From assembly GCF_014195535.1 (NCBI RefSeq), contig NZ_JACIBY010000020.1, positions 1 through 64,000 on the forward strand: DNA of 64,000 bases, written 5' to 3'. Positions 1-64,000 of this stretch are shown here, piece by piece (the first letter of the stretch is position 1; every line of letters begins with the position of its first letter). This DNA comes from Runella defluvii. GTDB lineage: Bacteria; Bacteroidota; Bacteroidia; Cytophagales; Spirosomataceae. A model generated the notes under the pieces. It was not told the DNA's origin, ran no database searches, and saw nothing but the letters and a program-made list of their open reading frames with translations. The position numbers and the translations under genes are program-made.

Positions 1-1859
1 TCAATCTCAAAAACCACTTCGTTGTCCGAATTATCTACCCACTTCAAATCTATCTGACTACTGCTTACCACCGTCAACGACAAATCACTCGGCGACTTGG
101 GTACTGACACGGGCGGAGACAACGTTATCGGATCTATCACGTTGCTATAATCAGAAAATCCAAAGGTATTTTTGGCTCGAACTCGGTAGTAATACTGAGT
201 AGAAGGGGTCAAGCCTTTATTTGAATAACTCATCACGTTGGCACTGATTTCGTCAATTTTGACAAACGTTGTTTTATCAGTACTACGTTCAATTTCAAAG
301 CTTGTTTCATTGTCCGAATTATCCGTCCAAGACATATCAATTTGATTTGTACCTTGAAACGTTATCACTAATTTGCTTGGAGCAACTGGCTTGCCTGATG
401 TCTTAATGCTGGTTCCATTCCACCCCGATGCACCTGTACAGTTTTTAGCTCTAATTCGTAAATAATAAACTGTATTTTCCTTCAACCCATTCAAAGAACC
501 TGTCGTTACACCAACCCCAAACTTTGTTGATTGTGCTGCACTAAAATCCGCTTTTAAATCATACTCAAATTCAAAACTCTCTTCATTGTTCGAGTTATCG
601 TTCCACTTAAATTTAATTTCACCTAGGTTATTTGTAGCAGTTGCTGATAACTCACTAGGAGCTGTTGGTAAGGGAGGTATTAAATCTGTTTTATTAAGCT
701 CCCAATCTGAATTTCCCCCCGAATTTTTTGAACGAACTTGTACATAGAAAGTCTTACAAGGAATCAATCCCGAAACGGTATAACTCGTAACATTTACCCC
801 TACCGAAGCACTCTTACCGTACGCAGGCGTATCGCCCCATTCGATGTCGAATCCTGTTTCATTGGATGAATTGTCTTTCCAAGTTACCGTTACTTGCGTG
901 CCATCAGCACTTGCTTGCAAAGAAGGAATACTTGGTTTCGCAGGCGCGGAAACATCTGTGGTGGCCGAAACAATATTTGACCAGCCAGACGCATACTGAG
1001 TCTTGTTAACGGTTGTCTTGGCCCGTACTTGGATGTAATAGGTACTTCCCGAAGTTAAGTTAATAATTTTAGAAGAGGTTTTAGAAGCATCTAACTCCAC
1101 TGATTCCACTCCTCTGGCAAACGCTTTGTCAGTAGAATACCTTATTTCGTACAAATCAGCCGCTTTAACGGCGTTCCAAGAAATGCCAATGGAGGTTTCG
1201 GCCTTGCCAGTTATGGCCAATCCTGTCGGGATAGCAGGCGTTGGATCTAGTGTTTTGGCTTGGGTAACGCTCCAGTCAGAATAATTTAAGGCAGCTGGAG
1301 TCGTCTGTTTGCTCACCCGAACTCGAATGAAATAGTTCGTATTGGGTAACAGCCCTGTTAAAGAATAGCTTCGCGAACTCGTTAAGGGAGGGGTAACTGG
1401 GTTGGAAAAATTAGCATTGTTGGCATACTGTAACTCAAATTGCCCAGAGGTCAGGTTACTCGTCCACGCCACGTTAATTTGGGTAGCCGAAATTACGACG
1501 GGCGTACTCAACACAGGAGCAGTTGAGAGCGTCCAGCCTGTAATCAATGCCGTTGGAGTGCTATTTTTCCCGCTGAGCACCGCGTAAATTCGGTATTGGA
1601 ATTGAGTATTGGGCGGCAGACTGGTATCGACAAACGCCCTGTCGGTGCTTTTGGGCTCACTTACTTTTGTGTAAGTATTACCGTCTAACGGTTTTCGCTC
1701 AATTAGAAATTTATCGACGTTTTTACCATCGTGCGTCCACGCGAGGCTTACCGTAGAGGTGGTTGTCTCGCTGACTTTAAAATCGGTGGGAGCTACTTGG
1801 GCATAACATTGTATGCAAATAGCTAGGCTTATCAAAAGCCAAATAAATGTCTTTGACAT
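1..1859 (-). CDS. Secreted multi-FN3 protein (3' end outside window)
   Basis: The gene reads leftward from an ATG at 1859 and is still open at the window edge, so only about 619 N-terminal codons are visible. It begins with a signal peptide ending in CYAQ. I count at least seven fibronectin type III modules of about 90 residues, beginning near residue 21. Several carry a repeated W-x-D-N-S-x-N-E motif and the Y-x-x-R-V-R-A strand typical of FN3. The protein is probably secreted, and FN3 arrays commonly act as spacers or ligand-binding stalks. It starts 49 bp after the stop of another FN3 gene and is likely the last visible gene of the operon starting near 12.15 kb. Because its C-terminus is missing, I cannot tell whether it ends in a sorting domain or an enzyme domain. 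Confidence 0.85.
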   Translation of the reverse strand, partial: MSKTFIWLLISLAICIQCYAQVAPTDFKVSETTTSTVSLAWTHDGKNVDKFLIERKPLDGNTYTKVSEPKSTDRAFVDTSLPPNTQFQYRIYAVLSGKNSTPTALITGWTLSTAPVLSTPVVISATQINVAWTSNLTSGQFELQYANNANFSNPVTPPLTSSRSYSLTGLLPNTNYFIRVRVSKQTTPAALNYSDWSVTQAKTLDPTPAIPTGLAITGKAETSIGISWNAVKAADLYEIRYSTDKAFARGVESVELDASKTSSKIINLTSGSTYYIQVRAKTTVNKTQYASGWSNIVSATTDVSAPAKPSIPSLQASADGTQVTVTWKDNSSNETGFDIEWGDTPAYGKSASVGVNVTSYTVSGLIPCKTFYVQVRSKNSGGNSDWELNKTDLIPPLPTAPSELSATATNNLGEIKFKWNDNSNNEESFEFEYDLKADFSAAQSTKFGVGVTTGSLNGLKENTVYYLRIRAKNCTGASGWNGTSIKTSGKPVAPSKLVITFQGTNQIDMSWTDNSDNETSFEIERSTDKTTFVKIDEISANVMSYSNKGLTPSTQYYYRVRAKNTFGFSDYSNVIDPITLSPPVSVPKSPSDLSLTVVSSSQIDLKWVDNSDNEVVFEI

Positions 1860-1908
1860 GGTATTTGATATTTATTTTTTAGGAAGTCTGTATTCCTTAT
1901 AAAATCTA

Positions 1909-3966
1909 CTACAACATTTTAACTTCTACAGCGGCACTAAATGGACTTTCTTGACCATCTGAAAACAATACCTTGAGCACATACTTGTACCTATCTGATT
2001 GAAGCGGCTTGTCTACAAATTGGCTTTCTGATGCTTTTGCAAATCCAATCAAATGATACCCTTGCTTGGTCTCAGCTCGATAAATGGCGATACGATACTG
2101 TGTACGTTGAGGGTACAACCAAGTAAGCAAATTCAGCTTACTCTCCTTATTATACGTCACTTTTAGGACAGGTGCTTCAGCCGTCCATGAACGGGGTAAT
2201 CGTTTGGCTGTTTTAGTGATTGATGGCTCAGAAACCAAGCCATTATCATCAACTACTTGAATGAAATATTCAAAAACTGATTCCGACTGGAGCTTATCCA
2301 CAAAAACTTCAGGTGATTTAAAGCTTTTAACTTTTACCCACTCTCTCCCCGATTCTCGGCGGTACAGTTGGTATTCTACGACATCATTGCTTGGGCTACG
2401 TTGCCATCGAATTGTCACTGTATTGTCTTCTTTTACAGCAACTTCTGTTATAAGCGGGGCTACAGGTCTGATTATATCGGGGCGCTTGGCAGGGGCTGAT
2501 GCCGAAAATTCAGAGATATTAAAATGTTTATCTACGGCTACAACCTTGTAATAAACATTCTTGGTCAATGATTGAAGTGTAATCGTATCCTTGAATACCG
2601 TATCCGCGACCATCCGTTTGGTAATTTGCGAAAACTCGTGGTCTGGGTCATTGGCAAAATATACATAGTACCCTTGTACATCCATCTCAATATTACGTTT
2701 CCAAGTAAGTGTAACGGTACCCGCTTTATTGGCTTTATCGGTGATTACTTTGGCCATTAACCCCTTTGGAGCAGCAGGTGCTACGGTGTCGTTCATAGCC
2801 ACATAAGCAGGAAAAGAAGCTCGCTCGTTCCCCGCCGTATCCACCGCCACTACCCTGTAGTGATTCGCCGCGGTTGGGTCTGCCTTGTAATCCACCACAC
2901 GGGTTGAATCTTTCGACACAAACCTACCTACTTTTTCATATTGGCTAGATATATTTTTGGCCCGAGTCACCCAAAAACCCCTTAAATCACCCTCTTGCGC
3001 TGGCATTGCCCATTTGATTTCCACCCTTGTTCCTCCCAGATGCCTTGTCGATTGAATCTGAGGCTGGCTTGGGGGAGTTCGGTCTCGGCCCATGGCCATG
3101 ATAAACGTTGGTGCAGTCACCAGCTCACCAAATGGGGTTATTCCTATCAGTTTGTACAAGCAAGGGCGGTAGTTTTGAGTAAGTGAATCTTTGAAATAAG
3201 CTATTTTTAAGGCTTTATTTGAATACATAATAGGTGATGTAGAAATCCGCTTGTAGGTCTTTCCATCCTCAGATTTTTCTACATGATAAAGCACAAAATC
3301 TTTCAGGTACGAAGCCGCAGGCCAAGTGAGTAAGACTGTTTTTTCGAGCTCTTCTTTTTGCAAATTAGGAGGAAGTCTGCGGGTCGTATTTCGGGCGGCA
3401 TTAATGACTACATAAGCTGTATCTGCCTTATTTTCAACTTGAAAGCCAGCAGTAGCTGAATAAATTCGATAGACGTAGGTTTTTGATTTTTCAAAATTTG
3501 AATCGGTATAACCAAGACCCATTTTTTGGGCTGTCTTAAAAGATTTAAACGCAATGAGGCTGGCCGTAAGATGCCTCATAGTGAGCTGACTAGCCTCTTG
3601 TTGACCCAATTTATTATCAATGGAAGTAGTAACAGGATCTCCGTTGATTATTTTAGCCGCTGCCTTATCTTCGACCGAGTTAGGTGTTGAAAACGTTGGG
3701 CGAAGTGGCTGGGCTGTTAATCGTTTGAAAACAAGAGCTTTGCCTTTGACTACTTCGGCGCGTTCTACCACATACCCAGCAGAATTATTCGCTACCCAAT
3801 CTGTTGCTTCAATAGGCATCCAACGTAGTCGAACGGTGTCGTTTTTGACCTGTCGCCATACTGACAGCGTACTCTTGGGAATGTTTTTGGGTACCACAAC
3901 TCCCTTCTGCGCAACACTTACAAAGGCCATACAAAGCCCACAAATGAAGATGAATATGGTTTTCAT
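1909..3966 (-). CDS. Secreted FN3-repeat protein, 685 aa
   Basis: The signal peptide (MKTIFIFICGLCMAFVSVAQ) is followed by a chain of FN3-like modules. The clearest are at about residues 300-395, 400-495, 500-590 and 595-685, with the repeated ending Y-x-V-V-A-V-D or Y-x-x-x-V-V-D. The first 200 residues are more divergent. The protein ends with the last FN3 strand and has no recognisable C-terminal sorting domain. Its ATG overlaps the stop codon of the giant gene upstream (ATGA at 3963-3966), which indicates translational coupling and probably matched production. Function is unknown; a surface or periplasmic partner of the giant protein is the simplest inference. Confidence 0.88.
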   Translation of the reverse strand: MKTIFIFICGLCMAFVSVAQKGVVVPKNIPKSTLSVWRQVKNDTVRLRWMPIEATDWVANNSAGYVVERAEVVKGKALVFKRLTAQPLRPTFSTPNSVEDKAAAKIINGDPVTTSIDNKLGQQEASQLTMRHLTASLIAFKSFKTAQKMGLGYTDSNFEKSKTYVYRIYSATAGFQVENKADTAYVVINAARNTTRRLPPNLQKEELEKTVLLTWPAASYLKDFVLYHVEKSEDGKTYKRISTSPIMYSNKALKIAYFKDSLTQNYRPCLYKLIGITPFGELVTAPTFIMAMGRDRTPPSQPQIQSTRHLGGTRVEIKWAMPAQEGDLRGFWVTRAKNISSQYEKVGRFVSKDSTRVVDYKADPTAANHYRVVAVDTAGNERASFPAYVAMNDTVAPAAPKGLMAKVITDKANKAGTVTLTWKRNIEMDVQGYYVYFANDPDHEFSQITKRMVADTVFKDTITLQSLTKNVYYKVVAVDKHFNISEFSASAPAKRPDIIRPVAPLITEVAVKEDNTVTIRWQRSPSNDVVEYQLYRRESGREWVKVKSFKSPEVFVDKLQSESVFEYFIQVVDDNGLVSEPSITKTAKRLPRSWTAEAPVLKVTYNKESKLNLLTWLYPQRTQYRIAIYRAETKQGYHLIGFAKASESQFVDKPLQSDRYKYVLKVLFSDGQESPFSAAVEVKML

Positions 3967-6900
3967 GGATTAGTTTTGAGCTTTAAACTATTGTTGAATC
4001 GAGTTACAATTGTAAGTGATTGAGTGAGTATCTCTTGTTGTTTTTTAAGAATTGCTTCCATGCCTTCATATCGGACTTGGGCAGTAAACGTAGCACGGTC
4101 GTTCATGCTAAAATTAGATTGTAGTCCCTGTGCACTTGGCTGTGCAATTGAACTAGTCTGGTTAGTACTAACACTACTATTTATTCCTCTATTTTTAACT
4201 ACGTTTCCATCTAAAACAGGGTATCTGTAGTCAAATGTAAAGGCATAGTCCCCCGCCGTAGGAGCTGTGATTAGTTCAGGGGCTGCGTATCGTATGAATT
4301 CGTTGTAGTCAAATTCAATTCCCATCTTTCCATTTTGGTAAGCAACGTCCAAGTACTGAGCTGTAGAAGTTGAAAAGGGGGGATTGGAGACCCTACCCTC
4401 ATTAAATTCCGTCTGAAGGATGTATTTCATTTGAACGTGCCATGGCGTATTGAGAGGAACTTTCGTTGTTGAAATAAACCGATCAACCGACGCATTGACG
4501 TAGCGATTCTTATACACTGGATTCAAGAAATCGGTACCTATTTCAAAACTATCCCAATCTTCATCCAGCATAAACGTTTTAGTAAACACATAAGAATCAG
4601 GACTTTGATGATAACTTGGAGATGGTTTCAAGGTAGCCATCTTATCGGCAAAGGTGTTGAACTTTGACGTATGAAACACCAAACGATACACTTGTGTCAC
4701 TACTGTCTCGACTGGAATGGCTGTTGGTGTTCTATTGGTACTAGGTTTGCTTGGCTGAGTTAATTCTTGTTGGGTGTTTTTACCAACTGACTGGTTTGTC
4801 TTGATTTCATGATGTTTGGTGTAAAACTCAATCCTTACATCTGTATCATTAGGTAATTGTGGGGTTGTGTACTCAATGGCAGCTTCTACATCATTGATAT
4901 TTTTGTACCTAAACGTCCCTTCACCTATGAGCTCATTGTTAGCATAGATTTTAGTCGTCAAATCACTGGCAGCGAGCGCTTTTAGCTCAGAAAATTGCTT
5001 ACCCAAAACCAAAAATTTCTGTCCATGACTTTGTAAAAAATATTTCTGATTGACGGCAGGATACGCAAACTTGATGTCAGACGGATTCAACGTATAACTA
5101 ATGGGCACAATTTTAAATTGTTGCACTTTGATATACTCCGTAGAGCCCCCATCTTGATAAGTAGGCTTTTCTTGCCAAGTCCCATCTCCTATTTTTTCTT
5201 TAACCCCTAACACAATTCTAAATGTTAGGACAGAACCTATAGGGAGAGAGTTAGTAGGCGCAAGCCAATAGTTTTCTTCCGTTTGTGAAACTGACACAAA
5301 GCGCGTTGGAATTTCTTCACCGCTTCCTTTTGATACTTTTACTGATTTGACAAACCATACCCTTTTCAAAATAGTGCCATCAGGCTTTCTAAGTGTCCAA
5401 CTTTGAGAAATTGGTTTGTTGTAAAATACCGTTATAGCTTGCGTAGGTTCCAGCGATGGAAGGCTCTCGCCGCTGCTAAGTTGAGGTTTAATTGCCGCAA
5501 TAACGGGCAATGAGTTCTCGCGGTCGTTAAACGAAGCTGTTTTATCAATACTACAAGGTTCTCCTAATTTAAAGTCTATGGCCAATCCCTGCGCTGCCAC
5601 TTTATCCACAATTCTATCGGTTATACTTTTGGCTTCCTCATCAGATCCACTTACCCAATTCCATAGTCTATCTACCGTTTCTGCCCCTTTATCAACAAGA
5701 GTATAAATACCACCAGTAGCCAAACCTGCCGCAGCTTCCAGCGCAACCGTAAATGATTCTTTGTCTAGTTCCAATTGGCCTTGCACCCACGTTGGATTTG
5801 GGCCACCAAAAGTAGCAACCGCCATTAGTGAAATAGATGCTAACTTTACCGATTCGCTGTCAGTAACGATGATTAGTTGCCCATCAGCGAAGCCATATAC
5901 TTGACCAGTCGCATAGTAATTATTAATACCGAAGTCATCGGCACTTCGCCCGCATTGGGGCGTTAGGTAGCGCACCATCGCCAAGTCAAAACCCATCCCA
6001 AATGTAACAGATGCTGTAACTAACGGTGTTTCAACGCCGATACTCCCACCCAAGTAGGCACCAAAAGCCAATCCTGTACCACTCGACGCCTGAGGGTCAA
6101 AAGCAGGGCGATGATTCGTTAAATAGGCCCTAATTGACTCAGGAAAATTTAGCGGAGGTAATTCCATTACTTGCCCAATGCCGTACGTGCCCATACAGAA
6201 ATACACTCCCGACCGAAGATCTCCTACTTCTGGAATGATCAATGATACTTGAGCATAGCGCCCCATTCCGTTCAAATCGTTGTGATACAACCCTCGATTG
6301 GAACTACCCCACGGATTACCAAGATAGACATACCAGTTCCCTTGCCCAAAATACATTACTAAACGTCCAGCTCTATCATTGGGGCCTTCGGTTCCTTTCA
6401 CCACATTTCCAACATTGACATACACATTGCACTGACCAGCTAAAATATTTTGAGTAAAATCGTAGGTGAGACTCACATCGGCCGCCAACTTAATGGGGTC
6501 AGAGATGGCAATGGCATTTTCTGGAACTGGGCCAGGTATTTTTAAGAACCTTACGGCACCTCCTACAGTAAAGGTAAGAGGAGCAAGATCTGTCGTGAGT
6601 CCAGCTTCAAAAGTCATGACCCCGTTAAGACTATACCCCTGCGAAGCTGCTTCTTTTACCATGACTCCCAGTCCTATTCCTAACGCATCTTTGGAAGGTA
6701 CCAAAGGTGGAGGTAAACAAGCCCCATTGGCCGTACTTTGATTTAGCCTAGCTGCAAAACTAGCAGCATTGGGTTGTTTTTTCATATTATACCAAAAACC
6801 ACCTGCAAAACCATCTATTGCAATGGGAGTTTGCGGAATTAGGATATTGAGCCCTTTGATAAAGCCTTCTATATAAAAATAGCGAAAGGCTTCTCTATTG

Positions 6901-9900
6901 TTTTTGACAGAGCCAAACATCCCTTGTACTTGCCCCATGATGGGGGCGGGGATTTTCATTTCTAAGGTAATACAACCTCTAAAGCCATTGCCAAAAGTAG
7001 CGTCGTTTTTAATAAAATCAAGCGAGCCACTTATGTGCGAAACTGACACATCGGTATCTATGGATATTTTCTTGAAGTCAACTGCCAAATCAAGCGTGGG
7101 TTCAAATTCGGGGCTCAATTTGGTCGTTAAATCAAGCCCCGTAGTTAGGCCAAAGCCCGCGCCTTCTTTGAGATTGAGAACTACGTCAAAACCAAACCCA
7201 AACCGAATTCCGTCGGCCGCCAATTCAAAGATAGGACGAAACTTTTCGACCGAAATTGGAAACCCACCTGCCTTGGAATCGTCGTCGGAGGAGGCACCAC
7301 CAACAAATTTTTGAGGGCTTGCAAACGAAACGTTCAGACTATCAGTAACAATTTTAGAACCATCGAAATAGAAGTTCTCAAAACTAATCCCTGGCATTGT
7401 CACGCCTTCGTCTTCTGCTACTATTGAAAGTTTACCGTTTAGTTTGAACAAGAGCAATTTATCGGGGTCATCAAAGTGTCCTTCTGAGTTAAAATCGATG
7501 CTACACCCTGCACCTAATGTAAATACCGTCCTAAGTTTTTCAATTTTCAAATCAACGTTTTCGGGCAAACTAAGCTTAAATGCAATGGGTAGATCGTCAG
7601 AAAGCGCATCAGAGACCTGATCAGGAATATCACGGATATCGGTCGCTGGCTGACGTAAAAAGTCAAGCATATCCAAACGATAAGGAAACGCACTTCCTTT
7701 GTCAAACAGCTTAAAGTGAAGTTTTCCGTTGAGGTTAATCGCCGTAAATTCTCCGCCTAACATCTGCATGTTCAAGGTATCTATTGAAACTCCAAAGTTG
7801 GCTAGTTTACCTCCGCCTTCAATCGTCATAATGTTTCGGACATGCGCGTCAAAAGCAATGCCTCTTCCTTTAAATCCAATTAAAAGGCCATCTATTTCGG
7901 CCGATGGAGACTGGGTACCGCTACCGACTTTGAATTGCTTCGGTAGCTGTACAGTGGCTTTTTTAACAAAAATACCAGTCCATGTATTTTGCAAACTTGC
8001 GTCTGAAGCAATCCCATTTCTAAGGACAGCGGGGATAGACTCCCAGCCTTCTGGGTTTTTTAGGGTAGATAAATCGAGCGCAACTTGATTTAATGAAAAG
8101 CCCCATTGAGGTACATCTTTGAACGTAAAGGGCGTAGTTACGTCAGATGTAAAAATCAGATTATCGAAGTTATCCACCGCTTCCCCATTAAACGCAATCG
8201 TTACTGCGCCTTTCGCTGGTGCTTTCGGTATAAATGTCATGGTGTCTAACTTAACTTCCCCAGAGACTTTAATGGTTTTGAAATTCCCATTATCTAAGGT
8301 TAAGAAGGTTACCTGGTCGTTAGGCTGGTCACTCCCCGACCCTTTTAAAATGAGTTTGTGGTTATCGGGCAACGAAAAGCTCAAATCACCGCCTAAATAA
8401 AAGGTCGATTGAGCCAATGAAAGTTGTCTAGGTGAGAAACAGACGTTTAGGGCTCCAAAATAAAGTCGATTGTTGATACCTGCTATATATGGTGTTTCTA
8501 CTACCAGAGTGGCCGTCGCTTTCCTCGGCGTAAAAGTCATCCCAAATACACCAATACGTAAGGGCTCACTACCTGCGTTACCACTGTATCCAATTGGCAA
8601 GCCTGTTTCAAAATCTTCGTTTGCTAATTGCTGTAGGCTTCGGTCAATGTTTCGTATTGTTCCAAAAGCGCTTTGAGCAGCATTAGCCGCTTGGTTGGCA
8701 GACACATCTAGCACGTTAGCGGCTTGATTTGCCGTCGAAACTGCCGAGTGAACTGCCGTTTGGGTATCATTGATAATTTGGCTAGTTGTATTAGCTGTTT
8801 CTGATATGCCATAAAGTATTCTTGAAATATCGTTTGGCAAGGGGAGCTGGCTTGCACCTCCTGTGGCATTCTCAACCACATTTGTTGCCGTTTGCGCTTG
8901 ATTGGCTATATTATCGGTTGTATTATTGACCGTGCTTCCTGCTTGGTTTACCTCTTCTTTAATGGTAGCAGTGGCTTGGAGTACTTGCGGTTTCACCGCC
9001 TGAAAAGCGCTATAGAGGGCGGCGATAGGCCCACTCTCAGGATACGATTCATCTTTCAACCCTTCTGCAAAGCCATCTATGGCTACTAGCACATTATTGC
9101 TAAACCTATTCACTTTTAGTCCAACCAGTTTCACTTTAAACTTGGCTGCAAAAACTGGTATTCTTACTAATCCCGTTCCATTAAACACCTCTCCTTCTTT
9201 GTTTGCTTGCGTTATTGTCACCTTGAAGCACCCTACATATACTTCATCCCCACCGCTAAGTGAAGTCGCAGGCGTTCCTCCTGTTGGTATTTGTATTTCG
9301 TTACAATTACCATTGAGGCAATTGAAGGGCAAATTAGGGTCTTCTTCATTTGCGGTTAAGCCAGTGTAAGGTTTAGTTTCCTTTTCACCGTAGGTAAAAT
9401 TAATCGCTTGACTATTCCCATTGTTGGGAAGAGAGCCATCAATCGCCGAATTTGTGCTTGCTTTTATCCAAATAGCATACTGATGGCCTAATTCGAGAGG
9501 TTTACTAAATTCTTGCGCCAATAAATTGACAATCTGTGTGGGATTACCTGTCCCCGTAATACTTGATTTTACAATAAAGTTACCATCGTTTCGGTCTTGT
9601 AGTGTAGCTTGAACTTGATTGGGGTCTAAAACTCCATCAGGCATTTCGACAATAAATAAAGTATAATTGAAATTGGCAGTAATCACCGAGTTCAGCTCAA
9701 ATACGGGAGGTGTAAAGGCCACTTGAAACGGCATATTTGGGCCTTGTAGTGGCGTTATTTCATTACAAAACGGGCAAAGTTGGCCATTAATACTATTAAT
9801 AAGGGGAGGGTTAAACTGCTGAAAGGAGATGTCAGCACAGCCTGTATTACTGAGGGCATTGGTATTTTGTTGATTGAGTGTCTCTGCACGTAATCTCAAA

Positions 9901-10343
9901 CAGAGTTTATAGTTACCAGAGGGGATTTGTCCGTCAGGGTTTCCTAGAAGAAAATCTCGAAGCGTTTGGCCATCGTTCGTAATGAAACTATCCTCATAGA
10001 ACAAATCCTGTAATTCTTGAACTGTATAGGTTTTTGTACCTGCTATCGTACCAGCTGGCCCTAATACCCCTCCCGATGGAAGTGCATTAGGATTGGTTAA
10101 AATCTTAAAATTCGTTGACGGTGATGACATCTCTGCTTCAATTTGAAAGGGCTGGTTGACAGACGTTAAATTGGTCAAAGTAAGAATCATTTGTCCACTG
10201 CTTGCCAAGTCTTGCAGCTCAGAAAGTCGGGAAAGGGGGCGTTGGGTTGCCACCGAAAAAGTAACAGATACCGCTTGTCCGAAAAGAGAAATCGGAATCA
10301 TTAAAAGGAGAATAACTAACCACTGTTCGAATATCTTTTTCAT
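3963..10343 (-). CDS. Giant secreted beta-rich protein, about 2,126 aa
   Basis: I chose the ATG at 10343 because it gives a clean signal peptide (MKKIFEQWLVILLLMIPISLFGQ) and leaves 13 bp after the upstream gene; an in-frame start at 10436 would run into that gene. The N-terminal 300 or so residues form a beta-rich domain that may be the TANFOR domain of Bacteroidota surface proteins; this is from memory and uncertain. Residues about 445-580 are rich in Ala, Asn, Gln and Thr and look like a coiled coil. A very long beta-rich middle follows, with repeated phrases of the type F-x-F-x-G-x-x-L-x-x, and a C-terminal region of beta-sandwich-like stretches. There is no catalytic motif I recognise. 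The gene is coupled by ATGA to an FN3 protein and preceded by an outer-membrane barrel. A large adhesin or surface scaffold is the best guess. Confidence 0.85.
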   Translation of the reverse strand: MKKIFEQWLVILLLMIPISLFGQAVSVTFSVATQRPLSRLSELQDLASSGQMILTLTNLTSVNQPFQIEAEMSSPSTNFKILTNPNALPSGGVLGPAGTIAGTKTYTVQELQDLFYEDSFITNDGQTLRDFLLGNPDGQIPSGNYKLCLRLRAETLNQQNTNALSNTGCADISFQQFNPPLINSINGQLCPFCNEITPLQGPNMPFQVAFTPPVFELNSVITANFNYTLFIVEMPDGVLDPNQVQATLQDRNDGNFIVKSSITGTGNPTQIVNLLAQEFSKPLELGHQYAIWIKASTNSAIDGSLPNNGNSQAINFTYGEKETKPYTGLTANEEDPNLPFNCLNGNCNEIQIPTGGTPATSLSGGDEVYVGCFKVTITQANKEGEVFNGTGLVRIPVFAAKFKVKLVGLKVNRFSNNVLVAIDGFAEGLKDESYPESGPIAALYSAFQAVKPQVLQATATIKEEVNQAGSTVNNTTDNIANQAQTATNVVENATGGASQLPLPNDISRILYGISETANTTSQIINDTQTAVHSAVSTANQAANVLDVSANQAANAAQSAFGTIRNIDRSLQQLANEDFETGLPIGYSGNAGSEPLRIGVFGMTFTPRKATATLVVETPYIAGINNRLYFGALNVCFSPRQLSLAQSTFYLGGDLSFSLPDNHKLILKGSGSDQPNDQVTFLTLDNGNFKTIKVSGEVKLDTMTFIPKAPAKGAVTIAFNGEAVDNFDNLIFTSDVTTPFTFKDVPQWGFSLNQVALDLSTLKNPEGWESIPAVLRNGIASDASLQNTWTGIFVKKATVQLPKQFKVGSGTQSPSAEIDGLLIGFKGRGIAFDAHVRNIMTIEGGGKLANFGVSIDTLNMQMLGGEFTAINLNGKLHFKLFDKGSAFPYRLDMLDFLRQPATDIRDIPDQVSDALSDDLPIAFKLSLPENVDLKIEKLRTVFTLGAGCSIDFNSEGHFDDPDKLLLFKLNGKLSIVAEDEGVTMPGISFENFYFDGSKIVTDSLNVSFASPQKFVGGASSDDDSKAGGFPISVEKFRPIFELAADGIRFGFGFDVVLNLKEGAGFGLTTGLDLTTKLSPEFEPTLDLAVDFKKISIDTDVSVSHISGSLDFIKNDATFGNGFRGCITLEMKIPAPIMGQVQGMFGSVKNNREAFRYFYIEGFIKGLNILIPQTPIAIDGFAGGFWYNMKKQPNAASFAARLNQSTANGACLPPPLVPSKDALGIGLGVMVKEAASQGYSLNGVMTFEAGLTTDLAPLTFTVGGAVRFLKIPGPVPENAIAISDPIKLAADVSLTYDFTQNILAGQCNVYVNVGNVVKGTEGPNDRAGRLVMYFGQGNWYVYLGNPWGSSNRGLYHNDLNGMGRYAQVSLIIPEVGDLRSGVYFCMGTYGIGQVMELPPLNFPESIRAYLTNHRPAFDPQASSGTGLAFGAYLGGSIGVETPLVTASVTFGMGFDLAMVRYLTPQCGRSADDFGINNYYATGQVYGFADGQLIIVTDSESVKLASISLMAVATFGGPNPTWVQGQLELDKESFTVALEAAAGLATGGIYTLVDKGAETVDRLWNWVSGSDEEAKSITDRIVDKVAAQGLAIDFKLGEPCSIDKTASFNDRENSLPVIAAIKPQLSSGESLPSLEPTQAITVFYNKPISQSWTLRKPDGTILKRVWFVKSVKVSKGSGEEIPTRFVSVSQTEENYWLAPTNSLPIGSVLTFRIVLGVKEKIGDGTWQEKPTYQDGGSTEYIKVQQFKIVPISYTLNPSDIKFAYPAVNQKYFLQSHGQKFLVLGKQFSELKALAASDLTTKIYANNELIGEGTFRYKNINDVEAAIEYTTPQLPNDTDVRIEFYTKHHEIKTNQSVGKNTQQELTQPSKPSTNRTPTAIPVETVVTQVYRLVFHTSKFNTFADKMATLKPSPSYHQSPDSYVFTKTFMLDEDWDSFEIGTDFLNPVYKNRYVNASVDRFISTTKVPLNTPWHVQMKYILQTEFNEGRVSNPPFSTSTAQYLDVAYQNGKMGIEFDYNEFIRYAAPELITAPTAGDYAFTFDYRYPVLDGNVVKNRGINSSVSTNQTSSIAQPSAQGLQSNFSMNDRATFTAQVRYEGMEAILKKQQEILTQSLTIVTRFNNSLKLKTNP

Positions 10344-10356
10344 GGGTTGTATCCTG

Positions 10357-12063
10357 TTAAAATCGAATGCCATAACTAAGCGTGCTCCTGATTTCGCTGA
10401 AATTGCGATACGTTGTAGCGTTTTGTTGAATACCATATTGGTTGTAGAGGTAATTGACCCCTACCGACACACTCTGTTTTTTGTATAAGTGCGATAGGTT
10501 TAACCCAGTGTTTGTCATAAAGCCATCGGCAATATCATTCGTTTTTCGAAACTGACTGTTATGATTTAGAGATGCCCGAATTTTATATTTTATCAGTTCT
10601 TTACTCAGCATGAAAGCAGGGCCAATATTTACTAATTTTCGCCCTCCTGTTTCGATTGAGACATAGCTAACAGACACGTTACTGCTGAATTTTTGAGGAA
10701 TCAAAAAGTAACTATAATTCACCACCCCAATCATCGACGAAGCCCCTGCGTATTGACGGGTAAATGCGTTTTGGTCGTTTGTATTCTGGTACGTTGCCGT
10801 AATTCCAAACGATTGCTGACTAATTTTGCTTCCAAGTGAGTAATTTACCGTTGCATTGTACGAGGTATTCACGACACTCACCGCCAACGAATCATTGAAA
10901 AAATCGCCCATACCTCGGCTTTGACCTACCCCAAAGTTGGAATAATTGAGCCCAATCGTCAGGCGTTTGATGGGGTTCATAGAAAGGTTGACCGAGCTAA
11001 CATTTCGGTGAGTTGTTGCCCCTTTTTTGCCGTTCAAGTTATCGTGTGAGCGACCTACCGCTCCGTTGATGATCAATTTATTTTTGAAAAGCATAAACGT
11101 GGGCGAAATGGTTACCTGTTCTACATCATTTTGAAAATAGTAAGCTCCTAGCGATTGATAATCAGGATCTACCCGCTGGTAGATTGCCCGTATAGCCCCT
11201 TGTTTGAAGCGAAGCCCTAATGCTGCGGTACCCGCCGTAAAAAAGTTAGAGGAAGCGTTTACGGCAACTATATCCAGCAGTTTATCTTGCCAAGGCTCAG
11301 GATTTTCAACGTCTCTTTTTAGGGAATTTCGGGTAAGTAAACTTGCCCCCACGTCGAGGTCGAAAGTTAATTTTTGTTTAAAAAAGCCAAAGTGATTTTT
11401 AAGCCCAACGGCTAGGTTTTCCATGGGTAATACTCTTGATTTCAGCGAAGGCGCATTGATGGAGCCAATAACATCTTTGGCCTTGAATACGCTAAAATCA
11501 ACATACGATTTTTGAGACCCTACGCCTATTTTTGCCGCCCAGCCTATTCGCTGATAGACAGGCCGAATGTATTGATAACGAACATCTTGACCCGACGCAT
11601 TTTCATTGATTGCCCGCGCAAACTGCCCATAGACAAATCCCAATCGAACGTTTTTAGGAGTGTATTCAACTCCTGCCCCCAAAAAATTGGCTCCGCCCAA
11701 AGTGTAATCCGAAAAACGAACGTTTCGGTACCCCAAATGGAGTTTTAAAGATTTATAATAGGGGCTTACTCCGTATTGATTGAAAGGCTGCGAAAAACGG
11801 CGCTCCTGCTCACTCACTACCAACGTAAAGGGGAACGTCATCCCTAACCACTTCACGATGGGAGTACCCGTCAGGTACCACGTAAAGGGTTGGCGGCGAC
11901 TGGCAATGCCGTTGGCATGGTACATTTGCACATTGGCAGTAAGTGAGCCCCTGATTTCAAACGCCTTAGGAGACATTTTCCCTAAGTTTTGGGCATTTAC
12001 TGACAAAAAGCACACCATGACCATCCCCGTTAAGAATGTTGTTAGCGTAGATATTGGCTTCAT
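10357..12063 (-). CDS. Outer-membrane beta-barrel protein, 568 aa
   Basis: A signal peptide (ending LSVNAQ) is followed by about 540 residues of alternating amphipathic strands. Many end in aromatic residues, and the chain closes with ...LSYGIRF, whose C-terminal Phe is typical of outer-membrane barrels. There is no plug or TonB box, so this is not a SusC-type receptor. The ATG overlaps the stop of a 30-codon ORF (ATGA), and the stop lies 13 bp before the giant gene. This tight arrangement suggests that the barrel anchors or exports the giant protein or the FN3 proteins. That role is inferred from context only; I recognise no named family. Confidence 0.85.
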   Translation of the reverse strand: MKPISTLTTFLTGMVMVCFLSVNAQNLGKMSPKAFEIRGSLTANVQMYHANGIASRRQPFTWYLTGTPIVKWLGMTFPFTLVVSEQERRFSQPFNQYGVSPYYKSLKLHLGYRNVRFSDYTLGGANFLGAGVEYTPKNVRLGFVYGQFARAINENASGQDVRYQYIRPVYQRIGWAAKIGVGSQKSYVDFSVFKAKDVIGSINAPSLKSRVLPMENLAVGLKNHFGFFKQKLTFDLDVGASLLTRNSLKRDVENPEPWQDKLLDIVAVNASSNFFTAGTAALGLRFKQGAIRAIYQRVDPDYQSLGAYYFQNDVEQVTISPTFMLFKNKLIINGAVGRSHDNLNGKKGATTHRNVSSVNLSMNPIKRLTIGLNYSNFGVGQSRGMGDFFNDSLAVSVVNTSYNATVNYSLGSKISQQSFGITATYQNTNDQNAFTRQYAGASSMIGVVNYSYFLIPQKFSSNVSVSYVSIETGGRKLVNIGPAFMLSKELIKYKIRASLNHNSQFRKTNDIADGFMTNTGLNLSHLYKKQSVSVGVNYLYNQYGIQQNATTYRNFSEIRSTLSYGIRF

Positions 12064-12152
12064 AGTTGTACGCCAGCTAATCCATTATTTTTTTGAGCAT
12101 GGGCAATAAGCGCCAGTCCGTACACCAAAAGGATACAGGTAAATCTTTTCAT
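12060..12152 (-). CDS. 30-residue signal-peptide-like ORF
   Basis: This very short ORF starts at the ATG at 12152 and ends in a TGA that overlaps the ATG of the barrel gene by four bases. Its first 20 residues (MKRFTCILLVYGLALIAHAQ) read as a perfect signal peptide with an A-H-A-Q cleavage site, and only ten residues follow. It could be a small secreted peptide, a leader that controls translation of the barrel, or the remnant of a truncated secreted gene. The coupling and the signal-peptide quality argue that it is translated. Nothing shows what the ten-residue product would do. Confidence 0.5.
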   Translation of the reverse strand: MKRFTCILLVYGLALIAHAQKNNGLAGVQL

Positions 12153-12344
12153 GTTTTTCTATTTTATTCTAAAATTAGCCCCTCATTGGTTATCAACGAT
12201 TGTACATATACGTAAACCTGTTTTTATTCTTTGTCAACCTTACTTTGTCTTTATTTGTATTTAATGATTCAAAGGTCTCTAAAATTGCGTTTTCTTTCCC
12301 CCCCCAAATTTGGTAGTAAGCTTGGTTTCTCTCTAGCGACGATA

Positions 12345-12352
12345 CAAATTTC
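12345..12352 (-). promoter_or_regulatory. -7-like box (GAAATTTG) of the surface operon
   Basis: On the minus strand this octamer ends in TTTG like the Bacteroidota -7 consensus TAnnTTTG, but it lacks the leading TA. It begins 22 bp downstream of the operator at 12375-12390, the spacing seen at three other operator loci. Such a weak box would fit activator-dependent initiation. Confidence 0.4.
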
Positions 12353-12374
12353 CGACTTAACCCTTTTTTTATAC

Positions 12375-12390
12375 TCATGGTTTTCCATGA
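12375..12390. promoter_or_regulatory. Operator palindrome TCATGGTTTTCCATGA, copy 1
   Basis: This is a perfect 6-bp inverted repeat (TCATGG/CCATGA) with a 4-nt A/T centre, identical to sites at 15341, 21504 and 24151. It lies upstream of the surface-protein operon, 22 bp before a -7-like box. A second, one-mismatch copy starts 23 bp further upstream, about two helical turns away. Confidence 0.7.
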
Positions 12391-12397
12391 AATCGAC

Positions 12398-12413
12398 TCA
12401 TTGAAAACCATGA
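12398..12413. promoter_or_regulatory. Operator palindrome, degenerate tandem copy
   Basis: TCATTGAAAACCATGA differs from the perfect palindrome by one base in the left arm. Its start is 23 bp from the start of the perfect copy at 12375, so both would face nearly the same side of the helix and could bind two dimers cooperatively. Confidence 0.6.
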
Positions 12414-12437
12414 ATTTATCTGAAGTAGTTACTACAT

Positions 12438-12941
12438 TTAAAAGGTAACCACCCAATTGACGGTAAACTCCCCTCCTAGTGTCACGGCATTGAGTAAAAT
12501 ATCAGAAGTACCTTTTCCAGTAATGCGCGCAAAACGCCCCGTTCCACGGGTGATGGGTTCGGTCACTTTAATGGCTAACACTGTCGGGGTTGCCGTGGGG
12601 GCTCCTTGCGCAGTCCCTCCCAATTCAATGGTGTTGCCCGATTTGTCGGTGTAAGTCGTTACAAATTCTGTCCCTGTCAATTTGCTATAATCAAACTTAA
12701 ACTTCGAATTAAAATTTACGTCCCCTATCGTAGTCAACGTACCCGTACCTACCACCTCAATGGTGGCTATGATGGGCTGTTTGGTGGAGGGATCTACCGT
12801 TATTGGCACTACGTTTTTGGTCGTGAAAGTAATTTTTCCCGTGATGTTGCCATTTTCTACTTCGTAGAGGTCTTCCTTTTTACAAGCATTTAAAAAAGTG
12901 AGGGCGCACGCAAACAGCGCAATGAATTTGAGCCTTTTCAT
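12438..12941 (-). CDS. Small lipoprotein, 167 aa
   Basis: The ATG at 12941 gives a lipoprotein signal peptide with lipobox F-L-N-A-C at residues 17-21 (MKRLKFIALFACALTFLNAC), so the mature protein would be lipid-anchored. An upstream in-frame start at 13064 would add 41 residues without a secretion signal and overlap the neighbouring gene. The mature part is about 145 residues, beta-rich, and ends in G-G-E-F-T-V-N-W-V-V-T-F. I do not recognise the family. It lies 49 bp downstream of the NTF2-fold gene and just upstream of the operator region of the surface operon, so it may be transcribed with the NTF2-fold gene. Confidence 0.75.
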   Translation of the reverse strand: MKRLKFIALFACALTFLNACKKEDLYEVENGNITGKITFTTKNVVPITVDPSTKQPIIATIEVVGTGTLTTIGDVNFNSKFKFDYSKLTGTEFVTTYTDKSGNTIELGGTAQGAPTATPTVLAIKVTEPITRGTGRFARITGKGTSDILLNAVTLGGEFTVNWVVTF

Positions 12942-12990
12942 TGTGTAGAGTAGTTTTAAAGTGAATAAAGAAGAAAATTCTAATCGTTTC

Positions 12991-13374
12991 TCAGGACGGT
13001 GTTCGTAAAATTCCCAACTGCTCAAAAAGCAACATTTGATCGCTGAGCGGAAACACCTCCACAATTCGATTATTTCGAACTCGGTACCGTACCATCATCG
13101 GTATTTCCACCGTTTTATACGTGGGCGGAACCCCATACATCTCACCTCGGTGCTCGCCCCTAAAAATCCCCTCCACAATCACGTCGTCACCCTCAGCCGT
13201 AATGGATTCTATAAAGATATGATAACCAGGAAAACCTTTGTCGTGCAACAATACGCCTTTGATGTAATTTTCAGCATCCGTAAACTCTCGTAAAACAGCC
13301 TCTGTCTTAATTCTTCCCGAAAGTTTTGAGGCCAACTGCAAGACAAGTTTTTTATTTTTTTCCGCTTTTTCCAT
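12991..13374 (-). CDS. SnoaL/NTF2-fold protein, 127 aa
   Basis: A cytoplasmic single-domain protein of the length usual for the SnoaL-like/NTF2 fold. The C-terminal half has the family pattern: a strand with G-I-F-R-G-E-H-R-G-E-M-Y-G, then P-P-T-Y-K-T-V-E-I-P-M-M-V-R-Y-R-V, then I-V-E-V-F-P-L-S-D. This resembles ester-cyclase or SnoaL-type small-molecule enzymes and binding proteins, but no substrate can be assigned. A TACCTTTG -7 box lies at 13401-13408, giving a short leader, and the lipoprotein gene follows 49 bp downstream. Confidence 0.75.
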   Translation of the reverse strand: MEKAEKNKKLVLQLASKLSGRIKTEAVLREFTDAENYIKGVLLHDKGFPGYHIFIESITAEGDDVIVEGIFRGEHRGEMYGVPPTYKTVEIPMMVRYRVRNNRIVEVFPLSDQMLLFEQLGILRTPS

Positions 13375-13400
13375 CTTTTTGTGGTGGTTTTAGGTTAGTA

Positions 13401-13408
13401 CAAAGGTA
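13401..13408 (-). promoter_or_regulatory. -7 promoter box TACCTTTG
   Basis: An exact match to the Bacteroidota -7 consensus TAnnTTTG, 27 bp upstream of the NTF2-fold start codon. A matching inverted copy of the surrounding decamer (CCTACCTTTG on the plus strand) lies at 13468-13477. I found no clear -33 TTG at the right distance. Confidence 0.5.
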
Positions 13409-13484
13409 GGGGCTTTCATCTTTAGCCATTAGTAGCCGTTTTTCAAAGATTTACACTATTGTTTCACCCTACCTTTGGCTTGTG

Positions 13485-14336
13485 TTATTGTTTCATTTTT
13501 TGTTGACGCCACTCAGTTGGGCTACAGCCCGTTTGCTCTTTAAAACAATGGGTAAAATAACTCAGCTCCCCAAACCCTACTTTATAAGCAATGTCTCCAA
13601 TCCCCATTTGTGTGCTTTGGAGTAGTTCCTGTGCTTTACCTATTCGTACGTATCGGATGTAGTTAGCCGTCGAATACTGCGTCAGTTTTTTTATTTTTCT
13701 AAACAATTGAGCTTTGCTTAATCCCAACTGAATTTGGAGGAACTCCCCCGTTAATTCATCTTTATCCAAATGTTGGTAAATCAATTGATTCACCTGTTCT
13801 AAAAAGGCTTGTTCTTGGGTTTCGGGAATGGCCCTGAGCTGTTGCAAAGCAAACGAATCCGTGGCCACCGATTCAAATCGGCGTTTGAAGTTAATGGAGT
13901 AAAACGCATCGTCGAGCTTCTCGTTTGTTGGTGGCCGAAACTGCTCAATAATCGTGTTATCTTTTTTGTCTTCCAACATTACTTTTACAAACACAACCGT
14001 GGCATGTACCTGTGCATTGTCCAAGTGCACTATTTTTTGCTCATGAGCCGAGAGCAAAAGATTGGGATTGAAGTAAATCTTGGGTATTTGAAGCGCCAAC
14101 CGAAGCTCAACTTGCTGATTTTCAACCTCCGTGCTTGCATCAAGGTGCAAATGAGCATCATCAAAAAAATACAAACTTCGGATGACAAAAGACGTAAAAG
14201 TAGGTAGCACCTCTTCGAGAGAGGTGCCAATTTTTAAAGCAATAGCGTCTGAGCAGGTAAGTCGATTGCGTCGTAAGGCCGCAATGGGAGCAAACGCACG
14301 ACTCAAATTTTGCAATAACTCTTTGATGTCAATCAT
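13485..14336 (-). CDS. AraC-family transcriptional regulator, 283 aa
   Basis: The C-terminal 100 residues (about 180-283) are a typical AraC/XylS double helix-turn-helix: L-G-L-S-K-A-Q-L-F-R-K-I-K-K-L as the first unit and I-A-Y-K-V-G-F-G-E-L-S-Y-F-T-H-C-F-K as the second, followed by G-C-S-P-T-E-W-R. The N-terminal 170 residues are an unassigned sensing region. Its ATG overlaps the stop of the quinone-oxidoreductase gene (ATGA at 14333-14336), so enzyme and regulator are co-translated. It probably regulates that operon or detoxification genes, although an unrelated palindrome sits at the operon promoter. Confidence 0.9.
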   Translation of the reverse strand: MIDIKELLQNLSRAFAPIAALRRNRLTCSDAIALKIGTSLEEVLPTFTSFVIRSLYFFDDAHLHLDASTEVENQQVELRLALQIPKIYFNPNLLLSAHEQKIVHLDNAQVHATVVFVKVMLEDKKDNTIIEQFRPPTNEKLDDAFYSINFKRRFESVATDSFALQQLRAIPETQEQAFLEQVNQLIYQHLDKDELTGEFLQIQLGLSKAQLFRKIKKLTQYSTANYIRYVRIGKAQELLQSTQMGIGDIAYKVGFGELSYFTHCFKEQTGCSPTEWRQQKMKQ

Positions 14337-15280
14337 CCGACTTTAATCACTAATTTACCGCGTACGTGCCCTGCTTCTACGTTGGTGGTGGCTTCGTAGA
14401 TACTTTCTAAGCCGCTGTATATTTTGTCCAAATGCAGCCGAAGTTTCCCCTCTTTTACTTGGTTAGTAACCCAAGCTAAATCGCTGGTTGTGAGCTTTAG
14501 CATCAACAAAGCCATTTTTTTTGAACGAAACGGGTTCAGCGCCACCTGCAAAAACTTAGCTGGTCCAGGCACCGAGTTAACAAATACACCTCCTTTTTTG
14601 AGTGCTTGCCGTGCCTCCTTGAACGTATATCTATCGACAATATCTATAATGAGGTCGTATGCTTCTGTCTCCTCAAAAGGGTTTTGAACGGTGTAATCTA
14701 TGACTTCGTCGGCCCCTAGTCCTTTCACAAACTCAAAGTTAGAGGCTCGACAAACGCCCGTTACGCTCGCGCCCATCTGTTTGGCTAGTTGTACGGCCAA
14801 ATGCCCCAACGCCCCCGCTGCGCCCAAAATCATCACTCGTTGTCCCGATTTAAGTTTACCTAAGTCGCGCAAGCAACTCAAGGCCGATGCGCCTGCAATC
14901 GGTAAAGCCGACGCGGTTTCAAAACTCAACTCGGCAGGTTTGGGTATCAGTTGGTCCGTTTTAGCAACGACGTACTCCGCATACGGCCCCGATTGCTTAA
15001 AAGGGTCAATGGCTCCCATCACTTTATCACCCACTTTAAAAGCCTGTACTGCATCGCCCACCGCCACGACCTCGCCCGCAAAATCAACCCCCATGAGCAT
15101 GGGGAGTTTGCGCCTAACAAACATTTTTGCTTCTCCTTTTCTGATTTTCAGCTCAAGGGGAGAAATTGTAAAAGCCTTTACTTTCACCAGCACTTCGCCT
15201 GCGGCAGGAACGGGTGTAGGTACTTCATCAATTTTTAGGGCGGAAAGGCCGCCGTAGTTTTGTAGTAAAATCGCTTTCAT
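14333..15280 (-). CDS. Zinc-free NADPH:quinone oxidoreductase (MDR), 315 aa
   Basis: This is a medium-chain dehydrogenase/reductase. The N-terminal GroES-like fold includes G-V-D-F-A-G-E-V-V-A-V-G at residues 64-75, and the Rossmann motif I-L-G-A-A-G-A-L-G is at 151-159. The ligands of the catalytic and structural zinc of alcohol dehydrogenases are absent, which places it with the quinone oxidoreductase/NADP-dependent enoyl reductase branch. I chose the ATG at 15280 (MKAILLQNYGG), a standard MDR start; an in-frame ATG at 15319 lies inside the promoter inverted repeat. The gene is followed by its overlapping AraC regulator and preceded by the shared palindromic operator. Confidence 0.9.
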   Translation of the reverse strand: MKAILLQNYGGLSALKIDEVPTPVPAAGEVLVKVKAFTISPLELKIRKGEAKMFVRRKLPMLMGVDFAGEVVAVGDAVQAFKVGDKVMGAIDPFKQSGPYAEYVVAKTDQLIPKPAELSFETASALPIAGASALSCLRDLGKLKSGQRVMILGAAGALGHLAVQLAKQMGASVTGVCRASNFEFVKGLGADEVIDYTVQNPFEETEAYDLIIDIVDRYTFKEARQALKKGGVFVNSVPGPAKFLQVALNPFRSKKMALLMLKLTTSDLAWVTNQVKEGKLRLHLDKIYSGLESIYEATTNVEAGHVRGKLVIKVG

Positions 15281-15309
15281 AAGAGGTTTATAGCATAAAA
15301 ATTTTGCCC

Positions 15310-15317
15310 CAAATATC
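15310..15317 (-). promoter_or_regulatory. -7-like box (GATATTTG) of the MDR-AraC operon
   Basis: The minus-strand octamer ends in TTTG, 23 bp downstream of the operator at 15341-15356, matching the spacing at three other operator loci. The leading TA of the consensus is missing. Confidence 0.4.
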
Positions 15318-15340
15318 ATGGAAACTGAGAACTTTTCTTC

Positions 15341-15356
15341 TCATGGTTTTCCATGA
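15341..15356. promoter_or_regulatory. Operator palindrome TCATGGTTTTCCATGA
   Basis: A perfect copy of the 16-bp palindrome upstream of the MDR-AraC operon. An additional half-site (TCATGG) lies at 15316-15321 and overlaps the -7-like box. Confidence 0.7.
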
Positions 15357-15411
15357 TATTTGGGGCAAATGAGGGGGAATTTTTGTCAGATAGGGAGGTA
15401 CTGTCGTCTTA

Positions 15412-15996
15412 CTATCCTTTTTTATTTCCGAAAATCAAACTCTCAAAAATCTCTTTAAGCTTGTCCAGCACTGTTTTGGCAAAAAAACCACCTACCAAAC
15501 TCATAAACAACAATTTATGTAAGGAGGTAGAGTTGAACGGCTGTTTGAAGTCAAAGGCTAAACTGAATGGAGGCACATGACCTAAAGCAGCAAAATAGAT
15601 AATAAAGCCAATGAGAATCCCCAAAAATGGCCTAAATAGCAGAAAGTAAGCTATTTTAGCATTGAATCGCTCTTTGTTATTAGGCTTGGGTATTTGTTGA
15701 CCATCAGCCAATTCCCACCCCTCTGATACTCGTTGCAAACACGACATGAAAGCCGCAGTAGCACTTCCTACAATGCTCACACAGACACACAACCCCAGTA
15801 CATTTGGATGGTGTTGGCAGTTGGCATAGGCAAAAATGCCCCAGCTTACCCCCGTAAAGCCTAGGATAATACCCAATAGAATCCCAATCACTCCCCTCGC
15901 TCTTTTTTCGAGTGCTTCACGCTCCGCCTTATCATCGTCTTCATTACGCGACTTGGACTCATCCATACTGCCAAAAAAATATACTTTGAGTGCCAT
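15412..15996 (-). CDS. Four-helix membrane protein of unknown function, 194 aa
   Basis: The N-terminal 35 residues are charged and predicted cytoplasmic. Four hydrophobic segments follow at about 36-58, 68-88, 118-140 and 165-182, the last short and weak. The soluble N-terminus is rich in Glu, Asp, Lys and Arg (E-D-D-D-K-A-E-R-E-A-L-E-K-R). I recognise no family. It ends 56 bp before the operator of the MDR operon. Its start is not certain: an in-frame Met at residue 11 is also possible. The reading frame is clean and it has no larger competing ORF. Confidence 0.6.
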   Translation of the reverse strand: MALKVYFFGSMDESKSRNEDDDKAEREALEKRARGVIGILLGIILGFTGVSWGIFAYANCQHHPNVLGLCVCVSIVGSATAAFMSCLQRVSEGWELADGQQIPKPNNKERFNAKIAYFLLFRPFLGILIGFIIYFAALGHVPPFSLAFDFKQPFNSTSLHKLLFMSLVGGFFAKTVLDKLKEIFESLIFGNKKG

Positions 15997-16058
15997 GATT
16001 GGGAAACGAGGTTGAATATTTTGGATTTCTAATACTTTCCATTCGGGTTCTATAGGTT

Positions 16059-16220
16059 TTAGGCTAGTCCACCACCACCAAGAACAAGATCTTCAATATG
16101 CAGCAAGTTATCTTTCAAGAGAAAAATAATTCCATTATTATCATTTAACGCATTGTTTACGGCAAAGCCAGTCCAACCACTTGTCCAATTATATGTCTTT
16201 ATTCTTTTACCAAGAGAAGT
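16059..16220 (-). pseudogene. Possible 3' remnant of an unrelated gene
   Basis: After the stop of the truncated receiver gene, another minus-strand frame is open for about 53 codons and reads like the end of a real protein. It contains Y-N-W-T-S-G-W-T-G-F and ends ...L-V-L-G-G-G-G-L-A. It has no start codon of its own and no upstream coding sequence in that frame. The simplest reading is that a deletion or recombination joined a broken response regulator to the tail of another gene. The evidence is compositional only. Confidence 0.25.
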
Positions 16221-16453
16221 TCATCTTTTGGATAATGCTGTTTTACTTCAATGGCGACATCTTTCCCCGATTTCCCTGGCAAATCAATGTCTAAAAGCAG
16301 GACATCAATGGGCTGTTTTTTAAGAAAAGGCATTACTTCATGGCCATTGTGTACCACCCCCGCGAGTTTATAATCGGTGGGATAGTTAATGATGAAACGG
16401 AGTCCATCCACAAACAATCGGTGGTCGTCAGCTATAAAAAGCATATACATCAA
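16199..16453 (-). pseudogene. Truncated response-regulator receiver domain, 84 aa
   Basis: The ORF opens like a NarL-type receiver: the acidic pair at D9-D10 and the phosphoacceptor D55 in L-L-L-D-I-D-L-P-G are intact. It stops after K-D-E-L-L-L-V-K-E, at about beta-strand 4, and lacks the Ser/Thr and Lys switch residues, the last helices and the HTH domain. Normal NarL-type regulators here are 213-216 residues long. No continuation is seen in the other frames, so this is a real truncation and not a single frameshift. A true start at residue 2 or 4 is also possible. It may be a decaying fragment or, less likely, a short phosphate sink. Confidence 0.6.
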
Positions 16454-16472
16454 TGGTTTTATTATTCATGAA

Positions 16473-17663
16473 CTAAAAGCCTGTCAAACTCAGCATTACA
16501 ATCTTCCACTGACCGTTTATTTTCTCCAAAATGCGCAACGAACGTTGTTTTTGTCCCACAGTTCCGTCGGCTTTTTTATCTTCTTGGGTATAAGTAGCCC
16601 AAGCCAAATTACCTGAAATGTGCGATTCATAATCACTCACTACTGTATTAAGACCCGTCGGTTTATGGGTTTTGCCAAATTCCTCGTAGCCTTTTTGGAG
16701 GGCTTGGCCTTTCAAATAGGGCGTATTGGCCAGTTTTCTGAGCTTTTCGTCTTGCCTTTCTATATAAGGAGTAGTAGCCCAGTTTGATCTCCATACGGCT
16801 AGATTGGCTTCGTGATAGGCTTTGGTTTCGGCATCAATCACCTGTCGAACGGCAGCTTCTTCTTGGGCTGCTGGCGAGGCTATGTCGGTTTGTTGCGAAC
16901 TTACAAACATCCACTTGCCATTGCGCCGCTGAAAAACATAGGTAGCCGCTACTTGCTTGCTGCGCTCGATACCGTCTTTATCTAAACGCACGGTTTTGTG
17001 GATACCAGTTTCAACGGCCAAGTCACCCGATTGAAAAATAAGGGGTTGGAGCGTCTCGGACGAAATAATGTTTTGCTTGTCGCTTTTCAAAACCATTTCT
17101 TTGGTCAGATAGCTGCCCTGCACGGTTGCATATCTGAAATCATCAGAAAGGCGATTGGCATAAAAGGCTTTTGAATCGGTCTTGTATTCGTTCCCTATTT
17201 TTTGCTGCATTTGGGTCGTAAGCGTGTTGTCTTCGCCGCCCGTTTGATAATCTATTTTGGTGTGGTGTAAGTCGGTCAGCGTCCAGTTGTTGTTTTTCCA
17301 TTCAAAGGTATAGGTAAAGGCATCTTTCCATGTCATTTTTTGGCCATTGGGAAGTACTAAAGCATGGTTTCTAATGCCCGATACCACGCCCAAACTCCCC
17401 GATTGTTTTACGCGCAGGTCGCTCATTTGGGTCTCGCTTTTGGCAGTGGGACGAGATTTGAGCAAAGCAAGCGTTGTAGCTTTATCGTAAAACTGCCCAC
17501 TATGCCCCGCCACAAAACGCAGCTTATCGTCCATTTGTTGAATGGCCTCCATCGAATTTTTGTCATAATCAGCTAACCCTTTTTCAAAGGCAGCTTTTAG
17601 GTCAGTTTGAGCGTAGATGCTTCCTGTCGTCAGCATGACAAAAGTAAAAATTAGCTTTTTCAT
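16473..17663 (-). CDS. Secreted triple NTF2-like (DUF4440/SnoaL) protein, 396 aa
   Basis: The ATG at 17663 gives a signal peptide ending in IYAQ. Three consecutive NTF2-like units can be seen at about residues 18-135, 140-265 and 266-396. Each begins with an acidic helix and ends with a strand of the type N-N-W-T-L-T-D, G-K-W-M-F-V-S-S-Q or G-Q-W-K-I-V-M-L. The fold commonly forms a ligand-binding cone or a small hydrolase, and the substrate is unknown. The gene lies 43 bp downstream of an HTH-only LuxR protein and 20 bp upstream of the truncated receiver, all on the same strand, so they may form one transcript controlled by the palindrome at 17978. Confidence 0.75.
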   Translation of the reverse strand: MKKLIFTFVMLTTGSIYAQTDLKAAFEKGLADYDKNSMEAIQQMDDKLRFVAGHSGQFYDKATTLALLKSRPTAKSETQMSDLRVKQSGSLGVVSGIRNHALVLPNGQKMTWKDAFTYTFEWKNNNWTLTDLHHTKIDYQTGGEDNTLTTQMQQKIGNEYKTDSKAFYANRLSDDFRYATVQGSYLTKEMVLKSDKQNIISSETLQPLIFQSGDLAVETGIHKTVRLDKDGIERSKQVAATYVFQRRNGKWMFVSSQQTDIASPAAQEEAAVRQVIDAETKAYHEANLAVWRSNWATTPYIERQDEKLRKLANTPYLKGQALQKGYEEFGKTHKPTGLNTVVSDYESHISGNLAWATYTQEDKKADGTVGQKQRSLRILEKINGQWKIVMLSLTGF

Positions 17664-17706
17664 TGTAGGGATCATTGGTTTATGGTTTAAGAAATTCAAT
17701 TGTCTC

Positions 17707-17904
17707 TTATGGATTCTCAATCAAACCTTGGCGGATAGCTTCCTTTATTAATCCAACTACCGACTTGGCTCCCATCTTTTGCAGCAGATTGTGGCGATGG
17801 GTTTCGATGGTCGGAATGCTCACTTTCAGCAGATTAGCGATCTGCTCGGTGGTCAGTTCTTGGCTGATGAGTTGTAGCACTTCTATTTCGCGTTTGGTGA
17901 GCAT
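17707..17904 (-). CDS. LuxR/NarL HTH-only protein, 65 aa
   Basis: From the ATG at 17904 the product is nothing but a GerE-type helix-turn-helix: L-T-K-R-E-I-E-V-L, E-Q-I-A-N-L-L, S-I-P-T-I-E-T-H-R-H-N-L-L-Q-K-M. It resembles the C-terminal domains of the two full regulators at 20.8 and 23.5 kb. There is no receiver domain; the upstream codons (to 17991) encode no such fold and cross the operator palindrome. It may be a constitutive DNA-binding protein competing for the same operators, or the remnant of a regulator whose N-terminal half was lost. It is divergent from histidine kinase 1. Confidence 0.7.
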   Translation of the reverse strand: MLTKREIEVLQLISQELTTEQIANLLKVSIPTIETHRHNLLQKMGAKSVVGLIKEAIRQGLIENP

Positions 17905-17977
17905 ACGTTTTTGATTGATGCTACAAAGTTGGCCGCTTATTATTTCTCCATTTATCAGGGCATACCACGATTTTATC

Positions 17978-17993
17978 TCATGGTAAACCATGA
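17978..17993. promoter_or_regulatory. Operator palindrome TCATGGTAAACCATGA
   Basis: The same inverted-repeat arms as the other sites, with TAAA at the centre. It lies between the divergent HTH-only gene and histidine kinase 1 and is the only site whose centre is not TTTT/AAAA. A -7-like box (ATTATTTG at 18016-18023) follows on the plus strand after 22 bp. Confidence 0.7.
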
Positions 17994-18015
17994 TTTTGAG
18001 ACCATTGCATGGCTA

Positions 18016-18023
18016 ATTATTTG
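18016..18023 (+). promoter_or_regulatory. -7-like box (ATTATTTG) of histidine kinase 1
   Basis: A plus-strand octamer ending in TTTG, 22 bp after the operator and about 47 bp before the kinase start codon. The spacing repeats that of the surface operon. Confidence 0.4.
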
Positions 18024-18069
18024 AAAAATGATGGATTAAATAGATATTGGCATCATTAACCTCTTCTCT

Positions 18070-20052
18070 ATGAAAAGAACACTCGCTCTTGTGGTACTTG
18101 TGATTTTTAGCACAGTTGCTTGGACTCAGTCGGTACAAGATGATTTACGAAAAATTGCCGAGTTTCGCCGAATGTCGCCTTCTTTTCAAAAGGATACACT
18201 CCTGATAGGTACGCAAATCAACCTCGCTACTACCTATAATCGCCTCCAGAAAATGGACTCTGTTCGCTATTGGTTGTGGGAAAGTGAAAAAATGCTTTCT
18301 AAAACCAAATGGCAGCGGGGATGGGGCTTTTTTTATCGAGCACGTGGTCAGTATTACGTATTTACCCTCAAAAAAGATTCTTCCGTCGCCGACTTCATCA
18401 AGTCAATAGCGATTTGGGAAAAAGAAAAGAACTGGCGGCAAGCGGGCATCGCCAGTGCGCGCCTCGGAAATGCTTTATTGATGGATTTACAGTTTGACAA
18501 AAGTCTTTTTTACCTCAACCAAGCACTCAAAACGTTTGAAGAACACAACGACTATTTTAGCCAAGCCAATACACTCAATTACCTAAGTAATGTGTATCGA
18601 AGTATGAACAATTATACCAAAGCATTGGAAATACATCGTAGGGTAATGCAACTGGTTGGGAAGTATAAACTTAACCCTGATCTTATTCAATACAGGCACG
18701 TAGCCACTTCTTATTTATTCAACAATATGCTGGATAGCGGGCGTTATTATTTTGCCAAAGAAGGCATTGACATTGACAAAAATCCCGAAAAAATCAATGA
18801 TAATTTTACCTACAATCGCCTCTCCGAGTTTTTTGACGGGGCTGGTATGCCCGAAAAAGTCGTTAAAATAGCCAACTTATCGCTACAACTTGCCGAAAAA
18901 AATAAATCAGTAGCTTATGCTCGCACTGCCCATGAAATGCTCCACAAAAGCTATCAAAATTTAAAAAATTATGAACAAGCGTTGTACCATTATGGCAGGG
19001 CGCAACAAATTAATGACTCCTTGGAAAAAGCCGAAGTGAGTCTCAAGCTCTCTCAGTTGGAAATGCAATACCAAACTCAGAAAAAAGAGACTCAAATAGA
19101 ACGTCAAAGAGCCGAATTGGCTATCAGTAAACAAACTCTTTTGCTTAATGAATCAAAAATGAGTTTTCTAAACAAAGACCTTTTGCTTCAACAAGCACTC
19201 GTAGCCCAGCAAAACGCTGATAAAAAACGAAAAGAAGCCGAGTTTAAAATCGCCAATCAACAACAAAAAGTAGCGATGGAACAATTGACTCAGCAAAATG
19301 AGCTGACTTCCCAGCGACAAACTCGTAATTTGCTATTGGCCAGTATTGCATTTTTGATGACACTTGCAGGCGTACTTTTTTATCATAATCAGAGCCTTAA
19401 AAGAAAAAACAAGGAAATATCAGCATCGGTTTTAAAAGGCCAAACCATCGAGCGCAAGCGCGTAGCGGCCGACCTCCACGATAGCCTCGGCAGTACTATG
19501 TCGTCGCTGATTTATACCGTCAATGCCATTGATACCAATAATCTTGACAACGACGAGAAAAACGTCTATCTACACCTCAAACAAATGCTCGATACCGCCT
19601 ACAACGAAATCAGGCTCCTCTCCCACAACCTGTTGCCCGAAGAATTTGAAAAACAGGGATTGGCCGAAGCACTCAAGCATTTTGTCCGTAAAATAAACCA
19701 AACTAAAACCATTCAGTTTGACCTATCCATCGACCCGCAATTGGGACGACTCTCACCCCAAGTAGAGTTTGAACTCTACAGCATCTGCTTAGAACTTGTC
19801 AATAACATCTTAAAACACGCAAAAGCCACCCAAGCCCAAATTAATTTATCAGCCCCCGCCCGCACAGCAAACCGTCCCAATGGGGAGTTAAAATTGATTG
19901 TTTCCGACAACGGTATCGGCTTTTTCAGTAATGAAAGCGACGGAAAAGGAATAAAAAACGTACGAGCCCGCATAGAAAGCCTCAATGGAACTTGGCAAGT
20001 TAAAAGCATTGAAAATCATGGAATTACGAATATTATTTCGATTCCTTTGTAA
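18070..20052 (+). CDS. TPR sensor histidine kinase (HisKA_3), 660 aa
   Basis: A signal peptide (ending VAWTQ) is followed by TPR-like helical repeats (about 30-330) and a glutamine-rich coiled coil (about 320-420). One membrane helix (L-L-L-A-S-I-A-F-L-M-T-L-A-G-V-L-F near 425-443) leads to a cytoplasmic kinase. The HisKA_3 motif E-R-K-R-V-A-A-D-L-H-D-S-L-G-S-T contains the phosphoacceptor His at about residue 470. The ATPase domain shows the N-box E-L-V-N-N-I-L-K-H-A and the G1 box D-N-G-I-G-F. Sensing is probably periplasmic. Likely partners are NarL-type regulators nearby; the closest complete one is encoded at 20775-21416. Confidence 0.92.
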   Translation: MKRTLALVVLVIFSTVAWTQSVQDDLRKIAEFRRMSPSFQKDTLLIGTQINLATTYNRLQKMDSVRYWLWESEKMLSKTKWQRGWGFFYRARGQYYVFTLKKDSSVADFIKSIAIWEKEKNWRQAGIASARLGNALLMDLQFDKSLFYLNQALKTFEEHNDYFSQANTLNYLSNVYRSMNNYTKALEIHRRVMQLVGKYKLNPDLIQYRHVATSYLFNNMLDSGRYYFAKEGIDIDKNPEKINDNFTYNRLSEFFDGAGMPEKVVKIANLSLQLAEKNKSVAYARTAHEMLHKSYQNLKNYEQALYHYGRAQQINDSLEKAEVSLKLSQLEMQYQTQKKETQIERQRAELAISKQTLLLNESKMSFLNKDLLLQQALVAQQNADKKRKEAEFKIANQQQKVAMEQLTQQNELTSQRQTRNLLLASIAFLMTLAGVLFYHNQSLKRKNKEISASVLKGQTIERKRVAADLHDSLGSTMSSLIYTVNAIDTNNLDNDEKNVYLHLKQMLDTAYNEIRLLSHNLLPEEFEKQGLAEALKHFVRKINQTKTIQFDLSIDPQLGRLSPQVEFELYSICLELVNNILKHAKATQAQINLSAPARTANRPNGELKLIVSDNGIGFFSNESDGKGIKNVRARIESLNGTWQVKSIENHGITNIISIPL

Positions 20053-20120
20053 ATCAATCAAAAACCTACTGGCAACGTTCCCTCAAAAAAGTTAGTAGTT
20101 CAAAACAAGCGGGTGTACTT

Positions 20121-20135
20121 TACCAAGTACTGGTA
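20121..20135. promoter_or_regulatory. Inverted repeat, likely antitoxin operator
   Basis: TACCA-AGTAC-TGGTA is an inverted repeat with 5-bp arms lying just upstream of a TAGATTTG -7 box, where the -33 region would be. An inner repeat AGTAC-TG-GTACT overlaps it (20126-20137). Toxin-antitoxin operons are normally repressed by the antitoxin binding such a site; the assignment is inference. Confidence 0.4.
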
Positions 20136-20148
20136 CTGATAAAAAGTG

Positions 20149-20156
20149 TAGATTTG
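20149..20156 (+). promoter_or_regulatory. -7 promoter box TAGATTTG
   Basis: An exact TAnnTTTG match ending 18 bp before the antitoxin ATG at 20175. The leader would be only about 10 nt. Confidence 0.5.
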
Positions 20157-20174
20157 CAGAAAAATAATAGAGTC

Positions 20175-20384
20175 ATGACACAGATTATTCTTAAAAATGA
20201 TATTGACCAAAACAAATTAAGCGCATTACTCCATTTTTTGAAGTCTTTTGATATTGAGGTAGAAGTAAAAACTTCTAAAAAAACAAGTAAGCCTTCGGAG
20301 GAGTTTTCACTAACGGCTGGTTTATGGAAAGATTATGAACTTGATGCAAATGAACTACGGAAACAAGCATGGAGAATAAAATAA
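20175..20384 (+). CDS. Putative antitoxin, 69 aa
   Basis: A small charged protein directly ahead of a PIN-domain toxin. I chose the ATG at 20175 (MTQIILKNDIDQNKL) over an in-frame start at 20154, because the earlier one falls inside the -7 box. The N-terminal half looks like a short strand-helix unit, and the C-terminal end (E-L-R-K-Q-A-W-R) is the amphipathic tail type that plugs PIN active sites. It has no family motif I can name. The stop codon overlaps an ATG of the toxin gene (TAATG at 20382-20386), the usual coupling in such pairs. Confidence 0.75.
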   Translation: MTQIILKNDIDQNKLSALLHFLKSFDIEVEVKTSKKTSKPSEEFSLTAGLWKDYELDANELRKQAWRIK

Positions 20385-20773
20385 TGGTGCTTTGTGATAC
20401 TAATATTTTGATTGAAGTATATCGAAACAACCTAACAATTATTGAGAATCTCCAACGAATTGGGCAAAGTAATTTAGCCGTTTCAGATGTTACTTCTGCT
20501 GAATTATTTTATGGGGCAAGGAATAAAACTGAACTCCGAGCCATTCGTAAAGACCTCAATAATCTCACCGTCTTGTCAGTCAATCAAGCGATTTCAAGCA
20601 TGGCAGTTGAGCTGATTGAACAATATTCACTTTCTCACAAATTAAATTTGCCTGATGCACTTATTGCTTCAACTGCTATTTGGCATGATATTCCTCTCTA
20701 CACACTGAATTTGAAAGACTTTAGATTTTTAAAAGACATAAACCTCTACCAAAATCCAAAATTTTTCGAATAA
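20369..20773 (+). CDS. vapC: PIN-domain toxin (VapC type), 134 aa
   Basis: The sequence has the PIN ribonuclease layout. The first acidic residue is in L-C-D-T-N-I-L-I-E, followed by S-A-E-L-F-Y-G-A, L-P-D-A-L-I-A-S-T-A and a final Asp in N-L-K-D-F-R. These residues coordinate Mg2+ in VapC enzymes, which cleave tRNA or rRNA. Length is normal for the family. The start may be the ATG at 20369 or, more likely by coupling, the ATG at 20384, which shares a base with the antitoxin stop. The pair sits between kinase 1 and a convergent regulator gene, probably as a later insertion. Confidence 0.88.
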   Translation: MENKIMVLCDTNILIEVYRNNLTIIENLQRIGQSNLAVSDVTSAELFYGARNKTELRAIRKDLNNLTVLSVNQAISSMAVELIEQYSLSHKLNLPDALIASTAIWHDIPLYTLNLKDFRFLKDINLYQNPKFFE

Positions 20774-20774
20774 T

Positions 20775-21416
20775 CTACTCCACTAGCCCGTGCCTCAGGG
20801 CATATTTAGTCAGACCAATCGCGCTTTTGACGTTGAGTTTATGAAACAAATTTCGACGGTGGGTTTCGACGGTCGAAAGGCTGATATACAGTTTTTCAGC
20901 GATTTCGGGGCTTGAAAACTCCAAGGCGATCAGCTTTAACACTTCTATTTCACGCTCAGTAAGATTTTGAATGGTGGCAGGTTGGGCATTGTTCAAATCC
21001 TCGCCAGGGTGGGCTGAGAGTTCATCAACAATCGCAGGACTAAAGTATCGTTTTCCTCCCATTACTTGTTGGATGGCCCGTTCTAGTTCTTCCTTGTCCG
21101 CTTTTTTAAGAATATAACCATGTACTCCCGCCTTGATGGCCTCCCGAATGTGAATAGCCTCTTCTACCATCGTAAGCATTAAAATACGAATCGTTGGGTG
21201 CTGCTGTCTGATTTGGAGGGTCAAATCAACGCCACTCAAATGAGGCATATTAAAATCTAACACCACCAAATCTACGGGGTCGTTGGCCAAAAAAGTCAAT
21301 ACATTTCTACTGTTATCAATCGTCGCCACAATCTTCACCTCTGGGATTCGTCTGAAAAGTAGTTTTAGACTTTCCAAAATCATTTGGTGGTCGTCCACAA
21401 GGAGTACTCTGATCAT
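20775..21416 (-). CDS. NarL-type response regulator 1, 213 aa
   Basis: From the ATG at 21416 (MIRVLLVDDHQMILESL) the receiver carries the acidic pair D8-D9, phosphoacceptor D54 in V-V-L-D-F-N-M-P, and the conserved Lys in G-Y-I-L-K-K. The C-terminal GerE HTH has L-T-E-R-E-I-E-V-L-K-L-I and S-L-S-T-V-E-T-H-R-R-N-L. An earlier in-frame ATG at 21446 adds ten residues that fit no receiver. It converges with the toxin-antitoxin pair and kinase 1, and is divergent from kinase 2 across a region containing the shared palindrome, which suggests autoregulation. Confidence 0.93.
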   Translation of the reverse strand: MIRVLLVDDHQMILESLKLLFRRIPEVKIVATIDNSRNVLTFLANDPVDLVVLDFNMPHLSGVDLTLQIRQQHPTIRILMLTMVEEAIHIREAIKAGVHGYILKKADKEELERAIQQVMGGKRYFSPAIVDELSAHPGEDLNNAQPATIQNLTEREIEVLKLIALEFSSPEIAEKLYISLSTVETHRRNLFHKLNVKSAIGLTKYALRHGLVE

Positions 21417-21503
21417 GTTTTTTGCAGTAGGGTTAAGGAAGCACACAAGATAGTATTTTCCTTCGATAAATATTCCGTTAAAAAATCAAGGACAAAATGT
21501 ACC

Positions 21504-21519
21504 TCATGGTTTTCCATGA
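21504..21519. promoter_or_regulatory. Operator palindrome TCATGGTTTTCCATGA
   Basis: A perfect copy in the 203-bp region between divergent regulator 1 and kinase 2. Neither direction has a TTTG box at the 22-23 bp spacing seen elsewhere. On the minus strand a TACATTTTG sequence lies only about 2 bp away, so the site could repress here. Confidence 0.65.
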
Positions 21520-21619
21520 TTTTATCCCAAAAACTCACCTTTCCCTAGGAATATCACCAAATTTTTTGGTAACTATGGACTTGTTAGCTTTATCTGCCTT
21601 TGGTACACGACTTTGCCCT

Positions 21620-23434
21620 ATGAAACCTTTCATTTTCCTAGTTTTTTTGATGAACCTCTGGGGAGCATTTATTACTGTTGCACTGGGACAATCTTCCGAA
21701 AACCTTTCCCCGCAAGAATCGGCTACGGTAAAAAAGTATTTTCAAAAAGTAGATGATTTTATGAACGATGACAACTACGATTCGGCCCAATACTGGCTCA
21801 ATCGCGTCGATTTGTTGCTCACCATCAAAAAACCCACTTACTTCACCTACCTTTTTCACAGTCGGCAGTGCGAAATTTATTACTTCAATAACTTGGTCGA
21901 AATTGGCATCAAAGAAGCAAACAAAGGCTTAGCCGTGGCAAAACTAGTAAACGACCGCAGCCTGTTGGCCGACTCCTATAATTTTTTGGGTCTCTTTTAC
22001 ATCAATTCCGAACAACTCAAAAATGCCGAAACTAGCCTATTAAAAGCCCTAAATTATACCTTGGAAGACAATGACCAAGGCAAAGCCGATTACTACAATC
22101 TGACGCAGAAATACCACATCTACGGCAACTTAGCGGAGGTTTATATCAACCAACTACAGTATGGAAAGGCCATTACGGCCATCGACAGTTCCATGAAACT
22201 GGCCCTTCAAAAAGGGAAAGTACGGCCGTATGCGTTGGGGCAGTTTACCAAAGCCGAGTTATTACTTAAACAAGGCAACGCCCAAGCAGCCATGCAGTAT
22301 TACGAACAAGCCCAACGCACGTGCAACCAGGCCAAAGACTTTACCAACCTGCGGGATGTCTATTTAGTCACGTTTTCGGGAATTGCCAAATGCCAGCTCC
22401 AACTCAACCGCTTGCAGAAAGAGTTGATTTCGACAGGGTTGGATTTTTACCAAAACCAAAAAGACATCAACCGCTATTATTCCTTACTGTTTATCAACGA
22501 CGCTATTCAGATTTTTAAACAAACCAAAGACTACAAACTTTTGGCCGAATGCCTAGAAATCAAATCAGACATCGAAAATCAGAACGTCAAAGGGAGTCTC
22601 AAAAAGTTAGAAACGACCGTCAATGTAAGTCTCCGCAATGAAAAAAAAGTATTAGAAATGGAGCTTCAAAAAGTAAAAGCTTACCAAGAAAATGAGCGAA
22701 ATCGCGAACAAAACCTGACCATCATTTTGGGGCTTGTTGCCCTCATTGTTGGGATTTTGATATGGACCAACCAAAAATTGGTGGCTAAAAACCGTGAATT
22801 AGTCCAAAAAAACCAAGCGATTTCGGCAGCCCTCCTCCAAGGCCAAACCACCGAACGAAAACGCATCGCCGCCGATTTGCACGATAGCCTCGGCAGTACT
22901 ATGTCGGCTCTCAACTGGAGCTTAGAGGCCATCGACATCAAAAAACTAAACCCGCACGAGCAAGAGGTATATAAGCACGTTAAGAAAACCATCTCCCAAG
23001 CGCACGACCAAGTCCGCCTACTTTCCCACAACCTTCTCCCAGATGAATTTGAAAAACAAGGACTTACGGAAGCACTACGCTATTTAATTCGTAAAATCAA
23101 CCAGAACATAACGACTCATTTCAACCTTGACATTGACCCACAAATCGGGCGGTTTGATAAGCGCGTCGAATTTGAGTTGTACAGCATTTGTCTGGAATTG
23201 GTCAATAATATTCTCAAACACTCCAAAGCTACTCATGCCACTATTCAACTTAGGGTAGAAAATCAACAACTCTCGCTAGTCGTTACTGACAATGGGCTCG
23301 GTCTATTTGAAAATACCTCAGATGGAAAAGGATTGAAAAATATCAAAGACCGCATCGAAAGCCTTGGAGGAGCCTGGACGATGAAAAACAATCCCAATGG
23401 CGGTGTGTGTTCTCATTTAACTCTCCGCATTTAA
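21620..23434 (+). CDS. TPR sensor histidine kinase (HisKA_3), 604 aa
   Basis: I chose the ATG at 21620 because it starts a clear signal peptide (MKPFIFLVFLMNLWGAF); in-frame codons back to 21497 cross the operator. TPR-like repeats fill residues about 25-330. A basic coiled coil and one membrane helix (L-T-I-I-L-G-L-V-A-L-I-V-G-I-L-I) follow, then HisKA_3 with E-R-K-R-I-A-A-D-L-H-D-S-L-G-S-T and the phosphoacceptor at H421. The ATPase boxes are E-L-V-N-N-I-L-K-H-S and D-N-G-L-G-L. It is clearly paralogous to kinase 1. Regulator 2 ends 18 bp away tail to tail, and regulator 1 is divergent, so either could be its partner. Confidence 0.92.
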   Translation: MKPFIFLVFLMNLWGAFITVALGQSSENLSPQESATVKKYFQKVDDFMNDDNYDSAQYWLNRVDLLLTIKKPTYFTYLFHSRQCEIYYFNNLVEIGIKEANKGLAVAKLVNDRSLLADSYNFLGLFYINSEQLKNAETSLLKALNYTLEDNDQGKADYYNLTQKYHIYGNLAEVYINQLQYGKAITAIDSSMKLALQKGKVRPYALGQFTKAELLLKQGNAQAAMQYYEQAQRTCNQAKDFTNLRDVYLVTFSGIAKCQLQLNRLQKELISTGLDFYQNQKDINRYYSLLFINDAIQIFKQTKDYKLLAECLEIKSDIENQNVKGSLKKLETTVNVSLRNEKKVLEMELQKVKAYQENERNREQNLTIILGLVALIVGILIWTNQKLVAKNRELVQKNQAISAALLQGQTTERKRIAADLHDSLGSTMSALNWSLEAIDIKKLNPHEQEVYKHVKKTISQAHDQVRLLSHNLLPDEFEKQGLTEALRYLIRKINQNITTHFNLDIDPQIGRFDKRVEFELYSICLELVNNILKHSKATHATIQLRVENQQLSLVVTDNGLGLFENTSDGKGLKNIKDRIESLGGAWTMKNNPNGGVCSHLTLRI

Positions 23435-23451
23435 TATTTTTACGCCCAGCC

Positions 23452-24102
23452 TCATTTCACTAACCCGTGGCGCATGGCGTATTTTACTACACCTGCGACG
23501 CTCTTGACGCTAAGTTTTTGCATCAAATTTCGGCGGTGCGTTTCTACCGTTGGCACACTTATGCACAGAATATCCGAAATTTCGTTGGTTGAAAACTCGT
23601 TCGCAATCAGCTTTATAATTTCGATTTCACGACTCGTCAGGTGTAGAATCGTGTCGGGGCGGGCATCGTTTAGGTCTTCGGGGGCGGAGGAAGATAGTTC
23701 TTCAATCACGGCTTCGCTGTAATATTTTCTACCCGACATTAGGGTATAAATCGCCTTTTCTAGCTCCTCGCGTCCTGATTTTTTTAAAATATAGCCATTC
23801 ACCCCTGCTTTGATGGCTTCTCGGATGTGCGTGGCATCTTCGGCCATGGTCAGGAGAAGAACCTTCACCGTCGGAAACCGCTCTCGCAAGACAAGCGTCA
23901 AGTCAATCCCACTCAAATGGGGCATGTGTAAATCCGACACAACGATATCGACTTCGTGTTCTTCGAGAAAACTCATCACGTTTCGGCTGTCGGTAAACGT
24001 AACCGCAACCGTTATATTTTCAATCGTTCCGAAGAGCATTTTTAGGCTGTCCAAAACAATTTGATGGTCATCAACAATAACAAGCCGTATAGATGATTGC
24101 AT
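23452..24102 (-). CDS. NarL-type response regulator 2, 216 aa
   Basis: The receiver has D11-D12, phosphoacceptor D57 in I-V-V-S-D-L-H-M-P, a Thr/Ser switch region and Lys in G-Y-I-L-K-K-S. The GerE HTH reads L-T-S-R-E-I-E-I-I-K-L-I followed by S-V-P-T-V-E-T-H-R-R-N-L-M-Q-K-L. It is a close paralogue of regulator 1, with the same linker (E-D-L-N-D-A-R-P-D-T-I against E-D-L-N-N-A-Q-P-A-T-I). The operator palindrome lies 49 bp upstream of its start, consistent with autoregulation. Confidence 0.94.
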   Translation of the reverse strand: MQSSIRLVIVDDHQIVLDSLKMLFGTIENITVAVTFTDSRNVMSFLEEHEVDIVVSDLHMPHLSGIDLTLVLRERFPTVKVLLLTMAEDATHIREAIKAGVNGYILKKSGREELEKAIYTLMSGRKYYSEAVIEELSSSAPEDLNDARPDTILHLTSREIEIIKLIANEFSTNEISDILCISVPTVETHRRNLMQKLSVKSVAGVVKYAMRHGLVK

Positions 24103-24119
24103 TTGTTCTCAATTTTCTA

Positions 24120-24127
24120 CAAAATAG
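24120..24127 (-). promoter_or_regulatory. -7-like box (CTATTTTG) of regulator 2
   Basis: A minus-strand octamer ending in TTTG, 23 bp downstream of the operator at 24151-24166 and 17 bp before the ATG. It is one base short of a perfect TAnnTTTG. Confidence 0.4.
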
Positions 24128-24150
24128 CGGCCTTCTAACTTTAAAACCAC

Positions 24151-24166
24151 TCATGGTTTTCCATGA
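24151..24166. promoter_or_regulatory. Operator palindrome TCATGGTTTTCCATGA
   Basis: A perfect copy upstream of regulator 2. A partial second site (AAAACCATGA) ends at 24187, about 21 bp away, recalling the tandem pair in front of the surface operon. Confidence 0.7.
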
Positions 24167-24185
24167 TTTTTCACCAAAAAACCAT

Positions 24186-24216
24186 GAAAAAGCCCCTGCG
24201 GATAAATGCAGAGGCT
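24186..24216 (-). terminator. Rho-independent terminator of the RND operon
   Basis: On the minus strand a 9-bp stem with one mismatch (AGCCTCTGC/GCAGGGGCT) and an 8-nt loop is followed by TTTTT. It lies 34 bp after the pump stop codon. Confidence 0.7.
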
Positions 24217-24249
24217 AAAATTAAGAAAGGGTATGGAAAACTTAAAGTC

Positions 24250-27200
24250 TTATGCCGTGGGTTCGGCCTCGGCGGTTGGCGCCTGAGCTTTCTTCTCCAC
24301 AGGTTTGATATTGCTCGATAAATACGAATAAATAGCGGGAATGATGTAGAGCGTCAAGATGGTCGAGAACAACAATCCACCTACCACCGAAATCCCCATT
24401 GAAACACGGCTTTCAGAACCTGCTCCCAAGGCCAATGCAATCGGCAAAATACCTAGAATAGCACACAAACTCGTCATAACAATCGGGCGGAAACGGGCTA
24501 CTGCTGCTTCCCTTACTGCTTGCAATTTATTGATGCCTGACTCTTTTCGCTGGTTGGCAAATTCCACAATCAAAATCCCGTTTTTGGTCACAAGCCCTAC
24601 CAACGTAATGATTCCGATTTGGCTAAAAATATTGAGGGTTTGACCAAAATCCCAGAGCGACAACAACGCACCACAAACTGCCAAAGGTACCGTCAAAAGG
24701 ATAATAATCGGGTCAACAAAACTTTCAAACTGCGCGGCCAAAATGAGGTAAATCAACACCAAGGCCAACCCAAAGGCAAATAAAAGGCTAGAAGAACTAT
24801 CTTTAAACTCCCGCGACTGCCCGTCGAGGGCTGTGGTATATGATTCGTCCAACACACCTTTCGCAATGCGATCCATTTCATCCAAAGCTTTTCCTAAAGT
24901 AACCCCCTTGGCCAAACCTGCGGTAATGGTAGCTGCCGATGATCGGTTGAAACGGAACAACTGAGGCGGCGAACTTTGCTCGGTAAGTTTCACAAAATTA
25001 TCAAGCTGAATCAACTCTCCACGGTTACTTTTTACGAATAATGATTTCAAATCCATCAAATCATCACGGTCTGTACGGTCAATTTGTCCAATGACTTGGT
25101 ATTGTTTTCCGTTCATCAAGAAATAACCAAATCGGCGACCTGAAAGACCCAATTGTAAGGTTTGGGCAATGTCTTGGATGGAAACTCCCAGGTTTTGAGC
25201 TTTATCACGGTCAATTTCGAGGCGAATTTCAGGCTTGGTAAACTTCAAATTGATGTCCGTTCCTACAAACATCGGACTTTCGTTCACGCGTTTCATCAAC
25301 TCAGGAATCACCGCCCGCAATTTCTCGTAACTCGTAGCTTGTACAACGTACGACACAGGAAAACTACTTCCTCCCCGTTGCCCCGTTTGAATGGTTGGAT
25401 CTTGCAAAACAAACGATTTCGCCCCCGACAGTTTCGCCACTTTTGCTTGTACTGCATCAGCGATTTCCATTTGCGACCGTTGGCGCATCATAGGCTCACT
25501 CAACACCACCCGAACGAAGCCCGTATTGGTCGCATTGGTTGAGAATCCTGGCGCAGTAATCGTGATTAAAGCATCGCGTTCGTTGGCTTTTACTTCATCT
25601 TCCACTACTTTCCCAAACATTTTGAGGTAGCGATCGGTAAAATCAAAGGTAGCGCCTTCTTGCATGGTCAACGACACCCGAAACCCACGGCGGTCTTCCA
25701 TGGGAGCCAATTCGGAAGGAATGGCTTCATATTTGAACAAGGCATAAATCACCCCTACGAACGCTACCATCAGCACCCATGCCATCCAACGGATTGTCAT
25801 GAAAGAAGCCAATGACGACTCGTATGCGTTGTTCAACCACAAAAAGAATGGTTCCGTAACACGGTACAACCAAGGTTGTGAGTGGCTCGATTTTAGCAAT
25901 TTTGAGCTCAACATCGGCGTCAGTGTCAGCGACACAAAAGCCGAAATAATGACGGAGCCAGCTACCACAATCCCAAATTCGCGGAACAAGCGTCCCGTTA
26001 CCCCTTGTAAGAAAATGATGGGTAAGAACACCGCCGCCAAGGTGACAGTTGTTGAAATAATGGCAAAATAAATTTCTTTAGAACCCTCAATCGCAGCCTC
26101 TCGTGGCGAAAGCCCTTCTTCGATTTTGGTATAAATATTTTCTAAAACTACAATCGCATCGTCCACCACCAGACCAATCGAAAGTACGATTCCAAGTAGG
26201 GTCAATACATTGATGGAAAAGCCCATGATGTACATCAAGAAGAACGTCCCGACCAAGGATACGGGAATCGCCGTCAATGGAATGATGGTACTACGCCAGT
26301 CGCGCAAGAAGATAAAGATAATCAAGGCCACCAGAATGAAGGCGGTAATGATGGTTTCTTCTACTTCCAAAATAGAAAGACGCACCGAGCGGGTATAGTC
26401 AAAGCCAATCGCCGCAACAATATCAGGTGGAAGGTCTTTTCTAATTTGGTCAATGCGTTTATAAACCTCATCTACAATCGCAATCTGGTTGGCACCAGGC
26501 TGAGGCACAACGGCCACGCCCACCATCGGAACGCCATCGCGGCGCATCAGGGTACGTTCGTTTTCGGGCGCTAGTTCTGCCCTACCTACGTCCATGAACT
26601 TCACCACGCGATCCGATTCTTCTTTGACAATCAGGTTATTAAATTCGTCAACGGTGGTCAAACGTCCCAGCGTACGCACCGTAAGCTCGGTAGTTGCGCC
26701 TTCAATCGAACCCGATGGAAGCTCAATGTTTTGGCGTGTCAAGGCGTTCAACACGTCGATAGCCGTAAGGCGATACGAAGCCAATTTGAGCGGGTCAATC
26801 CACAAACGCATGGCGTAGCGTTTCTCTCCCCAAATTTGAATCGAACTTACCCCCGAAATGGTCTGCAAACGTTCCTTTACTTGGCGTTCTACAATGTCGT
26901 TCAAATCCAGCATCGAGCGTTTATCGCTCTTCACGTTCATGAAGAAAATGGGGTTTGAATCCGCATCAGCTTTGGAAACAATCGGCGGGTCAATATCGCG
27001 CGGTAATAAGCCCAACGAACGAGACACGCGGTCGCGCACGTCGTTGGCTGCCGTTTCCAAATCCACGCCCAAATCAAATTCCACGGTAATGTTACTGCGC
27101 CCATCGCGGCTGGCCGACGTCAGGGTCTTAATCCCCGAAATCCCGTTGATAGATTCCTCCAACGGTTCGGTGATTTGGGATTCAATAATCTCGGCGTTTG

Positions 27201-27363
27201 CCCCCGTATAATTGGTCATTACGTTGATCACGGGTGGATCCACGCTCGGGTACTCACGCACGCCAAGGTACGAGAAGCCAATCAACCCGAAAATAATGAT
27301 GATGAGCGACATCACCACTGCCAATACGGGTCGTTGAATGCTGGTTGTTGATAATGATGCCAT
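24250..27363 (-). CDS. RND efflux pump, HAE1/AcrB family, 1037 aa
   Basis: Full length for an AcrB/MexB-type inner-membrane pump. The N-terminus is the typical first helix (R-P-V-L-A-V-V-M-S-L-I-I-I-I-F-G-L-I-G), followed by V-R-E-Y-P-S-V-D-P-P-V-I. Helix 4 has the proton-relay motif G-L-V-V-D-D-A-I-V-V-L-E-N. The second half repeats the layout, with G-L-V-T-K-N-G-I-L-I-V-E-F-A-N-Q. It would export drugs, bile-like compounds or toxic metabolites with the adaptor gene 12 bp upstream. No TolC-type outer-membrane channel is encoded here, so that part must come from elsewhere. The C-terminal tail is Ala, Glu and Pro rich. Confidence 0.96.
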   Translation of the reverse strand: MASLSTTSIQRPVLAVVMSLIIIIFGLIGFSYLGVREYPSVDPPVINVMTNYTGANAEIIESQITEPLEESINGISGIKTLTSASRDGRSNITVEFDLGVDLETAANDVRDRVSRSLGLLPRDIDPPIVSKADADSNPIFFMNVKSDKRSMLDLNDIVERQVKERLQTISGVSSIQIWGEKRYAMRLWIDPLKLASYRLTAIDVLNALTRQNIELPSGSIEGATTELTVRTLGRLTTVDEFNNLIVKEESDRVVKFMDVGRAELAPENERTLMRRDGVPMVGVAVVPQPGANQIAIVDEVYKRIDQIRKDLPPDIVAAIGFDYTRSVRLSILEVEETIITAFILVALIIFIFLRDWRSTIIPLTAIPVSLVGTFFLMYIMGFSINVLTLLGIVLSIGLVVDDAIVVLENIYTKIEEGLSPREAAIEGSKEIYFAIISTTVTLAAVFLPIIFLQGVTGRLFREFGIVVAGSVIISAFVSLTLTPMLSSKLLKSSHSQPWLYRVTEPFFLWLNNAYESSLASFMTIRWMAWVLMVAFVGVIYALFKYEAIPSELAPMEDRRGFRVSLTMQEGATFDFTDRYLKMFGKVVEDEVKANERDALITITAPGFSTNATNTGFVRVVLSEPMMRQRSQMEIADAVQAKVAKLSGAKSFVLQDPTIQTGQRGGSSFPVSYVVQATSYEKLRAVIPELMKRVNESPMFVGTDINLKFTKPEIRLEIDRDKAQNLGVSIQDIAQTLQLGLSGRRFGYFLMNGKQYQVIGQIDRTDRDDLMDLKSLFVKSNRGELIQLDNFVKLTEQSSPPQLFRFNRSSAATITAGLAKGVTLGKALDEMDRIAKGVLDESYTTALDGQSREFKDSSSSLLFAFGLALVLIYLILAAQFESFVDPIIILLTVPLAVCGALLSLWDFGQTLNIFSQIGIITLVGLVTKNGILIVEFANQRKESGINKLQAVREAAVARFRPIVMTSLCAILGILPIALALGAGSESRVSMGISVVGGLLFSTILTLYIIPAIYSYLSSNIKPVEKKAQAPTAEAEPTA

Positions 27364-27375
27364 GATAATTTTGTT

Positions 27376-28482
27376 TTACTTCTTAATATCTACTTCTCCA
27401 CCTGCTTTCACTTGCAAGATACCCGAAGTAATGAGGGTATCGCCTGGCATCAAGCCCTTGGTAATTTCGATTGTTTTATCATTACGAATCCCAATCTCTA
27501 CTGAAATTGTTTCGGCTTTGTTATTCTTCACGATAAAGACACGGTGCCCACGAAGGTCAGGAATAACGGCTTCGGTAGGAACGATGATGGCATTCGGTTT
27601 GGCATTTAGGATGATTTCTACGCGCGCAAATGCACCAGGCACTAACTTACGCCCAGGATTGGGGCTAGTAGCGCGAAGGGTAAGTGTACGGGTACTTGGG
27701 TCAATCTTTGGCTCAACGGCATATACTGTCCCACGGTATTTTTCTTCTCCTCCTTCGGTCGAGAACGTAATGCCTGTTCCCTTACGAACACTTGTAGCGT
27801 ATTTAGCAGGCACCGAGAAGTCGAGTTTGGCAGGATTTACGTTGGTGAGGGTAGCAATGCGGGTAGCATTGTTTACGTAACTTCCCGAACTAATGTAGCG
27901 CAAACCGACCGTTCCATCAAAAGGCGCTTTGATGACTGTTTTCGCAATTTGGGCTTTCAAGTTCTCAATATCGGCGTTCATACTGTTCAAGTTGGTCAAG
28001 CTGATGTCATAATCACGCTGGCTAATGGCCTCTTTTTCCAACAATCGTTTCTGACGCTCTTCGTTTACTTCGGCCAATTTTTTCTGGTATTCCAATTTTT
28101 GAAGTTGAGCCTGTAAATCGGCATCATTGATACGAATCAAGACTGTCCCTTTTTGGATATAGTCTCCTTCTTTAAAATTGATAGAAGTAATCCGACCAGC
28201 AATTTCACTTCGGATTTCTACCTCTTCATTCGCAATAATCGTACCTGTAGAAAGAATTTTCTCCTCAATTCGTTGGCTTGCTACCACCAAAATCTCAATG
28301 GGAGCTGGCCCGCCTGCTTTACCTGGGGCTCCACCTTTAGCACCCGCGCCCGCATTTTTTCCTGCTCCCGCTCCTTTTTCCTCTTTTTTGGAGGCGTATT
28401 CTTTTAAACGAGGGTAAAAGGCTAAACCAGTAATAAGTAGAATAACTAAAATTGTGACAACGGTTTTTACGGGCTTGCTCAT
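27376..28482 (-). CDS. Periplasmic adaptor (HlyD/MFP family) of RND pump, 368 aa
   Basis: One N-terminal membrane anchor (T-V-V-T-I-L-V-I-L-L-I-T-G-L-A-F) is followed by a Gly/Ala/Lys-rich linker at residues about 32-58. Then come the first lipoyl half (I-T-S-I-N-F-K-E-G-D-Y-I-Q-K-G), a helical hairpin (about 110-175), the second lipoyl half (I-K-A-P-F-D-G-T-V-G) and beta-barrel and membrane-proximal domains. It forms the bridge between the pump and an outer-membrane channel. The pump gene follows 12 bp later. Confidence 0.95.
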   Translation of the reverse strand: MSKPVKTVVTILVILLITGLAFYPRLKEYASKKEEKGAGAGKNAGAGAKGGAPGKAGGPAPIEILVVASQRIEEKILSTGTIIANEEVEIRSEIAGRITSINFKEGDYIQKGTVLIRINDADLQAQLQKLEYQKKLAEVNEERQKRLLEKEAISQRDYDISLTNLNSMNADIENLKAQIAKTVIKAPFDGTVGLRYISSGSYVNNATRIATLTNVNPAKLDFSVPAKYATSVRKGTGITFSTEGGEEKYRGTVYAVEPKIDPSTRTLTLRATSPNPGRKLVPGAFARVEIILNAKPNAIIVPTEAVIPDLRGHRVFIVKNNKAETISVEIGIRNDKTIEITKGLMPGDTLITSGILQVKAGGEVDIKK

Positions 28483-28594
28483 TGGTTAGTAAATAGTAAT
28501 AAATATCTGCTTAGTAGAGGTTCAGATAAGGTAACACCATAATTAGGCAAAAAAGGTCGCTTTCGCGGCTGGCATCGACGAATTTGTTTTTTGT

Positions 28595-28717
28595 GTCGCT
28601 TAAAAGAAACAAAAAAGCGACGCTCTTGGAGCGCCGCCTTTACGTATATAGTACACAAACGCTAGCTTATCGACGAATATTCAACGTAAACGTCTTATAG
28701 TTCTCGCTTGGTTTGAT
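28595..28717. repeat. 123-bp direct repeat, copy A
   Basis: Matches 29303-29425 at all but one base (28662). It contains the last 17 codons of the DUF4843-like lipoprotein gene plus its terminator, but not the rest of that gene. With copy B it brackets the small membrane-protein gene at 28743-29159. A shorter stretch before it (near 28543-28562) also resembles the start of copy B, suggesting further rearrangement. Confidence 0.9.
28610..28638 (-). terminator. Duplicated terminator (copy A)
   Basis: On the minus strand, stem GCGGCGCTC/GAGCGTCGC (one mismatch) with a CAA loop, then TTTTTTG. It is identical to the terminator at 29318-29346 and would serve the small membrane-protein gene. Confidence 0.7.
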
Positions 28718-28742
28718 GTCGAATGAACACTGCTTTTATCCC

Positions 28743-29159
28743 TTAACTAAATATCCTAACGCCGCGAATTACTGCCAAATACCAAACTAAAATCATCATT
28801 GGTATCATGACAATACAATATAACAAAATAACATTCCTTATTTGGGGGGGGTAAGTTTTCCATTGTTTATACTCAAGAAAAAATCCTATCACCAAATTAG
28901 AAACACCCGTCGATAGTATCAAATACCTTAGCAACAGATTTTCAGTTAATAGTGCAGGATAAATTATTGACCCTCCCAAGACAATTAGAGCAGTTGGGTT
29001 AGTTTTCCAAAATTTATGTTCAAAAAAAAGACCTAACCCTAAAGCAGAGATACCCGCCAATAATATTACATACCTTAACAACAAGTATTCAGAAAATACA
29101 GAAAAATAAATAGTCGCAGTTCCTAAGCAAATCAGGGTTAACTTGTATATTTTTTTCAT
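28743..29159 (-). CDS. Small membrane protein with internal duplication, 138 aa
   Basis: About four to five hydrophobic segments cover most of the protein. Two halves of about 40 residues repeat each other: S-E-Y-L-L-L-R-Y-V-I-L at about 23-33 corresponds to T-E-N-L-L-L-R-Y-L-I-L at about 70-80, and E-H-K-F-W-K-T to E-Y-K-Q-W-K-T. I do not recognise the family. The gene lies between two 123-bp direct repeats that carry the 3' end of the neighbouring lipoprotein gene, so it probably entered or was rearranged here after the Sus operon existed. The DNA is more A/T-rich than its neighbours. Confidence 0.65.
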   Translation of the reverse strand: MKKIYKLTLICLGTATIYFSVFSEYLLLRYVILLAGISALGLGLFFEHKFWKTNPTALIVLGGSIIYPALLTENLLLRYLILSTGVSNLVIGFFLEYKQWKTYPPQIRNVILLYCIVMIPMMILVWYLAVIRGVRIFS

Positions 29160-29302
29160 TTTATGTTGTTTTTGGGAAAGTTAATAACTGATTGAAAAAT
29201 AGCAAAGCAAACTCATTATAATCTCGTTCGTTAATAAAAACCATAATAAACATCTACTAATTAGTGATTATTATTGGGGAGTACTAGAATATAGGCAAGA
29301 AG

Positions 29303-29425
29303 GTCGCTTAAAAGAAACAAAAAAGCGACGCTCTTGGAGCGCCGCCTTTACGTATATAGTACACAAACGTTAGCTTATCGACGAATATTCAACGTAAACG
29401 TCTTATAGTTCTCGCTTGGTTTGAT
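29303..29425. repeat. 123-bp direct repeat, copy B
   Basis: The resident copy: it spans the last codons of the lipoprotein gene at 29375-29878 and its terminator. Copy A lies 708 bp to the left. Confidence 0.9.
29318..29346 (-). terminator. Terminator of the second SusCD operon (copy B)
   Basis: A stem of nine pairs with one mismatch (29325-29333 with 29337-29345), a 3-nt loop and a downstream T-run on the minus strand, 29 bp past the lipoprotein stop. Confidence 0.75.
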
Positions 29426-29878
29426 TTGGTCGTTACCCGTCAATGTCAACACCAATGGAAAGTTTTGGGTAGCCGCAACGGTCGTTGGAATACCTTCCAA
29501 AATCTCAAACTTGATGTAAGCAGAGCTGCTGTTGGCAGGAATCGTCACCGAACCTTTGCTTTCCAAAATACGATAGTTGATATTTTCAACTGCCGTGCTT
29601 TTTGCCGCATCAATGACGTAGCCAAGTGTGGTAGCTTCTGGACGTTGTGCTCCTACCAATTGCACCAAAATACTGTCTCTTTTGAGTAATTGACGAATGG
29701 TACGCTGCGCTGCACCATTAGATACGTTGTTGGTGGGCTGAGTAGCAAACCCTGTACGTGGGTTTTTGAACTCTACCACTGGAGCCATATCGTACGTCCA
29801 AGAAGGATTTTCAAAGCATGACGTAAGTGACAACGCCATTGCTCCTACTACTAAAAATTGGATGAATTTATTTTTCAT
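29375..29878 (-). CDS. DUF4843-like lipoprotein of a Sus operon, 167 aa
   Basis: From the ATG at 29878 (MKNKFIQFLVVGAMALSL) the lipobox L-T-S-C ends the signal peptide, so the product is lipid-anchored. The mature region is beta-rich, with V-E-F-K-N-P and a C-terminal N-Y-K-T-F-T-L-N-I-R-R. Proteins of this kind (DUF4843, Calx-beta-like) often follow SusD in Bacteroidota and are thought to sit at the cell surface with the glycan-binding complex. The family name is a moderate-confidence guess. An in-frame ATG at 29923 would overlap the SusD gene and lacks a secretion signal. Its last codons are duplicated at 28667-28717. Confidence 0.75.
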   Translation of the reverse strand: MKNKFIQFLVVGAMALSLTSCFENPSWTYDMAPVVEFKNPRTGFATQPTNNVSNGAAQRTIRQLLKRDSILVQLVGAQRPEATTLGYVIDAAKSTAVENINYRILESKGSVTIPANSSSAYIKFEILEGIPTTVAATQNFPLVLTLTGNDQIKPSENYKTFTLNIRR

Positions 29879-29929
29879 GTTTTGTTCAATGTTTAAGTAA
29901 CTGACTTGAGCCATCTTCTGCATTAGCTC

Positions 29930-31336
29930 TTAGTAACCACGGTTTTGCTTCAAGCTTGAGTTAAGTTGAACTTGAGCTGTAGGAAGTGGTGCTAAGATGC
30001 GGAAGTCATCGTAAGGAACCACAGCCGAAAGGCTCGCTTTGGTAATGGTTTGTCCACGACGCTTCAAATCAAAGAAACGGTGTCCTTCCAAGTACAATTC
30101 CAAACGACGCTCTACCATAATGGCTTCAATCAAATCAGCTCCTTTCACTGTAGCAGCTACTGGCGTAGCTCCCGAACGGGTACGAATACGGTTCAAATCT
30201 GCCAAAGCCAAATCATCTTTTCCAGTAGCAGCATACGCTTCAGCACGGATAAGAAGAACTTCGGAGAAACGAATTACAGGAATATTATCCGTAAAAGGCC
30301 CTCTTGAACCTGGATATTTGCGGCTAAATACCACCGATTCTCCACCTTTTACCCCTGCAAACATCGCTTGTGTACGACGAACGTCTGTTGCTTCGTACAA
30401 GGCAAGTAGCTCGTTGGTAGGAACAACATCCGCCCAGTTACCTGTTGTCAAGTTAGTAGTCAACGAGTGCATTGATTCGTTAGCACCTAAGCTTTCGGTA
30501 GCTTGAACGTAGTTGATTTCAAAAAGTGACTCTGTATTTGGCGCGCTAGTAAAAGCAGCAGCGTAGTTGGCACCCGTCGCCAACGCTGCACCGTTAGGAG
30601 CATCAAGTGCCGCAGTAGCATAAGTAATAGCATCTGCGTATTTTTCCCAATAGAGGTAAACGCGTGCCAAGAGGGCATTCGCCGCCGCTTTGTTGGCACG
30701 AAGACGGTTACCCGTGGCAGGGAACAACGCAATCGCTTCTTTCAAATCTTTTTCGATCAATTGATACGTTTCCTCAATCGTTGCGCGAGATTTAAAATCT
30801 GCTTTGGTAACGTCGTCTGTAGGTTCGGTACGCAAAATCATTCCCAAGTTTGCTCCACCCACTACTTTGGTAGGCTCGTAGCAAAATACCCGCGCCATAT
30901 CAAAGTACAACAAAGCACGCAAAAACAACGCTTCTGCTTTAATCTGCGCTTTTTCTGCTTCATTCGTGTTAGCGCCACCAATGCCTTTAATGATAAAGTT
31001 GGCTTCGTTAATAGCCGCATAATTGTCCCAAAACGCCTGCATGTGGGCACTTGGAGCATTTACACGCTCATTGAAAAAACGGTTTGAGTTTGTATTGGTC
31101 AAACGAACGTTATCCGCCATGATTTCAGGAGCAATCATCAACCGTGCTCCGTAGTAGGTATTTGGCTGTAAACGGTCATACACCGAAATCAAAAGGGCAC
31201 GCACTCCAGTAATATCAGTCAAAGCTACTTCTGTACTTATCGACTGTTTTGGCTCTGTATTGAGCAAGTCGCTACACGATGTAGCCACCATTGCCAATAC
31301 CACCAACGATATATTTTTAAGTTGTTTTGTCAACAT
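29930..31336 (-). CDS. SusD/RagB family outer-membrane lipoprotein, 468 aa
   Basis: A lipobox (A-T-S-C) follows a 20-residue signal peptide, then the SusD N-terminus C-S-D-L-L-N-T-E-P-K-Q. TPR-like helices and the closing R-F-S-E-V-L-L-I-R-A-E-A-Y and R-R-L-E-L-Y-L-E-G-H-R-F-F-D-L-K-R-R-G motifs are typical. It caps the SusC barrel encoded 21 bp upstream and binds the imported substrate. No glycan can be deduced because no glycoside hydrolase is adjacent. Confidence 0.95.
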   Translation of the reverse strand: MLTKQLKNISLVVLAMVATSCSDLLNTEPKQSISTEVALTDITGVRALLISVYDRLQPNTYYGARLMIAPEIMADNVRLTNTNSNRFFNERVNAPSAHMQAFWDNYAAINEANFIIKGIGGANTNEAEKAQIKAEALFLRALLYFDMARVFCYEPTKVVGGANLGMILRTEPTDDVTKADFKSRATIEETYQLIEKDLKEAIALFPATGNRLRANKAAANALLARVYLYWEKYADAITYATAALDAPNGAALATGANYAAAFTSAPNTESLFEINYVQATESLGANESMHSLTTNLTTGNWADVVPTNELLALYEATDVRRTQAMFAGVKGGESVVFSRKYPGSRGPFTDNIPVIRFSEVLLIRAEAYAATGKDDLALADLNRIRTRSGATPVAATVKGADLIEAIMVERRLELYLEGHRFFDLKRRGQTITKASLSAVVPYDDFRILAPLPTAQVQLNSSLKQNRGY

Positions 31337-31357
31337 GTCTTTTACGATGGTTTGAAA

Positions 31358-34339
31358 TTAAAACTCGATTTGGATACCGCCCGTCACTTGCTTACTTTGC
31401 GGATAACGTCCGATTTCAGTAAACAAAATCTCTGGGTCTAAACCTGTGTACGCCGTCCAAGTCAACAAGTTGATAGCTTGGGCAAAGAAACGTACTTGGG
31501 TCATTTTAAGCCGTTTTGTAATACTTGACGGCAAATCGTACCCAACGGTTACTTGTTTCAAACGAACGTATCCTGCATTTTCGAGTTGCTTGGTTGAGAA
31601 CGTCTGAATGGTACTGCTACCTGGTTCTACCCCTCCCTCATAAGCGCGTGGTACGCGCGTAATTTGACCTGGCGTTGTCCAGCGCGCAAGCTGGCTTTGC
31701 ATGTTGTTCCAACCTGCTGATGCTGAGCTTTCCATGAAGAAACCGTTGTTGTTCAACACTTGGTTACCCCACTGGCCTTGGAAGAAGAATTCCAACGAAA
31801 TGCCTTTGTACGTAAGGCGGTTGGTTACCCCACCAAATCCTTTTGGAAGCGAAGTTCCTTGGATTCTTGAATCACGGGCTTGAACTGTATAAGTGATGTT
31901 CCCGAGTGAGTCTAACCACATCGAACGCCCGTCGGCTGGGTTAACTCCCGCAAAAGTTGGATACCAGTTGATTGTAACAGGCTGTCCTACCCACAGACCC
32001 GTACCGATGTTATTTTGACCAGGCAACAATTGAAGGATTTTGTTACGTTGGAATGATACGTTCCAGTTTGTTTCCCAACGGAATCCACCTTTGTTGACGT
32101 TTACGTGGCTAAATTCAACTTCTAAACCTTTGTTTTCAACTTTTCCAAGGTTTTCGTTGATAGAACCAAAACCGCTATCGTTAGGCAAAGGACGTGACAA
32201 CAACAACTTGTCGTTAATTTTACGATATGCTTGTACTTCCCCGAAAATACGTCCGTTGAAGAGTGAGTAGTTAACCCCTACGTTGAAAGTTGAAGCTACT
32301 TCCCACGACAAGTTAGCATTTCCTAACTGCGAAGGACGGATACCCGGTAGGTCGATGTACTGACCGCCCAAACCGAACAATGCGCGTGAAGCAAAGTCAC
32401 TGATGTTGTTGTTACCTGCTTTACCATAACCAGCAAATACTTTCAACTCAGACAACCACGAGTATTTTTTCAAGAAACTTTCTTCTGACAAACGGTACCC
32501 TACTGAAAGCGCAGGGAACAAACCGTAACGGCTGTTTGAACCAAAACGAGAAGAACCATCGTAACGCAAGGTTGCCGTACCAATCAATCTGTCTTTGTAT
32601 CCATAATTAAATGAACCAAATACACTGGCAATACGCCAAGTGGTGTAAGTACCAGTTGTTGTGATTGGACGAGCAGCTGCTGCCAAAGTACGGAACAAAC
32701 CGTTGGGGAATCCTTGACCTGTAGCAGATACTACTTCTGAGATTTGTTCACGGTATTCGCCACCCACCAAAGCGCCAATTTCGTGGTCGCCGATGGTTTT
32801 GTTGTAATTCAACGTTTGGGCAGTGTTCCAGTTTAAGCTGTAACGGTTAGAAACCGTAGCACTACCACCCGTTGACGCAAATTGCGGAACGATTGGGTCA
32901 CGGTACGAATCGTCACGGTTGTTGGCATAATCAAGACCATAGAAAGAACGGAACTTCAAACCTGGAATGATTTCGTAGTTCAATGCAAAGTTACTTACGG
33001 TCTGAATCGTCGTGTTCAAACGTGTTTCATATTCTACGCTTTGTACTGGATTGTAGCTGAACGAACCCGTAAGTGGTGCATTGTAAGAACCATCTGCTTT
33101 GTACACTGGTTGGTTTGGCAAAATCAACGCTGCCGCAAAGAAGGGGCTATTGATAAATGCTCCGTCCGCAATCGCACCGTTTTGAGTAGTTGCAGCAAGA
33201 CCAATAGAGGTTTCAAACTTCAATTTTTTGCTGGCTTGGTGATCGACGTTCAAACGAAGCGTTCCACGACCAAAGTCAGACTTGATTACTTGTCCTTCTT
33301 GGTAGTTGTACGAAGTTGCCAAGTAGAAGTTCGTTTTTCCATCACCACCCGAAGCAGAAGCATCAATCATGCGGAGACGACCACGCTGATACACATAATC
33401 TTGCCAATCGGTGTTTTGAACCGTAGCAGGATCACCATACTGAGCAATAGAGTTAGCACGTGCTGTTTCTACCGAAGCATTCGTTGCCACTGCACGGTTT
33501 ACAAACCCTTCAAGTTTCAAGGTCGCAAACTCAGAAGCAGTCAACACATCCAATTTTTTCAACACATCCGTAAAACCATCTTGGATTGATACTTTGAATT
33601 TGGTTTTGCCAGCCTTACCACGTTTGGTAGTAATCAATACCACCCCGTTTGACCCTTGCGCACCATAGATAGCCGACGCTGCCGCATCTTTCAATACTTG
33701 GATGGACTCGATGTCGTTAGGGTTCAATGAAGAAAGTACGTTTGAGCTCGCTGTCGTTGACAAACCACCACTCGCTACTTGTACCCCATCAATGATGTAA
33801 AGTGGGTCGTTACCAGCATTGATAGAACCAACCCCGCGAACGCGAACGTTGATACCACCACCAGGCTGCCCGCTCGTTGCGGTTACTTGTACCCCCGCCG
33901 CACGTCCTTGAAGGGCGCGGTCAACAGTTTGCATAGGCAAACCTTCAATGGTTTTTCCACTTACTTGAGACACCGCCGCAGTAATGTCCTTCTTTGCAGT
34001 CGAACCACCGTAAGCCGTTACCACTACCTCATTGAGGTTGTTGGCTTCTGGAGTAAGCGTTACGTTAATGATTGTTTTGGAACCTACTTCAGCGGTTGTT
34101 TTTTCAAAACCTACGAAGCTAAATACAAGTTGACCACCGTTTGAAAGCGCGATTTTGTACTTTCCGTCGGCATCGGTATTCACACCGCGCGTTGTCCCTT
34201 TGACAACGACCGTCACCCCTGGCAGGGCTGTTCCATCTTCACTGCTTGTTACCGTTCCTGAAACGGTCCGCTCTTGCGCTCGAAGCTGCACACAAAAGCT
34301 CATCAACAAGCAAAAGCTTGCGAGTAAAATTTTACGCAT
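31358..34339 (-). CDS. SusC/RagA TonB-dependent transporter, 993 aa
   Basis: A signal peptide (ending CVQLRAQ) precedes a carboxypeptidase-regulatory-like domain (G-T-V-T-S-S-E-D-G-T-A-L-P-G-V, about 25-105). A plug follows with V-V-T-A-Y-G, G-R-A-A-G-V-Q-V and D-P-L-Y-I-I-D-G-V-Q, then a barrel ending in G-G-I-Q-I-E-F. It imports a bulky substrate with the SusD lipoprotein that follows. Its first 20 codons and the bases just before the ATG nearly match the other SusC gene here. Confidence 0.96.
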   Translation of the reverse strand: MRKILLASFCLLMSFCVQLRAQERTVSGTVTSSEDGTALPGVTVVVKGTTRGVNTDADGKYKIALSNGGQLVFSFVGFEKTTAEVGSKTIINVTLTPEANNLNEVVVTAYGGSTAKKDITAAVSQVSGKTIEGLPMQTVDRALQGRAAGVQVTATSGQPGGGINVRVRGVGSINAGNDPLYIIDGVQVASGGLSTTASSNVLSSLNPNDIESIQVLKDAAASAIYGAQGSNGVVLITTKRGKAGKTKFKVSIQDGFTDVLKKLDVLTASEFATLKLEGFVNRAVATNASVETARANSIAQYGDPATVQNTDWQDYVYQRGRLRMIDASASGGDGKTNFYLATSYNYQEGQVIKSDFGRGTLRLNVDHQASKKLKFETSIGLAATTQNGAIADGAFINSPFFAAALILPNQPVYKADGSYNAPLTGSFSYNPVQSVEYETRLNTTIQTVSNFALNYEIIPGLKFRSFYGLDYANNRDDSYRDPIVPQFASTGGSATVSNRYSLNWNTAQTLNYNKTIGDHEIGALVGGEYREQISEVVSATGQGFPNGLFRTLAAAARPITTTGTYTTWRIASVFGSFNYGYKDRLIGTATLRYDGSSRFGSNSRYGLFPALSVGYRLSEESFLKKYSWLSELKVFAGYGKAGNNNISDFASRALFGLGGQYIDLPGIRPSQLGNANLSWEVASTFNVGVNYSLFNGRIFGEVQAYRKINDKLLLSRPLPNDSGFGSINENLGKVENKGLEVEFSHVNVNKGGFRWETNWNVSFQRNKILQLLPGQNNIGTGLWVGQPVTINWYPTFAGVNPADGRSMWLDSLGNITYTVQARDSRIQGTSLPKGFGGVTNRLTYKGISLEFFFQGQWGNQVLNNNGFFMESSASAGWNNMQSQLARWTTPGQITRVPRAYEGGVEPGSSTIQTFSTKQLENAGYVRLKQVTVGYDLPSSITKRLKMTQVRFFAQAINLLTWTAYTGLDPEILFTEIGRYPQSKQVTGGIQIEF

Positions 34340-34516
34340 ACGATTTAGTTGGTTTTTAGGTTGACTCTAATGTGTTTTACAACACACAGCTATAAACCTG
34401 TTACAGTTCATAATTGTTCCGTAAAATTAAGCAAGAACGCAATAAGTTGCAAGCACATTATTTAGTTTACCAACTATTTATTATCCCAAATGGATTATTT
34501 TGGGGTTATTTTAAAC

Positions 34517-34548
34517 TCAAAAAGGAAAGCAAATGCTTCCCTTTTTGA
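34517..34548 (-). terminator. Terminator of the first SusCD operon
   Basis: A 14-bp stem with one mismatch (34517-34530 with 34535-34548) around a 4-nt loop, ending in a T-run on the minus strand, 31 bp past the SusD stop. Confidence 0.7.
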
Positions 34549-34578
34549 AATAAATACCAATAAAATATACCTAAGCGA

Positions 34579-36162
34579 TTAGTAGCCCGGGTTTTGTTCG
34601 ATGATTGGGTTCTGCGTCTTTTCAGTATCTGGGATTGGCCAAATAAAACGGAAATCAGCGTAAGGGATAGCCGCTTGGGTTGGATTGATTGCTCCACCTA
34701 CCTTGTACAAAGCCGCTCCTTGTGCCGCATTCGCATACTTGGCTGGAATACCACCTGTGTTGAAATCTGGATCAACGGCATTGCGGTGAATATCAGCCCA
34801 ACGCTTTCCTTCTGCTAAGAACTCAATTCTTCTTTCCAACAAAATAGCTGCGATAAGCGCTTTTTTGTCAGCAAAGCTGGCAGCTGTATATGCTTCTGTT
34901 GCAGGCGCAGCAAGAGCACGGTTACGTACTGCGTTCAATAAAGCGATTGCTCTATCAGACACACCCGTTGCTTGGCGCGCTTCTGCTTCGGCTGAGTTCA
35001 ACAATACTTCAGCGTAGCGAATCTGCGGTGCAAAGTCAGCTCTTTCGGTGTAAGACGTATATTTCTTCGTAAATACGTTCACAGTTGAAGCTCCGTTGGC
35101 ATTGGCACCAGTAAGGTACAATTGCGTACGACGCTTATCTGTTTCCAACCATTTCGCATTGTTCCAGATGATTGGCGAGATTGCCAACAAACCACGCGCA
35201 CCTAAGTTAGCCGCACCGTACATACTTGGCAAGGCTCCGTTGGTACCCGTGTTATCCAAAGCGTCGTTACGAATAGAGAAAATGCTCTCCGTCGAACTGT
35301 TGTTTGTGAATGCACCGTTAGGCTCGTCCGTCAATTTCCAAGCACCAATTGGGCTTACAAATGGCGCTGCCGCAGGTACCAATTTGGCACCTTCAGCAAT
35401 CACACCTGCCCAGTCACCTTTGTGCAATTTCACGCGTTGTTTCAAGGCAATGGCCGCCGCTTTTGTCGCACGAACTGTTCCTGGTGAAAGTGTTGCTGGC
35501 AAGTTTGTTTCAGCAAAATCTAAATCTGCTAAGATTTTTTCGTAGTTCTCAGCCACCGTTGGACGTGGAATCGCTCTTACTTGATCTACTGCCGAACCTG
35601 AGTTAATGGCAAAATCACGGTAAGGAACACCTAGTTTATTTCCGTTTCCATCCAAGTAGGGTCTTGCATAAAGCGTCACGGCTTCGTGGTGCGCCAATGC
35701 TCTCAAGAAGCGACATTCTGCTTCAAACTGAGAAGCAGCAGCAGCCGTAATGATATTCGACTTAGCAGCATTTTTAAAGCCATCAATCGAAATGTTCGCT
35801 TTGTTGATAAGCGCGTACAACGCTCCCCAGTGCCCTACGTTGTTGGCAGTGGTGGTGTTGTAAGTAGCTTGGTAAGTAATTTGGAAGAAAGCCGCTACGT
35901 TGATAACGTCTTCGCCGCGTGCATCACCTTGTTCGATGTTGGCCGCTCCAAAAGGATACCCACGTACCGAACCATCGGTGTATGGGCTACTTTGTGCTGC
36001 ATCATATACGCCATACAACGACAGGAGACAACGGTCAGCCGTACTAAATGCACTGGCATCAGTAATGGCGTTGAAAGGGCTTTTGTCCAGAGCGGTTTCG
36101 CAACTGCTCATCATCGCCAGTGGAATCGCACCTATTAATATTCTTTTTACTAATGTTTTCAT
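34579..36162 (-). CDS. SusD/RagB family outer-membrane lipoprotein, 527 aa
   Basis: Lipobox M-S-S-C after a short signal peptide, then E-T-A-L-D-K-S-P-F-N-A. The SusD helical scaffold and the C-terminal motifs I-R-Y-A-E-V-L-L-N-S-A-E-A, L-L-E-R-R-I-E-F-L-A-E-G-K-R-W-A-D and Y-A-D-F-R-F-I-W-P-I-P are present. It follows its SusC partner by 26 bp and is followed by a terminator, so this pair is an operon of its own without an extra surface lipoprotein. Confidence 0.95.
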   Translation of the reverse strand: MKTLVKRILIGAIPLAMMSSCETALDKSPFNAITDASAFSTADRCLLSLYGVYDAAQSSPYTDGSVRGYPFGAANIEQGDARGEDVINVAAFFQITYQATYNTTTANNVGHWGALYALINKANISIDGFKNAAKSNIITAAAASQFEAECRFLRALAHHEAVTLYARPYLDGNGNKLGVPYRDFAINSGSAVDQVRAIPRPTVAENYEKILADLDFAETNLPATLSPGTVRATKAAAIALKQRVKLHKGDWAGVIAEGAKLVPAAAPFVSPIGAWKLTDEPNGAFTNNSSTESIFSIRNDALDNTGTNGALPSMYGAANLGARGLLAISPIIWNNAKWLETDKRRTQLYLTGANANGASTVNVFTKKYTSYTERADFAPQIRYAEVLLNSAEAEARQATGVSDRAIALLNAVRNRALAAPATEAYTAASFADKKALIAAILLERRIEFLAEGKRWADIHRNAVDPDFNTGGIPAKYANAAQGAALYKVGGAINPTQAAIPYADFRFIWPIPDTEKTQNPIIEQNPGY

Positions 36163-36188
36163 AAATCAATCGTTTGTCGTAGTGTGAA

Positions 36189-39100
36189 TTAAAAACCAAC
36201 ATTTAAACCAAAAGAAACGGTTCTAATTTGTGGACTAACTGCGTTGTCTAAGCCCAACGTACTGATGTTGTCAGGGTCAGCTCCGCTGTATTTTGTCCAT
36301 ACAGCCAAGTTTTGTCCTTGCGCAAACAAACGCAAACTCTGCACAAAACCTTTCGTTGCTTTTGTCAACGCTTTGCTTGGTACACTGTAAGTCAATACGA
36401 TGTTTTGTAAACGGAGGTAATCGCCGCTCTCTAAGAAACGAGAGTTTGCCAATTGAGATTGGTTGATGTTGTTACCTTGGCCATAGTACAATCTAGGTAC
36501 GCTAGTAACATCACCAGGCTTCTGCCATCTCTGAAGAATCTCACGACCGTTGTTTTGGAAACTTTGGTTCATCAACGCATCTTGACGAGTGATGTTGAAG
36601 ATTTTGTTTCCACCTGAGTAACGCAACATTATTTCTAAGCCCAACCCTTTGTAGTTAAAGTTGTTGGTAAATGCACCAAACCATACAGGTGTAGGATTTC
36701 CTAAACGCGCACGGTCATTGAAAGTCAACGACGTTTGAGCGCCCAAGGTACCTTCGTTTTGGCCTGAAGCAATGTAGTAACCACCAATTGAGAAAGGAGC
36801 ACCGTTTGAAATGTTCAACTGTGCAAGTGTACCATCAGCTTTCAAGTAAACTGGGTTACCGTTTGCTGAGTTTACACCTGAGAACTGGTATCCGTGAATC
36901 ACGTTGATAGGTTGACCTACTTCAATCAAGTTATAGCCACCGTTTTGGATGTATGGAACCGCCGTACCACCGATTGAGTAAAGGGCAGTGATTTGGTTTT
37001 TGATATTTGAGTAGTTGAAGTTGGCATTCCAAGTGAAGTCTTTGCTTCTAATGATGTCACCACCAATCGACAACTCAAATCCTTTGTTGCGAAGCGAGCC
37101 AATGTTTTGAGAAATTGAGTTACCTGGAACCCCTGCGCTCAAAGGCGTTGGAACACCAAGTACCAAGTTATCAACGTCATTGATGAAGTAATCCGCTGTT
37201 ACGTTAAAACGGTTGTTAAGGATACCAACATCAAGTCCTACGTCGTATTTGTTACTTGTTTCCCACTGCAAGTCAGAGTTACCAATGGCTGATACTGCAA
37301 TACCACTGATGTTTCCGTACGGACGAGCACCATATGTACTCAAGTAAGGGAAACCGCTCAACGTGTTACCAACTCTTGCATACGAAGCCTTCAATTTCAC
37401 TTCGTTGATGTATTGGCTCAAGCCGCTGTTTGCCCAGAAGCCTTCTTGCGAAACGCGCCAGCCTGCTGAGAAACCTGGGAATACCCCGTAACGTTTTTCA
37501 GGAGCCAAAGAGCTTTGTCCATCGCGACGAATCGACGCTTGTACGAAGTATTTGTTGTTGAAATCGTAGTTGAAACGACCAAACAATGATTCAAAACCAG
37601 ACTGCGTCATTGATCCACCCGTTGTCTGAATGGCTGCACTACCCGTGATAAAGTTTTCTTTGATGAAGAACATATCCGAGATGTTTGAGCCTGAGGTAGA
37701 GTGCCACTTGTAGTTATCGCGTTGTACTTCGTGACCTGCTGTCAAGTAAATGTTGTGGTTTTTACCCAACGACAAGTTGTAGTTTAGGTAGTTTTGCCAC
37801 GTATAACGCAAGCGGTTTTGGTTTTCGTTGTAAACATAACCGTTTGTTCCACCCGTTGATGTTCCGTAACCGTCACCGTGAAGGTTTGTCCAGCTTTGGA
37901 AGCTATAATCGCTAAACATATCGGCCGAGAATACCGAACGCAATTTCAAGCCTTGAATCGGAGAAATTTCGATAAAGCTGTTGTTGATGATACGGTATTT
38001 GTCCGAACGGTACTGGTTGTTACGCAACGTAAAGGCCGCATTCGTGAAGTTGTCATCCACTGAAGTTGTGTTAGCGCCTGGGTTCATTGAGTTACCACTT
38101 GGCCAGTTGATGTTATAGCCTGTTGGGTGATTGGCATTGAAAGGCGAAACGTTTGGCAACAAACGAAGCGTTGACGAGATCGCACCACTCAAGGCGTTTG
38201 TACCGTTGTTTTGGTCTCCGTCGTCTTGGCGGCTAATCGTGATGTTGTTACCCACTTTAAGGTACTTGTTTGCTTCGTGTTCTACGTTCAAACGAGCACG
38301 GTATGCTTTGTTAAAGTTGGTAATGATAATCCCTTGTTGCTGCGAGTAGTTAAGTGACATGTAGTAGCTTGTCTTTTCAGTACCACCTTGTGCACTTAGG
38401 GTGTGGTTATGAACTGCTGCATTGTTTACTAGCACTTGGTCTTGCCAGTTGGTGTTGGTTTGAGCTGCGTCCATGTTGGCACGCAAAGCTTGACCTGCAT
38501 TAGCCAATTTTTCGTTGGCAATCGTCACAAATTCCTGAGCATTCAAGACGTCAAAACGCTTGAGGGCGTTGTTGAAACCGATGGAAGCATCGTAGCTAAC
38601 TTTTCCTCTTCCTTTGGTACCTTTTTTGGTGGTAATCAAAATAACCCCCGCAGCCGCTCTCGAACCATAAATCGCCGTAGCCGATCCATCTTTCAACACT
38701 TCCATGTTTTCGATGTCGGCAGGGTTAATATCTCCCAAGGCGTTTGAGTTGGTTGTACTTGCCAAGTTTCCTGAAATGATAGGCACACCGTCCACCACGA
38801 TCAATGGATCATTGGCTTGGTTTACTGAGTTTGTACCACGAATACGGATACGTGCTGGCGTGTTAACACCACCACCCACGTTTGTTACCTGTACCCCTGT
38901 CGCACGACCAGCCAACTGCTTGTCAATCGAAGGAGTCATCAAGTTTGCAAATTGTTTGGCATCTACTTTTGAAGCAGACCCTGTAAAAGCTTTGCGCTGC
39001 TGCACACCGTATCCAACTACCACAACCTCACTCAGCTCATTGGCAAGGGTTTTAAGCGAAGGATTAATTACTGATTGGCTGCCTACCAACACTTCTTGCT

Positions 39101-39341
39101 CTTCCATTCCTACGAATGAATACACCAAGGTACTATTGCCATTAGGAACTCGGATAGAGTACTTCCCGTTACCATCCGTAACAGTTCCTACTAACGTACC
39201 TTTCACTACTACACTTACCCCAGGTAATGGAGAACTGTCATCACTACTGGTGACTGCACCAGTAACGGTACGCTCTTGCGCTCTGAGTTGAGTGCAAAAG
39301 CCCAATAACAAGCAAAAGCTTGCCAGTAAAAAATTACGCAT
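36189..39341 (-). CDS. SusC/RagA TonB-dependent transporter, 1050 aa
   Basis: The signal peptide (ending CTQLRAQ) is followed by the regulatory-like domain (G-A-V-T-S-S-D-D-S-S-P-L-P-G-V). The plug has V-V-V-G-Y-G-V-Q-Q-R-K-A-F-T-G-S, G-R-A-T-G-V-Q-V and D-P-L-I-V-V-D-G-V-P, and the barrel ends in S-F-G-L-N-V-G-F with terminal Phe. It has no extra N-terminal anti-sigma-interaction (STN) domain, so it is probably not controlled by a FecIR-type system. A TAACTTTG -7 box lies 55 bp upstream. Confidence 0.96.
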   Translation of the reverse strand: MRNFLLASFCLLLGFCTQLRAQERTVTGAVTSSDDSSPLPGVSVVVKGTLVGTVTDGNGKYSIRVPNGNSTLVYSFVGMEEQEVLVGSQSVINPSLKTLANELSEVVVVGYGVQQRKAFTGSASKVDAKQFANLMTPSIDKQLAGRATGVQVTNVGGGVNTPARIRIRGTNSVNQANDPLIVVDGVPIISGNLASTTNSNALGDINPADIENMEVLKDGSATAIYGSRAAAGVILITTKKGTKGRGKVSYDASIGFNNALKRFDVLNAQEFVTIANEKLANAGQALRANMDAAQTNTNWQDQVLVNNAAVHNHTLSAQGGTEKTSYYMSLNYSQQQGIIITNFNKAYRARLNVEHEANKYLKVGNNITISRQDDGDQNNGTNALSGAISSTLRLLPNVSPFNANHPTGYNINWPSGNSMNPGANTTSVDDNFTNAAFTLRNNQYRSDKYRIINNSFIEISPIQGLKLRSVFSADMFSDYSFQSWTNLHGDGYGTSTGGTNGYVYNENQNRLRYTWQNYLNYNLSLGKNHNIYLTAGHEVQRDNYKWHSTSGSNISDMFFIKENFITGSAAIQTTGGSMTQSGFESLFGRFNYDFNNKYFVQASIRRDGQSSLAPEKRYGVFPGFSAGWRVSQEGFWANSGLSQYINEVKLKASYARVGNTLSGFPYLSTYGARPYGNISGIAVSAIGNSDLQWETSNKYDVGLDVGILNNRFNVTADYFINDVDNLVLGVPTPLSAGVPGNSISQNIGSLRNKGFELSIGGDIIRSKDFTWNANFNYSNIKNQITALYSIGGTAVPYIQNGGYNLIEVGQPINVIHGYQFSGVNSANGNPVYLKADGTLAQLNISNGAPFSIGGYYIASGQNEGTLGAQTSLTFNDRARLGNPTPVWFGAFTNNFNYKGLGLEIMLRYSGGNKIFNITRQDALMNQSFQNNGREILQRWQKPGDVTSVPRLYYGQGNNINQSQLANSRFLESGDYLRLQNIVLTYSVPSKALTKATKGFVQSLRLFAQGQNLAVWTKYSGADPDNISTLGLDNAVSPQIRTVSFGLNVGF

Positions 39342-39395
39342 ACGATTTAGTTTGGTTTTTAGTTAAACAAATGGTGTTTACTCATTTACTTCGCA

Positions 39396-39403
39396 CAAAG
39401 TTA
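39396..39403 (-). promoter_or_regulatory. -7 promoter box TAACTTTG of SusC operon 1
   Basis: An exact TAnnTTTG match on the minus strand, 55 bp before the SusC ATG. It lies in a short imperfect inverted repeat (GCACAAAG at 39393 and CTTTTGTGC at 39408-39416). I found no clear -33 TTG. Confidence 0.5.
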
Positions 39404-39580
39404 GGTGCTTTTGTGCTAATGTAAGCGCGAAATTAAAACATGATTAAAATAATATCTCTAAAAATCAGTAAGTATTCTTAGTAACATCGGCTAAAACCCC
39501 AGATTTTAGCGACGAAAAATACTTATTTTACTGACAAAACCTTGAACCTTAAACCAAAACATTAAATACAACGCTTGGCC

Positions 39581-42500
39581 ATGATTGAGTCCTTTTTAGA
39601 AAAAACAGCTCGGTATATTTTTTCAAAACATCCTGACATTCGGCAACTTGAGCAATTATCCATCATTGTTCCTACCCGACGTTCGGGGTATTTTTTGAAG
39701 CGTGCTTTGGCGCAGTGTTCTGCTCAGCCATTTTTGGCACCTGAAGTCGTCGCAATTGACGATTTTGTAGCTGACCGTTGTAAAATCGAAATTGCCGATA
39801 ATGTGAGCCTACTCTTTGAATTATACGATATTTTCAAGCAAGTTGATAAAAACATCACCTTCGACCGCTACTTGCAATGGGGTAGTATGCTCCTGCGTGA
39901 CTTTGAACAAATTGATCAGTATTTGATTGATGCCGATTACCTTTTTGACTACATCACCGAAGCCAAAGCCCTCGAACGGTGGCAGGTCGATTGGCCAAAC
40001 AGCAATGTTTCTACGCAATCAGACCGCCTAAAAGCGTATTTTGAATTGTTCTCAAACCTAAAAAAGGTATATTTTTCATTCAAAAAAGACCTAAAAGAGA
40101 GGAACAGAGCGTTTCGCGGAATGGCTTACCGAGATTTAGCTGAAAATGCAGTTGATGTCCTACTCACTGCCGATCATTCAATCAAACCGCGTTACTATTT
40201 TGTTGGCTTCAATGCCCTGACTGCGGCCGAAGAGAAAATCATCAAAACCCTCGTTAATGCCAAACAAGCCGAAACGATTTGGGATTGTGATTACTACTAT
40301 ATGCGCGATAATCCACTCGCCGAAGGGGGGAAATTTTTGCGTAAATACCGTGACGCGGCCTGGTCAGGTGAATGGAAATGGAGTGAAAGCCATTTGTTAG
40401 GCACCCAAAAAGACATACACGTCTATGCCGTTCCGAATGCTTCGATGCAAGCGAAAGTGGCGGGTGAACTCTACCAACAATGGTGCGCGGAAGGACAAGG
40501 TGGTTCGGAACAACGCCCCGTGGGTATTGTTTTGGCCGACGAAAACCTGCTCGTTCCGATGCTCAATGGGCTTGATGAATCCATCACAGATTTGAACGTA
40601 ACGATGGGGCTTACGCTTCGTAACTCGCTGCTGTTTACGCTTATCGACTCCCTTTTTGAGTTACAATTTACCATTGCCGAATTTAGGTCCAAGGACGGAC
40701 GAGCCATAAAAATTCCCAAATTCAACCACCGAACGGTACAAAAAGTCCTGAACCACCCCTTTATTCGTCGCTATGAATTTCTGGCATTACAACAGCGTGA
40801 TGTCTCGACCGAAACCATCATTCAAGTGACCATTCGGGAAATTCAGCAGCGCAATTTGGTCTATCTTGACCCTGCCTTACTCCTCGAATGGGGGCAACAA
40901 CACCCGCTTTTCAAAACCCTTTTTAGCCGCTGGGACGACAACCCACACACCGTCATCAGGGTATTTTATGACCTGATTGATATTTTGCGTGAAGTCTATA
41001 AAGACACCCAAAATGCAATTGAAACGGAATACCTCTACTTGTTTTATACACTCCTAAAACAACTCGAAACTACGCTCAGTTCTGAGCACGTTGAAAAGCT
41101 TAATTTACGTACGTTTAAAGCCTTTTTGTACGAACTTATCCGCCAAACCCGCATCCCATTTAGTGGCGAACCCGTCAGTCCGCTTCAAATCATAGGGATG
41201 CTCGAAACCAGGGCGTTAGACTTTGAACGAATCATTATTTTGTCGATGAACGAAGGGGTTTTTCCCCTGACAAAACGTCAAAATTCGCTCATCCCGTTTG
41301 ACATTGCCAAAGAAGCAGGTTTGCCCGTGTTTAGCGACCAAGACGCGGTGATGTCGTACCATTTTTATCGGCTTTTACAACGCGCCAACGACGTTCACCT
41401 GGTCTATGTAACCGATTCAAACACCTACAATGGCGGCGAAAAAAGTCGGTTTATTCTCCAAATTGAGCATGAACTTGTGCCCAAAGCCAACGGTACGATC
41501 AAGTTTACGGAACACGTGGTTAGGTTTCAGGAGATGGACACCTCCTCCGTCGATATGACTGAAGAAGTCGCCGATACAACCCCAAACAGTAAACCCCAAA
41601 CAGTAAACTCCAAACATACGATCAGCAACGATTGGACCGTACCAAAAACCCCCGAAACGTTGGCATTTTTACGTCAAAACTTAACTAACGGTGGTCTATA
41701 CGCAACCCACCTCAACCAGTACTTAAAATGCTCACTTCAATATTATTTTAGTCGCGTGGCTGGGGTTTCGGAAGACGAAGAAGTGGAAGAAAGAATGGGA
41801 GCTGCTGATTTTGGTTCGTGGATACACGCCGTGTTGGAACGCATTGACATCGAATTTTTGATGGACGGCAAGCCCATTAGCGACGCCGAAATTAAGGCCA
41901 TTTTGCGCGAAGAATTTGCCAAATTGTTCCGAGGTTACGACCCAGAATCGGGCATTAATCGTCTTCTGTATCAAGTAGCCGAACAAACCGTGTTGGATTT
42001 TCTGAAAGAACAACGCCAACGCGATGAAAACCTTACTGTGCTCGCTACCGAACAAAAATTGACTGCAACCTTTGACGTACCCTTGTCAGACGGCTCACTC
42101 GCTTTGAAAATTGCGGGAAAAATTGACCGAGTAGAACTCCTCAACAACGTCATTCGCGTGGCCGATTACAAAACGGGCAAAATCGAACAGCTCCCCAAAG
42201 TTACCCCCGACAAACTTGATCACATCATGAGCTCGGGCGACAACTCAAACCATGAGAAAATCAGGCAGTTATGGATTTATCAATACCTGATTTATAAACA
42301 AATGTTGCGTGAAAAAGGCTTGCGTTTGCGCGGACGTGAGTTTCACTTAGATGCCTACGAAGTGACTTCGGGCTTTTACTCACTGCGCAATATCAAACGT
42401 GGTTTTATTTTCAACCCATTAAAATTTGGCGATACCCAAGATGCCGAATCGTACGTAGAACAATCGGAAAACTACCTCCGCACCTTTGTTGTAGATAAAC

Positions 42501-42586
42501 TTCTCAACCCTGACGAGCCTTTCCGCAAAACCGACTACCTAACGGCTTGTCAGTTTTGTGATTTTAGGGAAATTTGTGGTCGATAA
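39581..42586 (+). CDS. AddB-like PD-(D/E)XK nuclease, 1001 aa
   Basis: The ATG at 39581 is preferred; a TTG two codons earlier is possible. The N-terminus (I-V-P-T-R-R-S-G-Y-F-L-K-R) is an inactive helicase-like domain as in AddB. Near residue 705 the chain has Y-L-K-C-S-L-Q-Y-Y-F-S-R-V-A-G, the first Cys of an iron-sulfur staple. The nuclease core has V-A-D-Y-K-T-G-K (about 860), and the final C-Q-F-C-D-F-R-E-I-C supplies the other three Cys. It should act with an AddA/RecB-like helicase in double-strand break repair, but no such gene lies nearby. A short N-S-K-P-Q-T-V-N-S-K repeat lies in the linker before the nuclease domain. Confidence 0.88.
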   Translation: MIESFLEKTARYIFSKHPDIRQLEQLSIIVPTRRSGYFLKRALAQCSAQPFLAPEVVAIDDFVADRCKIEIADNVSLLFELYDIFKQVDKNITFDRYLQWGSMLLRDFEQIDQYLIDADYLFDYITEAKALERWQVDWPNSNVSTQSDRLKAYFELFSNLKKVYFSFKKDLKERNRAFRGMAYRDLAENAVDVLLTADHSIKPRYYFVGFNALTAAEEKIIKTLVNAKQAETIWDCDYYYMRDNPLAEGGKFLRKYRDAAWSGEWKWSESHLLGTQKDIHVYAVPNASMQAKVAGELYQQWCAEGQGGSEQRPVGIVLADENLLVPMLNGLDESITDLNVTMGLTLRNSLLFTLIDSLFELQFTIAEFRSKDGRAIKIPKFNHRTVQKVLNHPFIRRYEFLALQQRDVSTETIIQVTIREIQQRNLVYLDPALLLEWGQQHPLFKTLFSRWDDNPHTVIRVFYDLIDILREVYKDTQNAIETEYLYLFYTLLKQLETTLSSEHVEKLNLRTFKAFLYELIRQTRIPFSGEPVSPLQIIGMLETRALDFERIIILSMNEGVFPLTKRQNSLIPFDIAKEAGLPVFSDQDAVMSYHFYRLLQRANDVHLVYVTDSNTYNGGEKSRFILQIEHELVPKANGTIKFTEHVVRFQEMDTSSVDMTEEVADTTPNSKPQTVNSKHTISNDWTVPKTPETLAFLRQNLTNGGLYATHLNQYLKCSLQYYFSRVAGVSEDEEVEERMGAADFGSWIHAVLERIDIEFLMDGKPISDAEIKAILREEFAKLFRGYDPESGINRLLYQVAEQTVLDFLKEQRQRDENLTVLATEQKLTATFDVPLSDGSLALKIAGKIDRVELLNNVIRVADYKTGKIEQLPKVTPDKLDHIMSSGDNSNHEKIRQLWIYQYLIYKQMLREKGLRLRGREFHLDAYEVTSGFYSLRNIKRGFIFNPLKFGDTQDAESYVEQSENYLRTFVVDKLLNPDEPFRKTDYLTACQFCDFREICGR

Positions 42587-42594
42587 ATCGCCTC

Positions 42595-42945
42595 TCAAGC
42601 AGCCTGTGTGAGCAATGCAGGTTGCTTGGCCCTTCGTCGGGCGACGGGTGCAGCAAAACCATCTTTTTGACGCACCAACCCATCGTGCCCCACGGAAGCA
42701 TGAAGTAGGTTGATAATACACCCCCGCCGAATGCGCACAAATGAGTTAGATAATTCTGTTTCAAAAAGCCCCAACGTTTTGGCTACAAGCATCGGTGGAT
42801 GCGCATTTATTACGATAAGGGTATAATTTCGACGCCCCTCCAAGCGAACAATTTCACTCAAAGGCACAAATACTTTTCCTCCAGTACATGGAAGACGTAA
42901 GCCAGCAACGCCTTTTTTGGTAAATGCAAGTTCATATACTTTCAT
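42595..42945 (-). CDS. LytTR DNA-binding protein without receiver, 116 aa
   Basis: The whole protein is one LytTR domain: V-P-L-S-E-I-V-R-L-E-G-R-R-N-Y-T-L-I, T-L-G-L-F-E-T-E-L and F-V-R-I-R-R-G-C-I-I-N-L matching the family's F-x-R-x-H-R-S-x-x-V-N. The His of that motif is Arg here. It has a basic C-terminal tail and no receiver or membrane part, so it cannot be switched by phosphorylation of its own chain. It converges with the AddB-like gene 8 bp away and is divergent from the exonuclease gene. Confidence 0.85.
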   Translation of the reverse strand: MKVYELAFTKKGVAGLRLPCTGGKVFVPLSEIVRLEGRRNYTLIVINAHPPMLVAKTLGLFETELSNSFVRIRRGCIINLLHASVGHDGLVRQKDGFAAPVARRRAKQPALLTQAA

Positions 42946-43073
42946 GAGTAGCAGGGAGTTAGTGAATAGTTGTACAAAGGTGCATGATTTGACTTCGGCT
43001 ATTCAAGGGGAAAACTACCCTTCACTTCCCGCAATTTTCCCGTATTTTTGCAGCTTAGTTTATATCCATCTAT

Positions 43074-43598
43074 ATGTTTGCCATTGTTGACATTGAAACC
43101 ACGGGCGGCGCTTACGCCACAAGCCGCATCACTGAAATTGCGATTATCCGCCACGATGGCACCCAAGTCATAGATTCTTACCAAAGCTTGGTCAATCCTG
43201 CCTGTTGGATTCCTAGTTTTATTACCCAACTGACGGGCATCGACAACGAGATGGTCAAAGATGCCCCTACTTTTGAAGAAATAGCCGACGAAGTACGCCG
43301 AATGACCCTCAATGCCGCCTTCGTAGCGCACAATGCCTCGTTCGATTATGGGTTTGTACAACGGGAATTCAACCGTTTGGATGAGTATTTCAAACGCGAT
43401 ACGTTGTGTACAGTGAAACTAAGTCGGAAAATTTTCCCTGGCTATAAGTCGTACAGTTTGGGCAACATTTGCCGCGACCTCCAAATCCGCCACGTCAACC
43501 ACCACCGCGCCATGGGCGACGCCTCCGCCACTACCCTATTGTTTGAGCAGCTTCTCCAAAATGACCACGCTGGCATTTTAAAAGACTGGCGCCCATAA
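43074..43598 (+). CDS. DEDDh 3'-5' exonuclease (DnaQ-like), 174 aa
   Basis: Exo I: I-V-D-I-E-T-T-G with D6 and E8. Exo II: F-V-A-H-N-A-S-F-D-Y-G-F. Exo III: H-R-A-M-G-D-A. These give the DEDDh catalytic set that binds two metal ions. The length corresponds to the exonuclease core of the DNA polymerase III epsilon subunit without the polymerase-binding tail. A GIY-YIG domain sometimes follows this core in Bacteroidota, but none is present here. It could proofread, trim RNA or process repair intermediates. Confidence 0.88.
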   Translation: MFAIVDIETTGGAYATSRITEIAIIRHDGTQVIDSYQSLVNPACWIPSFITQLTGIDNEMVKDAPTFEEIADEVRRMTLNAAFVAHNASFDYGFVQREFNRLDEYFKRDTLCTVKLSRKIFPGYKSYSLGNICRDLQIRHVNHHRAMGDASATTLLFEQLLQNDHAGILKDWRP

Positions 43599-43704
43599 GC
43601 GAGTGTTTTGAACTCCAATTTGGGACATTTTCGCCCTAGCGTCTCCGACGTACCCAAGAAAAAATGCGCCCTCTTGAACCATTTTACGCATCGGTCAGTT
43701 TTGT

Positions 43705-43720
43705 AAGTGATTACTCACTT
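43705..43720. promoter_or_regulatory. Palindrome AAGTGA-TTAC-TCACTT, likely TetR operator
   Basis: A perfect 6-bp inverted repeat with a 4-nt centre, 10 bp before the TetR start codon. Its position fits autorepression by the encoded regulator. Confidence 0.55.
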
Positions 43721-43730
43721 TTATTAAACA

Positions 43731-44270
43731 ATGACTGAAAAACAAGAGCTTATTTTGGTAACCGCCCTTCGGCTTTTTGCCGAAAAAGGGTTTGACACCA
43801 CCCCCACGAGCCTCATTGCCAAAGAAGCGGGCGTATCGGAAGGGTTAATTTTTCGCCATTTTACCAACAAAGACGGCCTCATGGACGCCATCGTCGCCAT
43901 GAGCGAAGAGCGGCTTAGCGCCAATGCCGAGCGTATTTTACAATTATCCAACCCCGTTGACCAAATCCACGCGACGCTCGAACTACCCGTTCAGCTTTTT
44001 CAGGAAGAGCGGGAGTTTTGGATGCTACAGTTTTCGCTCAAGTGGCAGAAAAAATACAAGAACCAAACCTACACCCCAAGTCCTGCGCACCTAAAAGTGA
44101 TACAAGCACTTACCGATGGTTTTCGGGCACTCGGATACGCACAACCCGAGCAAGAAGTTAAGATTTTGATGATGCTTTTAGACGGTTTTAGTCACCAACT
44201 TGCCCTTTCTCCGTCTCCAGAATACATTGAAACTACCCTCGCTTTTCTTAAAAGTAAATACCCCAACTAA
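43731..44270 (+). CDS. TetR-family regulator, 179 aa
   Basis: The N-terminal HTH is typical: I-L-V-T-A-L-R-L-F-A-E-K-G-F-D-T-T-P-T-S-L-I-A-K-E-A-G-V-S-E-G-L-I-F-R-H-F at about 7-44. The remainder is a helical ligand-binding domain. It starts just after a palindrome and is followed 9 bp later by a metallo-beta-lactamase-fold hydrolase, which it probably controls. No ligand can be inferred. Confidence 0.9.
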   Translation: MTEKQELILVTALRLFAEKGFDTTPTSLIAKEAGVSEGLIFRHFTNKDGLMDAIVAMSEERLSANAERILQLSNPVDQIHATLELPVQLFQEEREFWMLQFSLKWQKKYKNQTYTPSPAHLKVIQALTDGFRALGYAQPEQEVKILMMLLDGFSHQLALSPSPEYIETTLAFLKSKYPN

Positions 44271-44279
44271 CACCGACAA

Positions 44280-45386
44280 ATGTCTCGCAAATTCAAAAAA
44301 ACCATGATGACAACCCTTATTATTTTAGCCGCCCTCGCTTTGGGAGGTTATTTTTACCTGCAACAGCCGCAATTTGGGCGCAATCCTGAGGGAGCGCACC
44401 TTGAGAAAATCAAAAAATCATCTCATTACAAAGAAAAAGGCTTCCAAAATCAACACCTTACCCCCGACCTAGCCGAAGGCACTAGCTACTGGGATATTCT
44501 CAAAGCCTATTTTGTCAAAGTCGAAAATAAAGAACCTAGCCAGCCCCTCCCGTCGGTTAAAACCGATTTAAAAAACCTGCCCAACGATGTCCCTTCGGTG
44601 GTTTGGTTTGGGCATTCATCGTATTTTTTGAAGGTTGGAGGAAAAACTATTTTGGTGGACCCCGTTTTTAGTGGAAATGCCTCACCTGTTTCTTTTTTTG
44701 GGAGCAATTACGCAGGTAGTAACGTCTATTCTTTAGATGATTTTCCACCCATCGACCTCCTCATTATTTCACACGACCACTACGACCACCTCGACTACCC
44801 AACCGTCAAAGCCCTTCAACCCAAAGTAAAACAAGTGGTGACCTCACTTGGTGTAGGTTCGCACTTGCAGCATTGGGGTTATTCTCCTTCACAAATCAAT
44901 GAGTTAGACTGGTGGGAGAACACAACCATTGCCGATTCGTTAGAAATCACCGCCGCGCCCGCCCGCCATTTTTCGGGAAGAGGCATTAAACGTGCCCAAA
45001 CGTTTTGGTCGTCTTTTATTTTAAAAACACCCCAATACAACCTGTACCTTGGGGGAGATTCGGGCTACGACACCCATTTTAAAGAAATTGGCGAGAAATA
45101 CGGACCGTTTGACTTAGCGATTTTGGAATGTGGCCAGTACAACCAGATGTGGAAATACATTCACATGATGCCCGAAGAAGTAGCTCAAGCAGCCGTTGAA
45201 CTAAAAGCAAAAACACTTTTACCCGTTCACTGGGCCAAGTTTACTTTAGGTCTGCATCCGTGGATGGAACCCATCGAGCGTGTTACCAAAAAAGCACAAG
45301 AGCTAAACGTTCCAGTAACAACCCCTATGATTGGCGAAGTGGTAGAAATCAATCGCCATTATCCTAACAAGGCTTGGTGGAAATAA
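44280..45386 (+). CDS. Membrane-anchored MBL-fold hydrolase (NAPE-PLD/UlaG-like), 368 aa
   Basis: One N-terminal membrane helix (T-L-I-I-L-A-A-L-A-L-G-G-Y-F) anchors a metallo-beta-lactamase fold. The metal motif H-D-H-Y-D-H is near residue 164, a later His is in A-P-A-R-H-F-S-G-R, Asp is in G-G-D-S-G-Y-D, and a final His is in L-P-V-H-W-A-K-F. The V-W-F-G-H-S-S-Y strand and overall length resemble N-acyl-phosphatidylethanolamine phospholipase D-like proteins. Substrate is unknown; a lipid or lactone is plausible. It is co-transcribed with TetR. Confidence 0.85.
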   Translation: MSRKFKKTMMTTLIILAALALGGYFYLQQPQFGRNPEGAHLEKIKKSSHYKEKGFQNQHLTPDLAEGTSYWDILKAYFVKVENKEPSQPLPSVKTDLKNLPNDVPSVVWFGHSSYFLKVGGKTILVDPVFSGNASPVSFFGSNYAGSNVYSLDDFPPIDLLIISHDHYDHLDYPTVKALQPKVKQVVTSLGVGSHLQHWGYSPSQINELDWWENTTIADSLEITAAPARHFSGRGIKRAQTFWSSFILKTPQYNLYLGGDSGYDTHFKEIGEKYGPFDLAILECGQYNQMWKYIHMMPEEVAQAAVELKAKTLLPVHWAKFTLGLHPWMEPIERVTKKAQELNVPVTTPMIGEVVEINRHYPNKAWWK

Positions 45387-45409
45387 CCAACGGCGGCCCT
45401 GTTTTAACA

Positions 45410-45447
45410 AAAAAGTGCTTCTAAGTTTAAACCTAGAAGCACTTTTT
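45410..45447. terminator. Bidirectional terminator
   Basis: A perfect 14-bp stem (45410-45423 with 45434-45447) with A-runs and T-runs at its feet, between convergent MBL and NifU genes. Confidence 0.85.
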
Positions 45448-45491
45448 ATTTTTGCAAAGGGTTTGCAACTATCAAAACGAAGGCTTTTTCC

Positions 45492-45740
45492 TTAAAACGC
45501 AGGTGTTAAATTGAGGGCTTCTACTTTTTTGATTTCGGGTACCGATTTCAAAATAGCCTCTTCCAAGCCTGCCTTAAACGTCATTGAAGACATAGGACAA
45601 GCACTACAAGCACCCGTGAGCTCCAACATTACGGTCATCTCATCCGTAATTTCTTTCACTTTGACGTTGCCCCCATCCGCCTCCAAATACGGACGAATGC
45701 TATTGAGGGCATTTTCCACGCGTGATTTTAATTCTTCCAT
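45492..45740 (-). CDS. NifU C-terminal-domain protein, 82 aa
   Basis: A stand-alone NifU-like (Nfu) domain: I-R-P-Y-L-E-A-D-G-G-N-V at about 15-26 and the cluster-binding C-x-x-C in G-A-C-S-A-C-P (C45, C48). These proteins carry or deliver 4Fe-4S clusters. The Mrp-type ATPase gene is 74 bp upstream on the same strand, so the two likely work together in iron-sulfur cluster transfer. Confidence 0.93.
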   Translation of the reverse strand: MEELKSRVENALNSIRPYLEADGGNVKVKEITDEMTVMLELTGACSACPMSSMTFKAGLEEAILKSVPEIKKVEALNLTPAF

Positions 45741-45814
45741 GAATGTTTGTATTAACCTGTGATTAAAACGCTAATATGTACATTTTTTCATTGCCAATCA
45801 AGGTTCGGCGCTTT

Positions 45815-46921
45815 CTACACCCGAATCTCGACCTGTTTGGTTTTGGCCTGAGTCGCATTTCGAATTGCCACCTGCTGCGCCAAACTTTCGGCTGCTTCTT
45901 GGAAAGCCGCTTTTGTAATTTCATCTTCACTCAAAAACGCTGGGCGTCCTTCGTCCCCTCCTTCACGAATCCCCTGCACCAACGGAATTTGCCCAATGAC
46001 TGGCACATCAAACTTTGACGCAAGTTCTTTTCCTCCATCTTTTCCAAATAAGAAATACTTGTTGTTGGGAAGTTCGGCAGGGGTAAAATAGGCCATATTT
46101 TCAACGACCCCAAGCACAGGAACGTTGATTTGCGGCTGACGGAACATTGCCAAACCTTTGATGGCATCGGCCAAGGCAACTTTCTGAGGCGTTGTGACAA
46201 TCACCGCTCCCGTGACGGGCAATGCTTGCACCAACGTCAAGTGAATGTCACTTGTGCCTGGCGGCAGGTCAATCAACAAATAATCTAATTCGCCCCATTC
46301 TACATCACCAATCAACTGTCGCAACGCCGTACTTGCCATTGGGCCGCGCCAAACAGTGGCACTTTCGGCAGGCACTAAGAAGCCCATCGAAATGATTTTG
46401 ATTCCCCATTGCTGAATCGGCATCATCAGGTTGCGCCCATCGCGCGTCACAATGCGAGGCTGCATGTCTTCGGCGCCAAACATCACAGGCATCGAAGGTC
46501 CGTAAATATCCGCATCCAAAATACCCACTTTAGCCCCCGCGCGCAACAACGCCATGGCCAAATTGGCCGTCACTGTCGATTTTCCTACGCCTCCTTTGCC
46601 TGATGCTATGGCAATGATATTTTTAACTTGTGGCATCACGGGCCCGCCCGAACGAGTGGTTGTAATATCGGCGGTCATGTTTATATTGACCCGAATATGA
46701 TTGCCAAAAAACTTATGAATGGCATCCGTACAATCCTTGCGTATGAGTTCTTTCAACGGGCAAGCGGGGGTCGTTAGCACCACCGTAAAACTTACCAAGT
46801 CAATCCCTGTTTCTACGTCTCGAATCATGCCGAGCGTTACAAGGTCTTTTTTAAGATCTGGCTCTTGTACAGTACTGAGCGCTTGAAGTATTTTCTCTTT
46901 GTTAATCGTTAGGTCACCCAT
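45815..46921 (-). CDS. mrp: Mrp/ApbC-type iron-sulfur carrier ATPase, 368 aa
   Basis: An N-terminal MIP18/DUF59-like domain (about 8-80) contains T-P-A-C-P-L. The ParA/MinD-type NTPase follows, with the deviant Walker A G-K-G-G-V-G-K-S at 108-115, the switch region D-A-D-I-Y-G-P-S-M-P and L-L-I-D-L-P-P-G-T-S-D. These are the signatures of Mrp/Nbp35 scaffold proteins that load 4Fe-4S clusters onto targets. It forms a likely operon with the NifU gene downstream. Confidence 0.95.
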   Translation of the reverse strand: MGDLTINKEKILQALSTVQEPDLKKDLVTLGMIRDVETGIDLVSFTVVLTTPACPLKELIRKDCTDAIHKFFGNHIRVNINMTADITTTRSGGPVMPQVKNIIAIASGKGGVGKSTVTANLAMALLRAGAKVGILDADIYGPSMPVMFGAEDMQPRIVTRDGRNLMMPIQQWGIKIISMGFLVPAESATVWRGPMASTALRQLIGDVEWGELDYLLIDLPPGTSDIHLTLVQALPVTGAVIVTTPQKVALADAIKGLAMFRQPQINVPVLGVVENMAYFTPAELPNNKYFLFGKDGGKELASKFDVPVIGQIPLVQGIREGGDEGRPAFLSEDEITKAAFQEAAESLAQQVAIRNATQAKTKQVEIRV

Positions 46922-47044
46922 TGTAATGACGGTATCCCTAGTTCGGGTACACTTTTGCTATGATAGGACTGGTCAATTTTTTTAACTAACCCCAAAAGTA
47001 CAAGGAAAGTTTGCTAAACCCCTAACACCGCCCCTGAAAAGTAG

Positions 47045-47078
47045 ATTTGGCTCAGGTTACGAATAACCTGAGCCAAAT
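47045..47078. terminator. Long hairpin, likely terminator
   Basis: A perfect 15-bp stem (47045-47059 with 47064-47078) with a CGAA tetraloop. It lies 12 bp past the stop of the small membrane-protein gene. The flanking T-runs are short, so termination strength is uncertain. Confidence 0.6.
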
Positions 47079-47090
47079 TTTGCACCTACA

Positions 47091-47423
47091 CTATCCTGTT
47101 TTTTTTTCGGTATTTTGGGAAGACGGGCCTCTTGTAACCGTGCCATTCATGGTCAGCATTAATAAAATAAGTACCACAACATGTACGGTAGGAATCAGGC
47201 TAATTTTGAACGCCATCGAATAGTTATCCCGATAAAAAGCAATCCACGAAATGATTTGGCAAACCACGATGACCACAGGCAAAGCCACCGCCGTCCAAAA
47301 TACCCGCCACAAATGACTACTCTGCCCAGCATCAAAAATCATGGGGGAGGTCATTGCAGCAAGAATCGACGGGATAAGCCCTATCAGAAGGAGTACGTTC
47401 AGAATGATGGTTGCGATTTTCAT
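47091..47423 (-). CDS. Small three-helix membrane protein, 110 aa
   Basis: Three hydrophobic segments at about 5-25, 42-65 and 73-95, with a polar C-terminal tail (G-P-S-S-Q-N-T-E-K-K-T-G). It begins 3 bp after the stop of the cytochrome c-dehydrogenase gene, so the two form one transcript. I do not recognise the family. A role in the membrane environment of the dehydrogenase is possible but unproven. Confidence 0.7.
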   Translation of the reverse strand: MKIATIILNVLLLIGLIPSILAAMTSPMIFDAGQSSHLWRVFWTAVALPVVIVVCQIISWIAFYRDNYSMAFKISLIPTVHVVVLILLMLTMNGTVTRGPSSQNTEKKTG

Positions 47424-47426
47424 TTA

Positions 47427-48860
47427 TTATTTTTTCACGGGTACTAAACGAAATACAAAACCTGGGTCTTCTACTCCTACATAGATATAACCGTCGCGGC
47501 CCATTTGAACGTTACGCAAACGACCGAGGTTTTCGAGCAAAATCTCTTCTTTCACCACTTTTCCATTTTCCATTTTACAACGGTTGAGGTACTTAAAACG
47601 CAGCGAACCTACCAACAAATCGCCTTTCCAAGCAGGGTATTTATCGCCCGTCACAAACACCATCCCGCTCGGGCCAATCGACGGAATCCAATACAAATTC
47701 GGCTGTGCCATACCTTCTTTGGCCGTTAGTGGAGTCAACACCGTTCCGTCGTAATTGATACCGTACGAAATCGTAGGCCAGCCGTAGTTGACGTTTTTGC
47801 GAATGAGGTTCAACTCGTCGCCGCCGCGAGGGCCGTGTTCGTGTTCCCACATTTCGCCCGTCGTAGGGTGCATGGCCAAACCTTGCGGATTGCGATGTCC
47901 AAACGAATAAATCGACGCAATCGCTTTGTCTTGTTTGACGTACGGATTATCGGCAGGGATGCTTCCATCGTCATTGATTCGGTGAATTTTTCCACAGGCA
48001 TTTTCAACCGACTGCGGAAAGAGCGGCTGGTGCTGCCCACGATCACCCACGGATACAAACAAGAAACCATTGCGATCAAATTCCAATCGTGAACCATAAT
48101 GATGGCGCGTTTTTAAGTAAGGCAATGCCTCAAAAATCACTTTTTGGTCGGTCAGCATATTTCCCATGAGTCGGGCACGCATGACGGCCGTGGTAGAAAG
48201 TTTTGTTCCATCAACCGTTTTAAACGCCGAATAAGAGAAATAAATCAGTTGGTTTTGGGCAAATTTAGGGTGAAGTTCCACATCAAGTAGTCCTCCCTGA
48301 CCTTCAGCTAACACCTCAGGCCCGCCCGTTACTTTTTCCTTCTGTTTGTTTCTATCCACCCGATAAATACTACCGTTACGGTCGGTAATGAGCATATCAC
48401 CATCGGGCAAAAACGTCATTCCCCACGCGCTACTCAACCCACTGGCGATGGTGTCGAGTTTGACGGTCATATCTTCCGATGTAAAAATATTTGATTTAGG
48501 TTTTGACGCAAAGCTGTACTTGCTTGCTTTATCGAGTCCCTCCAAAACATAATCGGCTAAGGCGTCGATATCCTCTTTTTTGAGCGATTTTCCCCACGCA
48601 GGCATTCCATTGTCGGGGTAGCCATTGGTGATACTTTTGATTAAATCGTCCTTCGTTTTGCCATGTTTCCACTGGCGATCCACAAACATTTCTACTTTTT
48701 CGCCGTGGCAACCTGAGCAGAAATTTTTGTAGTTGTTGGCAGCCGTTTCAAAAGCGGCAGGGGTAGCCACATACTCGGTAGTGGGCTGAGGTTGGTGCAT
48801 CAGTTGGCTGGCCAAAATCACGGTTGCTGCCACTGAGCTAATCGCTGCGTATTTAAACAT
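47427..48860 (-). CDS. Cytochrome c / PQQ-type sugar dehydrogenase fusion, 477 aa
   Basis: A signal anchor is followed by a class I cytochrome c domain (about 35-115) with heme motif C-S-G-C-H at 48-52 and a likely axial Met in G-M-P-A-W-G-K. From about 130 on, a six-bladed beta-propeller of the glucose/sorbosone dehydrogenase family follows: L-S-S-A-W-G-M-T-F-L-P-D-G, G-Q-G-G-L-L-D-V-E-L-H-P and G-H-R-N-P-Q-G-L-A. It would oxidise a sugar or related alcohol in the periplasm and pass electrons through its own heme to the respiratory chain. Confidence 0.9.
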   Translation of the reverse strand: MFKYAAISSVAATVILASQLMHQPQPTTEYVATPAAFETAANNYKNFCSGCHGEKVEMFVDRQWKHGKTKDDLIKSITNGYPDNGMPAWGKSLKKEDIDALADYVLEGLDKASKYSFASKPKSNIFTSEDMTVKLDTIASGLSSAWGMTFLPDGDMLITDRNGSIYRVDRNKQKEKVTGGPEVLAEGQGGLLDVELHPKFAQNQLIYFSYSAFKTVDGTKLSTTAVMRARLMGNMLTDQKVIFEALPYLKTRHHYGSRLEFDRNGFLFVSVGDRGQHQPLFPQSVENACGKIHRINDDGSIPADNPYVKQDKAIASIYSFGHRNPQGLAMHPTTGEMWEHEHGPRGGDELNLIRKNVNYGWPTISYGINYDGTVLTPLTAKEGMAQPNLYWIPSIGPSGMVFVTGDKYPAWKGDLLVGSLRFKYLNRCKMENGKVVKEEILLENLGRLRNVQMGRDGYIYVGVEDPGFVFRLVPVKK

Positions 48861-49034
48861 GTTTGAAATAAATAGGGGTTGGTTTTTTGATGTAAATTAA
48901 GTAGAAATAACACAAAAGCAATATAGTGTTAGAAAAGGTAAACAAAGTCGTAGCGTCAATTGAGAAAGAGGCATTACTTTTGTAGCTTCAAAACAATCCA
49001 GCGGAGCTTTTTTTCAAAAGTTTCCATTTACGAA

Positions 49035-49694
49035 ATGACAGACATTGCAGTAATCTTTGACATGGACGGCGTTATTGCCGACACCAACCCCACTCACAAC
49101 ATCGCTTGGCGTAAATTTTTGGACCAATACGCCATCGTTCCCACCGAAGAAGAGCTCCAAAATCACATGTATGGCAAGCACAACAGCTACATTTTGAGCT
49201 ATTTTTTCAAAAAAAACGTAGAAGGAGCCGAACTCACTCAACTCCAATTTGAAAAAGAAGCGCTTTTCCGCGAGCTATATACTTCTATCGCCGAGCCTAT
49301 TTCTGGGCTTTTGCCTTTTTTGAAAGACCTCAAGCAAAATAACGTCAAAACGGGTATTGCCACTTCTGCCCCATTTGAAAACTTAGACATGATGGTGGAA
49401 CGCATTCCATTATTGGGACAAATAATGGAATCGATGCTCTCGGAAAGAGACGTTACTCAGCACAAACCCAACCCTGAAGTTTACCTCAAAAGCGCCGAAC
49501 GTTTGGGAATTTCTCCTGACCGCTGCGTGGTTTTTGAAGACTCAGTTTCGGGAGTAAAAGCAGGACTCGCCGCAGGCATGAAAGTGGTGGGTGTTACTAC
49601 CTCACATGGCCCGAATGAGCTTCCGCCTTGTAGTGCTTATATTGCCAATTACGATTCGTTGAACTTCGATTTCGTAAAACAATTGCTTTCTTAA
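49035..49694 (+). CDS. HAD phosphatase/beta-phosphoglucomutase-like, 219 aa
   Basis: The ATG at 49035 (MTDIAVIFDMDGVIADTNP) gives the normal HAD start; upstream in-frame codons to 48960 do not fit. The nucleophile and acid/base are D9 and D11, Thr is in I-A-T-S-A-P, Lys is in H-K-P-N-P-E-V-Y, and the acidic motif is V-F-E-D-S-V-S-G-V. The helical cap lies between residues 20 and 85. The family includes beta-phosphoglucomutase and small sugar-phosphate phosphatases. It is followed 6 bp later by a sugar-type MFS transporter. Confidence 0.9.
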   Translation: MTDIAVIFDMDGVIADTNPTHNIAWRKFLDQYAIVPTEEELQNHMYGKHNSYILSYFFKKNVEGAELTQLQFEKEALFRELYTSIAEPISGLLPFLKDLKQNNVKTGIATSAPFENLDMMVERIPLLGQIMESMLSERDVTQHKPNPEVYLKSAERLGISPDRCVVFEDSVSGVKAGLAAGMKVVGVTTSHGPNELPPCSAYIANYDSLNFDFVKQLLS

Positions 49695-49700
49695 TTTGGT

Positions 49701-50858
49701 ATGACAACTCACTTAAAAACGTATTTTACCAACCACCGCAGCCTAGCCATCGGAGCTATCTTTGCTTCGGTAGGGTTTCTGTTTGGAAATTGGGTCACGT
49801 GGATTCCATTTGTTAAACAAAAATATGGTTTGGACGATGCACAGCTTGGCTTGCTCTTGTTGAGTTTGCCATTGGCTTCGACACTCACCAATCCTCTTTC
49901 CACGCTGGTTATCAATCGTTTTGGCATGAGAACCACTACCCTTGGTGGACTCACGGGCATGGCTTTGGTGTATCTACTGCCTGTCAACGTTCCTGCGCTT
50001 TGGATGACCTCCATTTCGCTCGGACTTTTAGGCATTGGCATTGCCTTTACCAACGTTGCGATGAATACCTGCGTTACGGCGATTGAAAAACAAGACGGGA
50101 CATTTATTATGTCCACATCACATGGCATGTTCAGCGGGGGCGGAATGATAGGTTCGGCTTTGGCCAGTGTCTTGATGGGCTTTAAAGTCCCTCCTGCGGT
50201 ACACGTTTCCATCATCACTCTCACGATTTTAACCATCATTGTTTTGGCTCGGCCCATCATCATGGACATTCACGAAGAGAAGCTCAAAAGCGAAGGCGGT
50301 GCTAAGTTTGCTTGGCCCAACCGTGTCTTGGTGGGGATGATTGCCATTTCGCTTTGTACCAACATCACCGAAGGTACCATGTCGGATTGGACGGCTGTTT
50401 ACATGCGTGAAGTGGTAGAAGCCAACGACTTTTTCATTGGTTGGGGGTTTGCTTGTTATGCTTTTTTTATGGCTTCTGGACGGTTTATTGGGGATGCCCT
50501 TATTCCACAATACGGTAGCCGAAAAGTGCTCGTTACGGGTGGAATCATCGCCGCATCAGGCATTCTAATTGCCGTGTTTTTCCCCTATACCCTCACGGCT
50601 ATTTTAGGCTTTGGGTTAGTGGGAGCAGGCGTATCGTGTGGAGCACCTATTTTATACGGAAGTGCCGCCCGCGTCCCAGGCATGGCCAAAGGCGCAGGAC
50701 TAGCCACCATGAATACGTTTAGCTTGGCAGGTTTTTTAGCAGGCCCTGCCCTCATCGGCCTCATTTCCAACGCTGTTAGCCTTTCGTTTGCCATCGGCAT
50801 TGTGGCCATCTTAGCCCTCATTTGGTCATTACTTTCCAACAAAGCACAGTTGTATTAA
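49701..50858 (+). CDS. MFS transporter (YbjJ/FucP-like), 385 aa
   Basis: Twelve hydrophobic segments with the MFS loop I-N-R-F-G-M-R after helix 2. The motif E-G-T-M-S-D-W-T-A-V-Y at the start of the second half is characteristic of the YbjJ-like branch. It may import a sugar handled by the HAD enzyme encoded 6 bp upstream; the substrate cannot be read from sequence. Confidence 0.88.
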   Translation: MTTHLKTYFTNHRSLAIGAIFASVGFLFGNWVTWIPFVKQKYGLDDAQLGLLLLSLPLASTLTNPLSTLVINRFGMRTTTLGGLTGMALVYLLPVNVPALWMTSISLGLLGIGIAFTNVAMNTCVTAIEKQDGTFIMSTSHGMFSGGGMIGSALASVLMGFKVPPAVHVSIITLTILTIIVLARPIIMDIHEEKLKSEGGAKFAWPNRVLVGMIAISLCTNITEGTMSDWTAVYMREVVEANDFFIGWGFACYAFFMASGRFIGDALIPQYGSRKVLVTGGIIAASGILIAVFFPYTLTAILGFGLVGAGVSCGAPILYGSAARVPGMAKGAGLATMNTFSLAGFLAGPALIGLISNAVSLSFAIGIVAILALIWSLLSNKAQLY

Positions 50859-50879
50859 GTCCAGAGGCAAGTGCGCAAG

Positions 50880-50992
50880 GGGTAAATTTGCAAGTTGGCA
50901 AGAGGCAAATTTGCAAACTCGGCTTTGCCCTTTGCCTTTTGCCCTTTGCCTTTTGCCCCCCTTGCCCCTTGCAAATTTGACCATTTCACCAA
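50880..50992. repeat. GCAAA/TTTGC-rich inverted and tandem repeat
   Basis: Between the MFS gene and the next gene lie five tandem 7-mers (CTTTGCC or TTTTGCC) at 50923-50957. They are flanked by arms sharing CAAATTTGCAAG (50884-50895 and, inverted, 50969-50981). The whole could fold into a long imperfect hairpin. It contains no plausible gene. Confidence 0.7.
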
Positions 50993-51000
50993 CTTCCCAA

Positions 51001-51801
51001 ATGCTCCCCACCCACACCTTTACCTTTGCGCTACCCGTTTGGCGGCTAATTTATGACACCATTCCTGCGGAGACGACGGCTTCTTTGTTGGCGGTTGAAC
51101 TTCGGAGCAAATCAGGGGTTAAATGGGCGGTGATTGATGTAGAAAATGATGCTGTTTGTTGGCAAAAAACAATCGCTGATACCGATTGGTGGACCAGCCT
51201 AATTGGGTTTTATTCGGGGGTTTTGTTGTTTCATACGTATGCAGGTAGCGAACAACCCGCTCCCAAGTCGCTATTGGCCATCGACGCCAAAACGGGTGTA
51301 TTTCTTTGGAAACTAGAGGGATATTCTTTTGTGGCTACCGACGGGCAGCTGCTTCAAACTGGACAAACCCAAAGCGATTTGCAGCTAAACATTACGCATC
51401 GGCATTTAAGAGACGGAAGCCTTTCGGCAGCTTCTGTCCTAGAGCAATCGGCCACGAATGCTTCTTGGCGCTTTCCTACCGAACACCCAGAAAGCAGCCC
51501 ATACTATTCGGTTATCGGTCAGTTTATCCAAAAAATAATTGGCAAAACACCCCAAAAAGCCCTAAATTATGGGGAAATTGGTGGACATATTTTGTTTTTT
51601 CAGTATCTTTACCACGCTAACGCAACTGCTCTATCCCGCTCTATCTTGGTCGTAAATACATCAAAAACGGTGCTTCACCACGAAACCCTTGAAACCGACG
51701 TGACGAGTACTGCTTTTGGTGAGTCTTTTTACAATGAGCACCATTTAGTGTATTTGAAAAATTTACAAGAATTAGTAGTTATAAAATTGCCGAAACCATG
51801 A
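51001..51801 (+). CDS. Beta-propeller-like protein (possibly DUF4905), 266 aa
   Basis: I chose the ATG at 51001 because upstream codons run into the low-complexity repeat. There is no signal peptide. Short strands of the type A-V-I-D-V-E-N-D-A-V-C-W-Q and A-I-D-A-K-T-G-V-F-L-W-K-L resemble PQQ-like propeller blades, but there are too few for a full propeller. The length and context recall DUF4905 proteins of Bacteroidota; this is from memory and not certain. The stop overlaps the ATG of the LysM gene (ATGA at 51798-51801), so the two are co-translated. Confidence 0.65.
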   Translation: MLPTHTFTFALPVWRLIYDTIPAETTASLLAVELRSKSGVKWAVIDVENDAVCWQKTIADTDWWTSLIGFYSGVLLFHTYAGSEQPAPKSLLAIDAKTGVFLWKLEGYSFVATDGQLLQTGQTQSDLQLNITHRHLRDGSLSAASVLEQSATNASWRFPTEHPESSPYYSVIGQFIQKIIGKTPQKALNYGEIGGHILFFQYLYHANATALSRSILVVNTSKTVLHHETLETDVTSTAFGESFYNEHHLVYLKNLQELVVIKLPKP

Positions 51802-52853
51802 TTACGCGAGTTGGATGTTGCCTTGTAGTAGTAGCGCTGTTGATGGGAGCAAAGGCCATGGCTTCTCCCTTTCCCTTCGACTCTACAGGCATCGAGAATA
51901 AAAATGGGAAAACGTACGTCATTCACAAAGTAGAACCTGGCCAAACCCTCTACGCAGTGATGCGTAAGTACCAAACCACCATTAAGGCATTGAAAGATGC
52001 CAACCCTGGAATGAAAGACAATCTTTCCGTTGGGCAAGTGGTGCGTGTCCCTGCCCGCTCGGGCGGCTCACCTACAAAAACGGCCGCTAAAGAACCCGAA
52101 AAGACGGATAAAAAACCCGAAGGAAATAAGCTCGTTTTGGATTACGAAATTCAATCGAAAACCTCTCCCGTTGTCAAAGTAGATGAAGACAAAGGCAAAG
52201 AGGCAGATACCAAACCTACCGCCACCCCAACGGAAGAACCCGAAAAGGAAGACACAAAACCTGCCCCCATTTCGGCACCCAAAACAGGCTTGCACAAAGT
52301 GGAAGGTGGACAATCGCTGTACGGAATTGCGATTAAGTACGGCGTCTTGATGGCTGATATTCGGCGTTGGAACGGTCTTACCTCCGACCAGCTTCGTTCG
52401 GGGCAAGAATTGATTGTTTCGGAAAATACGTACCAGGATTATCTCAAGAAGAATAAATTAGATTCGGTGAAACTGACCGAAGCGAAAAAGCCAAGCGAAG
52501 AGAAATTGCCGCCTCCGCCTGTTCGTCCCGAAGACCCTACCAATGCCAATTTGCCCGAACCTAAAATTGCCAACACAGGCAAACGTATCATGGAAACGGG
52601 AGTAGCAGAGGTATTGGACGGCACCGACAACAACAGCAAATATTTAGCCCTCCACCGCACTGCACCCGTGGGGTCGTTGATTCAGGTCAAAAATATGAAC
52701 AATAGCCAAAGTGTTTGGGTCAAAGTGATTGGCAAACTTCCTGATATCAGTGCTAACAACCGCATTATCATCAAATTGTCGGCCCGTGCACAAGAAAAAC
52801 TTTCACCAGGAGGCAAGCAATTTATCGCCGAAATCAGCTATTTAGCGCAATAA
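51798..52853 (+). CDS. Secreted LysM-RlpA-like cell-wall protein, 351 aa
   Basis: A signal peptide (ending K-A-M-A-S) is followed by LysM 1 (V-I-H-K-V-E-P-G-Q-T-L-Y-A-V, about 39-85). A Lys/Glu/Pro-rich linker leads to LysM 2 (L-H-K-V-E-G-G-Q-S-L-Y-G-I, about 163-207), and a C-terminal double-psi barrel like RlpA (G-V-A-E-V-L-D-G-T-D-N-N-S-K-Y-L-A-L-H, about 267-350). LysM binds peptidoglycan and RlpA-type barrels can cleave it; the catalytic Asp/His of active RlpA cannot be confirmed. It is likely periplasmic, in cell-wall turnover. Confidence 0.88.
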   Translation: MITRVGCCLVVVALLMGAKAMASPFPFDSTGIENKNGKTYVIHKVEPGQTLYAVMRKYQTTIKALKDANPGMKDNLSVGQVVRVPARSGGSPTKTAAKEPEKTDKKPEGNKLVLDYEIQSKTSPVVKVDEDKGKEADTKPTATPTEEPEKEDTKPAPISAPKTGLHKVEGGQSLYGIAIKYGVLMADIRRWNGLTSDQLRSGQELIVSENTYQDYLKKNKLDSVKLTEAKKPSEEKLPPPPVRPEDPTNANLPEPKIANTGKRIMETGVAEVLDGTDNNSKYLALHRTAPVGSLIQVKNMNNSQSVWVKVIGKLPDISANNRIIIKLSARAQEKLSPGGKQFIAEISYLAQ

Positions 52854-52892
52854 CAACACGGCTACTTTTTAGCCTCACAAATGCGTTGATGA

Positions 52893-53510
52893 ATGAAAAG
52901 CTTACTTTATCCGTTGTTGGTGTTCGCCAGTTTTGTGATTGCTACGTTTTTGGTATTCCAAAACCTCGAAACCGTCTTTGCGGATAAATTAAATACGCTT
53001 GTGCAGTATCCGTGGCAATTTGGCGCTTTGAGTACCCTCTTGCTTGCCTCCGACCTACTTTTGCCCGTTCCTTCTATCTTGGTCATGTATTTCAACGGCT
53101 ACGTACTTGGGACGTTTTCGGGGACGCTCGTTTCTTTGGCTGGACTAATGCTAGGCTGTGTGGCGGGTTACTATTTGGGCAAAATAGGCAGCAAAAAACA
53201 GTCGCAGGTTTCAACGCACCGCGCACTACTTTTTCTTGAAAAATACGGTTCATTGGCAATCCTGCTGTCAAGGGGTATTCCAATTCTCTCCGAAAGTATT
53301 TGTGTAGTTTGTGGCTTCAACAACATGCCGTTTAAGCACTATTTGTTGTATAACCTCATCGGTTACCTCCCACTTTGTGTGCTTTACGCCTACTGTGGTA
53401 GCATCGGTTATGACCAAAACAACTTTATGCTTACGCTTGGATGTTCTGTTTTGTTAGGAATTTGTTTTTGGTTTTTTGGCAAAAAACTCACGAAACCCGC
53501 AAACGCCTAA
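52893..53510 (+). CDS. DedA/VTT-domain membrane protein, 205 aa
   Basis: Hydrophobic segments and the DedA pattern can be seen: F-N-G-Y-V-L-G-T-F-S-G-T-L-V-S-L-A-G-L-M-L-G-C, then Y-G-S-L-A-I-L-L-S-R-G-I-P-I-L-S-E-S with the conserved Arg, then F-K-H-Y-L-L-Y-N-L-I-G. Members of this family are lipid scramblases or flippases, and some recycle undecaprenyl phosphate. It follows the LysM gene by 39 bp and may share its transcript. Confidence 0.88.
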   Translation: MKSLLYPLLVFASFVIATFLVFQNLETVFADKLNTLVQYPWQFGALSTLLLASDLLLPVPSILVMYFNGYVLGTFSGTLVSLAGLMLGCVAGYYLGKIGSKKQSQVSTHRALLFLEKYGSLAILLSRGIPILSESICVVCGFNNMPFKHYLLYNLIGYLPLCVLYAYCGSIGYDQNNFMLTLGCSVLLGICFWFFGKKLTKPANA

Positions 53511-53547
53511 CCCACTCGACACTCTGTACTCCCCACTCGACATTTCC

Positions 53548-55761
53548 TTACAATTGTCTTAAATAGCTAATCTTCGCAATAAGATGGTCTTCCTGACTGC
53601 GCGTATCTAGGCGAGTGGTTGATTGAAACTCCCGTTTGTTGAAGACAATGTAGATAAACGACAACGGTTGGTATTCCCACGAAAGACGAATGTTGTAATT
53701 ATTGGCTTGGGTATCGGTATTTCTTTGGTAAAAACCAATCAATTGCAGACGTGGATTTGCGGCAAAACGCCCTTCTATCGACCACAAATCAATGTTTTTG
53801 GAGGTATTATTAACACCCACATTCTTGAAAGTATTCCGATTGTACCTTCCTGTAATGGAAACGTGCGGAATCGGCGCCACTAACATACTAAAGTTGGTCG
53901 TATTCAGTTTGCCGTTGTAATACGTTCCGTATTCACCGTTCCAATTGAAGCTTACTTTTTTGGAACCATCGCTTCCCCAATAGACAGCATGACGCGTATA
54001 ATTGTAACTTCCTGCGTTGATTTTTACCCCCAACGGACTAAACGGCTCGGTCAAATACTGATAAGTAGGCGTCATGATGTGCCCCATAAAACCACCCGAT
54101 TGCAGCATGAGCCAAAAAGGGCTCAACCCGTACGAACGTTCAATCAAACGCCCAGTACTCGCTTGGTGGTAAAACTCAACCAACAAACTCGGTTCTACCG
54201 AACGGATTATTTTTTTGAAAGGGACGTGTTTGCCCCGATAAAACCAAAATATACCTGGGGTAGTCCCGATGACGTCAGAACGCGAAGTAAATCCAACGGC
54301 GGGGTTATATGATTTTGAAATGAGCGACTGCGTCCACCATATTTTCCATTGGTTGGTGGCATAAAAATACTGCGCTGCACCCGCAGCCCCCGTCACGTTG
54401 CCCTTGGTATCATGGCTGACGTTGAGCATCCAATTGAGCGAATGTGCCTCGTCAAAGCGGACAAAACCGTCCACGTTGCCCACGATGTTGGTATTTCCCG
54501 AATCATTTTTGACCGTCACCAACGCCCCCAAACGACTTTGTTTGCCCAAGTTTTCAGAATAACGTCCGACAAAATAATGGGTCAGTGGCGACGATGCCGA
54601 CCCTCGTTGACGGATGTACATGGCTCCGTAATTTGTTTTGGCCGAACGACTCACAAAACGCGCACCTGCATCAATTGGGATCGGATTTCCTGTTCCGTCT
54701 AGCCCAATTTGGCGACTAAAAAACGGTTGAATCCGCATCGTTCCTCCCGACATATCCGACGCAGGCCCGATTCCAATCCCAAACAGCGAGGCATTTTCTA
54801 AGAAAAACTGACGGCGTTCGGGAAACAAGACCGAAAAACGTGTAACGTTGTTGACTTGGCGGTCGGCGTCGGCTTGTGCAAAATCAGTATTAAACGTCAA
54901 ATCCAAGACCGCCCGCGAATTTACCGCCCATTTTATCTCGCCTCCTACTTTTACCGCCGCATCTTCGGGTTTTCGGCCGTCGATTTGCCGATAACGGTCG
55001 TAGGAAGTCAAAAAATACGGTTGTATGCGAACGTTGGCCGTGGGCGGAGGCGGTTGAAGTCCTTTAATGATACCTGCATAGTCCATACGCAAGACATTAA
55101 ACGAACGTGGAAAAGGCGAAAAGGCGTAGTTTTCGTTGGTCATACGACGCCCACGATTGACATTAAAACCCCAACTTTGGGTTGCTTCGTCTGATTTGGC
55201 GTAACGTAATGTTTTCCAAGGAATGGCAAATTCGGCTACCCAACCTGAGTCCGAGCGCGTGGTCCGAACCCGCCAAAGCCCATCCCAATCTAAGTCAATA
55301 TACGTAGCATCAAAAGATAGGAAATCGCGCTGCACGCCGTGGGGATTGGTGGTAAAGACCATTGCATTGCGACGGTCGTTGAAACCGTCGATGCTCATTC
55401 CCACAAAATCAGAGGTTCGGGTGTTAAAATCGCGCTTAAAATCAATAACACGTACCGATTTTTTGCCCAACGTATCGCGGTTAAAAACGCCCAAATACAG
55501 GTAGTTTTGGTTGAATAAAGCCCGAATTTCGGTGTGGTGGCGGGGTTTGTCTCCTTGGCGAGGGTCAACTTCAATAAAGTCGCTTTTGGGCTTGGCCAAC
55601 TGCCATTCTTTGTCGTTCAAATGACCATCAACTTTCAGGTTAGTAGAAATCTTAACCGCCTCAAATTCTTTGCGAACCGAATCAGGTTTAAACAGTTGAA
55701 CGTCTTGCGAAAAACAACAGAACGACAGCAGGCACAGTACCAGCGTAGAGGTATAATTCAT
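53548..55761 (-). CDS. CBM9-like/DUF5916 outer-membrane protein, 737 aa
   Basis: From the ATG at 55761 a signal peptide ends in C-F-S-Q. Residues about 30-230 are a CBM9-like domain (V-D-G-H-L-N-D-K-E-W, then Y-L-Y-L-G-V, F-A-I-P-W-K-T-L). The remainder is a DUF5916 barrel, with F-P-E-R-R-Q-F-F-L-E-N-A and many aromatic-ended strands, closing in I-S-Y-L-R-Q-L. The function of DUF5916 proteins is not established. It is transcribed away from the 68-bp repeat array, which occupies its upstream region and could influence its expression. Confidence 0.88.
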   Translation of the reverse strand: MNYTSTLVLCLLSFCCFSQDVQLFKPDSVRKEFEAVKISTNLKVDGHLNDKEWQLAKPKSDFIEVDPRQGDKPRHHTEIRALFNQNYLYLGVFNRDTLGKKSVRVIDFKRDFNTRTSDFVGMSIDGFNDRRNAMVFTTNPHGVQRDFLSFDATYIDLDWDGLWRVRTTRSDSGWVAEFAIPWKTLRYAKSDEATQSWGFNVNRGRRMTNENYAFSPFPRSFNVLRMDYAGIIKGLQPPPPTANVRIQPYFLTSYDRYRQIDGRKPEDAAVKVGGEIKWAVNSRAVLDLTFNTDFAQADADRQVNNVTRFSVLFPERRQFFLENASLFGIGIGPASDMSGGTMRIQPFFSRQIGLDGTGNPIPIDAGARFVSRSAKTNYGAMYIRQRGSASSPLTHYFVGRYSENLGKQSRLGALVTVKNDSGNTNIVGNVDGFVRFDEAHSLNWMLNVSHDTKGNVTGAAGAAQYFYATNQWKIWWTQSLISKSYNPAVGFTSRSDVIGTTPGIFWFYRGKHVPFKKIIRSVEPSLLVEFYHQASTGRLIERSYGLSPFWLMLQSGGFMGHIMTPTYQYLTEPFSPLGVKINAGSYNYTRHAVYWGSDGSKKVSFNWNGEYGTYYNGKLNTTNFSMLVAPIPHVSITGRYNRNTFKNVGVNNTSKNIDLWSIEGRFAANPRLQLIGFYQRNTDTQANNYNIRLSWEYQPLSFIYIVFNKREFQSTTRLDTRSQEDHLIAKISYLRQL

Positions 55762-55850
55762 GGATGAAGCGGAATTGGACACGAAAGAAGTCGCAAGTTA
55801 GCACTTCTATTTCAAAAACCTTTCACCCAAATGAGGGGATATACGTCAGC

Positions 55851-56258
55851 GTGCCGTCGGATGCTCACATCCGACACCTAACAGACATTTCGGTTCTGAG
55901 GAACCGAAAACACAAAACGTGCCGTCGGATGCTCACATCCGACGCCCAACAGACATTTCGGTTCTGAGGAACCGAAAACACAAAACGTGCCGTCGGATGC
56001 TCACATCCGACGCCTAACAGACATTTCGGTTCTGAGGAACCGAAAACACGAAACGTGCCGTCGGATGCTCATATCCAACGCCCAATAGACATTTCGGTTC
56101 TGAGGAACCGAAAACACGAAACGTGCCATCGGATGCTCACATCCGACGCCTAACAGACATTTCGGTTCTGAAGAACCGAAAACACAAAACGTGCCGTCGG
56201 ATGCTCACATCCGACGCCCAACAGACATTTCGGTTCTGAGGAACCGAAAGCACAACAA
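55851..56258. repeat. Six 68-bp tandem repeats, each with two hairpins
   Basis: Units begin at 55851, 55919, 55987, 56055, 56123 and 56191, a period of exactly 68 bp. Each has hairpin 1 (GTCGGATG-CTCA-CATCCGAC) and hairpin 2 (TTTCGGTTC-TGAG-GAACCGAAA, 9-bp stem). Copies differ at only a few bases; copy 4 has altered right-arm bases in hairpin 1, and copy 6 has TGAA in hairpin 2. There are twelve hairpins in 408 bp. It is not CRISPR, because the supposed spacers are themselves conserved. No ORF is supported. Confidence 0.95.
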
Positions 56259-56293
56259 AAAAGCCCTCGCACTTGGAAGTGGGAGGGCTTTTT
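56257..56293. terminator. Bidirectional terminator beside the repeat array
   Basis: Stem AAAAAGCCCTC (56258-56268) with GAGGGCTTTTT (56283-56293) and an inner CACTT/AAGTG stem. It ends transcription of the acidic-protein gene leftward. Confidence 0.85.
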
Positions 56294-56312
56294 GCAAAGA
56301 AATTCTTAGAAA

Positions 56313-56870
56313 TTACTCTTCGTCGCCTTCGTCGTTACGAAACGAATAAAGCGTTGAATCGAGCTTGAGGGTACCTTTGTTGAAGTTGTTCACAAAATCA
56401 GTAATGACTTCTTCCGTTACAGCTTCTACGTTCAGGCAAGCATCTAGTCCTACACCGTACTCAAATTCCGTGTCGATTTCCAAATGCTCTTTTACCTTCA
56501 CTTCTTCTTCTTCCTCAATCGCCTCAATCAACTCAGTGATAAGCTCTTCCGCTTCTTCTTCCTCTTCGGGCTTGATTTTGTAGCCTGGGCCACGTTCATC
56601 CAACGGCAAGTATTTTGGGAATACTTTTTGAGCTTGCGCTACGGCTTTCTCGTACACCAAACTGCTGTGGTGGAGGCGTAACGTATAAATAATGGCATCG
56701 TAAATGACCTCTTGGCCTTTGTATTCGCCAACAAACTGAACGTGAGCCAGTTCGTCATTTTCTGCCATGCTTTCGTCTTCGTCGTCGCAATGAACAAAGT
56801 TCATGCCTTCTTCTTCGCATTCCTCCCGTAGTAATTTTATTTCTTCGGGATTGTAACCTTCGTTTGTCAT
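56313..56870 (-). CDS. Acidic conserved-type protein, 185 aa
   Basis: A cytoplasmic protein very rich in Glu and Asp, with runs at about residues 101-122 (E-E-E-E-E-A-E-E-L-I-T-E-L-I-E) and a D-E-G-D-E-E end. The middle (Q-E-V-I-Y-D-A-I-I-Y-T-L-R-L-H-H-S-S-L-V-Y-E-K-A) looks like a folded helical core. I know of no function. It is followed by the terminator and repeat array and is divergent from the CoA-transferase gene. Confidence 0.75.
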   Translation of the reverse strand: MTNEGYNPEEIKLLREECEEEGMNFVHCDDEDESMAENDELAHVQFVGEYKGQEVIYDAIIYTLRLHHSSLVYEKAVAQAQKVFPKYLPLDERGPGYKIKPEEEEEAEELITELIEAIEEEEEVKVKEHLEIDTEFEYGVGLDACLNVEAVTEEVITDFVNNFNKGTLKLDSTLYSFRNDEGDEE

Positions 56871-56925
56871 TGATAAGTAATTTTAGCCACGGCAAAATTA
56901 GCCGTTTTTAGGCAGCTATTTGTGT

Positions 56926-57999
56926 ATGACCTCATCATTTTTTACTAACGAGCTTAAAATCGTAGAGTTAGCCAGTGTTTTGGCGGGGCCTGCGGTGGGG
57001 ATGTTTTTCGCCGAACTAGGCGCAAACGTCATCAAAATCGAAAATAAAAAAACGGATGGCGACATGACTCGCTCGTGGAAACTCCCTTCCGAAAACCCTA
57101 CGTCAACCACTTCGGCCTACTATGCCAGCGTCAATTGGAACAAGCAGGTACATTTTCTGGATTTGGAAGATACCACCGACCGCCAGCAAGCGTACGAACT
57201 CATCAAAGATGCCGACATTGTCATTAGCAATTACCGTACGGCAGTAGCACAAAAATTGGGCGTAGATTACGACACTTTATCAAAACGACATCCTAACCTG
57301 ATTTTTGCCCAACTCAACGCCTTCGACGACACCAGCGAGCGACCAGCCTTCGACGTAGTGCTGCAAGCGGAAGCGGGTTTTATGTTTATGAATGGTGAAA
57401 AAGAAGGCCCTGCTGTCAAAATGCCCGTGGCTTTAATTGACGTTTTGGCCGCTCACCAGTTGAAAGAAGGAATCTTGTTAGCCCTCCTGCGGCGTTATCA
57501 AACAGGACAAGGCTCGTACGTTTCTACGTCGTTGTTTGAATCGGCGGTGGCTTCCCTCGTCAACCAAGCGACCAATTGGCTCATGGCAAACCACATTCCG
57601 CAACGCATGGGCACCCAACATCCCAACATCGCTCCCTACGGCGACTCCTACGTTTGCCAAGATGGGAAAATTATCTTGTTGGCGGTGGGTACTGAAAAGC
57701 AATTTAAGAACCTATGTCAAGTGATACAGCACGACGAATTAGTGGCGCTTTATCCGACCAATGCTTCTCGGGTTAAAAACCGTTCTGCGCTGAGCGAAGC
57801 TTTAGCACAAGCCATCGGTCAACTGAATTCACAAGAACTTTTATCTCAATTGGAAAAAGTGGGCGTTCCTGCGGCCTCCATCAGAAACATGCAAGAAGTG
57901 TTTGAACTCCCAGCGGCGCAAGCCATGATTTTGGAAGAAAAACAGGCCGATGGCAGCGTCAGCAAACGTGTCAAAACCGTCGCTTTTGAGCTAAAATAG
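56926..57999 (+). CDS. Class III CoA-transferase (CaiB/BaiF), 357 aa
   Basis: The ATG at 56926 gives M-T-S-S-F-F-T-N-E-L-K-I-V-E-L-A-S-V-L-A-G-P; a TTG two codons earlier is less likely. G-P-A-V-G-M-F-F-A-E-L-G-A-N-V-I-K-I-E is the family's N-terminal signature. The catalytic Asp, which forms an anhydride with the acyl group, is D143 in A-F-D-V-V-L-Q-A-E-A-G. It is shorter than formyl-CoA transferases (about 420) but normal for this branch. It would transfer CoA between carboxylic acids; the substrate is unknown. Confidence 0.92.
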   Translation: MTSSFFTNELKIVELASVLAGPAVGMFFAELGANVIKIENKKTDGDMTRSWKLPSENPTSTTSAYYASVNWNKQVHFLDLEDTTDRQQAYELIKDADIVISNYRTAVAQKLGVDYDTLSKRHPNLIFAQLNAFDDTSERPAFDVVLQAEAGFMFMNGEKEGPAVKMPVALIDVLAAHQLKEGILLALLRRYQTGQGSYVSTSLFESAVASLVNQATNWLMANHIPQRMGTQHPNIAPYGDSYVCQDGKIILLAVGTEKQFKNLCQVIQHDELVALYPTNASRVKNRSALSEALAQAIGQLNSQELLSQLEKVGVPAASIRNMQEVFELPAAQAMILEEKQADGSVSKRVKTVAFELK

Positions 58000-58045
58000 T
58001 AGATTTTGCCGTAGAACGTCCTTATACACCAAATCAACTAACCGA

Positions 58046-58939
58046 ATGAAAAATACCGTCGCAATTTTAGCCCTTGCCTTTTTACCGTTGGTAAGCCGTG
58101 CGCAAGAGGAAGTGAATCAACTGATAGCACCTGGCGCAACCCTTCAGCAAATTTCGAAGCAGTTTAAGTTTACCGAAGGCCCTGCCGTTGACAAAAAGGG
58201 CAATATTTTCTTTACCGACCAGCCCAACGACAAAATTTGGAAGTACGACACCGAAGGGAATTTGGGGGTCTATATGGAAAAAACGGGGCGTTCTAATGGC
58301 TTGTTTTTTGACAAAAAAGGGAACATCATTTCTTGCGCCGACGAAAAAAACGAAATGTGGCAAATCTCTCCCAAAGGCGAAGTAACAGTTCTTTTTTCGG
58401 GTTATCAGGGCAAAAAACTCAACGGCCCCAACGATCTCTGGATTACACCCAAAGGGGGAATTTATTTCACCGACCCCTTTTATCCGCGCGACTATTGGGA
58501 ACATAAAAAGCCTGAACAAGAGAAACAAAGTGTGTATTTTTTGCCTAAAGGCGCAAAAACGCCCGTTTTGGTGGACGATAACCTGAAACAACCCAACGGA
58601 ATTGTGGGCACACCCGACGGAAAACACCTTTTTGTGGCCGACATCCGCGACCAAAAAACCTACAAATACGACATCAATAAGGACGGAACGCTCACCAATC
58701 GCCAACTTTTTGTGGCACAGGGTTCGGACGGAATTACGCTCGACAACTTGGGAAATTTGTACATCACGGGGCGTGGCGTAACCGTTTATGACCCTACGGG
58801 AAAAAAACTAGGCAATATTCCGATTCCGTCGGGCTGGGTGGGTAACGTTTGTTTTGGGGGTAAAAACCGTAATGTGTTGTTTGTCACCGCATCGGAGTCT
58901 ATTTATACGCTCAAAATGCAAGTCAAAGGAGTTGAATAA
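58046..58939 (+). CDS. Secreted SMP-30/gluconolactonase-like hydrolase, 297 aa
   Basis: A signal peptide (ending V-S-R-A-Q) precedes a six-bladed propeller: F-T-E-G-P-A-V-D-K-K-G-N-I-F-F-T-D-Q with the metal-binding Glu, S-N-G-L-F-F-D, L-N-G-P-N-D-L-W-I with the metal-binding Asn, and Q-G-S-D-G-I-T-L-D with the catalytic Asp. These enzymes open sugar lactones in the periplasm. The stop is one base before the sulfatase ATG, so they form an operon and may act on the same sulfated or oxidised sugar. Confidence 0.92.
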   Translation: MKNTVAILALAFLPLVSRAQEEVNQLIAPGATLQQISKQFKFTEGPAVDKKGNIFFTDQPNDKIWKYDTEGNLGVYMEKTGRSNGLFFDKKGNIISCADEKNEMWQISPKGEVTVLFSGYQGKKLNGPNDLWITPKGGIYFTDPFYPRDYWEHKKPEQEKQSVYFLPKGAKTPVLVDDNLKQPNGIVGTPDGKHLFVADIRDQKTYKYDINKDGTLTNRQLFVAQGSDGITLDNLGNLYITGRGVTVYDPTGKKLGNIPIPSGWVGNVCFGGKNRNVLFVTASESIYTLKMQVKGVE

Positions 58940-58940
58940 C

Positions 58941-60515
58941 ATGAAAAGGCTCATTTTGTCGGTCTTATTGCTGGGAATGGGTGTCGTTTGGGGGCAAAAA
59001 ACACCCTCACGGCCCAACTTTGTCATTATCATGGCCGACGACCTTGGTTTTAGTGACATTGGCTGCTACGGTGCCGAAATCAAGACTCCTAACCTTGACA
59101 AACTTGCTTCAAAAGGCGTAAAATTTACCCAGTTTTACAACGCAGCTCGCTGCTGTCCAAGCCGTGCGTCGTTACTGACAGGCATGTATCCGCACCAAGC
59201 AGGCATGGGAACGATGGTCGTGACCAAAGTCAAAGACCGCTCCAAAGAAACCTCCACCCAAGGATGGTTGAGCAAACAAACCGTAACGATGGCCGAAGTA
59301 CTCAAATCGGCAGGTTATCAGACCTACATGTCGGGCAAATGGCACGTGGGCGAAGAACGTCCCGATTGGCCTTTGCAGCGCGGATTTGACCACTATTTTG
59401 GACTTATTAGCGGAGCAACCAGTTACTACGAACTACTCCCAGGGCGAATTTTGCTCGAAGACAACGAACCGTATAAAATCCCCGAAAAGTTTTATTTGAC
59501 CGACGCCATTTCGGACAAAGCCATTGGCTACATCGACCAAAATCGAGGTTCCAACCAACCGTTTTTTCTGTACGTCGCCTACACCGCACCTCATTGGCCG
59601 CTTCACGCCCCCGAAGAAGACATCGCCCAATACCGTGGCAACTACCTCAAAGGCTGGGATTACCTCCGTGCCGAACGCCTAAAAAAACAATATCAGTTGG
59701 GCTTATTTCCCCAAAAATACGCCCTTTCACCCAAAGAAGCCGACCTGCCCGATTGGTCTTCGGTGAGCAACAAAGACGAATGGGACTTAAAAATGGCGGC
59801 TTATGCTGCCATGGTCAGTCGCATGGATGCGGGTATTGGAAAAATCATGGATAAACTCAAAGCCACGGGGCAATGGGACAATACGGTCATCGTTTTTCTG
59901 TCTGACAACGGCGCTTGTGCTGAAGTGCTCAACGACCGCGCCCAACGCGACCTCGGCGAAAAAGCGTATGCCGAGTCGTTGACAAAAAAAGCGGGTGAAA
60001 AAGGTTCTTACACTACGTATAGCAAAGAGTGGGCAGCTTTAGGCAATACGCCTTTTCGAATGTACAAACAATTTACGCACGAAGGCGGCATTGCGACTCC
60101 CATGATTGTGCATTATCCTGCGCTCGTCAAAAAGCCATTTCAGACCCAGCAACTAGGTCATATTATGGACATTATGCCCACTTGTTTGGAATTAGCAAAA
60201 GCAACCTACCCAAGCCAATACCAGCAAAATTCCATCAAGCCTTTGGAAGGGAAAAGTTTAGTGCCTATTTTGGAAGGGAAAACGCGTACTCCCCATCCTT
60301 ATTTGGCGTGGGAACACTTTGACTGTCGAGCCGTTCGGCAGGGAAAATGGAAATTAGTATGGTCCAAAGACTCCAAGAAATGGGAACTTTACGATATGGA
60401 AAACGACCGTTCGGAGCTGTACGACCTTGCCGCCTCTCATCCTGCCAAAGTACAAGAATTAAAAGTTTTGTACAGCGATTGGACGGCCAAAGTGGGTGCC
60501 ACCAAAGGAGAATAA
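58941..60515 (+). CDS. Secreted arylsulfatase-type sulfatase, 524 aa
   Basis: The ATG at 58941 gives a signal peptide ending W-G-Q; in-frame codons back to 58854 overlap the SMP-30 gene. The Ca-binding start is M-A-D-D-L-G-F-S-D-I-G. The modification motif C-C-P-S-R at residues 71-75 would have C71 turned into formylglycine by a maturase encoded elsewhere. Later motifs include K-W-H-V-G and F-L-S-D-N-G-A. It would remove sulfate from a sugar or aromatic ester in the periplasm. Confidence 0.94.
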   Translation: MKRLILSVLLLGMGVVWGQKTPSRPNFVIIMADDLGFSDIGCYGAEIKTPNLDKLASKGVKFTQFYNAARCCPSRASLLTGMYPHQAGMGTMVVTKVKDRSKETSTQGWLSKQTVTMAEVLKSAGYQTYMSGKWHVGEERPDWPLQRGFDHYFGLISGATSYYELLPGRILLEDNEPYKIPEKFYLTDAISDKAIGYIDQNRGSNQPFFLYVAYTAPHWPLHAPEEDIAQYRGNYLKGWDYLRAERLKKQYQLGLFPQKYALSPKEADLPDWSSVSNKDEWDLKMAAYAAMVSRMDAGIGKIMDKLKATGQWDNTVIVFLSDNGACAEVLNDRAQRDLGEKAYAESLTKKAGEKGSYTTYSKEWAALGNTPFRMYKQFTHEGGIATPMIVHYPALVKKPFQTQQLGHIMDIMPTCLELAKATYPSQYQQNSIKPLEGKSLVPILEGKTRTPHPYLAWEHFDCRAVRQGKWKLVWSKDSKKWELYDMENDRSELYDLAASHPAKVQELKVLYSDWTAKVGATKGE

Positions 60516-60539
60516 TCTCCCGTTAGCCTTCCAACCTTT

Positions 60540-61364
60540 ATGCAACAGTTAGAACAATTTTTACGCGAAATAGGCCCCGTTTACTCTGCTTTGATTGCCA
60601 CTACATTTACGTGGTCAGTTACGGCGCTAGGAGCCTCCTTGGTTTTTTTCTTCAAAACCATGCACCGAAGTGTGCTCGATGCCATGTTGGGTTTTACAGG
60701 TGGCGTCATGGTCGCGGCCAGTTTTTGGTCACTATTAGCACCCAGCATTGAGCAATCTGAAAAATTATTCCCCAGTGTCCCTTGGATGCCCGCTGCGGTG
60801 GGTTTTCTACTCGGCTCGCTGTTTATCTATTTTTTAGACAAATTTACGCCTCACTTACACATCAATTTTGGAGAAAACGAGAGCGAAGGAATGAAAACAC
60901 AATGGCACAAAACCACGCTGTTGTTGTTGGCCATTACCCTTCATAACATTCCCGAAGGACTGGCAGTGGGGGTGTTGTTTGGCGCGGCCACCATTAGCGG
61001 CGGCGACCATTTGCTATCGGCAGCCATCACACTTGCCATCGGCATCGGCATTCAGAATTTCCCTGAGGGCTTTGCGGTGGCCATGCCACTTCGTCGGCAC
61101 GGGGTAAGTCGCTGGAAAAGCTTTTGGTATGGCCAACTATCCGCCATTGTTGAACCCGTAGCGGGTGTTTTAGGCGCAGTTGCCGTTATTTATCTCCAGC
61201 CTGTCCTTCCTTTTGCCTTGGCGTTTGCAGCAGGGGCTATGATTTACGTGGTGGTGGAAGAAGTAATTCCCGAAACCCAACGCGACAAATACACCGACGT
61301 TTCTGTGCTTGGTTTTATCTGTGGTTTTGTGGTCATGATGATTTTGGACGTTGCCCTTGGTTAA
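60540..61364 (+). CDS. ZIP-family metal transporter, 274 aa
   Basis: About eight membrane helices. The metal-path motifs are L-H-N-I-P-E-G-L-A-V-G-V (helix 4) and I-Q-N-F-P-E-G-F-A-V-A-M (helix 5). A His-containing loop (H-L-H-I-N-F-G-E-N-E-S-E-G) separates helices 3 and 4, as in zinc importers. Expected substrates are zinc or iron. It lies 24 bp after the sulfatase and may share its transcript, ending at the strong hairpin at 61390. Confidence 0.93.
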   Translation: MQQLEQFLREIGPVYSALIATTFTWSVTALGASLVFFFKTMHRSVLDAMLGFTGGVMVAASFWSLLAPSIEQSEKLFPSVPWMPAAVGFLLGSLFIYFLDKFTPHLHINFGENESEGMKTQWHKTTLLLLAITLHNIPEGLAVGVLFGAATISGGDHLLSAAITLAIGIGIQNFPEGFAVAMPLRRHGVSRWKSFWYGQLSAIVEPVAGVLGAVAVIYLQPVLPFALAFAAGAMIYVVVEEVIPETQRDKYTDVSVLGFICGFVVMMILDVALG

Positions 61365-61389
61365 ACCATTTTGTATTGCTACATACAAA

Positions 61390-61424
61390 AAGAAGGCCGT
61401 CGCTGCAATAGCGACGGCCTTCTT
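61390..61424. terminator. Bidirectional terminator
   Basis: A perfect 15-bp stem (61390-61404 with 61410-61424) with a 5-nt loop between the convergent ZIP and cold-shock genes. Confidence 0.9.
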
Positions 61425-61448
61425 ACTCAATGATTTATATGATTAAAA

Positions 61449-61640
61449 TTAGATAACTTTAACGTTAACCGCATTTAAACCTTTTTTACCATTTTCCACA
61501 TCAAAAGACACATTGTCATTTTCACGAATGTCATCAACAAGACCTGATACGTGTACAAAAACGTCTGCGCCACCATTGGCTGGAGTAATAAAACCAAATC
61601 CTTTGGTGTCATTAAAAAACTTAACTGTTCCTTCTTGCAT
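61449..61640 (-). CDS. Cold-shock domain protein, 63 aa
   Basis: The ATG at 61640 gives M-Q-E-G-T-V-K-F-F-N-D. RNP1 is K-G-F-G-F-I and RNP2 is V-F-V-H-V, the RNA-binding surface of CspA-type proteins. The chain is slightly shorter than E. coli CspA (70). A TATATTTG -7 box at 61686-61693 would give a leader of about 40 nt. It acts as an RNA chaperone, not necessarily only at low temperature. Confidence 0.95.
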   Translation of the reverse strand: MQEGTVKFFNDTKGFGFITPANGGADVFVHVSGLVDDIRENDNVSFDVENGKKGLNAVNVKVI

Positions 61641-61685
61641 TATATTCTCTTTAAAGTATTGATTCTCAAAGGTAAGAAGATAAAA

Positions 61686-61693
61686 CAAATATA
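61686..61693 (-). promoter_or_regulatory. -7 promoter box TATATTTG of the cold-shock gene
   Basis: An exact TAnnTTTG match on the minus strand, 45 bp before the ATG. I see no clear -33 TTG upstream. Confidence 0.5.
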
Positions 61694-61788
61694 CCTAATT
61701 TATTCCTTCTTACTTTTGGTAAAGTATTTTCAGCCAATGCAAAAAACTATTTTGTTTACCTTTAAAAAATAAAACCACCCATTAGACA

Positions 61789-64000
61789 ATGAGAACCTGT
61801 TTTTACTTTTTTATTATCTCTTTCTGCTTCATTTCTCTTAATACGCTCCATGCCCAAACCACGCATTCCTTCACCGAAGGCTTAGTCGTTGGCCCCTGCC
61901 ATCAATACGGTCGCGAAGCCATTTACACCGACCAGCTTACCTACCAGTTGATTCAAAAAACCTTTGTCAAACCCATCGAAGGTGCCGTTTTACTCACCAA
62001 CGAGAAAGGCCAAGAGCTCAAATGGCAAAAAATAACGGCCGATACGGCCAAACGTTTTCGCCACGCGGCACTGTCCAACGGCTACGTGTATTTGACGTAT
62101 CAATCGCCCAAAGAAACGGTGGCGCTCCTCAACGTCGCTGGTCATGCAGGACTGTATTTCAACGGCATTCCGCGCGGAGGCGATGCCAACCGCTATGAAT
62201 ATATGTACAGCCCCGTTAAAATCAAGAAGGGGTTGAACGAACTTATTGTGCGTGTAGGAATGGGCGGGCGCTTCCAAGGCATTTCCGCCCGATTGGTATT
62301 TCCCGAAAAACCAATCTCCCTAAGCCTTCCTGACATCACCCTACCACACGTGGTTTTGGGAGAAAATAGCGAGCCGATTTGGGGAGGAATTGTTCTTTTT
62401 AATGCTACCGAAAAACCACTTACAGGACTAAAAATCAGGTCATTGGTACAAGGAAAAGAAATAATTACTGACCTTCCAACCATTACTTCCCTCAATTCAC
62501 GTAAAGTTGGTTTTAAAATCGACGCCAGCGCCGTTACGCAACGCGGTGACCTAACTTGTGAGGTCTCTGTCCTCCAAAATGGCAAAGTAGTTGACACCAA
62601 AACCCTTACTTTACAAGCAGTTAACAACAAAGAGCATTACAGTCAAACCTTCGTTAGTGGCATTGATGGGAGTGTTCAATACTACGGAGTTGCGCCGCAA
62701 AAAGGCGAAAAAACGGATTCGTCAGCCTTATTCCTTTCCGTACACGGAGCGGGCGTAGAAGCCATTGGGCAAGCACGTGCTTACAAGCCAAAGGATTGGG
62801 GAACGCTCGTAGCGCCCACCAACCGCCGCCCGCGCGGGTTCAACTGGGAAGACTGGGGGCGCTTAGACGCGTTGGAAGTATTGGCCATTGCCGAGAAAAA
62901 ATTCCAGCCTCATCCCCAAAAAATTTACTTAACAGGCCACTCGATGGGCGGCCACGGAACGTGGTATTTGGGAGCTACATTCCCAGGAAAATGGGCGGGC
63001 ATTGCCCCTTGTGCGGGCTACCCGACCTTGATGGGCTACGGCTCAGCCGACGGAAAAATTCCTGAAAATAGCACCAATCCTGTGGAGCAATTGCTGCTTC
63101 GGGCGAGTAATCCAAGCAACGTCATGGCCTTGGCCCAAAACTACAAAGCCAGCGGTGTTTACATCCTCCACGGCGACGCCGACCGCACCGTTTCAGTAGA
63201 ATATGCCCGCACTATGCGCAACACTTTGGGGGCTTTTCACAACGATTTTTCATATTATGAATACCCCAACGGCTCGCACTGGTACGGCGACCACAGTGTT
63301 GATTGGGCACCACTTTTTGATTATTTCAAATGGCACCGTTCTAAAAAAGCCGAAGACGCTGACGTCCTAGATTTTACCACGGCAAACCCTGCCATTTCTT
63401 CGCATTACCATTGGATTGGGGTTGAACAACAAATTCGGCCGTTGCAATACAGTCGAATTCAGGCAAAACGAATGCCGAACGAGAAGACACTGGCCATTAC
63501 CACCGACAACGTTCAAACCCTCACGGTGCATCCTTCGGCATTTTTAGCGAATCAATCTTTTAAACTAAAAATTGATAATCAAGAAATTACGGGCACTTTC
63601 CAGTTGAACAACCAGCCCTTGTATTTTGCGAAGAAAGATAAATGGGAAGCCACTGAAAAACCGTCGATTCAGCAAAAAGGAGCGCACCGTAACGGAACTT
63701 TCAAAACAGCTTTCAACCATCGGATGGTCTTTGTCTATGGAACAACGGGCACCAAAGAAGAAAACGAATGGGCTTATAACAAAGCACGTTATGATGCCGA
63801 AACCTGGTATTACCGTGGCAATGGCGCCGTGGATGTGATTTCGGACAAAGAGTTTTCGCTGGCGGCTTATGCCGACCGTGGTGTGGTTGTTTTTGGCAAT
63901 GCCACTACCAACAGTGCGTGGAATTTAGTACTGGGCCAATGTCCGATTCAGGTTCAAAAAGGCAGCATGAAAGTTGGCAACGAAACCCTTTCGGGCGACG
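61789..64000 (+). CDS. Secreted alpha/beta-hydrolase esterase (3' end outside window)
   Basis: About 737 codons are visible from the ATG at 61789. A signal peptide (ending L-H-A-Q) is followed by about 280 residues of beta-rich accessory domain. Then comes an alpha/beta-hydrolase with nucleophile S385 in L-T-G-H-S-M-G-G-H-G, Asp in L-H-G-D-A-D-R-T-V, and His in G-S-H-W-Y-G-D-H. The triad order and motif resemble prolyl-oligopeptidase or feruloyl-esterase-type secreted esterases. A beta-rich C-terminal part continues past the window. It probably removes acyl groups from polysaccharide, but the substrate is not shown. Confidence 0.85.
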   Translation, partial: MRTCFYFFIISFCFISLNTLHAQTTHSFTEGLVVGPCHQYGREAIYTDQLTYQLIQKTFVKPIEGAVLLTNEKGQELKWQKITADTAKRFRHAALSNGYVYLTYQSPKETVALLNVAGHAGLYFNGIPRGGDANRYEYMYSPVKIKKGLNELIVRVGMGGRFQGISARLVFPEKPISLSLPDITLPHVVLGENSEPIWGGIVLFNATEKPLTGLKIRSLVQGKEIITDLPTITSLNSRKVGFKIDASAVTQRGDLTCEVSVLQNGKVVDTKTLTLQAVNNKEHYSQTFVSGIDGSVQYYGVAPQKGEKTDSSALFLSVHGAGVEAIGQARAYKPKDWGTLVAPTNRRPRGFNWEDWGRLDALEVLAIAEKKFQPHPQKIYLTGHSMGGHGTWYLGATFPGKWAGIAPCAGYPTLMGYGSADGKIPENSTNPVEQLLLRASNPSNVMALAQNYKASGVYILHGDADRTVSVEYARTMRNTLGAFHNDFSYYEYPNGSHWYGDHSVDWAPLFDYFKWHRSKKAEDADVLDFTTANPAISSHYHWIGVEQQIRPLQYSRIQAKRMPNEKTLAITTDNVQTLTVHPSAFLANQSFKLKIDNQEITGTFQLNNQPLYFAKKDKWEATEKPSIQQKGAHRNGTFKTAFNHRMVFVYGTTGTKEENEWAYNKARYDAETWYYRGNGAVDVISDKEFSLAAYADRGVVVFGNATTNSAWNLVLGQCPIQVQKGSMKVGNETLSGD

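Follow-up and report, generated by a model that had tools for sequence, protein, structure and literature searches.

A TCATGG-N4-CCATGA palindrome as the probable operator of NarL-type response regulators in Runella defluvii and other Spirosomataceae

Why does one 16-bp palindrome recur in front of genes for response regulators, histidine kinases and surface proteins in Runella defluvii, and which protein should bind it? We have addressed this question in a window of 64 kb, i.e., the whole stretch of DNA that was analysed. A first-pass annotation had listed five exact copies and a tandem copy with one mismatch, and had read them as a probable local regulon of NarL type. Our scan has reproduced all of these positions: TCATGGWWWWCCATGA occurs at 12375, 15341, 17978, 21504 and 24151, with the one-mismatch unit at 12398. 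The claim that the rest of the window is free of copies also holds, with zero other exact or one-mismatch matches in the 64 kb. In addition, a second tandem partner, absent from that list, was found at 17955. The units are as follows.

12375..12390, no strand: exact unit, the proximal one for the surface operon
12398..12413, no strand: second unit with one mismatch, 23 bp from the 12375 unit
15341..15356, no strand: exact unit before the ADH-AraC operon
17955..17970, no strand: degenerate unit with two mismatches in its arms, the 23-bp partner of 17978 and the proximal one for the HTH-only gene
17978..17993, no strand: exact unit, proximal for kinase 1
21504..21519, no strand: exact unit between response regulator 1 and kinase 2, with no TTTG at +27/28 on either side
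24151..24166, no strand: exact unit before response regulator 2

When up to three mismatches are allowed, the window gives 10 matches, compared with a mean of 2.83 in shuffled sequences (the largest value was 9, and 0 of 100 shuffles reached 10). All five exact sites are intergenic, as had been claimed, once the start codons are corrected. The mechanical open reading frames 17707-17991 and 21497-23434 only apparently contain a site, because CCATGA itself provides an ATG or because the frame extends upstream. The corrected starts are 17904 for the HTH-only gene (65 aa), which from the sequence is very likely the true start rather than 17991, and about 21620 for kinase 2, where a signal-peptide-like start was judged by eye. 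Separately, the 15341 unit is embedded in a longer inverted repeat (CCCCAAATATCATGG...CCATGATATTTGGGG, window 15306-15367), which is also present in genome G002 and, with one change, in G005.

The annotation had also proposed a scan of the whole genome. In the assembly (7.99 Mb, 50 contigs) we have found seven exact copies of TCATGGNNNNCCATGA, all with A/T spacers, while the reversed control gives 0. Five of them cluster within 12 kb of the window. The other two, C8:4209 and C21:51340, each have a second one-mismatch unit 23 bp off, and lie 78 and 59 nt before similar small membrane proteins (DUF4267-like). With two of seven exact sites on other contigs, the regulon should no longer be called local.

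The regulatory genes among the sites, assigned with Pfam, are listed below.

20775..21416, minus strand: response regulator 1 (RR1), receiver plus GerE
23452..24102, minus strand: response regulator 2 (RR2), receiver plus GerE
18070..20052, plus strand: kinase 1, TPR, hydrophobic segment, HisKA_3 and HATPase
21620..23434, plus strand: kinase 2, TPR, hydrophobic segment, HisKA_3 and HATPase
17707..17904, minus strand: HTH-only protein of GerE type, receiver-less, 65 aa (start moved from 17991; GerE at 2.6e-16)

The earlier statement that three GerE-type HTH proteins are encoded among the sites is borne out, as RR1, RR2 and the HTH-only protein all match GerE in Pfam. RR1 and RR2 have the NarL/FixJ architecture, with an N-terminal receiver (PF00072) and a C-terminal GerE domain (PF00196), and the receiver D, D and K residues were found in both by eye. 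RR1 has an additional sub-cut-off match to sigma-70 region 4 (Pfam, E 0.001), and neither regulator shows an autoinducer-binding domain (Pfam, E 0.001). At the family level, RR2 falls below the NarL equivalog cut-off of NCBIfam (100.4 bits vs 250), and does not reach the cut-off of any of the best 25 of 98 NCBIfam families, the top one being MctR (159.5 bits vs 300). Among named genomes, its closest matches are in Runella limosa DSM 17973 (100% identity), a Spirosomataceae MAG (83%), and R. zeae and Runella sp. MFBS21 (68%).

Both kinases carry an N-terminal hydrophobic segment, the TPRs, a second hydrophobic segment and then HisKA_3/HATPase. Their HisKA_3 domains, each with an LHD motif, are of the type expected for partner kinases of such regulators, and the gene neighbourhood suggests that they serve the adjacent ones. 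Elsewhere in the window, a minus-strand receiver fragment at 16199-16453 (MLFIADDHRLFVDGLRF...) shows 87% identity over 77 aa to a full-length regulator of G002 (L036 1052-1747); judging from its sequence, it is the probable remnant of a lost regulator gene.

The palindromes are commonly arranged in arrays. We have collected 69 site clusters in 34 genomes, with one unit in 22, two in 37, three in nine and four in one. The pooled unit spacings are 23 bp in 69 cases, 24 in 14, 25 in eight and 22 in one, with none at 17-21 or 26-40; here pairs of two good units are counted twice, and the counts are biased toward 23 since loci L166-L184 were retrieved with a pattern fixing this distance. For the Runella loci alone, which were retrieved by single palindromes, the spacing is 23 bp in 18 pairs, 24 in three, 22 in one and 25 in one.

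The site is present in 11 of the 13 genomes of the genus, while the reversed control occurs in three places in all. The annotation had suggested a comparison of orthologous promoters, for which regions around the site were retrieved from nine relatives, along with two further ones from the R. defluvii genome. In Runella the site is kept before the same or rearranged genes, namely those for RR2, the kinases, SnoaL/DUF4440, ADH, the 568-aa surface protein and DUF4267-like proteins. G007 and G010 have no site, and G004 has four, all with G or C in the spacer; among the matches listed for these three genomes, no RR2 relative that covers most of the protein exceeds 46% identity, and G010 shows a 79-residue RR2-like fragment (57% identity) on a small contig. 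The linked regulator is of RR1 type only in G001 and G003, and of RR2 type only in G006 and G008. Since all four keep the sites, either type may suffice.

At the family level, the 39-bp two-unit array (up to three mismatches) was found in 25 of 222 genomes and 11 of 36 genera, with 0 of 222 for the reversed control. In other families of the order it is present in 0 of 311 genomes, the remaining 79 of the 390 searched being Spirosomataceae. Exact palindromes with A/T spacers occur in 39 of the 222 family genomes. Chance clustering of palindromes is ruled out by the window shuffles, the reversed control in the genome and the array control in the family.

Are the sites linked to a particular regulator? 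RR2 was used as a query across the family, blind to the motif, and with E no more than 1e-55 it returned 103 rows in 66 genomes. Of 81 counted exact A/T-spacer palindromes, 80 could be located (the missing one is one of four in G211). Among these, 51 lie within 5 kb of a regulator row and 60 within 20 kb, where the fraction expected by chance for 5 kb is about 0.0008, assuming 6.2 Mb per genome; the other 29 have no row within 5 kb. Viewed by genome, 33 of the 39 with palindromes have a regulator row, the exceptions being G009 (in which the regulator is split over two frames), G060, G065, G092, G129 and G132. In the other direction, half of the genomes with rows (33 of 66) lack an exact A/T-spacer palindrome, and among the rows placed in the tree, many of these belong to a sister clade.

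This tree holds 62 regulators of at least 185 aa and 44% identity, taken from the loci that were fetched and thus a subset of the 103 rows, and 37 of them are within 5 kb of an array. Of the 25 unlinked ones, 20 form one clade with a support of 94/86, which is below the star level of the program, and 19 of these group at 100/98. The linkage label requires six changes on the tree, compared with 19.8 in shuffles, and no palindrome lies beside any of the 20 sister-clade regulators. Directly behind E-(T/S/N)-H-R of the recognition helix, none of the 37 linked regulators has His, compared with 19 of the 25 unlinked ones. This association between helix and array is partly phylogenetic, as all 19 His rows come from the one sister clade. 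Five regulators outside that clade (G166, G162, G118, G064 and G138) have no site within 5 kb; the G166 one is near the end of a short contig, the G162 one is on a different contig from its array, and 0.5 kb from the G118 one lies a unit with one mismatch; G064 and G138 show no comparable circumstance. A palindrome common to the sister clade was also sought and rejected, since no 6-bp inverted repeat (gap 0-12) occurs in more than three of 18 palindrome-less regulator loci; the 32 comparison loci in this search hold the TCATGG-N4-CCATGA site largely through selection for it.

Based on these analyses, we consider that the palindrome is the operator of the RR1/RR2 group of NarL-type regulators, which would work with paired TPR-HisKA_3 kinases and activate promoters from arrays (probability roughly 0.86, from sequence comparison).

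The HTH-only protein deserves specific attention here. It consists nearly entirely of the GerE domain, its sole Pfam match above cut-off, and is a stand-alone GerE-like regulator with no receiver or ligand domain that has been kept as a separate gene. A profile search has found HTH-only frames within 65 bp of an array, as measured from the open frame, at 21 places in 20 genomes and 10 genera, of which the match in G144 is weak (1.7e-14). Of five more profile matches, three are regulator pieces at locus edges or from the broken G009 gene, and two lie 1.4 and 4.8 kb off; G009 also carries an HTH-only frame. None was found in the 18 palindrome-less regulator loci. We can rule out that the HTH-only gene is a decayed regulator, as many relatives have homologues of 64-73 aa whose start lies behind an array.

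One may then ask whether the HTH-only protein alone, activating its own gene, is the binder, with RR1 and RR2 binding elsewhere as mere neighbours. The position of its frames directly at the arrays agrees with this, and such a protein requires no phosphorylation. However, Runella G006, G008, G011 and G012 and seven g8 genomes (G077, G078, G082, G086, G099, G108 and G110) have a palindrome with a linked regulator, yet no HTH-only frame was found in the loci fetched from them, some of which are short contigs. In addition, the recognition helices of the response regulators track the presence of arrays. The HTH-only helix is similar to that of the linked regulators, yet reads ETHRH in R. defluvii, with His where the linked regulators carry another residue. 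Overall, we regard this explanation as improbable, and RR1/RR2-type regulators as the more probable binders.

If these regulators bind the palindrome, do they activate or repress? The annotation had noted octamers ending in TTTG at four of the five sites. All four are at the positions given, and we have found a fifth at 17924-17931. These octamers resemble a -7 element.

12345..12352, minus strand: TTTG at +27 from the array, toward 10357-12063
15310..15317, minus strand: TTTG at +28, downstream of the 15341 unit
17924..17931, minus strand: TTTG at +28, toward the HTH-only gene
18016..18023, plus strand: TTTG at +27, toward kinase 1
24120..24127, minus strand: TTTG at +28, toward RR2

In 135 unique array flanks, with both sides counted and with exact duplicates and flanks shorter than 60 nt excluded, TTTG begins at +28 in 50 flanks and at +27 in seven, while each other position beyond +9 has 0-4. 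The position of TTTG played no part in choosing any locus. Seven loci with isolated palindromes (L199-L204 and L216) were omitted from this count and used as a separate control: at these palindromes without a linked response regulator, TTTG is found at +27/28 in 0 of 7, and five of them sit inside open frames longer than 700 nt. The fixed phasing that the annotation took to suit an activator holds, on one or both sides, for 57 of the 69 clusters, including 30 of 35 from the Runella loci. It fails in the other 12, to which 21504 and the corresponding sites of G002 and G005 belong.

A logo built from the 40 non-redundant promoters with TTTG at +28 reads TCATGG-WAAA-CCATGA-G-N22-(C/G)A-N-Y-TTTG-T and shows no TTTG at -33. 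The far side of the array opens with a run of T, which is the first base in 40 of 50 cases. In the excerpted texts of two papers, the promoter consensus of Bacteroidota consists of TAnnTTTG at -7 and TTTG at -33 (PMC7366714, PMC2483708); compared with TAnnTTTG, the T is found in 4 and the A in 36 of the 40 promoters. If the G of TTTG is set at about -4 according to this consensus, the centre of the proximal unit falls at about -42 and that of the next at about -65. A unit near -42 would be in the position of a class-II activator, and the pattern of a class-II Bacteroidota promoter, i.e., a fixed distance from operator to -7 and no -33 element, is found in the same 57 of 69 clusters.

These positions bear on the idea that the same regulators use the palindromes as sites of repression. 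The 21504 unit, which fits neither promoter direction, immediately precedes a TACATTTTG-like sequence in the direction of RR1, where a bound protein would block the polymerase, so that this single site may repress RR1. The main class does not fit such a role, as its proximal unit has its centre some 42 bp before the inferred start and its promoters lack the -33 TTTG and have an off-consensus -7, and repression as the general function thus seems unlikely. Weakest of all, and very improbable, is that the palindromes are RNA hairpins (terminators or attenuators) or mobile repeats: each unit could fold into a stem of 6 bp and a loop of 4 nt, as read from the sequence, but the spacing is mostly 23 bp, the few genomic copies are tied to one gene family, and the main-class arrays lie upstream of the -7 element and the predicted start, outside the leader, which rules out a hairpin or terminator for this class.

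The predicted targets and the genes adjoining them in the window are listed below.

10357..12063, minus strand: target, first large gene of the surface operon; 568-aa protein whose start resembles a signal peptide, without Pfam match
3963..10436, minus strand: 2157-aa protein, next gene of the surface operon, no Pfam match
14333..15280, minus strand: zinc-type alcohol dehydrogenase/quinone reductase (ADH), target
13485..14336, minus strand: AraC-family regulator, target, overlapping the end of the ADH gene
16473..17675, minus strand: DUF4440/SnoaL-like protein, downstream of the HTH-only gene

The end of a signal-peptide-like frame of 30 aa (12063-12150, minus strand) overlaps the beginning of the gene for the 568-aa protein in an ATGA. 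Other genes are found beside arrays in relatives. In four of them (L041 5528-9661, L042 9098-13231, L166 6704-11012 and L174 3600-8395), the arrays stand 63-65 nt before proteins of 109-143 aa, and the three of these that were scanned (G011, G134) have no Pfam match. In G134 an APH-type kinase and a HopA1-family protein adjoin them, and genes with similar starts are present in the others of the four; we presume a resemblance of this pair to the enzymes of class V lanthipeptides. In two Runella genomes, a gene pair behind an array (L038 8052-9400; L035 4365-5713) encodes an N-acyl amino acid synthase like FeeM together with a methyltransferase of ICMT type, a possible signal-molecule pair. Single-domain LytTR-like proteins of about 105-131 aa are recurrent beside arrays (L016, L170, L171, L173, L174, L175 and L176).

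Overall, the NarL-type reading has stood up in comparison, through the enrichment in the genome, the conservation in Runella, the linkage to response regulators, the absence from the sister clade and the -7 phasing. We propose that a signal would act on the membrane-bound TPR-histidine kinase, which would phosphorylate a regulator of RR1/RR2 type. A dimer of the phosphorylated regulator should cover one 16-mer, with half-site centres 10 bp apart or about one helical turn, and additional dimers would sit 23 bp farther out. The proximal dimer, 27-28 nt from the -7 TTTG and hence centred near -42, would activate the promoter in a class-II-like manner, with SAnYTTTG in place of TAnnTTTG and no -33 TTTG. 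The predicted targets are RR2, kinase 1, the HTH-only protein and effector operons for surface proteins, ADH-AraC, DUF4440/SnoaL and small DUF4267-like membrane proteins. A feedback of the HTH-only protein on the same arrays is probable. Since RR2, kinase 1 and the HTH-only gene would themselves be targets, the circuit should be self-reinforcing, unless the HTH-only protein damps it.

More tentatively, and in our view with less than even odds, the TPR kinase, the NarL-type regulator, the HTH microprotein and the 23-bp arrays may constitute a module specific to Spirosomataceae, in which regulator and microprotein compete or cooperate as a feedback switch and the cargo is interchangeable, the whole serving to switch cell-cell interaction. 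If so, the cargo would be surface proteins, the FeeM/ICMT acyl-amino-acid pair, or the kinase/HopA1-type set for peptide modification.

Two-component control of surface structures is known in Bacteroidota from FimS-FimR of Porphyromonas gingivalis, according to PMC1974823. FimS is a sensor histidine kinase in NCBIfam, and kinase 1 scores only 17.9 bits against its model, whose cut-off is 600. As a term search of PMC1974823 gave no hit for binding site, palindrome, footprint, NarL or LuxR, it offers no operator for comparison. Judged by titles and the beginnings of abstracts, the literature matches listed contain neither the TCATGG-N4-CCATGA motif nor any operator that a NarL-type system uses in environmental Bacteroidota; the phasing of the arrays, the promoter grammar and the HTH-only companion are absent from these matches as well. 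The present analysis supplies a testable promoter grammar (the array, its 23-bp phase and the 27-28 nt to TTTG), together with likely regulators, candidate specificity residues, a sister clade as natural negative control, and a conserved HTH-only companion whose role is open to direct testing.

In the LuxR-LuxI system, a GerE-type regulator likewise acts at a palindromic box. The likeness extends to the FeeM-like acyl synthase gene behind the array in two Runella relatives; unlike LuxR, the Runella regulators are receiver proteins with no autoinducer-binding domain in Pfam, and the acyl synthase gene is not always present. GerE of Bacillus and PedR of cyanobacteria are examples of LuxR-type HTH proteins of about 65-90 aa that act as stand-alone regulators. 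Compared with them, the Runella HTH-only gene is located at the inferred operator of a two-component system, and its helix is similar to that of the regulators. Systems of receiver-GerE regulators with palindromic operators are well known, and those of NarL/FixJ type, such as NarXL, UhpBA, LiaSR and DegSU, combine inverted-repeat operators with self-regulation. As tested by its domains, the Runella system resembles them in having a receiver-GerE regulator with a HisKA_3 kinase, and differs from them in its TCATGG-N4-CCATGA operator, its arrays phased at 23 bp and its Bacteroidota -7 promoter.
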